Below, one piece after another: positions 1 to 64,000 of a stretch of 64,000 nt of DNA. The translations under genes were made by a program, and so were the position numbers. The stretch is taken from contig NC_083381.1 of assembly GCF_031755915.1 (NCBI RefSeq), forward strand, positions 8,072,501 through 8,136,500, in the 5' to 3' direction. The notes under the pieces are model-generated. The model did no database searches, was not told the origin of the DNA, and was given only the letters and a program-made list of their open reading frames with translations. Source of the DNA: Ziziphus jujuba (taxonomy: Eukaryota; Streptophyta; Magnoliopsida; Rosales; Rhamnaceae). Each line of letters starts with the position of its first letter. Position 1 is the stretch's first letter.

Positions 1-100
1 TAACAGTTGCTCGCAAAAGTTTTTTCCTATTAGGGGGTATTTTTCCTTAAGCACTATTAATTAAACTATCTCAGGCATAATTCTCATAAATCTCCACATA

Positions 101-1480
101 TAGCAATCATGAATTAATTGCACCAATTTTTAGGCTGTTAGACCTATGATGATGCTATCAGACTGCCAATTGTGTATAGCAAGTATTCATGTACATGCCT
201 TTTTTTTTTTGAAGAAGTACATGTGATTGTTTACTTATTTAGTTCATTGTTTTCATGCATAAAATATATTTCCCTTCTAAGTGTATTAGTCAGCCTGACA
301 ACGTATCGTGTTGAATCGTGTTCGTTTTGTATTTTATCGTGTTCGTGTGACATTTATTAACTCAAACATGATCCGTTAAACTTTTATGTGAAAATAGATA
401 AATCTGGACCCATTTAATGAATTCTCATATAACCAATCACCTGACCGGTTAACCCATTAAAAATAAATATAAATTTTAAATTTTAAATTTTTCTTATCTT
501 TCAAATAATAAAATAATATTTAAAAACAATTATAAAGATTCTTGTTCGTTTTTAGATATTTTAAAAATTAAATTGAAAAAAGAATAAATTAATACATATT
601 TAACAATAGATTAAATATTTTAATATTATAAAATTTGTATGATTACAAAAATACATTTATTTAATGGTTCTAATGGGTTTATCGTGTACTATAGTATTTC
701 ACCCACTAAAACCCGTAAATTTATTGCGTTTTATTAGATGACACTGATATAGACCCAACACGATATCGTCAATCCAAACCCATAAATTATCTTTTGGATT
801 CGTGTTGATTTATCGTATCGTATAAGATTTTTCCAGGCCATACAAGAATTCATGAATGAAAATAACCTTGATTTCGTTAGATTCTTGACTGTATCATATA
901 TTATCTTAGAACATAATCCTTATCAATCTCCACGGACAGCATTCATGGATTAATTGCACCAATTATCAAACGGTTACAACAATGATCAATCTATTAGTCT
1001 TAAATAAAAATTGTCAACTCTAGATAGTAAGTATTCATGTACATGCTTTCTTTACTTAATTAGTTTATTGTTTACTTGCATAGAATATATTTCCCTTGTA
1101 AAGCAAGTGATATACATGGGTAAGTTTGCCAGACTTCAAGAACTAAAACAACCTTGATTTCCTCAATTTTTTTATAGTATCAGAGCATTATCATATAACA
1201 TAACATTCATCGAATCTTCACTTACAGCGATCATGGATTAATTGCACTAGTTAAGTTGATATGATACCTATTATTTTTTTCTAAAATTTTAGCTGATAAG
1301 AGGTGGGTTACATTTCTTATATAATTAACAAACTATTAGTATTGAATAAAAATTGATAGAAATTGTCAACTGCGTATAGCAAGTATTTATATACATGCTT
1401 TTTTTTTTTTTACTTATTTAGTTTATTGTTTACTTATATAGAATATATTTCCCTTGTAAAGCAAGTCATATACATGTACA
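101..1480. repeat. Three diverged copies of a short dispersed repeat
   Basis: Three related blocks occur at about 101-283, 936-1121 and 1224-1480. Each opens with a form of 'catgaattaattgca', continues through 'agcaagtattcatgtacatgc' or a close variant, then a T-run, then a block ending 'atatttcccttgtaa'. The third copy carries extra bases in the middle. No coding potential is seen; the small reading frames here contain the poly-T tract. I do not recognise the family. Confidence 0.65.
285..840. mobile_element. Possible non-autonomous DNA element with degenerate inverted ends
   Basis: The left end reads 'cagcctgacaacgtatcgtg', and the right end, read on the minus strand, begins 'tggcctggaaaaatcttat'. 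Both ends are followed inward by 'cgtgttcgtg'-like repeats. The interior is AT-rich and non-coding. The segment sits between the first two copies of the local repeat. The inverted match is imperfect and I found no convincing target-site duplication, so this is a tentative call. Confidence 0.3.
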
Positions 1481-1847
1481 AGTGTATCGGAATTCATGAA
1501 AGAAAATAACATTGATGTCCTCAGATGCTTTAAGAACGAAATCGGTTAAAAACCAAAAAAAAAAAAAGAATAAATTTAGATCCTTTTCACCCTTCTTAGA
1601 ATGGAAATATAGTTTTAAGTTAAATTTAAACCATGTTACGAACAAAATTAATGTATATTCCATCAACTGGCTTCATTTTTAATTTTGGGATAATGACATT
1701 AGAAGTCTTTAAACTATATCCTATGTGACATTTTAGTTTCCAAATTATTTTTTTTTAAAATTGCATCCCTAAACTCTTTAAAACAATACATAGTTGGTCC
1801 CAAATTCATATTCCATCCAAATATTTAATAGAATATGCACATGCCTT
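1481..1847. other. AT-rich intergenic stretch, nothing recognised
   Basis: Homopolymer runs and an open frame on the minus strand that depends on a poly-A tract. No gene, RNA or repeat structure is supported. Confidence 0.6.
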
Positions 1848-2365
1848 TTAGGAGAGTCACATATACCTTTGCATTTTGGTTGTAATCACCAACCTAAGTT
1901 TATTCAGATTCATTAATAACGTCCATTGTCACTTGCTTAAATTTATATTTTGTGTTTTAAAAAATACTACCATTATTATTCCTCATGTATTTTGATGTAT
2001 ATCCCCGCTATGATGAAAATGGCTAAATAAGCTCTTTAGAGAAGGTGGCTAGTCAGTAAGATATTGGACTAGACCTGCAGCATAGGTGAGAACTTTTAAT
2101 AACGTGCTTGTAACCTCTATTGTTCTTTCCACCGAGACCCAATAAAACGAGTGCATTTCATTCAATCTTGTTGTTTCCTTGTGTGCTTACCTTTTTACTA
2201 TTGATTATTCTTATTTGCTTTATTGCTTGCTTTGTGCTTGTATAATAGTAATATCGTGTGGGTTATTTGCTTGCAAAGAACATTGACGGTTGGCTTGCTA
2301 CCTGCGAGGGCTTAGTAACCACTGCACTGTCCACTTTGCATACTCTAAGGAATGGGACCGTGACA
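1848..2365 (+). repeat. 5' LTR of the chromovirus
   Basis: The start matches the 3' LTR start at 10121 over about 130 bases (for example 'gtcacatatacctttgcatt' against 'gtcatatgtacctttacatt'). The end is set by 'ccgtgaca' followed by a 'tattagagc' remnant of the common plant methionine-tRNA primer site 'tggtatcagagc'. It contains an AATAAA near 2141. The far end cannot be cross-checked because the 3' LTR is truncated. Confidence 0.7.
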
Positions 2366-2640
2366 ATTAATATTAGAGCGCAGTTGTGAGTAGAATCACA
2401 TGGATGCCAAAGATGATGAATGAGATATGATTTGATGCCATCGATTAGTAGATTGGGGAGCTTGTTAGGATTGTGACGCATGTCAAAGGCCATGATTGGC
2501 ATGAGATCTTTGAAAAGATGGAGATGATTGACAACTTGGTTAATTGAGTAAGAGCAATCAAAAGGAAATAAAACCCATTAGGTGGTTGTCAGCCCTTAAA
2601 GCTCAACTACGAGCAAACGAGAAGGAGTCGCAAATGTGGC

Positions 2641-3630
2641 AATGGCAAGCCTGTTGGCTATTGCGAATGATTTGGTGGAAGACTTTCAAGCCACAATAGA
2701 GGCATTCAAGATCGAGATGGGGCAGATGAATACCAAGCTCACTCTTACCATGTGGGCAGTGGAGAACCAATCTACTACCCAAATGGGAGTAGAGTAAGAG
2801 TCACTCAAAGTGCCCGAACCCTGAGCATATGGAGGTGAGCATGATGCAAAAAAGCTCAAAAATTTTCTATTTGATATAGAACAATGCTTTTGAATGGTGA
2901 GGCTAGATTAGGAAGAAATGAAGGTGACAATGGCCACAATGTACCTAACAAATGATGCAAAATTGTCGTGGCAGTCTAACTATGAGGACAATAAGAACAA
3001 TATATGTATCATTGACAAATGGGACCAATTGCAGAAGAGCTCAAAATTCAATTCCTTCTCGAAAATGTAGACTACATTGCTTGCCTAAATTTGAGAGAGT
3101 TGAAACAAACTGGCAATGTGAGAGATTCTGTTAAGGCTTTCTCAATGCTCATGCTAGATATCTGTGATATGTCAAAAAAAGACAAACTCATTTAGCTCCA
3201 GGAATGGTTTGAAACCTCAGGCCAGGTGGAACTTTAGCAACAAAAGGTAAAGGATCTAGCCACGTCACTAGGGCCAATAGAATGCTTAATGGACTACGTA
3301 TCAGAAGGCCCCAATAGTAGGAAACCCAAGCTCCCCCATCGAATACCAACAGCGGTAGGTACTTTAAGCCTACTAATCTCACAAGATTGAGTGGATGCGA
3401 TATTCAATGCCTTTGGGAACAAACTCGAACCTATGGTATGCTTCTTATGTAATAGTCCACATAGAGTTGCTGACTTTCCTTAGAAAACTACCCTCAATGC
3501 CTTACAAGCCTCTATTCATGCACATGAGCCAATAGAAGTACGAAAGGAGACAATAGAAAGAGAGGGAAGACAGTGCCCAAGTGAGGGCATTGAGAATTTT
3601 GAATGCCCTTAAAAAGGTCATTTAGGCCAA
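2641..3630 (+). pseudogene. Degenerate gag of the chromovirus
   Basis: The region begins with a frame reading MASLLAIANDLVEDFQ. It continues with segments typical of the plant gypsy capsid domain: a 'VPEP' start, an 'NFLFDIEQCF' segment near 2855-2890, and 'MYLTNDAKLSWQ' near 2940-2975, where functional copies usually have 'DAKLWW'. In-frame stops occur, for example just after the VPEP and EQCF segments. The gag product would form the virus-like particle of the element. Recognition rests on motif resemblance, and the C-terminal boundary is approximate. Confidence 0.6.
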
Positions 3631-3652
3631 GAAGATTGATAATAAAGATATT

Positions 3653-4010
3653 ATGTTTGTGGATGCGATAATCAATGGGAAGGTCACAAAAATTATGATG
3701 GTGGAAATTGGTGCGACACATAACGTTTGTTCAGAAAATGAGGCAAAGAGATTAAGCTTAAGCCTGCATAAAGATGCATGGCAAATGAAGGTTGTTAACT
3801 CCAAAGCAACCCACGGTGGATTTGGTGAGACAAGTGCCTCCCAAGTTGGGTTCTTGGGAGGACCATATGGATTTGATCGTGATTTCGATGGATGATTTTG
3901 TTGTCATCTTGGGCATGGACTTTCTAGTGGAGAAGAAAATAATCCCCATTCCCACTGCCAATAGCCTATTGATGATGGAAAAGCAAACTGGAGTGATCCT
4001 AACATAGAGA
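3653..4010 (+). pseudogene. Aspartic protease domain of the chromovirus, active-site Asp lost
   Basis: The frame from 3653 reads MFVDAIINGKVTKI, then an active-site region 'EIGATHN' where gypsy proteases have 'DTGATHN'. The catalytic aspartate is therefore replaced. A frameshift near 3830 moves the rest into the frame running 3792-4007, which reads 'VISMDDFVVILGMDFL', the C-terminal protease segment. It would process Gag-Pol in a live element and cannot be functional here. Its place between gag and reverse transcriptase fits the family order. Confidence 0.75.
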
Positions 4011-4210
4011 AAGCAATTGAGTGACTCCATTTTCTTATCAGCATTCCATTTTAAGAAAGGGTTAAAATGTACAGAACCTTCTTCAATAACAATGGTAGTG
4101 GCAAAGGAAGGTGAGAGTGAAGAACCAACCCCTCCTACAGTGATAGAAGCTTTGACATCCTTTAACGATGTAATGCTAGCTAACTTACCAAGGAACCAAG
4201 CCCTCCTATA

Positions 4211-5250
4211 GTGTTAAACAAGGTCACCGTGTGGAACAAATACCCAATCCCCTTAATTGCTAACTTATTCGACCAACTTTGTGGTGTCAAATACTTCACC
4301 AAATTAGACTTGAGATTGGGATACTACTAAGTGAGAATCACTAAAGGTGATGAGGAAAAAACTACTTGTTCCACGTAAGACAAGGCTTTTAAATTCCTAG
4401 TGTTGCCATTTCGATTAACCAATGCACTAGCAACATTTTGCACTCTTATGAACCAAGTATTCTGAAACTACCTTGACAAGTTGTTGTGGTGTATCTAGAC
4501 GATATTGTAATCTTCAGTTCTACCTTTAAGGAGCATGTTGAGCATATTCAATTGGTGTTTCAAAGGCTTCGAGAAAACCAATGATTTGTGAAAAGGGAGA
4601 AATGTGCTTTCGCTAAAAGATGAATCAAATTTTTGGGCCACATTATTGAAAAGGGGAAGACTCACATGGATATGGAAAAGGTGAAAGTCATTCAAGAATG
4701 GAAAACTCCAACTAATGTTAAAGAACTTTGATCCTTTCCTTGATTAGCGAACTACTATCATTGCTTTGTCATAGGATACTCAAAAAAAGAAACGCTCTTA
4801 ACATAATTGCTAAAGAAGGATATTCCATGGGAATGGAGCAACAAATGTCAGGATGCAATTGATGATTTAAAGGAACCTATGATGAGTGACCCAGTCGTGG
4901 CACTTCCGAATGTCATAAAACCAGTTGAAGTCTAAACTGATGCATCACAAATTGCTTTGGGTCGAGTCCTACATCAAGATGGTCATCTCATTGCCGATGA
5001 AAGTAGAAAGCAATCAGGGGCAAAAATGAATTATAATATCTAAGAGAAAAAGATGCTTGTTGTGATCCACTGCTTGAAGACATGGAGACATTACCTATTA
5101 GGGTCAAAATTCATCATAAAGATTGATAACTCGGCTTTGAATGACTCCCTTATGGAACCAAAATTGACCCCAAAGCAGGCTCGTTGGCATGAATTTATTA
5201 CAGAGTTTGTTTTCCATTTTGAACACAAGGCAGGGACCAAGAATCAAGCT
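4211..5250 (+). pseudogene. Reverse transcriptase and RNase H of the chromovirus
   Basis: Seen in order: '[15 protein letters not shown]' near 4235, '[12 protein letters not shown]' near 4290, 'FLVLPFRLTNALATF' near 4393-4437 (family: FGLTNAPATF), and the catalytic YLDD at 4492-4503. The thumb follows to about 4800. RNase H starts near 4935 with 'TDASQIALGRVLHQ' and continues through 'LVVIHCLKTWRHYLLG' (5056-5103). At least half a dozen in-frame stops and frameshifts break it. YLDD survives, but the enzyme as a whole is dead. Confidence 0.85.
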
Positions 5251-6580
5251 ACTTATGCATTAGGTTGTAACATGGAACTCGCAACATTAAGGGTTCTAGC
5301 TAATGTGGCAGCTAGCACTATAGCTACTTCGATGCGAGGACTCATAAGATATCCCTTAAGGGATATCCATTGCATGCAAAGCATCCTAAAATTGTGTAAA
5401 AAGAGGAAAACATGCCAATTCTTGGATGAAGATGGCTTATTGTGGATGAAGGGGGACAAATTATTTATCCCAAGATCTAGAAATTTAAAGAAGATGTTGT
5501 TACAGGAGTGCTATGATACCTTATGGGCTGAACATCCTAGATCGTAAAAAACATATGCACTAATCAAACAAGGGTATTATTGGCCACAAATGCACACTGA
5601 TGTTATGGATTAAACTTGAATTTATTTGTGTGTCAACAAAATAAAGTGGAAAGACAAAAGCCATAAGGGTTATTAGAGCCGCTTCTCATCCTTACTTGTC
5701 CATGGGAGAGTGTGTCGTTTGACTTCATCACCAACCTTCCAAAAATTGAGAATCTCTATAGTATTTTGGTGGTTGTAGATTGATTCTCAAACTATGCAAC
5801 TTACATACCAACCTCAAAGTATTGCACGACTAAGGAGACAACTTTCTTGTTCTTCAAGTTTGTGGTAAAGTACTGGGGAGTGCCTTACATATTGTTAGCG
5901 ATTGAGATGCTAAATTCACAAGGTCCTTTTGGTCAGAACTGAAACTTCTCGGCTCTCAGCCCTACATTTTCTCTAGTTATCATCTGCAAATAGATGGACA
6001 GATTGAAAGGTTCAGTAGCATGTTGGAGGAATATGTGCAACACTTTGTTAATGCCAACCAAAATACTGGGCACAACTCCTTGACATTCTACTTCAATGCA
6101 CAAAGGGCTCTGCCATAAGTAAATGTCCATTTAAAATAGTTAATGGTCAGAAGCCCTTGCTACCACATACAATAAATGAATATCAAGTTAAGAACCCAAG
6201 GAATTTCAACTTCACAGAAAAAATGAAAGAGCAACATGGAGATAACTAAAGCCTACTTGGAGAAAGTAACTAATTGGATGAAGAAATGGGAAGATAAAGG
6301 GTGCAGGCCGTTGGAACTCAATGTGGGAGAAATGGTTATGGTGAAGTTGACACAAGAACAGTTTTGTTAGCTACAAGATAGAGACCCCACATTGATGAGG
6401 AAGTATGAAGGGCCAATTCCAATCATCACCAATGTCGGAAGAGCCTCGTATAAAGTGGTGACTTCAGAGTGGAAGAAGGTGCATCTGGTGTTTCACGTCA
6501 GTAACCTCAAGCCATATTACCTAAACAATAAAGATCCAGTGTGCAGTCAGATATGTCCATCAACATCCAGTATGGGAGTA
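5251..6580 (+). pseudogene. Integrase of the chromovirus, 5' part
   Basis: A zinc-binding N-terminal region is suggested near 5505-5640, including 'QGYYWPQMHTDVMD'. The catalytic core reads 'VSFDFITNLPK' near 5712-5745 with the first Asp present. The second catalytic site near 5895-5915 reads 'AIEM' where 'SDRD' is expected. The Glu region 'MLEEYVQHFV' near 6020 remains. The C-terminal GPY/F-like part runs from about 6315, with 'HLVFHVSNLKPYY' at 6482-6520. The frame then enters a chromodomain that is cut at 6580 by the solo LTR and resumes at 9978. Confidence 0.8.
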
Positions 6581-9500
6581 TGTCAGGACCCGTCCAAAAT
6601 TCCTTACCGGAACCCTAGACAAGCCCTGATCCTAGGGAAACCCTACCGGACCCTCCAATGGAAAATCCGGCAAAACCTCCCCTAAGGGTTGGACTTACCA
6701 CAAATTTCCTGCACTGAAAACACACTTCTATAATATCTCCTTATTCCTCCCACCTTACTACAATTTGTATCCTCAAATTTTCAACACTTCAAAATAAATT
6801 CAGGGAAATAAATGCATAATTTAATAAATACCAGTCCAATCAGTATACATAGCATTTTGATAAATTCAGTAAATATGAATTTTATACAATGATAGAATAA
6901 GAAATGATACAAAATGGAAAGGAAAGGAGTGAAATGGTTCTTGGGCTTCAGCAACAAATCGAGACGTCGAGCTCGCCCCGAACGATCAACGTCGACTAGC
7001 CCGAACCTAAGGGAATGGAATTTAAAAACGTCAGATGCTAATCATCTCAGTGAGTGACCCTATCTACCGTACAATTATAGAGCAACGATAATTATAATAT
7101 ATTTGATTAATTAAGAATAAATAAGTAAATAAATAATAATTATTTGAAAATAATATTTCTCTCAAAACCGTCACTATTCACTCCATTGGAAAGGTTCCCC
7201 TTTTAAAACATTTTCGCGAAACCCAATCTTTTATGCCTCAAAAATCAAGAAATAATTAATTTAATAAATAATTAAATAGTCCAAATATGAATAAAATGTA
7301 ATGAAATATAATAAATAAATTTGGAACACTTGCATTAAAGAAATATAACATAAAGGAAAAACCTTCAATATATCTAATTCATAAAATTTGATTTAATCAA
7401 TCAAAATAAACAATGTCAAAAATGTAATTTAAATAATTATAATTAGATGGTAACGCAAATAAAATACATTTAATTTAAATATGATTTAAAAACCTTTAGG
7501 ATTTGAATTTTCTGTCTGAAAATTTATACTTGACGCACCACACCATATACCAGTGATGCCCTCCGATACCCAGCGTCTCGAGCACCGTCCGGCAGGAGGT
7601 TAAAAAGAAAAACTTGCATACGGTCGCTTCGACGTCCCGACAGCCCCACTGCTTAAACCGTCATCCCGGCCATGGACGGGGGCGGCTTATGTGCACTATA
7701 TAAAACTTGCCTGCCCTCGGTCTAATGGCAACTCACGGGAGACATTATAACGTGCGCGCTCATCCACATATACAGTACAGAATACCAGTACTGTATGAGT
7801 GCGTCTAAAATAAATAACCAAATTTTATTATAAAAACGTACATAATTTTTCCAAAATTCACCGTGGGAATTATACCGTTTTTCGAACTCAACCTCCCACA
7901 TTTTTCTTTAACATTTCCAGCATAAATCCACCGATAATAATATACAAATAATTTTCTTCCCAAATCATAAAATCAATCAAATAATGTTCCATGGGCATAA
8001 TTATAAAATTTGAAACCACCAGCTTAAACTAATATTTTTCTTGAAATATTTAAAATCAAATCATGCCCAAAAAATAATATTAAAATCCAAATACAATTAA
8101 TTAATGAAAAGACCTTGCTCATACATAATAAATACAATTAAATCACAATAATAATAATCGAGAATTTCTTAATAACCCAAACTTTCATTTAGCATCAATG
8201 GGTCTATATATATATATAAAATAATATTTTTTTCCACAATTATATTTAAATTCCACCACATGAGCATAATTCTAAATATCAAATACATAAAACATATTTA
8301 TCAAATATTTAATTATAAAATATTCTAGCAATGAAATTTGATAATAATTGCCAAAATCTCAAACTCCTTAAAACCAAAATATTTTATAATGCACAAATAT
8401 TTAATTCCATTCAATTTTGGCACAAAAATTCCAAATATAAATTTACTACATATTCAACACATCAAACATAATTTTCAAATAACAAATTAACACAAAATAT
8501 ATATATTTTAACATCCCAAAATAATTTTGAAGTGGGTCACTCACCTCAAGCGTGTGTCTCAGTCAAGATCCTCCGCAGGATCAACTCCCCTACTCACCCG
8601 TGCACCTAAAATATCAACATTTCACAACTTCGATTAAAATAATATTTTAATCGGATAAATTCTCAACCGGGTACCCGGGAGAGCAGACACAAACGACAAC
8701 AAAAAATTGATGAGTAATATACCGAATCGAAGCTTGAGTGACGAGGATTACGAATCTGATCTTACTTCCCGAAGATCAGACCGGTGGTAGCTGGAATCTT
8801 GCCGGAAAGCTCTCAGCCTTTAGAGCCTCAATTCTCCCAAACCATTGCTAATTGGAGGAAAAGGACACCGAATTTGGATTCAGGGGGTCGAAATTAGTGG
8901 GGAGGAACCAGCGGTGCAACTAGGTACTTGCCGGAATTGGACTTTCCGGCGAGCTGCCGAATCCCACCAGAAACCGTCACTGTTGGTGGAGCGTCCGGTG
9001 GCTGATGGCCAAGATTTTTTGGGGGTTTTGTAGATCGAAGGGAGAGGGTTCCAACAGGACCGACTATGAGGCAAACGGAGGTCGGACGGCGAAGAGATTT
9101 GGGTTTGAAGATTTTCGGCCCCTCGCCAGAAAATATTTCGATCCCGGCGTGTTGGAGGTCCGGTAGCCGTGAAATTTGGTGGGCTGGCTAGAAATGAGGA
9201 GATGGTGAGGGGTGGCTGGCGTGTGTGGCCTGAAAATGGCAGGAAATGGGTCAAACAGCGGTGGCCGGTGGTAGAGGGAAAAAATGGCCGTTGCCGGAAA
9301 ACACTCCGATCCTGGCGCGTTACCGGCCGGTTGGCCGTGAGATTTGGGTGGCCGGTCGGAATTGAGGAGGCAGAGGCAGTGGGGTGGAGCGTGTGGCCCT
9401 CCGGTGGCCAGTTTTTCTCCCACTCTCTTTCTCTCTCCTCCTTCTCTCTCCTCTCTCCCCCCTCTCTCTCTTCTCTCCCACCTCACCTAAGAAAAACCAC

Positions 9501-9977
9501 GTGGGTGCCACTGAGCACTCATAGGAACGGCTGAGATCGCGACACGTGGTGTTTCACTATTCACCGATTCAAAAGTATTAAAATATTACAGTATTCGGAA
9601 AACTTCGCATGTCCATAACTTTCAAACTACATGTCCAAATCGGATGTGCCGCTAGTCTACGGACTCGTATCGACGAGTACTTCATAACCATGCATGAGTC
9701 AAAGCTCAACTTTGCATAAATAAAAAGTCAACTCTGGCACCCTTGGACAGTTTGGACCTCAACTTGTTTTGCTCATAACTTTCAAACCGTAGCTCTGTTT
9801 TCGACGTACTACTGGTCTACGAACTCGTGCCAACGTGTACTTCGTAACGGTACCTCAGTCAACCTAGAATTCCATCCGAGTCAAAAAGTCAATTTTTAAC
9901 CCCTTCGGTCAACGGTCAACGGTCAACCTCGGTCAAAGTTGGAAAATTTCCGTTGTACTTTGGGACAGGGTGTTACA
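6581..9977 (+). mobile_element. Complete solo LTR (3.4 kb) with GAGTA target duplication
   Basis: It starts 'tgtcaggacccgtcc', ends 'gacagggtgttaca', and is flanked by GAGTA at 6576-6580 and 9978-9982. TG...CA ends plus a 5-bp target duplication identify an LTR-retrotransposon insertion, and no internal region is present. A TATA-like 'ctatataaaac' lies near 7697. A GC-rich block with many CCGG steps spans about 8760-9480. Related copies occur throughout the window. Very large LTRs ending 'GTGTTACA' are known from Del/Tekay-type chromoviruses; that lineage is my inference. The small frames inside 8845-9534 are by-products of the GC-rich block. Confidence 0.93.
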
Positions 9978-10120
9978 GAGTACCTCATGAAATGGAAAGG
10001 ACTTGGATATGATGAGATTAGCTGGAAGAAAGGGGAAAACTTATCATTCTACTAGTAGATGATTGAATAATTCAAAGCAGTCACATCATCAAGGCTGTCG
10101 ATAGATTTAATAGGGGAGGA
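9978..10120 (+). pseudogene. Chromodomain remainder and polypurine tract of the chromovirus
   Basis: The frame from 9978 contains 'KWKGLGYDEISW', the core of a chromodomain including the aromatic positions expected for methyl-lysine reading. It is the direct continuation of the frame ending at 6580. The 5-bp target duplication lies inside the coding sequence, so the break is a clean insertion and not an exchange. After 10060 the sequence runs through stops to 'taggggagga', the polypurine tract just before the 3' LTR. Confidence 0.8.
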
Positions 10121-10248
10121 TGTAAGAGTCATATGTACCTTTACATTTTAGCTATAATCACCAAAGCTAAATTCATCTAAGATCATTAATCAAGTTCATG
10201 GTCACTTGCTTTGATTTATAGTTTGCATTGTACGAAATAGTATCATTA
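10121..10248 (+). repeat. 3' LTR fragment of the chromovirus
   Basis: It begins 'tgtaagagtc' directly after the polypurine tract and aligns with the first 130 bases of the 5' LTR. Homology stops at 10248, where a CACTA-type terminus begins. I could not find the missing LTR remainder beyond 17353, so the junction may be rearranged and not a simple nested insertion. Confidence 0.75.
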
Positions 10249-10790
10249 CACTATTAAAAAAATGTCTTTCAACGACCATTGGTTTTGGTTACAGAAAGCC
10301 ATATATTAGTTGTTAAATGTTTTTAATAACCAAAAAAAATATGGTCATTGCATGGTCACTTAAATGTTGTAACTAATTGTTTTTAGTTACCAACAAATAT
10401 TTGATCGTTAAAACTGAAAAATTTTAACAATCAGATTTTGTTGTTTTGATGACCAAATTTTAATCTCTGAAAATATATTAAAAAATAACTTTTTGACCAA
10501 ATTTGGTAACATAAAACTATATAAGTGACCAATTTCACAATTATACATGACTAATATTATAGTTACTAAAAATAACATTTTGAGACCAAATTGTTTGGTC
10601 ATTGATGATCACTTAAAGCAACCAACATGTTGGTCACTTAATGAGTGGCTTTATGTATTTAAAAATATTATTAACCACAAAAATTTAGTCGATGATACTC
10701 TTATTTAGTAACCAAACATTAGTAGCTAATAAAATTTTGACTTTTGCTAAGACTTTCAACAACCAAAATGTGGTCAATAGAAGCCAATTT

Positions 10791-13218
10791 TTTTAGTTTA
10801 ATCATTTTAAAATTAATATTAATAAATTTTAAATTAATCTAAATTAATCAAGTACTGATAATACAAAAATAGACAATCTGTAAAACAAATTATTAAATTT
10901 TTATAATTCAAGATATTTAAATAATATTCATAAAAACTATAATTGACTTTACATTGAAATAATTATCATTACATAATAAAATGATTTAAATGTGTACAAA
11001 TATAGATAATAAAATCCATAGATAATAAAATCTATAAACAAGTTTAGTTAACTCTACGGGCAGTGGCGAACAGAAGTGTAGATGAACCGTGGAAGAAAAT
11101 GTTGCATTGAACTTGTCACTGCAATAATTTTAAGCACATATACTCCATTGCATTATTTTTGAAATCTAAAAAATATAATAACTGAAATTAAATGAAACCA
11201 ACCTAGTACAACAATTGGCGAAAAATAATAAAATAAACTAAAATAACTCCAACTATCTTACAGTGTCTAAACTAAATGAATATACATTATGAAAACTAAA
11301 ACCTTAAATTAAGAACTCCAACTATCTTATGAAAAACCAAGTTATGACACAAACAACTATAAAATGGTAAATATGAACAAACATCATTATAACATTTTCC
11401 AAATGATTCATTACAACTTCTTCGGGAACAATATTTTTACCTTCAAATATAGAAGAAGACTAGAAATCATCAGCCTTGTCCTTGCCATTCCCGCCTTACA
11501 ATGCACAACCACAACATTCTCAATATCTTCCTTCAATCACGAATAAGCACTATGACAAAATGCTATTATTAGCTGGGTTGGGGGACAATTATGGTCATCA
11601 AATGGGAAACTAGCCACCTGAAGAAAGAATTCATATCAGTAGGCATTCAGCATCGTGCTTTATCAGGATGTCATTTATAACATCGACACAAACATGAGAT
11701 CAAAGAGTTTCAATTAATTCATTAGAAATTTGGAAGTTGAAGAACACCAAACTACTACAGGAAATTACATTGACGATGGAGACCACATATTTTTGCAACG
11801 CTCTTTTGGATTTCTGGGCTATCTAATTTAATTATAAAAAAAAATTGCATTTCTTAAAATAAAACCTACTAGAATTGCTTTGCATATCACTGCAGATAGC
11901 CCTTGAGCTGTACCAGTTTAATGAATCTAATATTGGATGAGAAAACACATTTGCAAAAACACCCATGAATGCTCTATCTATGCAGCCCTAATGAAACTGC
12001 GGCTTTAAAGGTTGCACACTAATCATTATGGTAAAAAAATAGGATGCTATCAAGAATCAAATGGTGGCATTGACAAGAATTTATCAAGGAGGTGCAAACA
12101 TTGGATGGTGAATGCCATAACAAATTTCAAACATCAACAACTACAAGCACCTCAAAAGCCAACTGTTAATATGTTTTCAAGTTGAAGTTACACCATAATG
12201 TTTCCATTCATCCAATACACCTTAATACCAAATTCATAGTTTATCTGGACAGAATGTCACTGCAACAAAAGAATATTACCTGGTTCTGCCGGTTGAAGGT
12301 CTAAAACAGGTGCTAATGTTGCCAAAATCAATAACTTACAACAGGAAAGATTCTGTTATCTTCTATGATTATTGAAATTGCAAACAGCATTTTAAGTCAA
12401 AGACATCATAAACAAAGCTTCCATGCCTATCCTCAATAACCATCCACCTATTATTTACAGTGCTAATTTTTTTATTGACAATCATATGACGTGCACTTAA
12501 AATAGTTAGAGCTAAATAAATTTTTGGCTACCTAACCTGCATTATTTTGTATAAGATCTGATTTTCTAAGCACAACACATTTAACATTGTATACAATGCC
12601 CAACTCTGAAAATATATTTTTATAGTAATCTACACAGATTTGGATTTAGTTCAGCCTAAGAAAAACTCAAATGATAAATCACAACTCACCTTTCGTTCAA
12701 ATAATGATGCATCATACAGCCTTTTAGTACAAAGATTGTATACTTTGTACTTACTCTGCACATATCACAAGAAAATAACAATTACCAATATATGAAAATG
12801 GAAGCATTATTTTTACATTGATTCAAAGTACAAGATAAGAATTAAAACCATAGCATTTCATTTCTGCAATGAAATTCGTAACAAGGTAAGCCAAGTAAGG
12901 AACGATAAAAGCAATTCTAGTCCAATAAACCAACCCCAAATTCACATATCAGTACATTACTCTAACATAGTCTCCTACAGGCATCATTAAACATAAACCA
13001 AGTTATGATGCAAATTATGGTGGCACCTTGGAGATTGAGGCCCTGAAATCATAAACTATTCCAGTTTCTTCAAAAAAGAAGTCCTTGACATCAGTTTGAT
13101 GGGAAATATGCATTCAGCATGCATAATTAACATTGTGAAAACACTAAATTTTGATTAAATGTGCATCAGTTTTTGTGTAGTTAACGTTTACAACAAAAGG
13201 GAGTAGAAGTAAGAGTTT
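10791..13218. other. CACTA interior, no gene recognised
   Basis: AT-rich sequence with scattered short frames. A GT/AG-bounded segment on the minus strand around 12290-12350 could be another captured exon, but I cannot identify it. No transposase motif is seen. Confidence 0.5.
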
Positions 13219-13494
13219 AATAACAAACCTCATGGCCATAAAGGTTACTGACACATCCTGGATGTTGTTTCACATTGAAGCTGAATAGCCTATCAGCTTA
13301 ATAATCTTGGTTGATACGCAATTCATTTTTTGATTCATCAATCTTATTCTTGTGGTAATAACAAACCTCATGGCCATAAAGGTTACTGACACATCCTGGA
13401 TGTTGTTTCACATTGAAGCTGAATAGCCTATCAGCTTAATAATCTTGGTTGATACGCAATTCATTTTTTGATTCATCAATCTTATTCTTGTGGC
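13219..13494. repeat. Near-perfect 138-bp tandem duplication
   Basis: The block containing 'acaaacctcatggccataaa' through 'caatcttattcttgtgg' occurs twice in direct succession (second copy from about 13357, period 138). The two copies look identical by eye. On the minus strand each copy can be read as a mostly open peptide containing 'FSFNVKQHPGCVSNLYGH', suggesting a duplicated captured exon of an unknown gene. Confidence 0.85.
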
Positions 13495-13933
13495 TTGAAT
13501 TCTCCTCTGTAGTCCAGGATTTTCAACCCAGCCACCAGAGACAATTCTGTTTCTGCTTGTTGCATTTTGTTCTACAACCAGTTCGCATGTGTGGCTCTTG
13601 TTTAGACCTCTTCACAAAACTAGACTTCCTTCTCCTAGAATACTGCCATTGCTCTGAACCGGTTCCACACTATCAACCTTAGAAAGTCCATCAATGGGGC
13701 CTTTACCTTCAGAAGCCTTGGCATCTTGAAAAGCAAAACATTTAATCATAATTATATTTTGGCAAACCCAAATAATGCACAAAGGGCAAAACAAAAGAGA
13801 AATGTTAAAACGAGAAAGCAGAGGAACATATCTCTCCTCAAATGCATCAATAACATCAGAGCACTTACCAACTAACAAAAGGGATATCTGAAAATTTGCT
13901 GCCTTCCATGCCCATTTTCTTTGCACCAGTCAT
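13495..13933 (-). pseudogene. Captured exons of an unrecognised host gene
   Basis: On the minus strand a segment at 13869-13933 reads MTGAKKMGMEGSKFSDIPF and ends at a good donor, GTAAGT. About 140 bases further, after a pyrimidine-rich 'ttttgcttttcaag' acceptor, a second segment (to about 13612) reads 'DAKASEGKGPIDGLSK'. This exon-intron-exon pattern suggests genomic capture, not a processed copy. I do not recognise the protein. It lies between the two ends of the CACTA-like element, on the same strand as the QPT fragments. Confidence 0.4.
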
Positions 13934-14104
13934 TTCTGATTGTATTATTAACTAACTGAGATTCACTTAGGGGGAAAAAAAAAAGAATCTTCAACAATTT
14001 CTTTGACCAGCTAAGTCAGACTCATATATGGCCTATTTAAGGAAAATATGGAATTTTGGTGTGTCACATACCATGTACTGGAGGAGGGTATAAATTCAGT
14101 AAGA

Positions 14105-14212
14105 TCATGCTCGATTTGTGGCCTTCCAACTACGAAGAGCCAACTCTGTATCAATCTTAAGGGAGATGTCGAGAGCTTTCACAGAATGAGTCAAAGCACC
14201 AGTGCAGACCGA
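14105..14212 (-). pseudogene. QPT: C-terminal exon fragment of quinolinate phosphoribosyltransferase
   Basis: The minus strand reads '[19 protein letters not shown]' followed by a damaged 'SWKATNRA' and stop. Plant quinolinate phosphoribosyltransferase (nicotinate-nucleotide pyrophosphorylase, carboxylating) ends with the same stretch followed by a basic 'GRRTKRA'-type tail. The functional enzyme makes nicotinic acid mononucleotide from quinolinate and PRPP in plastid NAD synthesis. Here only the tail is present, with a small frameshift before the last residues, so it is a captured fragment and not a gene. The exon at 15060-15142 is from the same gene, in the correct order on the same strand. 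Confidence 0.85.
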
Positions 14213-15059
14213 AAAACAAGCTGCTTAGTATTGTAAACCAAACTCATAAATAAAGAACGCTATTGAGTATTCACCAAAATAATAATAATAATCATAAAAA
14301 ATAAAAAATAAAAGAATATAATGGAGTGTGTCTTGTTTTATTTTTTTGGGCTAGGAACTTGGCCCAAAGCCTAGGCTCATAAGAATCTGAGAAAGACCCA
14401 AATGTTCTTCATGGGATATCGAACTCTATCACGTTCCTTGTGATTGAAAGGAAATAATTTTTTCTGTTTAAAAAATGCAGCATGTTGGGAACCCAAGTAA
14501 ATTCGCCACAAATTGTATTTTCCAACAGATATTGCAAAACAAAGGGCTTGATGATTCAACAAGATTACCGCAATTCAAAGTAACATATTTTGCGCCTATC
14601 ACATTCTTTGTATATGCATGATAAACTATTGGTTTACAATTCGACAATGCATTTTATTCAGTTTACCTCCTCATCAACATTATGCATTGTTGATGTCATT
14701 TTAACTACACAGGTGAATGTTGCCAGAATTAGAAATGACAACTTTTGGTATTCTATTTAAGTTTCAAATACAACTTCTAATATGTTAGACTAAATAAAAC
14801 AATAAGCCCCAGATCTAAACTTCTCCCACATGGTGAGCCCCAGACCATCCCCTTCAAAGGTAAGGTATAAACCTTGGCTCCAATGGTTTATCTGAAATTC
14901 ATCCCACATGAACTCATACCACTTTTTAAATCTCCAATGATATCCACATCAAAAAAGCTTAGTCTTTTTTCATCTTTTCAGAGACAACTATTTCATTCAT
15001 CCTAACATTAACACTAATTAATGTATCATCGCCCCCAAAACTGAAGGAAACGGATATAC

Positions 15060-15142
15060 CTTAGTTAGAATTGCAATTCCACTCATCCGCTGCATAAAGT
15101 TTAAGGCTACCCTCTCAGCCACAACAACGCTATGTGCCTTTC
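15060..15142 (-). pseudogene. QPT: Internal exon of quinolinate phosphoribosyltransferase, splice sites kept
   Basis: The minus strand reads '[20 protein letters not shown]' and continues to 'ILTK', closely matching a conserved region of plant QPT. It is bounded by 'tatatgcag' (acceptor) and 'gtatat' (donor), so it was taken from genomic DNA with its introns. The central catalytic region that should lie between this exon and the C-terminal one (14105-14212), including the 'ETRKT' and 'KDNH' motifs of the family, was not found. The copy therefore cannot make the enzyme. Confidence 0.88.
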
Positions 15143-16420
15143 CTGCATATAAATTTGTAAAATTAATTACTTCCCAGAAACCTTTTAAGTTCAACAGAAA
15201 AGATAAGTTATACCTAACCAAAACTTCGCATTTTAAAAGCATAATAAGTCATTTTATGATCAATAATCAAAAACTTATTTAAACATTATCAGTTGTATAT
15301 TGTTATGGAGATGTGGACTCACCCTTCTCAAATGGATTGTAGCGTTTCGATTGGGGATTGGGCAAAATGTTTTAAAGAAGGGTAAAAGGACAAAAGGATG
15401 TGGCGGCAAATTTCCTACCTAAGTCAAAATGAATGTTTTTCCTTATTTTGTTTTTGTCAAAAGTCCCAAGTTCTTTACTCTTATTTAGCAAACAAATTTA
15501 TATTTTATATTAAAAATGAATTTAAATAATCTTTTTACATAATAATATCATTTAAAAAAAAAGGTGTTCTTTAAAAATGTTAGTCAAAGTCAAAACTAAC
15601 AGATACATGTTTATAATTATTGCATAATAATAAATTAATAATGAATTCAAAAAAAAAAAGTACATATTAATAAACACATTAATAATGTGATTAAATATAA
15701 AAATTTATTTGTAAAATATCGAATAAATTTGCATATATGCGCTTTTTTTTTAAAAAAAATTCATCTGCGTTTATGAAAAAATCTACGTACATATATTTAT
15801 GTGTATAGGTATATATATTATGATATAGTAAGGACATTATAAGGAACTTATAAAAAGAGAATTCTATGTGTCAATCCAATTCACAACTTATAACAAATCA
15901 ATTAAATTTTAGTTTTTAAAAAATGAAATCTAGATAGGCAAAAAGCTAATTCATGAATGTGTGTGGGAACAATATTAAATTATTACTTACTTTATGTGGT
16001 TGATTCAAATTTTTTTCTTATATGACAATTGACATGATATGTACTATTCCAAAAATTCTTTACAAGGTCTTTACCATGTCAAATTTTTTTTGCTTTTTGA
16101 TCATAGGGTATCCCCATACCTAATTGAACATGGGCCTAATTCATATTCGAGATTAGAGTATTAATAGGTTTTTCCTCTCCCAATAAGAGCTACTCTAACT
16201 TGAATCCCTATCATGTCAAGATTGACATACTAACACATAATTATATAAATAAGAACTCAACTGCAGTGAGGGAAATTGCCCACTACTTGGTGGGTAACAA
16301 CCATCTAAAGCCATTTGATTCATATAAGGATCTAGATTAGATGATTATAAATGATTTTTCCCTACCAAATAGTAGGCAACTTCCCCCATCATCATAGCAA
16401 ATTTGTATATATATATATAT
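15143..16420. other. CACTA interior right part, AT-rich, nothing recognised
   Basis: A possible upstream QPT exon could lie around 15300-15400 on the minus strand, but I see no convincing match. The rest is low-complexity AT-rich DNA up to a (TA)n run (16408-16420) where homology to the duplicated units starts. Confidence 0.5.
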
Positions 16421-16929
16421 AATATTATTAACTATAATGACATGTTAAATTCAATGATTTTTATTTATTTTTTTTTTGTGAATATGTTAAATTCAATGAT
16501 TGTATTCTATTGCATAGGACTTTATTAAGGTAAATTTTCAATAAATGAGACATCGCTATATATATTATATAGGTTTTTTTCCATATGTATGCGGTTGGAA
16601 AATTGAATTAGAATGTGCAAGAAATAATGAGTCTACCATCAGATTGTTCTCAAATAAACTATATATTTGTAATCTCTCTTGAAAAATATTATGTTTTATA
16701 ATATAAACCATTTTAAAATAGTTAATTTATAACATTACCACCTTAACAAAATGATTACGCGCTAAATCTGCATGGTGACATGGTAACTTAGTCTTTAATA
16801 TATTATTCTAGCTTGCATTAGAAAGTGGAAAATAGTTTCCCTTATATCGAAATTATATATAATAATATTTATATATCTGGCCGTATATAATAGCATTATA
16901 AAGTGGTAATTTATCTAACATCTTGTTTT

Positions 16930-17353
16930 GTTTGGTAATTAGTTAGACTATCAGTGACCAATTTACTTGGGTTTGCTTATTTCTCTATCTTTTAGAACCA
17001 AATTACGATTGGTCATTGTATATCAATATTAGAGACCAACATATTGGTTCCTAGTATCAATTTTTGGTGACCAAAGCATTTTGGTTGCTAAAACTCCTAG
17101 GTCATTTTCTCGCCCAAAAAAAGGCAGGAGTAGTTTCCCGCTCTCATGTTCAACAACCAAACGATTTTTGGTCATTGAAAATTGGAATTAGAGACCAAAG
17201 TAATGGTCGCTGAAAGTGGAACACTGTCATTTTCCTATATGAATTACCAAAAATTTCAATGACCAATTTTTGGTCATTGATGGTCTATTTTAATGACAAA
17301 AATATTTTGGTTGCTAAAAAGTTAGTCACTAAGTCCCTTTTTTTCTTGTAGTG
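16930..17353. repeat. CACTA right subterminal repeat array, unit 1
   Basis: Multiple short copies of 'ttggtcactga', 'ttttggttgctaaaa' and 'agagaccaa', mixed in orientation, end in 'tttttcttgtagtg'. The unit 2 copy (about 35390-35937) keeps roughly 120 bases, near 35565-35685, that are missing here. Confidence 0.75.
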
Positions 17354-17399
17354 CTATTAAAATGCTTCCTTGACCATATAAATGCCTCAAGACTATAAA

Positions 17400-18468
17400 C
17401 CTGTATATAAGCAAATACTTGGATAAACTTAAATAACCGTAAACCAATAATTTAAATTTCATAAGACTGTGGATCGATATTCAAAAAAAAAAAAAAACAA
17501 TGAATAAAATTATTTTAAATAAACATAAGCATCTAAACATTTTTGAATTTTATAAAATATCAATTAATAATAATTTGTTATATAACACACTAAATCCAAA
17601 TTTAATTGTAAATAAATATATGTATTATTTATTTTACCCCAAAATATAATTTAAAAAGTATATATCACTCACAGTACTAACATTTGCTCATCCCTTGCTC
17701 TACTACAGGGTTCTCCACGAGTTAGTCAGATGCCTAACATATACTATAAATTCTATTTAGATATCAAATACATGATCCATGGAGAGTAGAATGTGCTAAA
17801 TATTTAAAAATTTACTTTTACTACTTCAAGTTCTCAAAGATGGACTCTAAGGAAGTCCAGCCATACAATAACCATGAATGATCTATTGTCCAAAAATTTG
17901 AGGTTTTCTTATTTATGCTCGATTTCATGAAATTGAATATTTCAATAACCTTTATTAATCACTATGAACCTAAACACGATGAGAATTCTCTAGATAAACT
18001 TCCAACACAAACTATGTTTACAGTAATTGCTAAAATTAGCTCAAAAATAGTAACATTTTAAATGCTCATCTATGATTGGCAAACTATATACCAAATGAAA
18101 GTTTGCAAGATAAAGTTTGAGAATACTTAGCTCAAATTAATCAAACTCGATATCAGTGGCTGGAAAATGGTCTTGATTTTTCGACTAAATTTCAAATCAT
18201 CATATCTCTCAAATAGTTAAGACCTCAAGAAAATGGAAGCCATATTCAGAATCAAAGGGTAAAAAATAAGAGGAATAAAGATATGGGCCGGTCTAGGTCT
18301 ATTGGAAAACAGCTAAACCACCATGGCTTTGCTGGCCTAATCTTGGCTCTTCCAGTGGTAGTTAGTCATGAAATTTGACGGCTGAGGTGCCAGTGCCTGG
18401 GCTTTGAATATGGCTAGAGCGTGTTAGAGTTTGATGGTGGGAAAATGGTCAATTTTGGCCAAACCACC

Positions 18469-18518
<50 letters not shown>

Positions 18519-18980
18519 TATGCAGAGAGAAAAAGAAGAAAATAAAAAAGAAAAAGAAGTTGGCCACGTGTCACATGTAGATTGGTGACACATGGTACCC
18601 ATCAATGATTTTTTCAAACATCCGTTTACATGCTTTTTAATAAAAACTACCTAGTAAAGTAAATGCTAAAAAATAAATGCACCTTTACATAAGTCAAGGT
18701 CATGATTTATACAAATAAAAAGTCAAGCTTAGCCTTGCTCAAACAGTCCAAACCTCACTTTGATCTAACCATAACTTTTTGATCTAAACTCCTATTTAAG
18801 CTTACTACTCGTCTACAAACTCGTGATGATGAATAATTCGCAATAATACCCTGGTCAAAATGAAAGTCTAGCCATGCCAAAAAGTCAACTATGTTACCCA
18901 CTTGGTCAACTATGGTCAACTTCGATCAAACTTGGTCAAAAATCAAATTCAAAGTGTTTTCTCGCGTTAGGATGTTATCA
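17400..18980 (+). mobile_element. Old diverged LTR, 5'-truncated (unit 1)
   Basis: The right half follows the same order as the solo LTR end at 9490-9977: a 'cacgtgtcac' block, 'aaaaagtcaa', 'cataactttttgatctaaa', 'ctcgtctacaaactcgtg', a series of 'ggtcaac' repeats, and a terminus 'ggatgttatca' corresponding to 'gggtgttaca'. The left part is AT-rich and includes a counterpart of the 'cactcac' block. Highly diverged, and present in both units, so inserted before the duplication. The left boundary is approximate. A (GA)n tract lies at 18474-18511. Confidence 0.6.
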
Positions 18981-19620
18981 TTGCTCTGATTCTAGTGGAT
19001 CTAACCCACACTACCATCGCTTTTCGACTACCCATATGCTAGCAATGCCTTAGTGCCTTTCAATTGCCAATAAAGTCGTCCATGTGCTGGTGAAAGGCCA
19101 TGGAAACATGCAACATCCACATCATCCAATTGCCAAATTTCAATCATTTCAAGTCAAGGCCTCGGTTCCTTCTCCCTAATTTGGACCTTTTAAAGTTGAT
19201 GGGGACTTCTATTAAACTTCATTCAAGCTTGTTTAAGGCATATGAAACAGACAAGTTTTACAGCATTTTTTGATGGAAAATCCATCCATTGTCGGCCACT
19301 TTTGCTAAGTTAAGCTAAGCATTTCTAATCCTTGTATTTCAAGCTTTTATTTGGTATATTGCTTGTCCATTATTATTGAATATTTAAGATTTTGCTATTG
19401 TTGAAGTAAAGACTTCGTATAAATTTTAGTTTGGCTAATAATTCTGCTACAATTTTTTATTTATGCTCCTATTTGTTATTTTGCTTTCCCTATTGTTTTT
19501 AGAATTTATAGCCAATGCTGTTTTTAAATTCCTTATGAGTTTATGTAAAAACCAACTTAGCCTGTGAGCTTTGTGTATGAAGGGAACTAGGTAAGGAAGT
19601 TGACAAATGGTAGATAATGA
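18981..19620. other. Spacer between two old LTRs, nothing recognised
   Basis: No coding potential. It could be a relic of an internal retrotransposon region, since both flanking LTRs have the same orientation, but no primer site, gag or pol trace is visible. The same spacer occurs in unit 2 at about 37534-38174. Confidence 0.4.
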
Positions 19621-22092
19621 CTATTGTAGTAACACTCCAATAAAGCACCACATTATTCCTCAAACCTTACTATAAGATTTTTTTCATAAAGAGCAGCACT
19701 TCAATAATAAAATAACAGTAGTAACAAGCAGAAAAATAAATAAATATAGTAATCCAATGCAGTAGTAATAAGAGCCTACTAAGATTTTCATCCAGTACAG
19801 AATTAAGACAAATACTATGAATTATGAAATGAGTATTACAAGAAAAGAAAGGAAAACAAATGATCTCCTTGGAACACAGCAGCGGATAGAAAGCGTCAAA
19901 CTCACCGTCAGATGATCAACGCCTACTAAACCTGGACCTAGGGGAACATATTTAAAAACAAAAAAATAATGAGATACTAATCATCCTAGTAAGTGATACC
20001 CAACTACGGAAACAAAATATGATACTATAAAATAAGGTCAATTAATAATAAATAAATACATAAGCAAATAAATATATAATTAAGGAAATAGATAAATAAA
20101 TAAATAAGAAACTAAATTTTAAGAATTTTCTCTCAAAACCCTTACTAATTTTAAAGAACCCATAATTTTTTTATTCTCCAAAAATCAAGAAAATAATTAA
20201 AAATGTAATTCACTTAAAATTAAAATAACAATGAAAATTATTTGATAAACAAATATTAAATTTAGAAAAAATAAAATAAAATCATAAACAAAATTTATAT
20301 AAGGGAAAATTGAATATAAAAATAAATTAACATGAATATATAAAATTATGATTAAATAAGTTAATTAAATAATAAAAATAATATAATGGGATAAAATTGA
20401 ATCCAACAATTTAAATAATTTATAAAATAATATTTTATATAATTTGAAATAAACAATTAAAATGTAATAAAATACATTTTAAAATATTTTTTTGTTTAAA
20501 AGAAATGAGGAAAAACAACTTGATACAGTCATTATATACCAAATGGTACCAGGCCGTATTCGATGTCCCAAGTACCACTCTCACAGGGAGGTTAAAAAGA
20601 AAAATTGGCAAACAGTTACCTTGATATCCCAAGGCGTCGATGCCAACAACCAGCCATCTTGAGGCCAAAGGAGGTGACTGATACTCACTGTGCAAAATAC
20701 TTGCTAACCCTCTCGGCAATAGCCCCCACAATATGGCTATGCATATATGTGCGATAATTATAAATACAGTACAGAACACGAGTACTATATAGTGCATTTA
20801 AAACCATAAAATTAGCAATATCATAAATATCAAAATTTTCATAAAATACCACTGGTTTAGTACATTCTTTTAAGCCCATAAAATTCCACAATTTCTTTCA
20901 AACCATTATCGTAAATCCAACATTTTAAATAATTCAATTCTTACCACAATAAATTCAATTCCATAAATTATTTAAATACACAAATATATTTTTATACATA
21001 ACAAATTTAATACTATTATTTTCCTTAAATCCTTAAAAATTGATGTGTGAAAAATTATGTTAAATCAAATGAAATTTAGACATAAATACATATAAATATA
21101 TTTTATTATGCATACTAAATTTAGCAATAATTTCAACCAAGTATTTTCTTCAAATCCGTAAAATAAATTTATGCATCAATTATATATAAAATCACATAAA
21201 TTGCACAAAATAATTTAATAATAATTTTTATTCAATTTAAACCATATCATAAAATTTTTGAGAATTTAAACAACATAAATATGTGTATTACAATTCGAAA
21301 ATAGATTTAAGAAAATGGATCACTCACCTGAAATACGTGGTTCACTCGTCATCCTCAATAGAATCGGTCCCACGATTTACACGGGTGCCTAAGATATAAT
21401 CAAAACACAATTTCCATGAAAATAATATTTTAATCAGTTAAAATGTACATAGTTTACCAGTGGGAGCTAATACAAATATTATACAAAATAGGCAAATTAT
21501 ATATCAAACATAGCTTATGAAGTGAGGATCACAGATGGGGTTTTGCCTCTCAGAGACTAGATCGATGGTGGTCGGGATCTAACTGGGAAGCTTAGGTACT
21601 AACTATTCTCGGATCTCCTAATCTAGTGAGATTTGGATTAAATGGATCTCATATTTGAGTTCAAGGAGGTCAAAATAGATGGAAAAAGGATGATGGACAT
21701 GTCAGAAACTCATCAGAATCAAGGAATCCGATGAGTTGCTGCAGTTGCTAGATAACGTCACTGGTGCTAGTGCATTCGGCTACAATTGACCGTCAAAATT
21801 TGTGGGAAGATTGGCTGGAAGGTGGGCTACATGGCTATAATGGCGATAAGAATAGAGGGTGGTCGGATTGGGAGAAAACAACCGATGAAGCAAGCGACAC
21901 CACCATCGAAAATCTCACCTATCCTGGTGCATCGCCAGCCTGCCAATCGTGAAACTTGGCCAGCCGGCCAATGCAAAATTCTACCCATAGCAACAAGTTA
22001 ACCATGGGCCCCACTCAATCAAACTCGATTAATTTGGTTAAACTCAATTAGCGCACAAAACATTTTGGCATATTTCAAGATGGGGTGTTACA
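19621..22092 (+). mobile_element. Old diverged LTR, second copy (unit 1)
   Basis: It aligns in order with the 6581-9977 LTR: 'attattcctca' near 19655, a 'gatgatcaacgcctactaaa' block near 19912, 'gagatactaatcatcctagt', a 'tggtaccaggc' block near 20545, 'ggatcactcacctgaaatac' near 21318, and the terminus 'gatggggtgttaca' at 22079-22092. The first 100-150 bases are missing or unrecognisable. The reading frames inside it (for example 21764-22001) are LTR sequence, not genes. It is shared with unit 2, where a later element splits it. Confidence 0.7.
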
Positions 22093-22242
22093 TTTTCCTG
22101 TTTCACTAATCAGTATAATTGATAATAAGAACCTTATGGAAAGATTTGAATATTTACATTTGTTTTTCTTAGATGCATGAGATAGTAACAATATTCTCCA
22201 TATGTATACAATTGATTTCAGCATGCAAATTATTCGTAGCCA

Positions 22243-22430
22243 TCCTTTGCGCACTATGATGAGCAAGGATAGACAGGTATTTTGCAGTGATGATATTAGC
22301 CACCCTCCCCATAGCCAAAGGATAATAGTCTAGATTTATCCATCCTATAGTAGCTAAATTGAGCGAAGGTAGACAGGTATTTTGCGATGATAGTATTAGC
22401 CACCCTTCCCTTAGCTATAGAATGGTAGGT
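22243..22430. repeat. Imperfect 100-bp tandem repeat (unit 1)
   Basis: Two adjacent copies share 'agacaggtattttgc' followed by 'gatattagccaccctccc' or a close variant, offset by 100 bases (motif starts 22261 and 22361). The same pair lies in unit 2 at about 47870-48060. No function is apparent. Confidence 0.6.
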
Positions 22431-23342
22431 TATTTAACATCAGCACCTTTGGGACACTGAAAAGGCTACATGCAAGTTTCTCTTCTCCCCCTCCATCTTT
22501 TGTCAAGTAGTGTTTAGAATGCCAAACATCACTCATCAACACTGCATTGTATGGAGTATTAGGTGTTTTTATACTACAAGTATATGCTTTAAATAATTTA
22601 TTTATTTTTATTTTTATTTTAATTGATACCATTATTCTTAATATTATTAATATTGTTCAATCTTAATATTTCAGCATCTATTTATCATCATCATCATCAT
22701 TTATATGATTGCTTTACTTATTATCGTAAATGATTTTATGGAGTTAGGAGTTCATGTGTAACATGGTAAAGTAGTTGGAAAGTTCATACAATATCGATGA
22801 TAAAATCCTGATTAGCCTTTAGGCAGATGGTTCAGCCTTCGGCAGGTTTTTCAACCTTCAGGTAGGTTACTCAACCTACTTATCAAAGTAATGAAACTTT
22901 AGAGTGTTGTATACATATTCATATATGTAAAATGTATATTTAGATACATATGTCTGTATTTATATTAGTAGTGAATGGTGGTGATGTTTATGGGAATTTC
23001 AATTATGATGTTAACAATTTAATTAATGTATTATTTTTCTATATCTATTTTGTTTTATTTTATTTAATGTTATCTTAAAATTTATTATTTCTTAGAAGTA
23101 TATATTTAACAGTGTATACTTCCTCGAAATGCTTTGATCCTAGTATGGACTTGAGGGCATGTATGCTGTAATATTTGAAGTGTTGCAAATTGTAGAATTG
23201 TAGAAAGTAGAAAATGTGGTATGGCTATTAATATAAAATTGTATTTTCTTTCTAAGGTAAAATTTTGGGGAAAGGACACCTTTTAGGAGAGATTCTAACA
23301 GATTATCGGTAAAATATCCGGTGGAATTTCTCTACTTGAGGC
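22431..23342. other. AT-rich stretch without a gene
   Basis: Contains a (CAT)n microsatellite near 22687 and short 'ttcagcctt'/'tcaacctac' repeats near 22830-22880. It probably belongs to the retrotransposon remnant that follows. No coding region is supported. Confidence 0.5.
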
Positions 23343-23835
23343 TATCCTAGAGTTTTGTGGGGAACCTTAGGAGGATTCCTAACAACAGAGGTAATTGTAA
23401 AATTACTTCCACCTACATATGGCAAAAGAGTTAGAAGTTTTCTAGTACACATTGGATTTTATAGAAGTCTTATAAAAGAATTTCCTAAAATTTCTAAACC
23501 CCTTTGTAATTTGTTGAATAAAGATGTGCCTTTTGTTTTTTATGATAATTACATGCATGCTTTTAATGTTTTGAAAGAAAATCTAACATGTGCCTATTAT
23601 TTTGCCCTATATTAGAATTTAATATTTGTACTAATGTGCGATGGAAGTGAATATGCTATAAGTGCAATGTTGGAAAAAAGAATAAAGGTAAGATACATAT
23701 TATTTATTATTCTTCAAAAACTTTGAATAATGCTCAATTAAATTATGCTACTATTTTAAAAATAAATACTTGCTATTGTTCATGCTTTAGATAAAAAGGT
23801 AGTAGATAATTTAGTGGGCGATCATATTTCTAGGT
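23343..23835 (+). pseudogene. Athila/Tat-like RT thumb and RNase H fragment (unit 1)
   Basis: The frame at 23355-23615 contains 'RSFLVHIGFYRSLIKEFPKI' and 'KPLCNLLNKDVPFVF', which match the reverse-transcriptase thumb of plant gypsy elements of the Athila/Tat type. Beyond a stop, 'CDGSEYAISAMLEKR' (RNase H) follows, then 'YCSSKTLNNAQLNYAT'-like traces and 'DNLVGDHISRLEW', the end of RNase H. The catalytic palm is missing, with stops and frameshifts throughout. It is directly joined at a (GA)n run to a gag fragment of a different gypsy lineage. The same fragment occurs in unit 2 (about 48985-49470). Confidence 0.75.
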
Positions 23836-23856
23836 TAGAATGGAATAAGAAATTAA

Positions 23857-23890
23857 GAGAGAGAGAGAGAGAGAGAGAGGGGAGAGAGAT
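23857..23890. repeat. (GA)n microsatellite
   Basis: Run of GA repeats at the join between two unrelated gypsy fragments. In unit 2 the equivalent run is interrupted and a solo LTR is inserted right beside it (49522). Confidence 0.9.
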
Positions 23891-24378
23891 TAAAGTGTGT
23901 TTTCTAGATGAAAAGGTAGAATTAGTGAACCTGATTGACGGCAAGGAAATCAGAATCTTTATGCCCGGCCAATGCCTAACAAATGCTACAAATGTCAACA
24001 ACTGGGACATCGATCCAATATGTATCTGATGAGACCCTGAACTGATATGGTAAAAGCTGCAAAAAAATGGACAAGAGGATTATGATGAAGGTGAGACTGC
24101 CGAAGTAGATAAAAGTTCATGTAGTATGCAATATTTGAAAATATTAAATTGTTTCAAGGAGGGAAAAAAAAAAGTTCAGAAACATAGACAAAAACGAACG
24201 ACGAATCTTCAACATCACAACACTTTTAAAACATGATGCACTATCAACTAGAAGTTATGTGGTGTGATTATTGATAGTGGAAGTAGCGAAAATTTGGCCT
24301 TGGTAAAGTTTTTGAAGTTCAAGACAGATTGAAGCATCTCACCCATAACAAAATTGCTTGGATCATCAAGGAAGCTAA
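23891..24378 (+). pseudogene. Gypsy gag zinc knuckle and protease start (unit 1)
   Basis: One frame near 23960-24025 reads 'PMPNKCYKCQQLGHRSNM', a retroviral-type zinc knuckle whose last Cys is lost. Near 24260-24310 another frame reads 'GVIIDSGSSENLALVKFL', a pepsin-like protease active site with DSG intact. The 3' half of the protease is absent because an LTR composite begins at 24379; unit 2 keeps that half (52800-53100). Several stops are present. Confidence 0.7.
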
Positions 24379-27300
24379 TGTCAGGACCCGTCCAAAGTTC
24401 CTCACCGGAACCCTAGACAAGCCCTGATCCCAGGGAAACCTTACCGGACCCTCCTATGGAAAATCCGGCAGAACCTCCCTTAAGGGATGGACTTACCACA
24501 ATTTCCTGCACTGAAAACACACTTCTATAACGTCCCCCTTATTCCTCCCACAATACTACAAGTTGGTTCCACAAATTTCAGCACTTCAAAATAAATACAG
24601 TAATCCAGTGCATAATAAATACATAAGTGTCCCATACAGTATACAGAGCTTCATGAAGTACTGCTAAGTATAGAATACGGCAAGAGTGAAAGAAATATTA
24701 CAACTGCAATAAAAGAAGAACAGGATACTTCACGAACTAAAACAGCAATGAAGATCAAGTCCGCTCCGAATGAACACCGACACCTTGGTACCTAGAGGAA
24801 CAGAATTTGAAAATATGAGATGCTAATCATCTCAGTGAGTGACCCTATCTACTATACAATATAATACCACAGTAATAAGTAGATAAATAATAATAAATTG
24901 GAAATAATAATTTCTCTCAAAACCCTTACAATTCTCTCGGTTGGAAAAGTTTCCCTTTTAAAACCTTTTCACAAAACCCTTTGTTCATATTCCCCGAAAA
25001 CCAAGACATCAAATAAATACCAGAAATGGTAATAATTATAATTTTAATTCCAATACAGTTTCAAAATATTTAATTTTTAAAATCACAGTTCTGAAAATCA
25101 TTTGATGCACCTACTATATACCAGTGGCTCCAACAATACCCAGCGTCCCAAGGTACCACCAGACAGGAGGTTATAAAAAGAAACCGGCATACGGTCGCGT
25201 GGCGTCCCACTGCGCCGCTGCTAACTGGTGTCCCGGCCATGGAGGGGTGGCCTACCCTCATCCGATGGCAACCACAGGACAACCTCATAATATCACCTGC
25301 GCGCTACTCACACCCTCTTGCGCGCTAATCACATCCGTGTGCACAATATCCATATCACATATAAACAGAATACCAGTACGTGCACGGTGCATCTAAAAAT
25401 CATAAAATCCACATATTTAATTTATATATCAAATTTCACATTTTGCATAAACATAGCGGGTTTATCCCATCCGCTTGAACCCGGAAATTCTCCACAATTT
25501 CTTTATAATCAACACCATAAATTCCATGATTTTCAAATCCACCAATTCAAATATTCACATTTTTCCCAATAGCATAAATAATTTCTCGAAATATAATAAT
25601 TAAATCTCATAATATTCCATGGGCATATTTTATAAAAATTGGAGTCACCAACATAAACAAATATTTTCCTTGAAATATTTGAAAATCAACTCATGCCCAA
25701 TTTAATGTTAAAACCACAAGAATTTCAAAATTCTCAAAACCATAAAATAATTTCACATGGCATAAATTTATATCAGGCATACTGTCTTTAGTCGAAATAA
25801 ATTCACCAATAATTCCACAATAAATCAAATAAATATTTGGCACATAGAATTTAAATTCCAAATATTCAAATCACACATAATATTCGCCAATTAAATTCCC
25901 AAAATTAATTTGAAGGTGGGTCACTCACCTTAAGCACGTATCTCAATCAAGATCCTCCGTAGGATCGACTCCGCTACTCACACGTGCACCTAAAACATCC
26001 ACAGTACACCAAACCACAAATATTAATATTTTAATCGGGTAACTCCCAAATGGGTACCCGGGGAGCGAACACCAAATGACATCTAAAATTTAGGAGTCAT
26101 ATACCGAATTGAAGCTCGAGTGATGAGGATCACAGATTCGGTCTTAATTTCCGGTGATCGGACCCGAGGTGGTCGGAATCTCACCGGAAAGCTTTCGGGT
26201 TTTGACTCCATAATTCTCCCAAACCGTCGCGAATTGGCAAAAACGGATGCCGGATTCGGGTTCAGGAGGTCGAACACAGTCTGGAGGGGTTGGCGGTGCA
26301 ACTGGGTACTCGCCGAAACAGTAACTTCCGGCGAGCCGCCGGGTCACTGGCAACCGTCACCGGCGGCGGCGCGTACGGTGGCCGTTGGCTGAGATTTTTT
26401 TGCAGATTTGTAGATCGTGGGGAGAGGAATCCAACGGGACCGGCTGTGAGGCAAACGGAGGCCGGACGGCGGAGAAATCGGGGTTTGAAGAATTTCGGCC
26501 CCTCGCCGGAAAAAGCTCTGATCCCGGCTCGTCGGTGGTCCGGTGGCCGTGAAATTTGGTGGGTAGGCCGGACTTGAGGAGGTGGTGAGGGCTGGCTGGC
26601 GCGTGTGGCTGGAAAATGGCCGGAAATTGGTCAAACGGCTGTGGAGGGAAAAATCGCCGTCTATCTTCGCCGCCTCGATCCGGGCGCGTCCGGCGGCCAA
26701 TGGCCGTGAAATTTTGGGGTTTTGTCGGAAATAGGGAGGGGCTTCTTGCTGGCCGGCGCGTGTAAGGTGGATCGGCTGGAAAATTTGAAAAACTCCTGTG
26801 GCCGGTCGGACTCTCTCTCCTTTATCAATTAATTATTATTTATTTACTTATTTATTCCCATTAAGCAAATGTGCCTTAAGTATCGTTGTTTTATAATTGT
26901 ACAGTAGATAGGGTCACTAACTAAAATGATTAGCATCTCATATTTTTAAATTCCGTTCCCTTAGGTCCAGGTTGGGAGACGTTGATCGTCCAGGGCAAGC
27001 CCGACGTCTCAGTTCATTGTCGAAAGTCCAAGAAGCATTTCTTCCCTTTTTCCTCTCCATCTTGTATTGCTTCCTTATCTGTCATTGTATTAATTCCACA
27101 TTTATTTTTATAATGCTCTGTATACTGTATTGGACATTTAGTTGTTATTTATGCACTGATTTACTGTTATTCATTTGAAGTGCTCCAAATTTGTGGAATT
27201 ATATTGTAGTAACGTGGGAGGAATAAGGGGATGTTTATAGAAGTGTGTTTTCAGTGCAGGAAATTTTTGGTTAGTCTTACCCGTAGGGGAGGTGCTGCTG

Positions 27301-27387
27301 GATTTTCCGTTGGAAGGTTCGGTGGTATTTCCCTGGGATCAGACCTTGTCTAGGGTTCCAGGGAGGAATTTTGGACGGGTCCTGACA
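24379..27387. mobile_element. Head-to-head composite of two partial LTRs (unit 1 only)
   Basis: The left arm (24379 to about 26820) starts 'tgtcaggacccgtcc' and follows the plus orientation of the 3 kb LTR family into its GC-rich block. The right arm (about 26821-27387) is the opposite orientation and ends 'ggacgggtcctgaca'. About 500 bases at the two ends are inverted repeats of each other. There is no matching 5-bp duplication at the outer ends. Compared with unit 2, about 326 bases (52880-53205) are missing at this place. Two opposite insertions followed by a deletion between them explain this best. The frames in 25124-26700 are LTR sequence. Confidence 0.8.
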
Positions 27388-27907
27388 CAGATGATATGTC
27401 AACTTCTACTTTCAAAACATCCAATTTACGCCCTTCAAGTAAATCGCTATGGCTTAACTCGAGGACGAGTATCTTTTAACTGGAAGCATCTGATGTAGGA
27501 CAATAATTATGACTTTATTTACCATAATTTAATTTTCATTATTTTTAGTATAATTTACCTTCATGATCCTTAATTTTAGGTCTTAATGTCAATTAGAGTC
27601 AATAAAGCAATTCCTAAATTAAGTGCTATTAGTTGGCCCTTAATTAAAGGATAACAGATTTTTTTTTTTTTACTTGTTTTGTTTTTTAGAGTTTTCTATA
27701 TAAAGAGGCATTCTAGAATGTTATTTTTATCATTCAGAATACTAAAAAAATAAAAAGTTTGTTTTCTCATTACTGAATTATGTACTTTCTTTATTATTTT
27801 TTATTTGCTTCCGCTTCATCAAATTTCGACTTTTTTTTTTCTATTTTTGAATTAACAGTGATATTGTTTAGCGCTGTTACTCTGTCAGTGCGGAATTTTG
27901 TGTAACA
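27388..27907 (+). mobile_element. 3' end and LTR (0.41 kb) of a gypsy element, unit 1
   Basis: 27388-27493 contains a 'ctcgaggacgagt' stretch of the kind found at the end of plant gypsy pol just before the 3' LTR. The LTR runs from 'tgtaggacaa' at 27494 to 'gtgtaaca' at 27907 and has a TATA motif 'ctatataaagagg' near 27697. It probably belongs to the same element as the gag/protease fragment at 23891-24378, with the rest of pol deleted. Unit 2 equivalent: 53206-53727. Confidence 0.65.
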
Positions 27908-30900
27908 CAAACCATTACAAGTTGGCAATTGGAAAAACTTATCTCATTGCCAAAAAATATTAATCTAAATGCTTTCGTTCAATCAAAACTCGCTTCCACA
28001 GTATAAGTAAACAAAAAGTGCCATGCATTGGACTTAGGCTATGTTTGGTGTGGTGGAGAAATAAAATGATGGAAAGGAATGGATGGAAAAGTGGAGGGAG
28101 AGATGATGTCAAGGTTATTTGGTTTGGAGTAAAAAAGGGAAAGATGGAAAGTTGGATGGAAAGTTGGATGGAAAACTTTCCATACGAACAAATCCCTCAT
28201 AAATTGGAAGGATTGGAGGGAGGAAAGTTTTCGTTCCTCTTTCTTTACTCAATATAATAGTATATTTTCATGTATCATATACTAGTCCGGTATTTTTATT
28301 ATTATTGTCATTACTATTATTATAATATACTTCTACCTCCATATTATTTTATGACATTCCCCAACAAATGAAAGCAAACTAAAAACAAATAAAAACAATT
28401 CATAAAAGAAAAAAAAATTACCTTCCGTTGCCTTTCAAGAAAATGCTTATTTAAAGTCATTTAGTTTGACTAATAATAAATCACTTACCCTTAGATTGTC
28501 CTAGCTTACCAGTTAAAGGGCTTTTTCTTTAAATTAGCTAAAGTACATTCAAGTGAATCACATATATAAATAACTATAGTTTCATCATTACAACTCAATT
28601 CTAAGTTACATTCATAGATTTTAAGATTAGACTTACTAGTAACTAAGGCTTAATTTGGTATTGCTGTAACTTTTAAGAAAATCAATATTAACTACGTTGC
28701 AGAACTAATTTTGCTAAAGAATTAGTCGGTTAAGTGTTTGTAAACTATTATATCATAATGGCTGTATGATTCAAAATTAGTATTGAAGTGTTTGGTAAAT
28801 AATAGTGTTTAATTGTTACTAGGGTTTATAAAAACTAAAAAAACTAAAAAGTATATTATTTATTATCGTCTCTTTACGTGTAAGATTTGAACTTTTTTTT
28901 TTCTTTTTTTTTTCTTTTTTTTTATCTTTCCTCCATCTTTCATCCTTCCTATTTTTCATTCCTTCTGTCAAACGAAGATGTAGTATTGAGATTGATCATG
29001 AGAATTCATTCAGGAGATCTCATATTGGCTCTTTCAACATCATCATCATTGTCATCATCAATCCCAGTTTTGCAAGAATTTCTTCCCCAGTATTTGGCTA
29101 ATCAACGCCTCTCACCTGTGGATAAAAGAATTAAAAAAATAAACCAATTAAATGTTGCTAAACTATATGTCACATCATTTTTGGTAAATAAATTTGATAA
29201 ATATTTTAGTAACTCTAACATTATTGCATTCAATATTAGCCAAAAGAAAAACATATTTTAACTTGATTATATATCAATTCATTATAAATAAATAAATCAA
29301 AATAATACTCTTGTTCCTTTAAATCTCTAAAGACATCTAAATTTGAATCTATACTACTTTTTTTTTTTATTTTGCAAATATATTATTTTCTTCTAAATAA
29401 AAGCATAGAAAATTAAAAAGAAAAAAGCTACAAGTTATTGATTTCCTTATATGGTAGAAATTATTGATTTCCTTATGTGGATGGAATGGAATTAGGAAAA
29501 AAAAAAAAGGTAAAAATTAAAAATTGGAAGTTAATATAGACCAGAAACAAGGATTCCAAATAAAAGTCCAAAAAAAAAAAAAAAAACCTAGATGTTATGA
29601 TATCCTTGTGGATGGAATGAAATTGCTTAAAAAAAAAAGAAGTAAAAAGTAAAAGTTGGAAGTTAATATATACGAGAAACAAGGAAAAGAAAACTTATGA
29701 TTTTTTTTTTTATTGTCTTTGTATGGTAGATTTTTGGTTATAAATTGGATGAAATATGTGTTGTTCAACTAGGTTTAGATGAAGAGATAATTATAAATTT
29801 TATAAGAAAATATTTTGTTAAAAATAAATTAATTAGGGTCCACATAGAAAAGAAAAAAAAGAAAAATTAAAGGAATCCTAACTTGATTTGGAGACTACAA
29901 AAAGAAATTAAAAGGCGTGTATTCAATTTAGAGTTTAATGGATTTACAATGAGTTATAGATTTTAAAGGATATGATGGATTGTTATGGAATTGTATTTAT
30001 TGTAATTTTTTTTTTTTAACTACAACACAAAAATAGACAACCACTAATAACAAACATTTTCAATGGATCTGTTTAAAAATCATATTAAGCTGATACGGTA
30101 AGAAAAGAAAGCTAACACTATCAAGGTGACTATCTATATTTGAAGCTTTGTTAAACATTTTGAAGTTTTCTTAAAATCAAAATTTTTCTTTAAAATGTCA
30201 TTTGTTTCCAAAAATAAAAAAATAATAATAATAAAATATGTTTAATTAATTAATAATCATATATAGCTTTTGCATGTTACATATTCAAACTCTTTACCTT
30301 AATGCATTTGCATAGTTGCAAATTCTTTAATATTTAATATTTAAAATTTTTGGTCATTTTTTTTTTCATATTTTGTCATTTTATATAGTTTGGTTTCCCT
30401 CTAAAAACATTTTAAAAAAAAGTATAATATATATTTATTTGTTTAGGTTTATTGGTCTAATATTATACACAATTACTTTTTAAATATTATTTAATTACTA
30501 TTTATGTGGATATCTCATTGCTTTTAAAATAACCAAGTGAAAAATACAATATCAAATTATAAAAAAATACTTTTTATCTAAGAAAATAAAATATTAATAA
30601 ATTAATAAAACTACACAAATACCATCCATTAACAAATAACAAAAATTACATCATACAATTCATCAAATGAACTACCTTATACATGATATTAACGTTACAT
30701 ATGCACAAGTCAATTAATCATTAATATGAAATTTTAAACTTTAACATTTGAAAGTGTTGACATATATATATTTTTTATTTCCATAAATTATAAAACTAAT
30801 TGTCCATATTGAATGCCTATTGATTTAGAGCTTTAAATTTTTGATATAAGACCGGTTCAACTTTAAATTATAAGATTTAGAATTTAAAATTTTGGCTCAC

Positions 30901-32568
30901 ATAAATTATTTATGGATATTATTTGTCAATAGTAAATTGACCATTAATTTAAAATGAACAATTTCAATATAAGACTATTTAAATTTTAAATTATACGTAT
31001 CACTACAATAGGTAATTAATATAAGCAATTAAAGAAGATCATATTGAAATATCAATTATGATATTGAAATGTTAAAATTTAAAATTTAAAAATTTTTACC
31101 CACAAAACAAATATTATTGATCCCATACTTTTAAAAACGATATTCTTAATCAAGTAAAAATTAAGATAATTAGTTATGGACAAACACTCTCCAATTAATA
31201 AATTATAAAAATCAATTATTTCATAAATATTAATTAAATACCATTTATTTATGGTCAATATTATGATTGGTAATTACACTATATTTAATTTCATTTGGGT
31301 TTATAAATATGCCAATTATTTAAGGCATGTTGGTCCAAAACACCCAAATTACGTTTTTTATTCCTCCTAGTATTAATAAATTTGGAAATTAATTGTGGAA
31401 TTAAAGAAGCCTGAATAAAGCTATTTTTATTTTTTGAAAGGTAATAAATGAATCTGAATAAGGTAAATAATATCATTTTGAAATAATAATTATTTTTTAA
31501 AGCAAATGAAACTTGAATAAGGCTAATTATTTATTTTGAAAATAAGTAATTTTTTTTTTACCTTAAATGAATAAGGGCATAAATAATGCTAAGTTCATCA
31601 TTTTTCAAATTGATTCAAATAATGAAGGAAAAAGTTTTGATTTGGGATAATGATTAGAGTTTAGGTATTTGAGAAAAAAAAAATTCATCATTCAAAATGA
31701 TATTTGTGCTCTTATCAAGTTTTAAAAATGTTTGTCTACAAATAAACAATAGGACAAGTGATCTTTAAACTCCCAATTAATTAGACATACAACTATAGAA
31801 CAATGTTTCCTCCTTAGTTTCAATTTTTCTATAATATTTTTTATTCCCTAAAAAATTATTGTTATTTTTTATTATCTCATTTAATCGAGTAAATTTATAT
31901 TTAAAATCTTTTTCGTTATAAGACATTTAAGAATTTTTAATTTATTTATTCTATGCAAATTAGTACAATTATTTGATTTTTGTCATCTTACTTTGCATAA
32001 TTTCTATTATTTTATTATCAAATTTTCTTTATTTCTTTAATTGAATTTAAAGTGACACGCCAACACCCATTAAAAGAGACATCCAAATTGTTTGATTTTT
32101 GCAAAACTACCAAAAAATATCAATGAAAATTATAAAATTAATACAAACTATTAAAGATCTTTAGTCTTTACTCATAAAAAATAACATAATTAATTAATTT
32201 GTTTAGATTTGATTATAATTAATTATTATAAATTATTTTCAAAATCATATATTGCGATTATACATATCGTGCATCGTACTGAATCGACAATAGTATTATA
32301 TAATATGTAGGTTATGTACTTTTCAGCCCGTATCATATATATATATATGTATATATTTTTTCTTTTGTGCTTTTTTAAGTAAGCCTCATATCTTAGTTTT
32401 TGTGGAAGTATCATAACTGTAATATTAGAGTTACCAAAAAAAATTGTTTTCCAAAACAGTATAACTATCTATAGCCTAAATATATGTGAATAAGTAAAGT
32501 GAAAAAGGAAAAAGGAAAAAGTAAGGCATTTACCAAATAAAGAAAATAAACGTTATAATGTGCTCGTC
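27908..32568. other. Long AT-rich region upstream of the peptide gene (unit 1)
   Basis: Purine-rich segment 28030-28240 with repeated 'ggatgg' units, possible small DNA-element remains starting 'ttaggctatgtttggt' (28032) and 'taaggcttaatttggt' (28643), many A/T homopolymers and a (TA)n run near 32336. A 91-codon frame near 28999-29261 is listed separately. Nothing else is supported as a gene. At 31750-31755 lies 'caagtga', the empty site of the unit 2 solo LTR. Confidence 0.5.
28999..29261 (+). other. Short open frame shared by both units, doubtful gene
   Basis: The frame starting MRIHSGDLILALS contains a serine run and ends 'ISQKKNIF'. The unit 2 copy (55055-55330) is open over the same length. 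By eye three base differences fall in the frame and two are synonymous. There is no recognisable domain, no obvious promoter, and the sequence around it looks like decayed repeats. Listed only because the frame has stayed open in both copies. Confidence 0.2.
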
Positions 32569-32576
32569 TATATATA
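32569..32576 (+). promoter_or_regulatory. TATA box of the peptide gene, unit 1
   Basis: TATATATA ends 62 bases before the start codon, leaving room for a 5' leader of about 30-40 bases. It is kept in unit 2 at 61503-61510, although a 2-base deletion lies between it and the start codon there. Confidence 0.6.
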
Positions 32577-32638
32577 TGTCAAAAATGAGTACACTCTACA
32601 CGCAAAATCAAAGCAAAGCACTGTATATCTGACATATA

Positions 32639-33810
32639 ATGGAGAAACAATATTCATTTAAGTTGGCTTTCGTTGTGATCTTCTTGGTTATGGCGTTTGG
32701 TTAGCCTCTTTTGAATTTGCTTTACTTATTTTTTTCTTTTTAACAATTAATGAGTTTTTTTTTCCTTTTTTTTTTTTTCTGTTTTTTGTTTTTTACGTTT
32801 TCTGGTGGTTCACCTGTATTATATATACAATTAATAAAACAATTTTTGATCACATTGGTTTACATTTAATTATTTTTATTTTTATTTTTTGAACGATGGT
32901 ATAATTTTAAAAACCGATAAACTAGTTACTTTCTGTATATAATATTAACTATTTTTTCAATATTTATAGAACTAATTAATCAAATGTATTAATTTTAATT
33001 AGATGAGCTTTTTTTAAATTAAAAAAGTTATCATTTTATGATGTTGCAATATTAGTTAAAATATCAAATTGCGATGTTATATTAGTTAAACTATAATTTT
33101 TTATATGATTTACAAATTAACTTGTAAAATAAATTAATAAATTAAAAATATAACAAAGTTTTGAAACAGATAATGTGTAGTAAATATAAAAAGATCTAAT
33201 TGGTTTTTTTCAATTATAATATATTTGTTAAGGTACTTTAATTGCTATTGGTATACAGAGGCCGCTTATGGTGCAGACGTCCGCATCTTGTTATGATGTG
33301 GATCTTTTTAAAAATAATGATTTTTGAAGAAACCGTCATTAATATTATATACAAAGACGACGGTTTCAAACCATCGTCTTTGAAAAAGTCTGCACAATAA
33401 CAAGATGCAGATGTCCACATTATAGAATTTGATTCGGCTTATATCCATACGTTTATATATTATATAGATACATAATTTTTTTTTGAATTATTTTTTTTTC
33501 TTACAATATGTGGGCTACTATCATGTTGATGGGAACCTGGAAACCTGATTATATATATATATATATGTATGTGTGTCTGATCATGTACTATAGAACATTA
33601 CTATGTATACAATATTTGTTGGATTGTGGCTAATAAAAACAGTGGCATACACATATATACTTGGAATCTGCAGGTGTAATATTGTCATGGTTGCCGGTGG
33701 TGGAAGCTCGCAATTTGCTGCAAAGATGTTCATCTAGTGCGGACTGTGCTCCTATACCTCCCTGTTTTGCCATCTGTGATGGGCACAAATGCATACCCGT
33801 TTGCAACTAA
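32639..33810 (+). CDS. Small secreted six-cysteine peptide, copy 1 (two exons)
   Basis: Exon 1 is 32639-32699 and exon 2 is 33674-33810; the 974-base phase-1 intron is bounded by GT (32700) and CAG (33671-33673). The product has 65 residues. Residues 1-20 read MEKQYSFKLAFVVIFLVMAF, a signal-peptide core that continues into exon 2 as 'GVILSWLPVVEA'; cleavage is likely after Ala32. The predicted mature peptide of 33 residues has six cysteines at 39, 45, 51, 55, 60 and 64 (C-X5-C-X5-C-X3-C-X4-C-X3-C), with segments 'RCSSSADC', 'CAPIPPC' and 'CDGHKC'. Three disulfides and secretion are inferred. The layout resembles plant defensin-like and nodule-specific cysteine-rich peptides, but I do not recognise the family. 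Its role could be defence, symbiosis or signalling. It is too short and too split for a simple ORF scan. Confidence 0.85.
33271..33419. repeat. Fold-back element in the peptide-gene intron, unit 1
   Basis: Arms 33271-33309 and 33382-33419 are inverted copies at roughly 80 % by eye (left arm contains 'cgcatcttgttatgatgtgg', right arm 'aataacaagatgcagatgtc'). A second tight hairpin at 33352-33382 pairs 'caaagacgacggttt' with 'aaaccatcgtctttg'. This is probably a small MITE. It lies in sense within the intron, so it would be in the pre-mRNA. Kept in unit 2 (62202-62350). Confidence 0.75.
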
Positions 33811-33872
33811 TAATATATTCCTGCGTCAAATAAGCATGCAATCCCGCACTAATAGGCTATAATATTAATATA

Positions 33873-33903
<31 letters not shown>

Positions 33904-33935
33904 ATAACTATACATCTATATTTATGGTTAGAAAT

Positions 33936-33964
33936 TTACTTTTCACAATATTTGTGAAAAGTAA
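33936..33964. other. Perfect 13-bp hairpin downstream of the peptide gene, unit 1
   Basis: 'ttacttttcacaa' and its exact inverse 'ttgtgaaaagtaa' are separated by 3 bases, 125 bases after the stop codon and about 65 bases before a possible polyadenylation signal AATAAA at 34030-34035. It is likely within the 3' untranslated region. Conserved in unit 2, where the stem extends to 15 bp. Confidence 0.6.
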
Positions 33965-34029
33965 TTATATTTATCTGTTTTTAATATTCTATTTGTATCT
34001 GATTGAAGTGAATTTTACTACCCATGAAT

Positions 34030-34035
34030 AATAAA
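34030..34035 (+). terminator. Possible polyadenylation signal, peptide gene copy 1
   Basis: AATAAA 220 bases after the stop codon, the clearest canonical signal I see in this AT-rich tail. Equivalent in unit 2 at 62980-62985. Plant signals are loose, so the true site may differ. Confidence 0.3.
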
Positions 34036-34886
34036 ATTGTGCAAAAATATTAAATAATTTCTTCGCTGTCCTGAGTTTTTGTCAGCAATCTTGTTTAAAG
34101 TTAATTGCTTAATTTTTCTCTAATCAAAACTGACTGTTCCAATTTAAAAAAGGGATTAATTTTTTTTTTTTAAAAAAGGAAAATTCGTCCAAAATCATGA
34201 TTTTGCATGTTTGCAACCTAGTCCACATTCTCGGCCTACCATGAAGCAAGTATCTCATACGTACGCAGATTTAGTATAGGCCAGGAGGCAAGTGAACCCC
34301 TCAAATTTTTTCTCCTTTTTTATAAAAAAAATATATACATATATATATATATATATATTCACATATTTATTTTTTAAAATCAATTTTTTTAAATTATAGG
34401 TAGTTCCTCCTCTCAAAAATTGAATAGTATCCATTTAGTTTTCCTTTTAGAAAAATATTTTATTTTCTTTATATCTATTAAGCATTTTTTTTTTTTTTTG
34501 TAAATTATGATTCTTAATTTTTTTTTTCCCTTATAATCTACCTTTTCTGCTGGAAATAAGCGAAACTGTTTATATCATTACTCATCCTAAACTTTTCTAT
34601 CTTTTCTAGTCATATTGGTGTCTGTAAATTTATTAGTTTAACTAACTTTTAGTTTTTTTTTTTTTTTTTCTAACTTTGCTTAGAAATTAAAGGTTCTTAC
34701 ATTACCATTGCTTTAAAAAATATCTTTTATTACACAATAATGCTTCTAAACTGAACTTTCGTATCACCGCTGATTTGATATGCTATCAACTTCATTACCA
34801 TCATGATTAGAGCGTCTTCATTATACATTGAAGGATTTTTTATCCACCAATTTGGATATCTTGAACATACGGTTGCAATACTCAAT
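34036..34886. other. AT-rich end of unit 1, nothing recognised
   Basis: Poly-T and (TA)n tracts, with no coding potential. It ends at the tandem junction near 34887. Confidence 0.5.
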
Positions 34887-35389
34887 AATATTATTTACTA
34901 TAATGACATGTTAAATTCAATGATTTTTTTTTTTTTTGTGAATATGTTAAATTCAATGATTGTATTCTATTGCATAGGACTTTATTAAGGTAAATTTTCA
35001 ATAAATGAGACATCGCTATATATATTATATAGTTTTTTTTTTTTCCATATGTATGCGGTTGGAAAATTGAATTAGAATGTGCAAGAAATAATCAGTCTAC
35101 CATCAGATTGTTCTCAAATAAACTATATATTTGTAATCTCTCATGAAAAATATTATGTTTTATAATATAAACCATTTTAAAATTGTTAATTTATAACATT
35201 ACCACCTTAACAAAATCATTACGTGCTAAATCTGCATGGTGAAATGGTAACTTAGTCTTTAATATATCATTATGGCTTGCATTATAAAGTGGAAAATAGT
35301 TTCCCTTATATCAAAATTATATATAATAGTATTTATATATCTGGCTGTATATAATAGCATTATAAGTGGTAATTTATCTAACATCTTGT

Positions 35390-35937
35390 TTTGTTTGGTA
35401 ATTAGTTAGACTATCGGTGACCAATTTACTTGGGTTTGCTTGTTTCTCTATCTTTTAGAACCAAATTACGATTGGTCATTGTATATCAATACTAGAGACC
35501 AACATATTGGTTCCTAGTATCAATTTTGGTGACCAAAGCATTTTGGTTGCTAAAACTCCTTGATTTTATGTTTTTTTCATTTTTTCTTAATCATTTTTTA
35601 ATTACTTAGACTATTAGTGACAATATTTTTGGTAGCTGATACCTTTTTTTCGGCGACCAACTTGTTTTGGTTGCTGATAGGTCATTTTCTCGCCCAAAAA
35701 AAGGCCGGAATAGTTTCCCGCTCTCATGTTCAACAACCAAATGATTTTTGATCATTGAAACTTAGAATTAGAGACCAAAGTAATGGTCGTTGAAAGTGAA
35801 ACACTGTTATTTTACTATCTGAATTACCAAAAATTTCAATGATCAATTTTTGGTCACTGATCGTCTATTTTAATGACAAAAATGTTTTGGTCGCTAAAGG
35901 TTAGTCACTAAATCCCTTTTTTTTTGTAGTGCTATTA
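35390..35937. repeat. CACTA right subterminal repeat array, unit 2
   Basis: Same array as at 16930-17353, ending 'tttttttttgtagtg'. It keeps extra motif copies near 35565-35685 that are missing from unit 1. The left half of the CACTA element is not part of the duplicated unit. Confidence 0.75.
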
Positions 35938-35969
35938 AAATTCTCCCCTGACCATATAAATCCCTCTAG

Positions 35970-37533
35970 ACTATAAACCCACATATAAGCAAATACTTGG
36001 ATAAACTTAAATAACCGTAAACCAATAATTTAAATTTTATAAAACTGTGGATCGATATTTAAAAAAAATATACAATGAATAAAATTATTTTAAATAAACA
36101 TAAGCATCTAAACATTTTTGAATTTTATAAAATACCAATTAATAATAATTTGTTATATAACACACTAAATCCAAATTTAATTGTAAATAAATATATGTAT
36201 CATTTATTTTACCTCAAAATATAATTTAAAAAGTATATATCACTCACAGTACTAACATATGCTCATCCCTTGCTCTACTATGGGGTTCTCCACAAGTTAG
36301 TCACATGCCTAACATATACTATAAATACTATTTAAAGATCAAATACATGATCCATGAAGAGTAGAATGGGCTAAATATTTAAAAATTTACTTTTACTGAG
36401 TTCTCAAAGATGGACGCTAAGGAAGTCCAGCCATACAATAACCATAAATGAACTATTGTCCAAATATTTGAGGTTTTCTTATTTATGCTCGATTTCATGA
36501 AATTGAATATTTCAATAACCTTTATTAATCACTATGAACCTAAACGCGATGAGAATTCTCAAGATAAACTTCCCACACAGACCAATGTTTACAGTAATTG
36601 CTAAAATTAGCTCAAAAATAGTAACATTTTAAATACTCATCTATGATTGGCAAACTATATACCAAATGAAAGTTTGCAAGACAAAGTTTGAGAATACTTA
36701 GCTCAAATTAATCAAACTTGATGCTGGTGGCTGGAAAATGGTCTTGATTTTTCGACTAAATTTCAAATCATCATATCTCTCAAATAGTTAGGACCTCAGG
36801 AAAATGGAAGCCATATATTCAAAATCAAAGGGTCAAAAATAGGAGGAACAAAGATATGGGTCGGGCTACATCTATTGGAAAATAGCCAAATCACCATGGC
36901 TTTGCTGGCCTAATCTTGGCTCTTCTAGTGGCAGTTAGTCATGAAATTTGACGGCTGAGGTTGCCAGTGCCTGGGCTTTGAATATGGCTGAAGCGTGTTA
37001 GAGTTCAATGGTGGGAAAATGGTCAATTTTGGCCAAACCATTGAGAGAGAGAGAGAGAGAGAGAGTTCTGTGTATGGAGACAGAAAAAGAAGAAAATAAA
37101 AAAGAAAAGAAGTTGGCCACGTGTCACATGTAGATTGGTGACACATGGCACCCATCAATGATTTTTTCAAACATCTGTTTACATGCTTTTTAATAAAACT
37201 ACCAAGTAAAATAAGTGCTAAAAAAATAAATGCACCTTGACATAAGTCAAGGAAATGATTTATACAAATAAAAAGTCAACCTTAGCCTTGCTCAAACAGT
37301 CCAGACCTCACTTTGATCTAACCATAACTTTCTGATCTAAATTCATATTTTAGCTTGCTACTCGTCTACGAACTCGTGATGATGAATAATTCGCAATAAT
37401 ACCCTGGTCAAAATGAAAGTCTAGCCATGCCAAAAAGTCAACTATGTTACCCACTCGGTCAACTGTAGTCAACTTCGATCAAAATTGGTCAAAAATCAAA
37501 TTCTGAGTGTTTTCTCGAGTTGGGATGTTATCA
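35970..37533 (+). mobile_element. Old diverged LTR, 5'-truncated (unit 2)
   Basis: Counterpart of 17400-18980, ending 'gggatgttatca'. The GA microsatellite at 37045-37064 is shorter than in unit 1. Several percent of bases differ from unit 1 by eye. Confidence 0.6.
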
Positions 37534-38882
37534 TTGCTCTGATTCTAGTGGATCTAACCCACACGGCCACCGCTTTCCAACTACCCATCATGCTAGCAAT
37601 GCCTTAGTGCCTTTCAATTGCCAATAAAGTTGTCCACGTGTTGGTGAAAGGCCATGGAAACAGGCAACGTCCACATCATCCGATTCCTAAATTTCAATCA
37701 TTTCAAGTCAAGGCCTAAGTTCTTTCGCCCTAATTTGGACCTTTTAAAGTTGATGGGGACTTCTATTTAACTTAATTTGAGCTTGTTTAAGGCATACGAA
37801 ACAGACAACTTTTGCAGCATTTTTCGATGGAAAATCCATCCATCGTCGGCCACTTTTGCTAAGTTAAGCTAAGCATTTCTAATCCTTGTATTTCAAGCTT
37901 TTATTTGGTATATTGCTTGTCCATTATTATTGAATATTTAAGATTTTGCTATTGTTGAAGTAAAGATTTCGTATAAATTTTAGTTTGGCTAATAATTCTT
38001 CTACCATTTTGGATTTATGCTCCTATTTGTTATTCTGCTTTCCCTATTGTATTTAGAATTTATAGCCAATGCTGTTTTTAAATTCCTTATGAGTTTATGT
38101 GAAAACCAACTTAGCCTATGAGCTTTGCATATGAAGAGAACTAGGTAATGAAGTTGACAAATGGTAGATAATGACTATTGTAGTAACACTCCAATAAAGC
38201 ACCACATTATTCCTTAAACCTTACTATAAGATTTTTTTCATAAAGAGCAGCACTTCAGTAATAAAATAACAGTAGTAACAAGGAAAAAAAATAAATAAAT
38301 ATAGTAATCCAATGCAGTAGTAATCAGAGGCGACTAAGATTTTCATCCAGTACAGAATTAAGACAAATACTATGAATTATGAAATGAGTATTACAAGAAA
38401 ATAAAGGAAGAAAATGATCTCCTTGGAACACAGCAGTGGATAGAAAGCGTCAAACTCACCGTCAGATGATCAGTGCCTACTAAACCTGGACCTAAGGGAA
38501 CATATTTAAAAACAAAAAAATAATGAGATACTAATCATCCTAGTTAGTGATACCCAACTACAGAAACAAAATATGATACTATAAAATAAAGTCAATTAAT
38601 AATAAAAAAATAAATAAGCAAATAAATATATAATTAAGGAAATAGATAAATAAATAAATAAGAAACTAAATTTTAAGAATTTTCTCTCAAAACCCTTACT
38701 AATTTTGAAAGAACCCATAATTTTTTTATTCCCCAAAAATCAAGAAAATAATTAAAAACATAATTCACTTAAAATTAAAATAACAATGAAAATTATTTGG
38801 TAAACAAATATTAAATTTAGGAAAAATAAAATAAAATCATAAAAAAAATTTATATAAGGGAAATTTTAATATAAAAATTAAT

Positions 38883-40621
38883 TGTTAGGTCTAAAATATT
38901 GTTGATTTGATGCCATATTTATAGCTTAATATTTATTAGTTTGTGTTAATTTGTTATGGAAAGATATTTAATTATGTATTTTTCTTAATCTAGGTTAAGG
39001 AGGAAGAATTTCAAGAAAAAAACCATAAAAATGGACACCTTAGGTCAAATTATGGTGGGAAGCAAGATTTGAGCTCGAACGAATTAAGCATTAAAAAGAT
39101 TCCAAAAAGATACCTTGAAGATTCTATAAAGATTCTATCGGGAATTTCATGATGGAAGTGGATGTCATATGAATCATCACAATTTGATGATTTCAAATGT
39201 CTCATTATTTTTTAATTTCAAGGTGTGAGCAAAAAGATATCATCATTTAAAGTTTGGAATTTATGAAAAGGAATATTCTAGTTAAATCTCCACCATTGAT
39301 CAAAAAGAGGGAATCAATGCAATTTGAGGGCCAAGATAAAAACAAGTGGCAATAATTGGTTAATTTATCATTAATGAGACACATGTCATGTCACATGCTT
39401 CATTAAGGGTAAATTAGACTAATTAACTATTCTTTTAGGAGGAATTAGATAAAAGGAAAGTATTGGAGAGCAAGTAATATGAAGTTTCCTTTTTACACAT
39501 GAAATTCATCTAACCCTCTTCATGGCCTAAAAAAGGTATCTTACAAGACTCCCATATTGAAAATAAAGAGAGAGAAAGGTTCCAAAGGTCCTATATATAT
39601 AGCTCCCACGACATTGAAGGAAGATATACAAGTTTAGAGAGTTATTTAAGAGCTTTTAGGAGGCTTAAATAGAAACAAACCAAATTTTGGGAGTTTCTAA
39701 GATTCTCTTAAGGGTTCTAAAGTTTTAAAGTTTTAGAGTTTGATAAGATTAATTGAAGAGCTTGGAGGAAGCATAGAGATGTGGGCTTGCTTGGAGAAGA
39801 AGGCCATGACTTTAAGAGCTCTTGGAGGAGAATTTCTTCAATAGTTTTTATTCTCTTTTCCTTTCTCTTTAATTGTGAATCTTATTATGTTTAATAATTA
39901 TGGATGTTGAATTTATTTTTTCCATGAACTAATTTTCATAGCTAGAGCTATGATGTAGCCCTAACTATGAAGGTTTAATTATTTTAATATATGTTGAGTT
40001 TTATTTAATTAGTAATATGTTTTGTAAATAAATCATTGGTATGCTTAATGCTTTCATAGGCAGAATGAATGAATGATTTTAATAATATTTGAGCTTGGAA
40101 AAGGATAATATTATAGATCTCCAATGATTTACATGAATGCATAATTGATTGGAAAATAATTATGTCTCATGCCATATTATTTGCTTAATCTATGCTTAAT
40201 GAATTTTCATGATTTAATTTATAGGCCGGAAGGAATAAATTAGGTTATGTGAATGTTATCAATTGTGAGTGGAAACTACTTTTGATTAATTTTGTGATTA
40301 AGTATGGTTAACAAAATTACTAGTTAATTAAATTCACATATTTAAGTAATTAAATTAGAATAGTTAGTGGTGAAATCAAATGCCCTGTTATTCATAATTA
40401 TCAATTTAACTCTCTCTTTACTTGAAATTGATAAAATTTTAATTGATTGCTTTTGTTTAATTTAGTTTATTTATTTTCAATTACTATCTTAAATTTCAGT
40501 TCAAATATTACCAAAACCTAATTATCTTTGGTACTTAATTCTTAATCCCTTGGGTACGACAACCCTATTTTTCCATTTTGTTACTTGAAAACGATTCGTG
40601 CACTTGCGAGTTGATTTTACA
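38883..40621 (+). repeat. 5' LTR of the non-autonomous element
   Basis: TATA-like 'cctatatatatagc' near 39590. I count about 20 mismatches to the 3' LTR in the first 300 bases and fewer later, so the insertion is not very recent. Confidence 0.92.
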
Positions 40622-40632
40622 CATCAAGTTTT

Positions 40633-40650
40633 TGGCGCCGTTGCCGGGGA
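40633..40650 (+). other. Primer-binding site, tRNA-Asp
   Basis: 'tggcgccgttgccgggga' is complementary to the 3' end of plant tRNA-Asp(GUC) including CCA, 11 bases after the LTR end. Confidence 0.88.
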
Positions 40651-41030
40651 TTACGGCATTAATATTAATTCAGATTGGGTTTAGTAGTATTTTGAATATT
40701 GTTTCTTATTTTAATTTTTTTATATTTATTTCTTAGTTTTGGTTTTAGTGTTGCATGCTAGGGTTTTAATTATTTGCTTGTTTGGCCAACTTGCTTTGAA
40801 TTTTTATTACTTATTTTGTGGTACTTAAGATCAAAATTTTATTTTTAATTTATTGGTGTCTAGGTTAAAAGTTATGCCTACTTAGGGGTTTTTCTTATTT
40901 TCAACTTTTGTTTATCTTTATTATTCTCAATTTTAGTTTGTATATTATGGTTTAATTTTAATTGTTTGCTTGATAAACTTGCAATTAATTTGAACCTTTG
41001 TTTTGTTAGTGTTTTCTTTTTAGGAAAACC

Positions 41031-42331
41031 ATGGAATATCAAGCTTATAGTCGTCAACCTTATTGGGATTATGGGGTGCCAACTAGTTCTCCAAGTGAAA
41101 ATTTTATTGAGTTACAAAAGAATCTTGCTATGATGTCTAAACTCGTTGCAAATTTTAGAGTTCAAGCTGTATCTTGTGAATGGTGTGGAGTAAATCACTC
41201 AAGCAAAAATTGTCAAGTGGGGAATCCTTTTGCATTAGAAGACTCAATTGAAGACTTATCAAGACAATATAATCAAGTTGCAAATTTTGGGATTCAAGCT
41301 ATAACATGTCAATGGTGTGAGGCAATCATTTAAGTGAACATTGTCAAGTGGGAAATCATTTTGCTCCGGAAGAGCCATTCGAAGACTTTCCAAAGCATAA
41401 TTTTTATTCCAACACATATAATTATGGATGGAGTGATCAACAAAGTTATTCAAGGTATGATAATTCAGATCTTTCAAATTATCAAGTGAGCACATCTTTG
41501 ATCGAGTGTATGGAAAGGCATAGGGAAACATTTTCTAAATGTTATGAAGTGATTGGCAAGTTGCAAAATCAATATTCTCCAAGTACAAACTTTCAAGTTC
41601 AATTAGAGCAACCAATGACAACTTTTTCACAAGGATCTCAAGAAGACTTGGAAACTAACATGGAAATTACTTGTAATAAGCAAGTTGATGAATTTGAATC
41701 CTTTCAAGAGCCACATAATGATAACAAAGAATTTGAGGAACATGAAGAGGTGTCTACAAGGAGTGAAATGCAATAAGAATCTTCAATTTTGGATAATTTT
41801 AATGAGGAACACACACATGACCAAGATTGCCCACCAAAAGAAGTTTCCCAACGCACTATCACTAGTTCATGGGAAGTTTCTAATTTTTCTTCAAATTCAT
41901 TGCAAAAAGGGCTTAAGGATCATGAAGAGGATAAGTCAAGGAATCAATCAAGCCAAAATTTGGCCAAATCCGATGAGGATAAAGCTATGACCTCACTTCA
42001 AGAAGATTGCTTACCAACAGAGGCTAAATCTCAACTTTTCAAGCCAAATATTGAATTTTCAAGAGCCCAAGATGTATATCCATGCTCCAAAAATGCAATT
42101 GAGGTTGAATGCACCCCTAAAGGAGATAAACAAAGTATTTTTGGACCTAAAAGAATCCAATCTACCAAAAAGAAAGTTCAATTCATGCTTTTAGTTCAAA
42201 TTGAGACTTATATAGTACAAGGAGTTAAAAGTTTGCTAAGGCAACAAGATTATCATCATGCACAATTTCCATATCATAAGTTTGGACAATATTATGAGGA
42301 TGAAATCACTTACATATTTAATCCAGATTGA
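41031..42331 (+). pseudogene. gag-like frame with duplicated zinc-knuckle module
   Basis: The first frame (41031-41333) starts MEYQAYSRQPYWDYG. Residues 49-61 form a zinc knuckle, CEWCGVNHSSKNC (C-X2-C-X3-H-X4-C). A second module, beginning again with 'VANFGIQAITCQWC', follows about 40 residues later. A frameshift near 41320 cuts the second knuckle, whose remaining H and C lie in the frame of 41348-41776. A TAA at 41774-41776 then interrupts the same frame before 41789-42331. The rest is hydrophilic and acidic without recognised domains. It is probably a nucleocapsid-like protein of the element; the link to true gag is inferred. Confidence 0.6.
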
Positions 42332-44202
42332 ACATCAAAAGGATGAAGTCAAGCTAATCACTTTAAACAAGCGCTCTTGGGAGGCAACCCAAGTTTCTTT
42401 CTTTACCTTATATTTATCTATTTATTTTAGTTGTTTTTAGTTGTTTTCCTGTTTTAGGATGTTTTTGATGTGTTTTATTTGAATTCTTGCAAGGTTTTAA
42501 GATGTTTAGGTGCAAAAGAGCAAAAGATGAATGTTGAGAATTTCAAGTCTAAAGCTAGATTTTTGAAGTATAACCACCTTGAATATGCATTGGAGTACAT
42601 CAAATTGTATGGGCACGTGCCTTTCTTTTTGGATGCATGGTGTGTAGGCAAAATGCAACATGTAGGTTTTTCCCAAGTTTTCGCATTGCGAGGAACATTC
42701 CATGTCTTCAAAGGGGATTATTCTTTACCTTTTGTTTACTTTTGCTTTATTTTATGTTTTTCACAATGAGGACATTGTTCATTTTAAGTTTGGGGTGAAA
42801 AGCATGCTTTGCATCTTTTAAATCTTGTCCCTTTAAGTGTTTTTATTAGTTTTCAAACATGTTAGTTTTAGTTTTTATTTTCCTTCATTATTAAAAAAAA
42901 AAGAAAAAGAAAATTGTTTTTGTGGTGTTTTCTTAAGTACTTTAATGAGCCAATGATAAGACTATGATTGAAAATAAATTGGTTTTTAGGTAGTGGATTT
43001 GTTTTTGTGTATGCTTAAATACTTGAAATTATATTCACATGTTGTTACTTTCAATAAATTTTGAGCACATAATCAATAATGCATAATTTAGATTGTGTTT
43101 TGAAGAAGGTTTGCATGAATTAGAGTACTTTATTATTAATTGAACTCTAGAACTTGCTTGATTATTGCTTGAGGCGAAATCCTAGGTGAATGCATTACTA
43201 AGAAGATGATTTAGGCCATCTTTGTTTAAGTTTGAGCCTTTCAAGCCTACCTAAAACATTATCTTCCACTAGTACCTTATTTGAGCCTTTAGGATGCATA
43301 AAGATGTATTAGAGCCTTTTGTTCATTAAAGCACATTTGCTTACCTTTTTTGAGCCTTAAATTTCTTTTTGTCTACCTTGAGCATACTATAAAGAGAGCT
43401 TTAATTGAATTGATATGAATATATGCTTATGAGTTAGTGGGAGTGTTGAAGAAAATGGAAAAAAATGAAGTTTGGAGGTTAAGTATTTGGTGAATTTGGC
43501 TTTATTATGTATTTTTGTGTAAATTTGAGGTTTGAATGTGTAATAAGAAGAAAAATGAGGGCGTTTAGTGCAAAAGAAAAAAAAAGCAAAACAATTGAAA
43601 AAAACATATATATATATATATATGTGATGTGAAAAAGAACAAAAAATATATATACAATGAAAAGGAAAAATAGAAGATTTGTAAAGTTTATATTGAAAGT
43701 TGAAAGAAGAAAAGAAAATCTAAGAAGGAAACAAATTTTGTAAGTAATTTATTCATTGATATTTAATTTTAGCTTTCTTTCTTTGATTTATTATATCCTA
43801 TCCTTTTCTTTCTTTAGCTATATCCATTAGCCTTAACAATAAAAGCCATGAAGTCCTAATAATTTAAGGTGGTGCATTAACCTACATTAGTGGAGAGTGA
43901 TAATTAAGTCAAACATATGGTAATTCATACTTTATTATCAATCTTTAATTCTTGTAAATTTATTCAAGCATATGATAATTAAGTATATAAATTGATTTCC
44001 ACACACACAAATTGGAAGTATCATATATGTTGGATAGAAGATAAGGTATTGAGTTACATAATTACTTTGAAACCATTTGAAAAGTCATATGTTATACAAT
44101 CTTTGAGGCACCTCATTAAACTATCTTATGTTCTTTAAAAGATTGATTTTTCTTATTCTTCTTCTTTGCTAGGGACTAGCAAATCTTAAGTTTGGGGGTA
44201 TT
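42332..44202 (+). other. 3' internal region of the non-autonomous element
   Basis: One frame (42470-42769) is open for 99 codons without a recognised domain. After it, 'ggacattgttcattttaagt' followed by 'ttgggg' resembles the tail of the element (44180-44200). The rest is AT-rich, with a (TA)n tract near 43609. No pol. Confidence 0.5.
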
Positions 44203-45941
44203 TGTTAGGTCTAAAATATTGATAATTTGATGCCATATTTATAGCTTAATATTTGTTAGTTTGTGTTAATTTGTTATGGAAAGATACTTAATTATCTATT
44301 TTTCTTAGTCTAGGTTAAGGAGGAAGAATTTCAAGAAAACAACCATCAAAATGGACTCCTTGGGTCAAATTATGGTAGGAAGTAAGATTTGAGCTCGAAC
44401 GAACTAAGCATCAAAAAGATTCCAAAAAAATACCTTGAAGATTCCATAAAGATTCTATCGTGAATTTCATGATGGAAGTGGATGTCATCTGAATCATCAC
44501 AATCTGATGATTTCAAATGTCTCATTATTTTTTAATTTCAAGGTGCGAGCAAAAAGATATCATCATTTAAAGTTTGGAATTTATAAAAAGGAATATTCTA
44601 GTTAAATCTCCACCATTGATCAAAAGAGGGAATCAATGCAATTTGAGGGCCAAGATAAAAAAAAAGTGGCAATAATTGGTTAATTTATCAGTAATGAGGC
44701 ACATGACATGTCACATGCTTCATTAAGGGTAAATTAGACTAATTAATTATTTTTTTAGGAGGAATTAGATAAAAGGAAAGTATTGGAGAGCAAGTAATAT
44801 AAAGTTTCCTTTTTACACATGAAATTCATTCAACCCTCTTCATGGCCTAAAAAAGGTATCTTACAAGACTTCCACATTGAAAATAAAGAGAGAAAACGAT
44901 TCCCAAAGTCCTATATATATAGTTCCCACGACATTCAAGGAAGATATACAAGTTTAGAGAGTTATTTAAGAGCTTTTAGGAGGCTTAAATAGAAACAAAC
45001 CAAATTTTGGGAGTTTCTAAGATTCTCTTAAGGGTTCTAGAGTTTTAAAGTTTTAGAGTTTGATAAGATCAATTGGAGAGCTTGGAGGAAGCATAGAGAA
45101 GTGGGCTTGCTTGGAGAGGAAGGCCACGACTTTAAGAGCTCTTGGAGGAGAATTTCTTCAATATTTTTTATTCTCTTTTCCTTTCTCTTTAATTGTGAAT
45201 CTTATTATTTTTAATAATTATGGATGTTGAATTTATTTTTTCCATGAACTAATTTCATAGCTAGAGCTATGATGTAACCCTAACTATGAAGGTTTAATTA
45301 TTTTAATATATGTTGAGTTTTATTTAATTAGTAATATGTTTTGTTAATAAATCATTGGTATGCTTAATGTTTTCATAGGCTGGAATGAATGAATGATTTT
45401 AATAATATTTGAGCTTGGAAAATGATAATATTATAGATTTCCAATGATTTACATAAATGCATAATTGATTGGAAAATAATTATGTCTCATGCCATATTAT
45501 TTGCTTAATCTATGCTTAATGAATTTTCATGATTTAATTTATAGGCCAGAAGGAATAAATTAGGTTATGTGAATGTTATCAATTGTGAGTGGAAACAACT
45601 TTTGATTAATTTTGTGATTAAGTGTGGTTAACAAAATTACTAGTTAATTAAAATCACATATTTAAGTCATTAAATTGGAATAGTTAGTGGTGAAATCAAA
45701 TACCCTATTATTCATAATTATCAATTTAACTTTCTCTTTACTTGAAATTGATAAAATTTTAATTGATTGCTTTTGTTTAATTTAGTTTATTTATTTTCAA
45801 TTACCATCTTAAATTTCAGTTCAAACATTACCAAAATCTAATTATCTTTGGTACTTAATTCTTAATCCCTTGGGTACGACAACCCTATTTTTCCACTTTA
45901 TTACTTGAAAACGATTCGTACACTTGCGAGTTGATTTTACA
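44203..45941 (+). repeat. 3' LTR of the non-autonomous element
   Basis: Same length as the 5' LTR and directly after the purine tract. It ends 'gattttaca' before the 'taaat' flank. Confidence 0.92.
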
Positions 45942-47869
45942 TAAATTAACATGAATATATAAAATTATGATTAAATAAGTTAATGAAATAATAAAATTAA
46001 TATTATGGGATAAAATTAAATCCAACAATTTAAATAATTTATAAAATAGTATTTTATATAATTTGAAAACATAAATTTGAAATAAATAATTAAAATATAA
46101 TAAAGTACATTTTAAAATATTTTTTTGTTTAAAAGAAACGAGGAAAAACAACTTGATGCACTCACTATATACCAAATGGTACCAGGCAATATTCAATGTC
46201 CCAAGTACCACTCTCACGGGGAGGTTAAAAAGAAAAATTGGCAAACAGTTACCTTAATATCCCAAAGAGTCGATGCCAACAACCAGCCATCTTGCGGCCA
46301 AGGGAGGTGACTAATACTCACTGTGCAAAATACTTGCTAACCTTCTCGCCAATAGCCCCCACAGTATGGCGATGCATACATGTGCGCTGATCATAAATAC
46401 AGTACAGATTACCAGTACTATATAGTACATTTAAAACCATAAAATTAGCAATATCATAAATACCAAAATTTTCATAAAATACCACTGGTTTAGTACATTC
46501 TTTTAAGCCCATAAAATTCCACAATTTCTTTCAAACCACTATCGTAAATCCAACAATTTAAATAATTCAATTCTTACCACAATAAATTCAATTCCATAAA
46601 TTATTTAAATACACAAATATATTTTTATACATAAGAAATTTAATACTATTATTTTCCTTAAATCCTTAAAAATTGATTTGTGAAAAATTATGTTAAATCA
46701 AATGAAATTTAGACATAAATACACATAAATATTATTTATTATGCATACTAAATTTAACAATATTTTAAACCAAGTATTTCCTTCAAATCCGTAAAATAAA
46801 TTTATGCATCAATTATATATAAAATCACATAAATTGCAAAAAATAATTTAATAATAATTTTTATTCAATTTAAACCATATCATAAAATTTTTGAGAATTT
46901 AAACAACATAAATATATGTATTACAACTCAAAAATAGATTTAAGAAAATGGATCACTCACCTGAAATACGTGGTTCACTTGTGATCCTCAATAGAATCGG
47001 TCCCACGATTTACACAGGTGCCTAAGATATAATCAAAACACAATTTCCATGAAAATAATATTTTAATCAGTTAAAATGTACATAGTTTACCAGTGGGAGC
47101 TAATACAAATATTATCCAAAATAGGCAAATTATATATCAAACATAGCTTATGAAGTGAGGATCACAAATTGGGTTTTGCCTCTCGGAGACCATATCGATG
47201 GTGGTCGGGATCTCACCGGGAAGCTTAGGTACTAACTATTCTCAAATCTCCTAATCTAGTGAGATTTGGATGAAATGGATCTCATATTTGAGTTCAAGGA
47301 GGTCAAAATAGGTGGAAAAACGGTGAGGGACATGTCAGAAACTCATCAGAATCAAGGAATCCGATGAGTTGCTACAGTCGCCAGGTAATGTCACTGGTGC
47401 TAGTACATTCGACTGCAATTGGCCGCCAAAATTTGTGGGAAGATTGGCTGGAAGGTGGGCTACATGGCTATAATGGCGATAAGAATAGAGGGTGGTCGGA
47501 TTGGGAGAAAACAACCGATGAAGCAAGCGACACCGCAATCAAAAATCTCACCTATGCTGGTGCATTTCCAGCCTGCCAGTCGTGAAACTTGGCCAGCCGG
47601 TCAATGCAAAATTCTACCCATAGCAACAAGTTAACCATGGGCCCCACTCAATCAAACTCGATTAATTTGGTCAAACTCAATCAGCGCACAAAAAATTTTG
47701 GCATATTTCAAGATGGGGTGTTACATTTTCCTGTTTCACTAATCAGTATAATTTATAATAAGAACCTTATGGAAAGATTTGTATATTTACATTTGTTTTT
47801 CTTAGATGCATGAGATAGTAACAATATTCTCCATATGTATACAATTGATTTCAGCATGCAAATTATTCG

Positions 47870-48060
47870 TAGCCATCCTTTGTGCACTATGATGAGCGAG
47901 GGTAGACAGGTATTTTCTAGTGATGATATTAGCCACCTCCCCATAGCCGAAGGATAACAATCTAGATTTATCCATCCTATGGTAGCTAAATTGAGCGAAG
48001 GTAGATAGGTATTTTGCGATGATAGTATTAGCCACCCTCCCCTTAGCTATAGAATGGTAG
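47870..48060. repeat. Imperfect 100-bp tandem repeat (unit 2)
   Basis: Counterpart of 22243-22430, with small differences. The following 0.9 kb to about 48980 is AT-rich and holds a (CAT)n run near 48318; no gene seen. Confidence 0.6.
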
Positions 48061-48984
48061 GTTCTTTAACATCAGCACCTTTGGGACACTAAAAAGGCTG
48101 CATGCAAGTTTTTCTTCTCCCCCCTCCATCTTTTGTCAAGTAGTGTTTAGGATGACAAACATCACTTATCAACACTGCATTGTATGGAGTATTAGGTGTT
48201 TTTATACTACAAGTATATGCTTTAAATAATTTATTTATTTTTATTTTTATTTTAATTGATACCATTATTCTTAATATTATTAATATTGTTCAATCTTAAT
48301 ATTTCAGCATCTATTTATCATCATCATCATCATCATTTATATGATTGCTTTACTTATTCTCGTAAATGATTTTATGGATTTAGTTGTTCATGTGTAACAT
48401 GGTAAAGTAGTTGGAAAGTTCATACAGTATCGGTGATAAAATCCTGGTTAGCCTTTAGGCTGGTGGTTCAGCCTTAAGGAAGTTTTTCAACCTTCAAGTA
48501 GGTTATTCAACCTACTAATCATAGTAATGAAACTTTAGAGTGTTGTATACATATTCATATATGTAAAATGTATATTTAGATACATATGTCTGTATTTACA
48601 TTAGTATTGAATGGTGGTGATGTTTATGGGAATTTCAGTTATGATGTTAACAGTTTAATTAATGTATTATTTTTATATATCTATTTTGTTTTATTTTATT
48701 TAATGTTATCTTAAAATTTATTATTTCTTAGAGGTATATATTTAACATTGTATACTTCCTTGAAATGCTTTGATGCTAGTATGGACTTGAGGGCATGTAT
48801 GCTGTAATATTTGAAGTGTTACAAATTGTAGAATTGTAGAAAGTGGAAGATGTGGTATGGCTATTAATATAAAATTGTATTTTCTTTCTAAGGTAAAATT
48901 TTGGGGAAAGTTCAATTTTATGAGAGATTCTAATAGATTATCAGTAAAATATCCAATGGAATTTCACTACTTGAGGCTATCCTA

Positions 48985-49470
48985 GAGTTCTGTGGAGAAC
49001 CGTAGAAGGATTCATAACAACAAAGGTAATTGTAAAATTACGTCCACCTAAATAGGGCAAAAGAGTTAGAAGTTTTCCAGTACATGTTGAATTTTATAGA
49101 AGTCGTATAAAAGAATTTTCTGAAATTTTTAAACCCCTTTGTAATTTGTTGAATAAAGATGTGCCTTTTGTTTTTGATGATAATTACATGAATGCTTTTA
49201 ATGTTTTGAAAGAAATCTAACATGTGCCTATTATTTTGCCCTATATTAGAATTTAATATTTGTACTAATGTGCGATGGAAGTGAAAATGCTATAAGTGCA
49301 ATGTTGGAAAAAAGAATAAAGGTAAGATACATATTATTTATTATTCTTCAAAAACTTTGAATAATGCTCAATTAAATTATGCTACTCCTTAAAAATAAAT
49401 ACTTGCTATTGTTCATGCTTTAGATAAAAAGGTAGTAGATAATTTAGTGGGCGACCATATTTCTAGGTTA
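48985..49470 (+). pseudogene. Athila/Tat-like RT thumb and RNase H fragment (unit 2)
   Basis: Counterpart of 23343-23835, with further decay: an extra frameshift breaks the thumb frame that is open in unit 1. The RNase H trace 'CDGSENAISAMLEKR' remains. Confidence 0.7.
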
Positions 49471-49521
49471 GAATGGAATAAGAAATTAAGAGCGAGAGCG
49501 GGGAGAGAGAGAGAGAGGGAG

Positions 49522-52394
49522 TGTAACACCCCGTCCCGAACCATGTCGGAATTTTTGCACGTTGACCGAGGTTGACTATTGACCGTTGACTTTGACTTTC
49601 ACCAAAGGGGTTAAAAGTTGACTTTTTGACCCAATTGGAATTCTAGGTTGACTGAGGTACCGTTACGAAGTACACGTTGGCACGAGTTCGTAGACTAGTA
49701 GCACGTTAAAAACGGAGCTACAGTTTGAAAGTTATGAGCAAAACAAGTTGACGTCCAAACTGTCCACGGGGTGCCGGAGTTGACTTTTTATTCATGCAAA
49801 GTTGAGCTTTGACTCATGCATGGTTGTGCAATACTAGTTGATACGAGTCCGTAGACTAGCGGCACGTCCGATTTGGACATGTGGTTTGGAAGTTATGGAC
49901 TTGTAAAGTTTTTCAAACACCGTATTATTTTAATATTATTTTGAACGTGTAACGATGTGCCACGTGTGACTTAATGAAGGTGACCATGTGTCACCATGTT
50001 GAGAAGCCACATGTCAACCATGTGTAATATCATATTATTTTATTATTATTTTAAATAATAATATTATTATTAATATTATTTAATTAATTTTAATTTATTT
50101 CTTTTTTATTTTCCTTTTTCTTTTTCTTTTTCTTATTCTTTTTTTTCCTTTTCCCCACGTGGGAAAAAAGGGGACCCAGCCCCATTTCTGTTCTTCTTCC
50201 TCTTCTTCTTCTTCTTCTTTTCTTCTTCCTTTCCTTTCCTTTCTCCCTCTCGGCCTCACCGTATTTTTCAAATTCCGGCCACCCATAAGCTACACGCGCC
50301 GGCCAGTGACGAGCGGAGGGAGGAGGCGAGCTCAGCAGAAAAATTTCACGGTCACCGGCCGCCGGACGCACCCCGATTGGGCTGGAGAAGCCGCCGGCCG
50401 GAAAAATTTATCTCCTCTTTTCTTGTGTTTTCCGGCCAGCCCAGTCCAAATTGCCACCCTTCTCCCCCTATTTTGGGTCCTCTGAGTTCAAATATGGCCT
50501 CCAATCTCAAAAATTCGAAGCGGTTTGCGAGATACGAGGAATTGAAAACCGGCCGAAGCTTCCCGGGCCAAATTCCGGCCACCTCCGACGGAATTGGGGT
50601 CGATGGAGACCGGTAATGCGATCCTCGTTCCACGAGCTTCTATTCGGTATATTATTCGACTATTTTGGATAACGTTTGTGTTTGACCCCCGGATACCGGG
50701 TATTATTTACCCGATTAAAATATTAATTTATTTGACTGTGTGTGAATTGTGTTCTAGGAGCACCGGTGAGTCGTGGAATTGATCCCACGGTGGATCATGG
50801 TTTAATTGCATGCTCCAGGTGAGTGACCCACCTTGAAAACTGTTTTGGGCAATTAATTATATTTATGTGGTGTTAATTTGATATCTGCAGTTATGCTCAT
50901 GTGGTGTACTTTAAATATAATCGGGAAAAAATATTATTTTATATATATTTACCCATTGGTGCTAAATGGAAATTTTGGGTTATTAAGAAATCCCCAATTT
51001 TATTATTGTGATTAAATGGTATTTATTACACATGAGCAAGTATTTTCAGTAATTCGTTGTGTTTGGATTTTATATTATTTTTGGGCATAATTGGTTTGAA
51101 TATTTTAAGAAAATTATTTGTTCAAATTGGTGGTTTAATTTTCATAATTATGCCCATGGTATATTATTTGTTGAACCGCGTGTTGCGAGGAAAATTATGG
51201 TTTATTTGTTATCGATGTTTTCGTACCAGTTTGTTAAATAAACATATGTGGGATGGTAAGTGTGAAAATTTAATATATTTCCCACGGTAATTTTGGAAAA
51301 CGGTACGGTTGGTCTAATAATTATTTTAGACGCATTCACACAGTATTGGTGTTCTGGTATATGTATATGTGGTTCAGCGCGCAAGTATTATTATTTCTCC
51401 CGTGAGTTGCCATTGGACCGTGGGCAGGCAAGTCTTATATAGTGCACACAGCCGCCCCCCTCCTTGGCCAGGATGATGGTTTCAGCAGCGGTACTGTCGG
51501 GACGCCGAAGTGCCGTTTACAAGTTTCTCTCTTTAATCTCCCCGCCAGTCGGTGCTCAGGACGCTGGGTATCGGAGGGCATCACTGGTATATGGTGTGGT
51601 GAGTCAAGTACAAATTTTTCGGATAGAAATTTCAAACCCCAAGGAGTACAAAATTATTTCTTATAATTTATTGCAGTTTATTTATATTTGGGGTATTTAT
51701 TTATTTATTTGTTGTTTATTAAATTATTTGGTCCCTTGATTTTTGGGAAGTACGAATATCGGGTTTTGTGAAAATGTTTTAAATGGGGAACATTTCCAAC
51801 GGAGTGAATAGTGAGGGTTTTGAAAGAAATTGTTACCTCAATTGTTTATTTATTTATTTATTTAATTGTTCGGTATTGATTAATTAAATCCCTTTATATG
51901 GTATATTATTAATATTAAAGGTGTACAGTAGATAGGGTCACTCACTGAGATGATTAGCATCTCACATTTTTAAATTCCGTTCCCCTAGGTCCAGGTTGGG
52001 AGACGTTGATTGTCCGGGGCGAGCCCAACGTCTCAGTTCGTTGCCGAAAGTCCAAGAAGTATTTCTTCCCTTTTTCCTCTCCATCCTGTATTACTTCTTA
52101 TCTGTCATTGTATAAATTCCACATTTATTTGTATAATGCTCTGTATACTGTATTGGACGTGTAGTTATTATCTATGCACTGATTTACTGTTATTTTGAAG
52201 TGCTGTAAATTTGTGGAATCAAATTGTAGTATCATGGGAGGAATAAGGGGATGAATATAGAAGTGTGTTTTCAGTGCAGGAAATTTTTGGTTAGTCCTAC
52301 CCTTAGGGAAGGTGCTGCCAGATTTTCCGTTGGAAGGTTCGGTGGTATTTCCCTGTGATCAGGGCTTGTCTAGGATTCCAGAGAAGGAATTCTA
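49522..52394 (-). mobile_element. Solo LTR, minus orientation, last bases lost (unit 2 only)
   Basis: It starts 'tgtaacaccccgtcccgaac' beside the GA tract and follows the reverse order of the 6581-9977 LTR. It ends near 'ggaattctagg', where 'ggacgggtcctgaca' is expected, so about 20 terminal bases are gone and no target duplication can be shown. Unit 1 has uninterrupted sequence here (23885-23895). The frames at 50090-51739 all lie in the LTR. Internal poly-pyrimidine/GC-rich block at 50100-50640. Confidence 0.85.
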
Positions 52395-52395
52395 G

Positions 52396-53205
52396 GATTA
52401 AAGTGTGTTTTCTAGATGAAAAGGTAGAATTAGTGAACCTGATTGACGACAAGGAAATCAGAATCTTTATGCCCGGCCAATGCCTAACAAATGCTACAAA
52501 TGTCAACAACAGGGACATCGATCCAATATGTATCTGACAAAGACCCTGAACTAATATGGTGAAAGCTGCAAATAATGGACAAGAGGATTATGATGAAGGT
52601 TAGACTGCCAAAGTAGATAACCGTTCATGTTGTATGCAATATTTGAAAACTAATAATTGTTTGGAGGAAAAAAAAAAAATTCAGAAACAAAGACAAAAAC
52701 GTACGACGAATCTTCAACATCACAACACTTTTAAAACATGATGCACTATCAACTAGAAGTTATGTGGTGTGATTATTGATAGTGGAAGTAGTGAAAATTT
52801 GGCCTTGGTAAAGTTTTTGAAGTTCAAGACAGATTGAAGCATCCCACCCATAACAAAGTTGCTTGGATTATCAAGGAAGACAAAACGCAAGTTACTAGGA
52901 TGTGTTGCATTCAATTTTCCATTGGAAAATATTACAAGGATGTAATAATTTGTGATGTACTAGATATGAATGCATGTCACATACTTTTGGGGAGACCATG
53001 GCTAGTTGATCAATGTTGATGCCACTCATAAAGGAAAAGATAACACATACGCATTTTATTCATAAAAAAAGATTATAAAACATTTATTTTGTTGGCATGA
53101 GAATAAGGATTTTTTCTAGTTTCTATAGTTGAAAGTGGGGTGTCCTTTGTCACCCAATGTTGGAGAACAATCATTCACTGTTGGCGATTGTCGGAATGGA
53201 GTGCC
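52396..53205 (+). pseudogene. Gypsy gag zinc knuckle and protease (unit 2)
   Basis: It keeps the part lost from unit 1. The zinc-knuckle frame is near 52470-52535, the DSG active site near 52775, and the protease C-terminal half in the frame 52834-53019 reads 'QFSIGKYYKDVIICDVLDMN' followed by 'ACHILLGRPW', a hallmark segment of plant gypsy proteases. A stop follows shortly after. Non-functional because of stops between knuckle and protease. Confidence 0.75.
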
Positions 53206-53727
53206 AGATGATATGTCAACTTCTACTTTCAAAACATCCAATTTGCGCCCTTCAAGTAGATCGCTATGGCTTAACTCGAGGACGAGTATCTTTTAATTGC
53301 AAGCGTCTGATGTAGGACAATAATTATGACTTTATTTACCATAATTTAATTTTCATTATTTTTAGTATAATTTACCTTCTTGATCCTTAATTTTAGGTCT
53401 TAATGTCAATTAGAGTCAAGAAAGCAATTCCTAAATTAAGTGCTATTAGTTGGCCCTTAATTAAAGGATAACAGATTTTTTTTTTTTTTACTTGTTTTGT
53501 TTTTTAGAGTTTTCTATATAAAGAGGCATTCTAGAATGTTATTTTTATCATTCAGAATACTAAAAAAATAAAGAGTTTGTTTCTCATTACTGAATTATGT
53601 ACTTTCTTTATTATTTTTTATTTGCTTCCGCTTCATCAAATTTCAACTTTTTTTTTTTTCTATTTTTGAATTAACAGTGATATTGTTTAGCGCTGTCACT
53701 CTGTCAGTGCGGAATTTTTGTGTAACA
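53206..53727 (+). mobile_element. 3' end and LTR (0.42 kb) of a gypsy element, unit 2
   Basis: Counterpart of 27388-27907. LTR 53311-53727 with TATA motif near 53514. Only short indels in homopolymers separate it from unit 1. Confidence 0.65.
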
Positions 53728-56700
53728 CAAATCATTACAAGTTGGCAATTGGAAAAACTTATCTCATTGCCAAAAAATATTAATCTAAATGCTTTCGTTC
53801 AATCAAAACTCGCTTCCACAGGATAAGTAAACAAAAAGTGCCATGCATTGGACTTAGGCTATGTTTGGTGTGGTGGAGAAATAAAATGATGGAAAGGAAT
53901 GGATGGAAAAGTGGAGGGAGAGATGATGTCAAGGTTATTTGGTCTGGAGTAAAAAGGGGAAAGATGGAAAGTTGGATGGAAAGTTGGGTGGAAAACTTTC
54001 CATACAAACAAATCCCTCATAAATTGGAAGGATTGGAGGGAGGAAAGTTTTCGTTCCTCTTTCTTGTACTCAATATAATAGTATATTTTCATGTATCATA
54101 TACTAGTCCGGTAGTTTTATTATTATTGTCATTACTATTATTATAATATACTTCTAGCTCCATATTATTTTATGACATTCCCCAACAAATGAAGGCAAAC
54201 TAAAAACAAATAAAAACAATTCATAAAAGAAAAAAAAAAAAAATTACCTTCCGTTGCCTTTCAAGAAAATGCTTATTTAAAGTCATTTAGTTTGACTAAT
54301 AATAAATCACTTACCCTTAGATTGTCCTAGCTTACCAGTTAAGGGCTTTTTCTTTAAATTAGCTAAAGTACATTCAAGTGAATCACATATATAAATAACT
54401 ATAGTTTCATCATTACAACTCAATTCTAAGTTACCTTCATAGCTTTTAAGATTAGAATTACTAGCAACTAAGGCTTAATTTGGTACTGCTGTAACTTTTA
54501 AGAAAATCAATATTAAATATGTTGCAGAACTAATTTCGCTAAAGAATTATTCGGTTAAGTGTTTGTAAACTATTATATCATAATGGCTGTATGATTCAAA
54601 ATTAGTATTGAAGTGTTTGGTAAATAATAGTGTTTAACCATTACTACGATATATAAAAACTAAAAAATATATTATTTATTATTGTCGCTTTACTTGCAAT
54701 ATTATATTTTTATTATTATAACATATATTAAAAAAAGAATTTAAGTAAAATTAAGAATATCCCATTTGTAAATATATATATATATATATAGATATGTTAG
54801 TAAAAAAAAAAAAAAAAGGCTTGTTTAAAAACAATAATGATTAAATTAATTTAATCAATTAAAATTTTCTTTTCTTCCATTTATCCCTTCTATACCAAAT
54901 ACAAGATTGAAAGTTATTTTTCATTCTTTCACGCCAAACCTAATGACAAGAGGAGTGTAAGATTTGAACCTTTTTTTTATTTTTTATTTTTAATCTTTCC
55001 TCCATCTTTCATCCTTCCTATTTTTCATCCCTTCTGTCAAACGAAGATGTAGTATTGAGATTGATCATGAGAATTCATTCCGGAGATCTCATATTGGCTC
55101 TTTCAACATCATCATCATTGTCATCATCAATCCCAGTTTTGCAAGAATTTCTTCCCCAGTATTTGGCTAATCAACGCCTCTCACCTGTGGATAAAAGAAT
55201 TAAAAAAATAAACCAATTAAATGTTGCTAAATTATATGTCACATCATTTTTGGTAAATAAATTTGATAAATATTTTAGTAACTCTAACATTATTGCAATC
55301 AATATTAGCCAAAAGAAAAACATATTTTAACTTGATTATATATCAATTCATTATAAATAAATCAAAATAATACTCTTGTTCCTTTAAATCTCTAAAGACA
55401 TCTAAATTTGAATCTATACTACTTTTTTTTATTTATTTTGCAAATATATTATTTTCTTCTAAATAAAAGTATAGAAAATTAAAAAGAAAAAAGCTACAAG
55501 TTATTGATTTCCTTATATGGTAGAAATGATTTCCTTATGTGGATGGAATGGAATTGGGGAAAAAAAAAAGGTAAAAATTAAAAATTGGAAGTTAATATAG
55601 ACCAGAAACAAGGATTCCAAATAAAAGTCCAAAAAAAAAAAAAAAAAAAAAAACCTAGATGTTACGATATCCTTGTGGATGGAATGAAATTGCTTAAAAA
55701 AAAAAAAAAAGTAAAAAGTAAAAGTTGGAAGTCAATATATACGAGAAACAAGGAAAAGAAAACTTATGATTTTTTTTTTTTATTGTCTTTGTATGGTAGA
55801 TTTTTGGTTATAAATTGGATGAAATATGTGTTGTTCAACTAGGTTTAGATGAAGAGATAATTATAAATTCTATACAAAAATATTTTGTTAAAAATAAATT
55901 AATTAGGGTCCACATAGAAAAGAAAAAAAAGAAAAATTAAAGGAATCCTAACTTGATTTGGAGACTACAAAAAGAAATTAAAGGGCCTGTATTCAATTTA
56001 GAGTTTAATGGATTTAAAATGAGTTATAGATTTTAAAGAATATGATGGATTGTTATGGAATTGTATTTATTGTAATTTTTTTTTTTAGCTACAACACAAA
56101 ATAGACAACTACTAATAACAAACATTTCAATAGATCTGTTTAAAAATCATATTAAGCTGATACGATAAGAAAAGAAAGCTGACACTGTCAAGGTGACTAT
56201 CTATATTTGAAGCTTTGTTAAACATTTTGAAGTTTTCTTAAAATCAAAATTTTTCTTTAAAATGTCATTTTTTTCCAAAAATAAAAAAAAATTAATAAAA
56301 TATATTTAATTAATTAATAATCATATATAGCTTTTGCATGTTACATATTCAAACTCTTTACCTTAATGCAGTTGCATAGTTGCAAATTCTTTAATATTTA
56401 GTATTTAAATTTTTGGTCAATTTTTTTAAAGAAAGTTTTGCTTTTTTTTTTTCATATTTTGTCATTTTATATAGTTTGGTTTCCCTCTAAAAACATTTAA
56501 AAAAAAAGTATAACATATATTTATTTGTTTAGGTTTATTGGTCTAATATTATACACAATTACTTTTTAAATATTATTTAATTACTATTTATGTGGATATC
56601 TCATTGCTTTTAAAATAACCAAGTGAAAAATACGATATCAAATTATAAAAAAATACTTTCTATCTAAGAAAATAAAATATTAATAAATTAATAAAACTAC

Positions 56701-57844
56701 ACAAATACCATCCATTAAGAGATAACAAAAATTACATCATACAATTCATCAAATGAACTACCTTATACATGATATTGACATTACATATGCACAAGTCAAT
56801 TAATCATTAATATGAAATTTTAAACTTTAACATTTGAAAGTGTTGACATATATAAATTTTTTATTTCCATAAATTATAAAACTAATTGTCCATATTGAAT
56901 GCCTATTGATTTAGAGCTTTAAATTTTCGATATAAGACTGGTTCAACTTTAAATTATAAGATATAAAATTTAAAATTTTGGCTCACATAAATTATTTATG
57001 GATATTATTTTTTAATAGTAAATTGACCATTAATTTAAGACGAGCAATTTCAATATAAGACTATTTAAATTTTAAATTATACGTATCATTACAATGGGTA
57101 ATTAATATAAGTAATTAAAGAAGATCATATTGAAATATCAATTATGATATTGCAATGTTAAAATTTAAAAATTAAAAATTTTCGCCCACAAAACGAGTAT
57201 TATTGATCCCATATTTTTAAAAACAATATTCTTAATCAAGTAAAAATTAAGATAATTAATTATGGACAAACACTCTCCAATTAATAAATTATAAAAATCA
57301 ATTATTTCATAAATATTAATTAAATACCATTTATTTATGGTCAACATTATGATTGGTAATTACACTATATTTAATTTCATTTGGGCTTATAAATATGCCA
57401 ATTATTTAAGGCATGTTGGTCCAAAACATCCAAATTACGTTTTTTATTCCTCCTAGTATTAATAAATTTGGAAATTAATTGTGGAATTAAAGAAGCCTGA
57501 ATAAAGCTATTTTTATTTTTTGAAAGGTAATAAATGAATCTGAATAAGGTAAATAATATCATTTTGAAATAATAATTATTTTTTAATTCAAATGCAACTT
57601 GAATAAGGCGAATTATTTATTTTGAAAATAAGTAATTTTTTTTACCTTAAATGAATAAGGGCATAAATAATGCTAACTTCATCATTTTTCAAATTGATTC
57701 AAATAATGAAGGAAAAAGTTTTAATTTGGGATAATGATTAGAGTTTAGGTATTTGAGAAAAAAAAATTCATCATTCAAAACGATATTTGTGCTCTTATCA
57801 AGTTTTAAAGGTGTTTGTCTACAAATAGAGAATAGGACAAGTGA
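53728..57844. other. AT-rich region (unit 2), no gene supported
   Basis: Collinear with 27908-31754. About 260 bases near 54696-54955 (with a (TA)n run and an A-run) are present here and missing from unit 1, where the ends are joined at 'gtgtaagatttgaac'. The doubtful 91-codon frame lies at 55055-55330. Confidence 0.5.
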
Positions 57845-60689
57845 TGTAACACCCGTCCTGAACCATGTCGGATTTTTTGCACGTTGACCGAGGTTGACCG
57901 TTGATTTTGACTTTGACCGTTGACCAAAGGGGTCAAAAGTTGAATTTTTGACTCGGTTGGAATTCTAGGTTGACTGAGATACCGTTATAAAGTACACGTT
58001 GGCACGAGTTCGTAGACTAGTAGCATGTTGAAAACGAAGCTACGGTTTGAAAGTTATGAGCAAAACAAGTTGAGGTCCAAACTGTCCAAAGGGTGCCGGA
58101 GTTGACTTTTTATTCATGTAAGGTTGAGCTTTGACTCATGCATGGTTGTGAAGTGCTCGTCGATACGAGTCCGTAGACTAGCGGCACGTCCGATTTGGAC
58201 ATGTGGTCTGAAAGTTATGGACCTGTAAAATTTTTCAAATACTGTATTATTTTAATATTATATTTGAACGTGTAACGATGTGCCACGTGTGACTTAATGA
58301 AGGTGACCATGTGTCACCATGTTGAGAAGCCACATGTCAACCATGTGTAATATCATATTATTTTATTATTATTTTAAATAATAATACTATTATTAATATT
58401 ATTTAATTAATTTTAATTTATTTCTTTTTATTTTCCTTTTTCTTTTTCTTTTTTTTCTTTTCCCCATGTGGGAAAAAAGGGCACGGGCCCTTCTTCTTCT
58501 TCCTCTTCGTCTTCTTCTTTCCTTTCTTCTTCCTTCTCCTTCATTTTCTCTCCCTCCGGCCGTCCCTCTCTCTCACCGTATTTTTTCAAATTCCGGCCAC
58601 CCATAAGCTACACGTGCCAGCCAGTGATGAGCGGAGGGAGGAGGCGAGCTCGGCCGCCAATTTTCACGGTCACCGGCCGCCGGACGCGCCCCGCTTCTCC
58701 GGCCGGAAAAATTTCTCTCTCCTCTTTTCTTGTGTTTTCCGACCAGCCCAATCCAAATTAAACCTCCTCTCCCCTTATTTTGGGTCCTCTGAGTTCAGTT
58801 ATGGCCTCTAATCTCAAAAATTCGAAGCGGTTTGCGAGATACGAGGAATTGAAAACTGGCCGAAGCTTTCCGGCCAAATTCCGGCCACCTCCGGCGGAAT
58901 TGGGGTATATGGAGACCGGATTTGTAATCCTCGTCGCTCAAGCTTCGATTCGGTATATTATTCGACTATTTTGGATAACGTTTGTGTTTAACCCCCCGGT
59001 ACCGGGTATTATTTACCCGATTAAAATATTAATTTATTTGACTGTGTGTGAATTATGTTCTAGGAACACGGGTGAGTCGTGGAATTGATCCCATAGTGGA
59101 TCATGGTTTAATTGCATGCTCCAGGTGAGTGACCCACCTTCAAATTAATTTCGAGAATTAAATTGGTGAATATTTTATGTGATTTGAATATTTGGAATTT
59201 AAATTCTATGTGCCAAATATTTAATTGATTTACTGTGGAATTATTGGTGAATTTATTTTGACTAAAGAAAATATGCATTATATAAATTTATGCAAATGTG
59301 AAAATTATTTTATGGTATTGAGGATTTCGAAATTCTTGTGGTTTTAACATTAAATCGGGCATGATTTGATTTTCAAATATTTCAAGAAAAATATTTGTTT
59401 ATGTTCGTGATTTCAATTTTTGTAAGCATGCCCATGGAATATTATGTGATTTAATTATTATACTTCAAGAATTATTTATGCTATTGAGAAAATGTGAATA
59501 TTTAAATTGGTGGATTTGGGAGTTGGTGGAGTTGAATTATCATGGAATTTATGATGTTGATTATAAAGAAATTGTGGAGAATTTCTGGGTTCAATTGGAT
59601 GGAATAAACCCACTATGTTTATGCAAAATTTGAGATTTTGAGATATAAAATAAATATGTGGATTTTATGATTTTTAGATGCACCATGCACGTACTGGTGT
59701 TCTGTTTATATGTGATATGGTTAGTGCGTACAAGGATATGATTAGCGCGTAGGTGGGTGTGAGTAGCGCGCAGGTGATTTTAAAAGGTTGTCCTGTGGTT
59801 GCCATCGGATGAGGGTAGGCCGCCCCTCCATGGCCGGGACACCAGTTAGCAGCGGCGCGGTGGGACGCCAAGCGACCGTATGCCGGTTTCTTTCTATAAC
59901 CTCCTGTCTGGCGGTACCTTGGGACGCTGGGTACTGTTGGTGCCACTGGTATATAGTGGGTGCATCAAGTGATTTTCAGAACTGGAATTTTAAAATAAAT
60001 ATTTTTATATTGTATTGGAATTAAAAATATAATTATTACTGTTTCTGGCATTTATTTGATGTCTTGGTTTTCGGAGAATTCAAACAAAGGGTTTTGTGAA
60101 AAGGTTTTAAAAGGGGAACCTTTCCAACCGAGAGAATTGTAAGGGTTTTGAGAGAAATTATTATTTCCAATTAATTATTATTTATCTACTTATTACCATG
60201 GTATTATATTGTATAGTAGATAGGGTCACTCACTGAGATGATTAGCATCTCATATTTTCAAATTCCGTTCCTTTAGGTACCAGGTTGTCGGTGTTCATCC
60301 GGAGCGGACTTGATCTTCATCGCTGTTTTAGTTCGTGAAGTACCCTGTTCTTCTTTTATTGCAGTTGTAATATTTCTTTCACTCTTGTTGTATTCTATAC
60401 TTAGTAGTACTTCATGAAGCTCTGTATAATGATGGGACACTTATGTATTTATTATGCACTGGGTTACTGTTATTTATTTTTGGAGTGCTGAAATTTGTGG
60501 AAATCAACTTGTAGTTGTGGGAGGAATAAGGGGGACGTTCTAGAAATGTGTTTTCAGTGAAGGAAATTGTGGTAAGTCCATCCCTTAGGGGAGGTTCTGC
60601 CGGATTTTCCATAGGAGGATCTGGTAGGGTTTCCCTGGGATCAGGGCTTGTCTAGGGTTTCGGTGAGGAATTTTGGACGGGTCCTGACA
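57845..60689 (-). mobile_element. Complete solo LTR, minus orientation, AGTGA target duplication (unit 2 only)
   Basis: It starts 'tgtaacacccgtcctgaacc', ends 'ggacgggtcctgaca', and is flanked by AGTGA at 57840-57844 and 60690-60694. Unit 1 has the empty site with a single 'caagtgatct' near 31750. It is 2845 bases, 0.55 kb shorter than the copy at 6581-9977 through internal indels. It closely matches 49522-52394 in its first 1.2 kb, and the LTR composite of unit 1 in the rest. The frames at 58468-59088 and 59674-60024 are LTR sequence. Confidence 0.95.
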
Positions 60690-60694
60690 AGTGA

Positions 60695-61258
60695 TCTTTA
60701 AACTCCCAATTAATTAGACATACAACTATAGAACAATATTTCCTCCTTAGTTTCAATTTTTTTATAATATTTTTTATTCCCTAAAAAAATTATTGTTATT
60801 TTTTATTATCTCATTTAATCGACTAAATTTATATTTAAAATCTTTTTCGTTATAAGACATTTAAGAATTTTTAATTTATTTATTCTATGCAAATTAGTAC
60901 AATTATTTGATTTTTGTCATCTTACTTTGCATAATTTCTATTATTTTATTATCACATTTTCTTTATTTCTTTAATTGAATTTAAAGTGACACGCCAACAC
61001 CCATTAAAAGAGACATCCAAATTGTTTGATTTTTGCAAAACTACCAAAAAATATCAATTAAAATTATAAAATTAATAAAAACTATTAATGGTCTTTAGTC
61101 TTTACTCATAAAAAATAACATAATGTTTAGATTTGATTATAATTAATTATTATAAATTATTTTTAAAATCATATATTGCGATTATACATATCGTGCATCG
61201 TACTGAATCGACAATAGTATTATATAATATGTAGGTTATGTACTTTCCGGCCCGTATC

Positions 61259-61290
<32 letters not shown>

Positions 61291-61502
61291 TTTTTCTTTT
61301 GTGCTTTTTTAAGTAAGCCCCATATCTTAGTTTTTGTGGAAGTATCATAACTGTAATATTAGAGTTACCAAAAAAAATTGTTTTCCAAAACAGTATAACT
61401 ATCTATAGCCTAAATATATGTGGATAAGTAAAGTGAAAAAGGAAAAAGGAAAAAGTAAGGCATTTACCAAATAAAGAAAATAAACGTTATAATGTACTCG
61501 TC
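60695..61502. other. AT-rich region upstream of the peptide gene (unit 2)
   Basis: Collinear with 31756-32568, with a longer (TA)n run at about 61260-61282. No gene. Confidence 0.5.
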
Positions 61503-61510
61503 TATATATA
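61503..61510 (+). promoter_or_regulatory. TATA box of the peptide gene, unit 2
   Basis: TATATATA, 60 bases before the start codon; same context as in unit 1. Confidence 0.6.
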
Positions 61511-61570
61511 TGTCAAAAATGAGTGCACTACACGCAAAATCAAAGCAAAGCACTATATATCTTACATATA

Positions 61571-62482
61571 ATGGAGAAACAATATTCATTTAAGTTGGCT
61601 TTCGTTGTGATCTTCTTGGTTATGGCGTTTGGTTAGCATCTTTTGAATTTGCTTAACTTATTTTTTTCTTTTTAACAATTAATGAGCTTTTTTTTTTCTT
61701 TTCTTTTTTCTGTTTTTTGCTTTTTGCGTTTTCTGGTGGTTCACCTGTATTATATATACAATTAATAAAACAAGTTTTGATCACATTGGTTTACATTTAA
61801 TTATTTTTATTTTTATTTTTTGAACGATGGTATAATTTTAAAAACCGATAAACAAGTTAGTTTCTGTATATAATATTAAGTATTTTTTCAATATTTATAG
61901 AACTAATTAATCAAATGTATTAATTTTAATTAGATAAGCTTTTTCTAAATTAAAAAAGTTATCATTTTATCATGTTGCAATATTAGTTAAAATATGAAAT
62001 TGCGATATTATATTAGTTAAACTATAATTTTTTATATGATTTACAAATTAACTTGTAAAATAATTTAATAAATTAAAAATATAACAAAGTTTTGAAACAG
62101 ATAATGTGTAGTAAATATAAAAAGATATAATTGGTTTTTTTCAATTATAATATATTTGTTAAGGTACTTTAATTGTTATTGGTATACAGAGGCCATTTAT
62201 GGTGCAGACGTCTGCATCTTGTTATGATGTGGATCTTTTTAAAAATAATGATTTTTGAAGAAACCGTCATCAATATTATATATAAAGACGACGGTTTCAA
62301 ACTATCGTCTTTGAGAAGGTCTGCACGACAACAAGATGCGGATATCCACACTATAAAATTTGATTCAGTTTATATCTATAAGTTTATATATTATATAGAT
62401 ACATAATTTATTTTATTTTTATTATTATTTTTTTTCTTACAATATGTGGGCTACTATCATGTTGATGGAAACCTGGAAACCT

Positions 62483-62522
<40 letters not shown>

Positions 62523-62762
62523 GTGTGTCTGATCATGTACTATAGAACATTACTATGTATATAATATTTGATGGATTGTGGCTAATAAAAACAGTGGCAT
62601 ACACATATATACTTGGAATCTGCAGGTGTAATATTGTCATGGTTGCCGGTGGTGGAAGCTCGCAATTTGCTGCAAAGATGTTCATCTAGTGCGGACTGTG
62701 CTCCTATACCTCCCTGTTTCGCCATCTGTGATGGGCACAAATGCATACCCGTTTGCAACTAA
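61571..62762 (+). CDS. Small secreted six-cysteine peptide, copy 2 (two exons)
   Basis: Exon 1 is 61571-61631 and exon 2 is 62626-62762, with a 994-base intron (GT at 61632, CAG before 62626). The predicted 65-residue protein is identical to copy 1: signal sequence to about Ala32, then six cysteines with spacing 5-5-3-4-3. The only coding difference seen is a synonymous TTT to TTC in the Phe codon after Cys51. The intron differs from copy 1 at many positions and in homopolymer lengths. TATA box, intron fold-back and downstream hairpin are all kept. The gene sits at the same place in its unit as copy 1, so it arose by the tandem duplication and both copies look intact. Confidence 0.85.
62202..62350. 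repeat. Fold-back element in the peptide-gene intron, unit 2
   Basis: Counterpart of 33271-33419. The arms and the inner 'aaagacgacggttt' hairpin remain, with a few substitutions. Confidence 0.75.
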
Positions 62763-62885
62763 TAATATATTCCTGCGTCAAATAAGCATGCAATCCCGCA
62801 CTAATAGGCTATAATATTAATATAATATATATATATATATATACACACACACAATAACTATACATCTATATTTATGGTTAGAAAA

Positions 62886-62914
62886 TTACTTTTCACAATA
62901 TTTGTGAAAAGTAA
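62886..62914. other. Perfect hairpin downstream of the peptide gene, unit 2
   Basis: Same 13-bp stem and 3-base loop as at 33936-33964. Here two more outer base pairs (AA/TT) extend the stem to 15 bp. Confidence 0.6.
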
Positions 62915-62979
62915 TTATATTTATCTGTTTTTAATATTCTACTTGTATCTGATTGAAGTGAATTTTACTACCCATGAAT

Positions 62980-62985
62980 AATAAA
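62980..62985 (+). terminator. Possible polyadenylation signal, peptide gene copy 2
   Basis: AATAAA 218 bases after the stop codon, matching the position in unit 1. Confidence 0.3.
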
Positions 62986-63840
62986 ATTGTGCAAAAATAT
63001 TAAAAAATTTCTTCGCTGTCCTGAGTTTTTGTCCGCAATCTTGTTTAAAGTTAATTGCTTAATTTTTCTCTAATCAAAACTGACTGTTCCAATTTAAAAA
63101 AGGGATTAATTTTTTTTTTAAAAAAAAAGGAAAATTCGTCCAAAATCATGATTTTGCATGTTTGCAACCTAGTCCACATTCTCGGCCTACCATGAAGCAA
63201 GTATCTCATACGTACGCAGATTTAGTATAGGCCAGGAGGCAAGTGAACCCCTCAAATTTTTTCTCTTCTGTTTTATAAAAAAAATATACACATATATATA
63301 TATATATATATATTCACATATTTATTTTTTAAAATCAATTTTTTTAAATTATAGGTAGTTCCTCCTCTCAAAAATTGAATAGTATCCATTTAGTTTTCCT
63401 TTTAGAAAAATATTTTATTTTCTTTATATTTATTAAGCATTTTTTTTTTTGGGTAAATTATAATTCTTAATTTTTTTTTTCCCTTATAATCTACCTTTTC
63501 TGCTGGAAATAAGCGAAACTGTTTATATCATTGCTCATCCTAAACTTTTCTATCTTTTCTAGTCATATTGGTGTCTGTAAATTTATTAGTTTAACTAATT
63601 TTTAGTTTTTTTATTTTTTTTTTCTAACTTTGCTTAGAAATTAAAGGTTCTTACATTACCATTGCTTTAAAAAATATCTTTTATTATACAATAATGCTTC
63701 TAAACTGAACTTTCGTATCACCGCTGATTTGATATGCTATCAACTTCATTACCATCATGATTAGAGCGTCTTCATTATACATTGAAGGATTTTTTATCCA
63801 CCAATTTGGATATCTTGAACATACGGTTGCAATACCCAAT
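62986..63840. other. AT-rich end of unit 2, nothing recognised
   Basis: Collinear with 34036-34886, up to the second tandem junction. Confidence 0.5.
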
Positions 63841-64000
63841 AATATTATTAACTATAATGACATGTTAAATTCAATGATTTTTTTTTTTTTTCCATATGTA
63901 TGCGGTTGGAAAATTGAATTAGAATGTGCAAGAAATAATGAGTCTACCATCAGATTGTTCTCAAATAAACTATATATTTGTAATCTCTCATGAAAAATAT
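63841..64000 (+). repeat. Start of a third tandem unit
   Basis: From 63841 the sequence again matches the unit start (16421 and 34887), through 'gcaagaaataatgagtctac' to the window end. About 115 bases between the T-run and 'ccatatgtatgcggttgg' are missing relative to units 1 and 2. The junction is the same as that at 34887, as expected for an array of at least three units. Confidence 0.9.

Follow-up and report, generated by a model that had tools for sequence, protein, structure and literature searches.

A recently tandem-duplicated two-exon gene for a putative secreted six-cysteine peptide

The window, which is the whole 64,000-nucleotide stretch of DNA that was analysed, contains a two-exon gene for a 65-residue product with six cysteines, and a complete second copy whose protein is identical; neither copy has lost its frame or splice sites. 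The preferred reading, held tentatively, is that of a recently tandem-duplicated nuclear gene whose secreted cysteine-rich peptide is lineage-specific and most likely serves defence. That the gene is real and encodes a secreted disulfide peptide is very probable in its own right; given a real gene, a defence-type action has about an even chance, by analogy with other plant peptides. The host of the gene is most likely a plant, as read from gene layout and repeat content.

Gene structure

The coordinates, the GT/AG sites, the reading frame, the position of the intron within the signal part and the six cysteines spaced 5-5-3-4-3, all given in an earlier sequence-only reading of this DNA, were seen in the sequence as claimed. 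The proposed layout with a secretion signal is supported as well, including the phase-1 intron: in NCR and similar genes the only intron splits a codon after its first nucleotide (PMC12461094, excerpt). The features of the first copy are as follows.

32567..32577, + strand: TATA-like box CTATATATATG, about 70 bases 5' of the start codon, identified by eye, retained in copy 2
32639..32699, + strand: exon 1 of copy 1, comprising 20 codons and one further base, from the start codon into the signal peptide
32700..33673, + strand: intron of copy 1, GT...AG, phase 1, containing a MITE-like inverted repeat (33267-33424)
33674..33810, + strand: exon 2 of copy 1, remainder of the signal peptide, six-cysteine mature part (33709-33807) and stop codon
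34022..34036, + strand: AATAAA-containing stretch 3' of the stop codon, identified by eye, retained in copy 2

Exon 1 is 61 nt long and the intron interrupts codon 21 after its first base. About 11 signal residues are encoded by exon 2, and the first cysteine codon, codon 39, lies 18 codons downstream of the intron. Scored with approximate splice matrices, the acceptor reached 6.2 bits and the donor, which is weak, only 1.2 bits. An alternative exon 1 in poly-T (32750-32804) was possible for copy 1, was not returned for copy 2 and was rejected. The G+C content is 36% in exon 1 and 47% in exon 2, compared with 24% in the intron and 23% and 25% in the 1-kb flanks. This enrichment of the exons, together with the TATA-like box and the AATAAA in both copies, argues for a real gene. 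Two-exon layout, split signal and clustering have been reported for plant peptide families (PMC4785745, PMC9515463, PMC7864950 and PMC12461094, all in excerpt), and short two-exon peptide genes often escape gene prediction (PMC3924332, excerpt). The arms of the MITE-like repeat in the intron measure 57 nt and are 70% complementary.

Tandem duplication of the locus

The gene had been described as hidden in repeat DNA. This is correct and incomplete, in that the repeat bearing the gene is a tandem duplication, which had been missed. The array is made up of the following parts.

~16419..34884: tandem duplication unit 1, carrying gene copy 1
~34885..63838: tandem duplication unit 2, carrying gene copy 2 and extended by inserted repeats
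63839..64000: start of a third unit, interrupted by the end of the window
61571..61631, + strand: exon 1 of copy 2, identical to that of copy 1
62626..62762, + strand: exon 2 of copy 2, with one synonymous difference (TTT/TTC)

The two units are ~18 and ~29 kb in size and both carry transposons; unit 2 is the longer because of inserted repeats, including an LTR element. The segmental duplication as a whole spans 16419-64000, and substitutions between the units amount to 2.6-5.9% in the six aligned blocks examined. In a self-comparison, the initial bases of the third unit agree with those of units 1 and 2. The same end-of-unit sequence precedes 34885 and 63839, whereas the sequence preceding 16419 differs, which makes unit 1 the opening unit of the array within the visible sequence. 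With two very recent gene copies, and perhaps a third, the array offers a natural test.

The LTR retrotransposon (38879-45941), present in unit 2 only, has TG...CA ends and LTRs (38879-40621 and 44199-45941) that are 95.8% identical. The duplicated blocks flanking it, at 92.7% and 94.5% identity, are more diverged than its LTRs, as would be expected if the element was inserted after the duplication. A candidate for a third paralog on the minus strand (10489-10602) showed a signal-like stretch with no cysteine-rich part in the frames shown, and was rejected.

Peptide properties and predicted fold

Residues 1-32 of the product are signal-like and include the highest 12-residue Kyte-Doolittle mean (3.22). 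Cleavage is predicted at A32/R33, after VEA, from the -3/-1 rule as read by hand. The mature part would comprise about 33 residues, with cysteines at mature positions 7, 13, 19, 23, 28 and 32; its calculated mass is ~3.5 kDa, its pI 7.8 and its charge ~+0.8 at pH 7. Single-sequence AlphaFold2 gave a mean pLDDT of 84.5 with a pTM of only 0.46 for the 33-residue mature part, and a mean pLDDT of 75.3 with a pTM of only 0.47 for the 44-residue exon-2 product. In the model of the mature part, the strands 19-24 and 27-31 pair as a two-stranded hairpin. Searches of solved structures with the predicted models gave no match above noise. The scorpion potassium-channel toxins among the Foldseek matches had E values of 2.8 or worse against the model, which is the noise level, and no relation is claimed.

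Comparison with chance and between the two copies

The window was scanned for two-exon models with a hydrophobic first exon, a donor, an acceptor and a second exon with six cysteines near its end. Three models were returned at two exon-2 loci, those of copies 1 and 2; the 20 dinucleotide-preserving shuffled windows (2-kb blocks) yielded no model. The shuffle scan is a consistency check, the criteria having been chosen with the gene already known and the splice matrices being approximate. A looser scan of the window for an open frame with six cysteines within 36 residues returned seven stretches, of which two are the present copies; six cysteines alone are therefore unremarkable.

Among 198 coding positions, the synonymous TTT/TTC is the sole difference between the copies, with zero amino-acid changes. 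This is fewer than the 87/2970 substitutions elsewhere in the block (one-sided Fisher p 0.022), than the 591/14809 in all six aligned blocks (p 0.003; the rates vary among blocks) and than the 47/973 in the intron (p 0.0013). Much of the contrast arises because the intron diverged fast: against the flanks alone (40/1997), with the intron excluded, the difference is not significant (p 0.10). When a template of the same exon-intron geometry was slid along as a control, 15 of its 859 overlapping placements showed one difference or none. The flank-only value and these 15 placements mean that a slower change of the coding part under purifying selection is suggested, not proven. Gene conversion could also have caused the likeness between the copies. 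The TATA-like box, both splice sites and the downstream AATAAA are conserved across the copies, the box and the AATAAA as judged by eye. The most diverged 100-bp row of the intron (13/100, from 33350) falls within the MITE-like repeat.

Alternatively, the gene could be dead, or a frame that arose by chance, and have been copied passively with a recently duplicated segment. The weak donor site, the result against the flanks alone and the 15 equally little changed placements all fit such an origin, as does a search of ~5.8 billion proteins, with uncertain plant coverage and a requirement for three shared exact words, that found no relative. The frame, the acceptor and the TATA-like box are nevertheless intact in both copies with no amino-acid change, the 20 shuffles held no comparable model, and a confident fold was obtained from one sequence. 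We regard this origin as quite unlikely and prefer a duplicated gene for a secreted peptide.

Comparison with known peptide families

The Pfam search with the full protein listed two families at E of 10 or less, of which Nodulin_late (PF07127) was the only plant one. It scored 10.8 bits (E 0.67, residues 16-60) against a curated cut-off of 30.4 bits. Nodulin_late was listed for none of 10 shuffles that preserved the cysteines; one of the 10, however, scored 16.5 bits with a different defensin-like model, and Pfam scores of this order therefore carry little weight. Two further matches were rejected: LapA_dom, which scored on the signal part alone and did so also in 10/10 shuffles, and the scorpion short toxin model, which scored 8.3 bits (E 4) with the mature part alone. 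Pfam gave no family for the 44-residue exon-2 product or for a 57-residue open stretch. A text search of the literature returned no open full text with this cysteine spacing or with stretches of the peptide, a result that cannot show the family to be undescribed.

Like the NCR and late-nodulin genes, the gene has two exons, with the signal mainly in exon 1 and the mature peptide in exon 2, a phase-1 intron, a signal peptide, six cysteines in a mature part of ~33 residues and clustered copies. The product could accordingly be an NCR or NCR-like peptide, sent to symbiosomes and steering bacterial differentiation. NCR peptides are described as having four or six cysteines at conserved positions. 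Chickpea NCR13, the sole comparator, has cysteines at positions 4, 10, 15, 23, 28 and 30, a spacing of 5-4-7-4-1 (PMC11637438, excerpt); only C-x5-C and C-x4-C are shared, and three of the five loops are unlike. The NCR-like peptides of Aeschynomene depart from Medicago NCRs in cysteine number and spacing (PMC6056668, excerpt), so odd spacing alone is compatible with an NCR-like role and does not suffice to exclude one. The NCR rule places the intron 'a few triplets' before the first cysteine codon (PMC12461094, excerpt), unlike the 18 codons found here.

Five conserved promoter motifs are described for Medicago NCR genes (PMC3613412, excerpt). Their observed scores here were reached by 11, 144, 137, 234 and 132 of 300 shuffles for motifs 1-5, respectively; motif 1 is marginal, its score being reached also in 12 of 126 other windows, and motifs 2-5 are at shuffle level. 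No NICE2 site was present without mismatch. ID1-like sites, each with one mismatch, number four per 1 kb upstream of both copies, compared with a mean of 0.43 over 126 windows.

31909-32510: cluster of four ID1-like sites upstream of copy 1
60843-61444: cluster of four ID1-like sites upstream of copy 2

Apart from stretches that overlap the first cluster and include a site in the intron at 32759, no other 1-kb stretch in the window has four such sites. Two of the four sites fall inside a purine repeat, and none matches perfectly. The cluster is no more than a lead, found after looking.

Membership in the late-nodulin/NCR family, with which the sequence-only reading had compared the gene layout, is not supported: against it stand the Nodulin_late score far under its cut-off, the three loops that differ from NCR13, the place of the intron and the promoter motifs, four of the five at shuffle level. 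An NCR function retains in its favour the exon layout and intron phase, the two shared loops, the sole plant family listed (at E 0.67) and the clustered ID1-like sites, and is considered unlikely.

The gene also resembles those of albumin 1 (A1b knottins) in its two exons, an intron in the part coding for the signal peptide, six cysteines and a small secreted product. It could be a legume albumin 1 (A1b-type knottin) offshoot that lost A1a, is made in seeds and acts on insects. Short stretches of the peptide may bear some resemblance to albumin 1. Nearly all albumin 1 genes of Medicago have the intron inside the part coding for the signal peptide, and the products of this multigene family carry six cysteines with a C4-X-C5 step (PMC4785745, excerpt). 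The present peptide, by contrast, has C4-x4-C5 and no C4-X-C5 step, and no A1a subunit is present, the stop codon following after 33 mature residues. Albumin_I was not one of the two families in the Pfam list. An albumin 1 origin is judged highly improbable.

Plant defensins and defensin-like peptides share secretion and a cysteine-rich second exon with the present gene; plant defensins have eight cysteines (PMC7230169, excerpt), unlike the six found here. Jasmintides, 6C hevein-like peptides and cystine-knot alpha-amylase inhibitors, which are plant defence peptides, are similar in having six cysteines in ~30 residues. According to the excerpted sources they carry a CC pair, which is C-terminal in jasmintides; the present peptide has no CC pair. 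Further papers on related plant peptides are PMC9387825, PMC3601976 and PMC4695807 (excerpts).

The family is unplaced; for NCR, albumin 1 and jasmintides alike, at least one feature examined here disagrees with the family description. A lineage-specific six-cysteine plant family with its own framework of 5-5-3-4-3 (hairpin C-x3-C-x4-C-x3-C), distinct from those of the NCRs, defensins, albumin 1, hevein-like peptides and jasmintides considered here and now expanding by tandem duplication of a unit of ~18-29 kb, is possible, with the balance leaning against it. If the framework is truly new, it would be a fresh small disulfide scaffold in a young expanding locus that shows a plant peptide family forming; if the gene belongs to a described family, it is ordinary.

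Proposed function

Where a role is known for plant peptides of similar size and layout, it is mostly one in defence, and for this reason a defence role is the first choice. The peptide looks like a further, as yet unplaced, addition to the many defence-type mini-proteins of plants. In the proposed mechanism, the 32-residue signal peptide would be removed in the ER, and the near-neutral mature peptide of 33 residues would form three disulfides around the hairpin C-FAI-C-DGHK-C-IPV-C before export. Outside the cell it may serve as an effector of the defence type, targeting a microbe or else a pest enzyme or membrane. A cationic membrane-active mode is not favoured, the charge being only ~+0.8. 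Tandem duplication would increase the dose and provide copies for diversification. Nothing in the sequence or in the searches made here points to a target.

Reproductive cysteine-rich peptides are likewise secreted, with cysteine-rich second exons and fast lineage-specific turnover. These traits would suit a reproductive signal, such as a peptide of pollen-pistil communication or of seed development; no specific pointer to one was seen in the sequence, and we consider such a role very unlikely in comparison with defence.

Other features of the window

The window gave no hit in scans for Rfam families and tRNAs. Among 10 other ORFs of the window searched against Pfam, only one matched a family above its cut-off, a retrotransposon RNase H; this remnant of a retrotransposon reverse transcriptase lies at 5044-5544 (RT_RNaseH, E 1.6e-10). 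At 13218-13493, beside overlapping ORFs that match no Pfam family at E 0.1, a 138-bp unit is present in two perfect head-to-tail copies.
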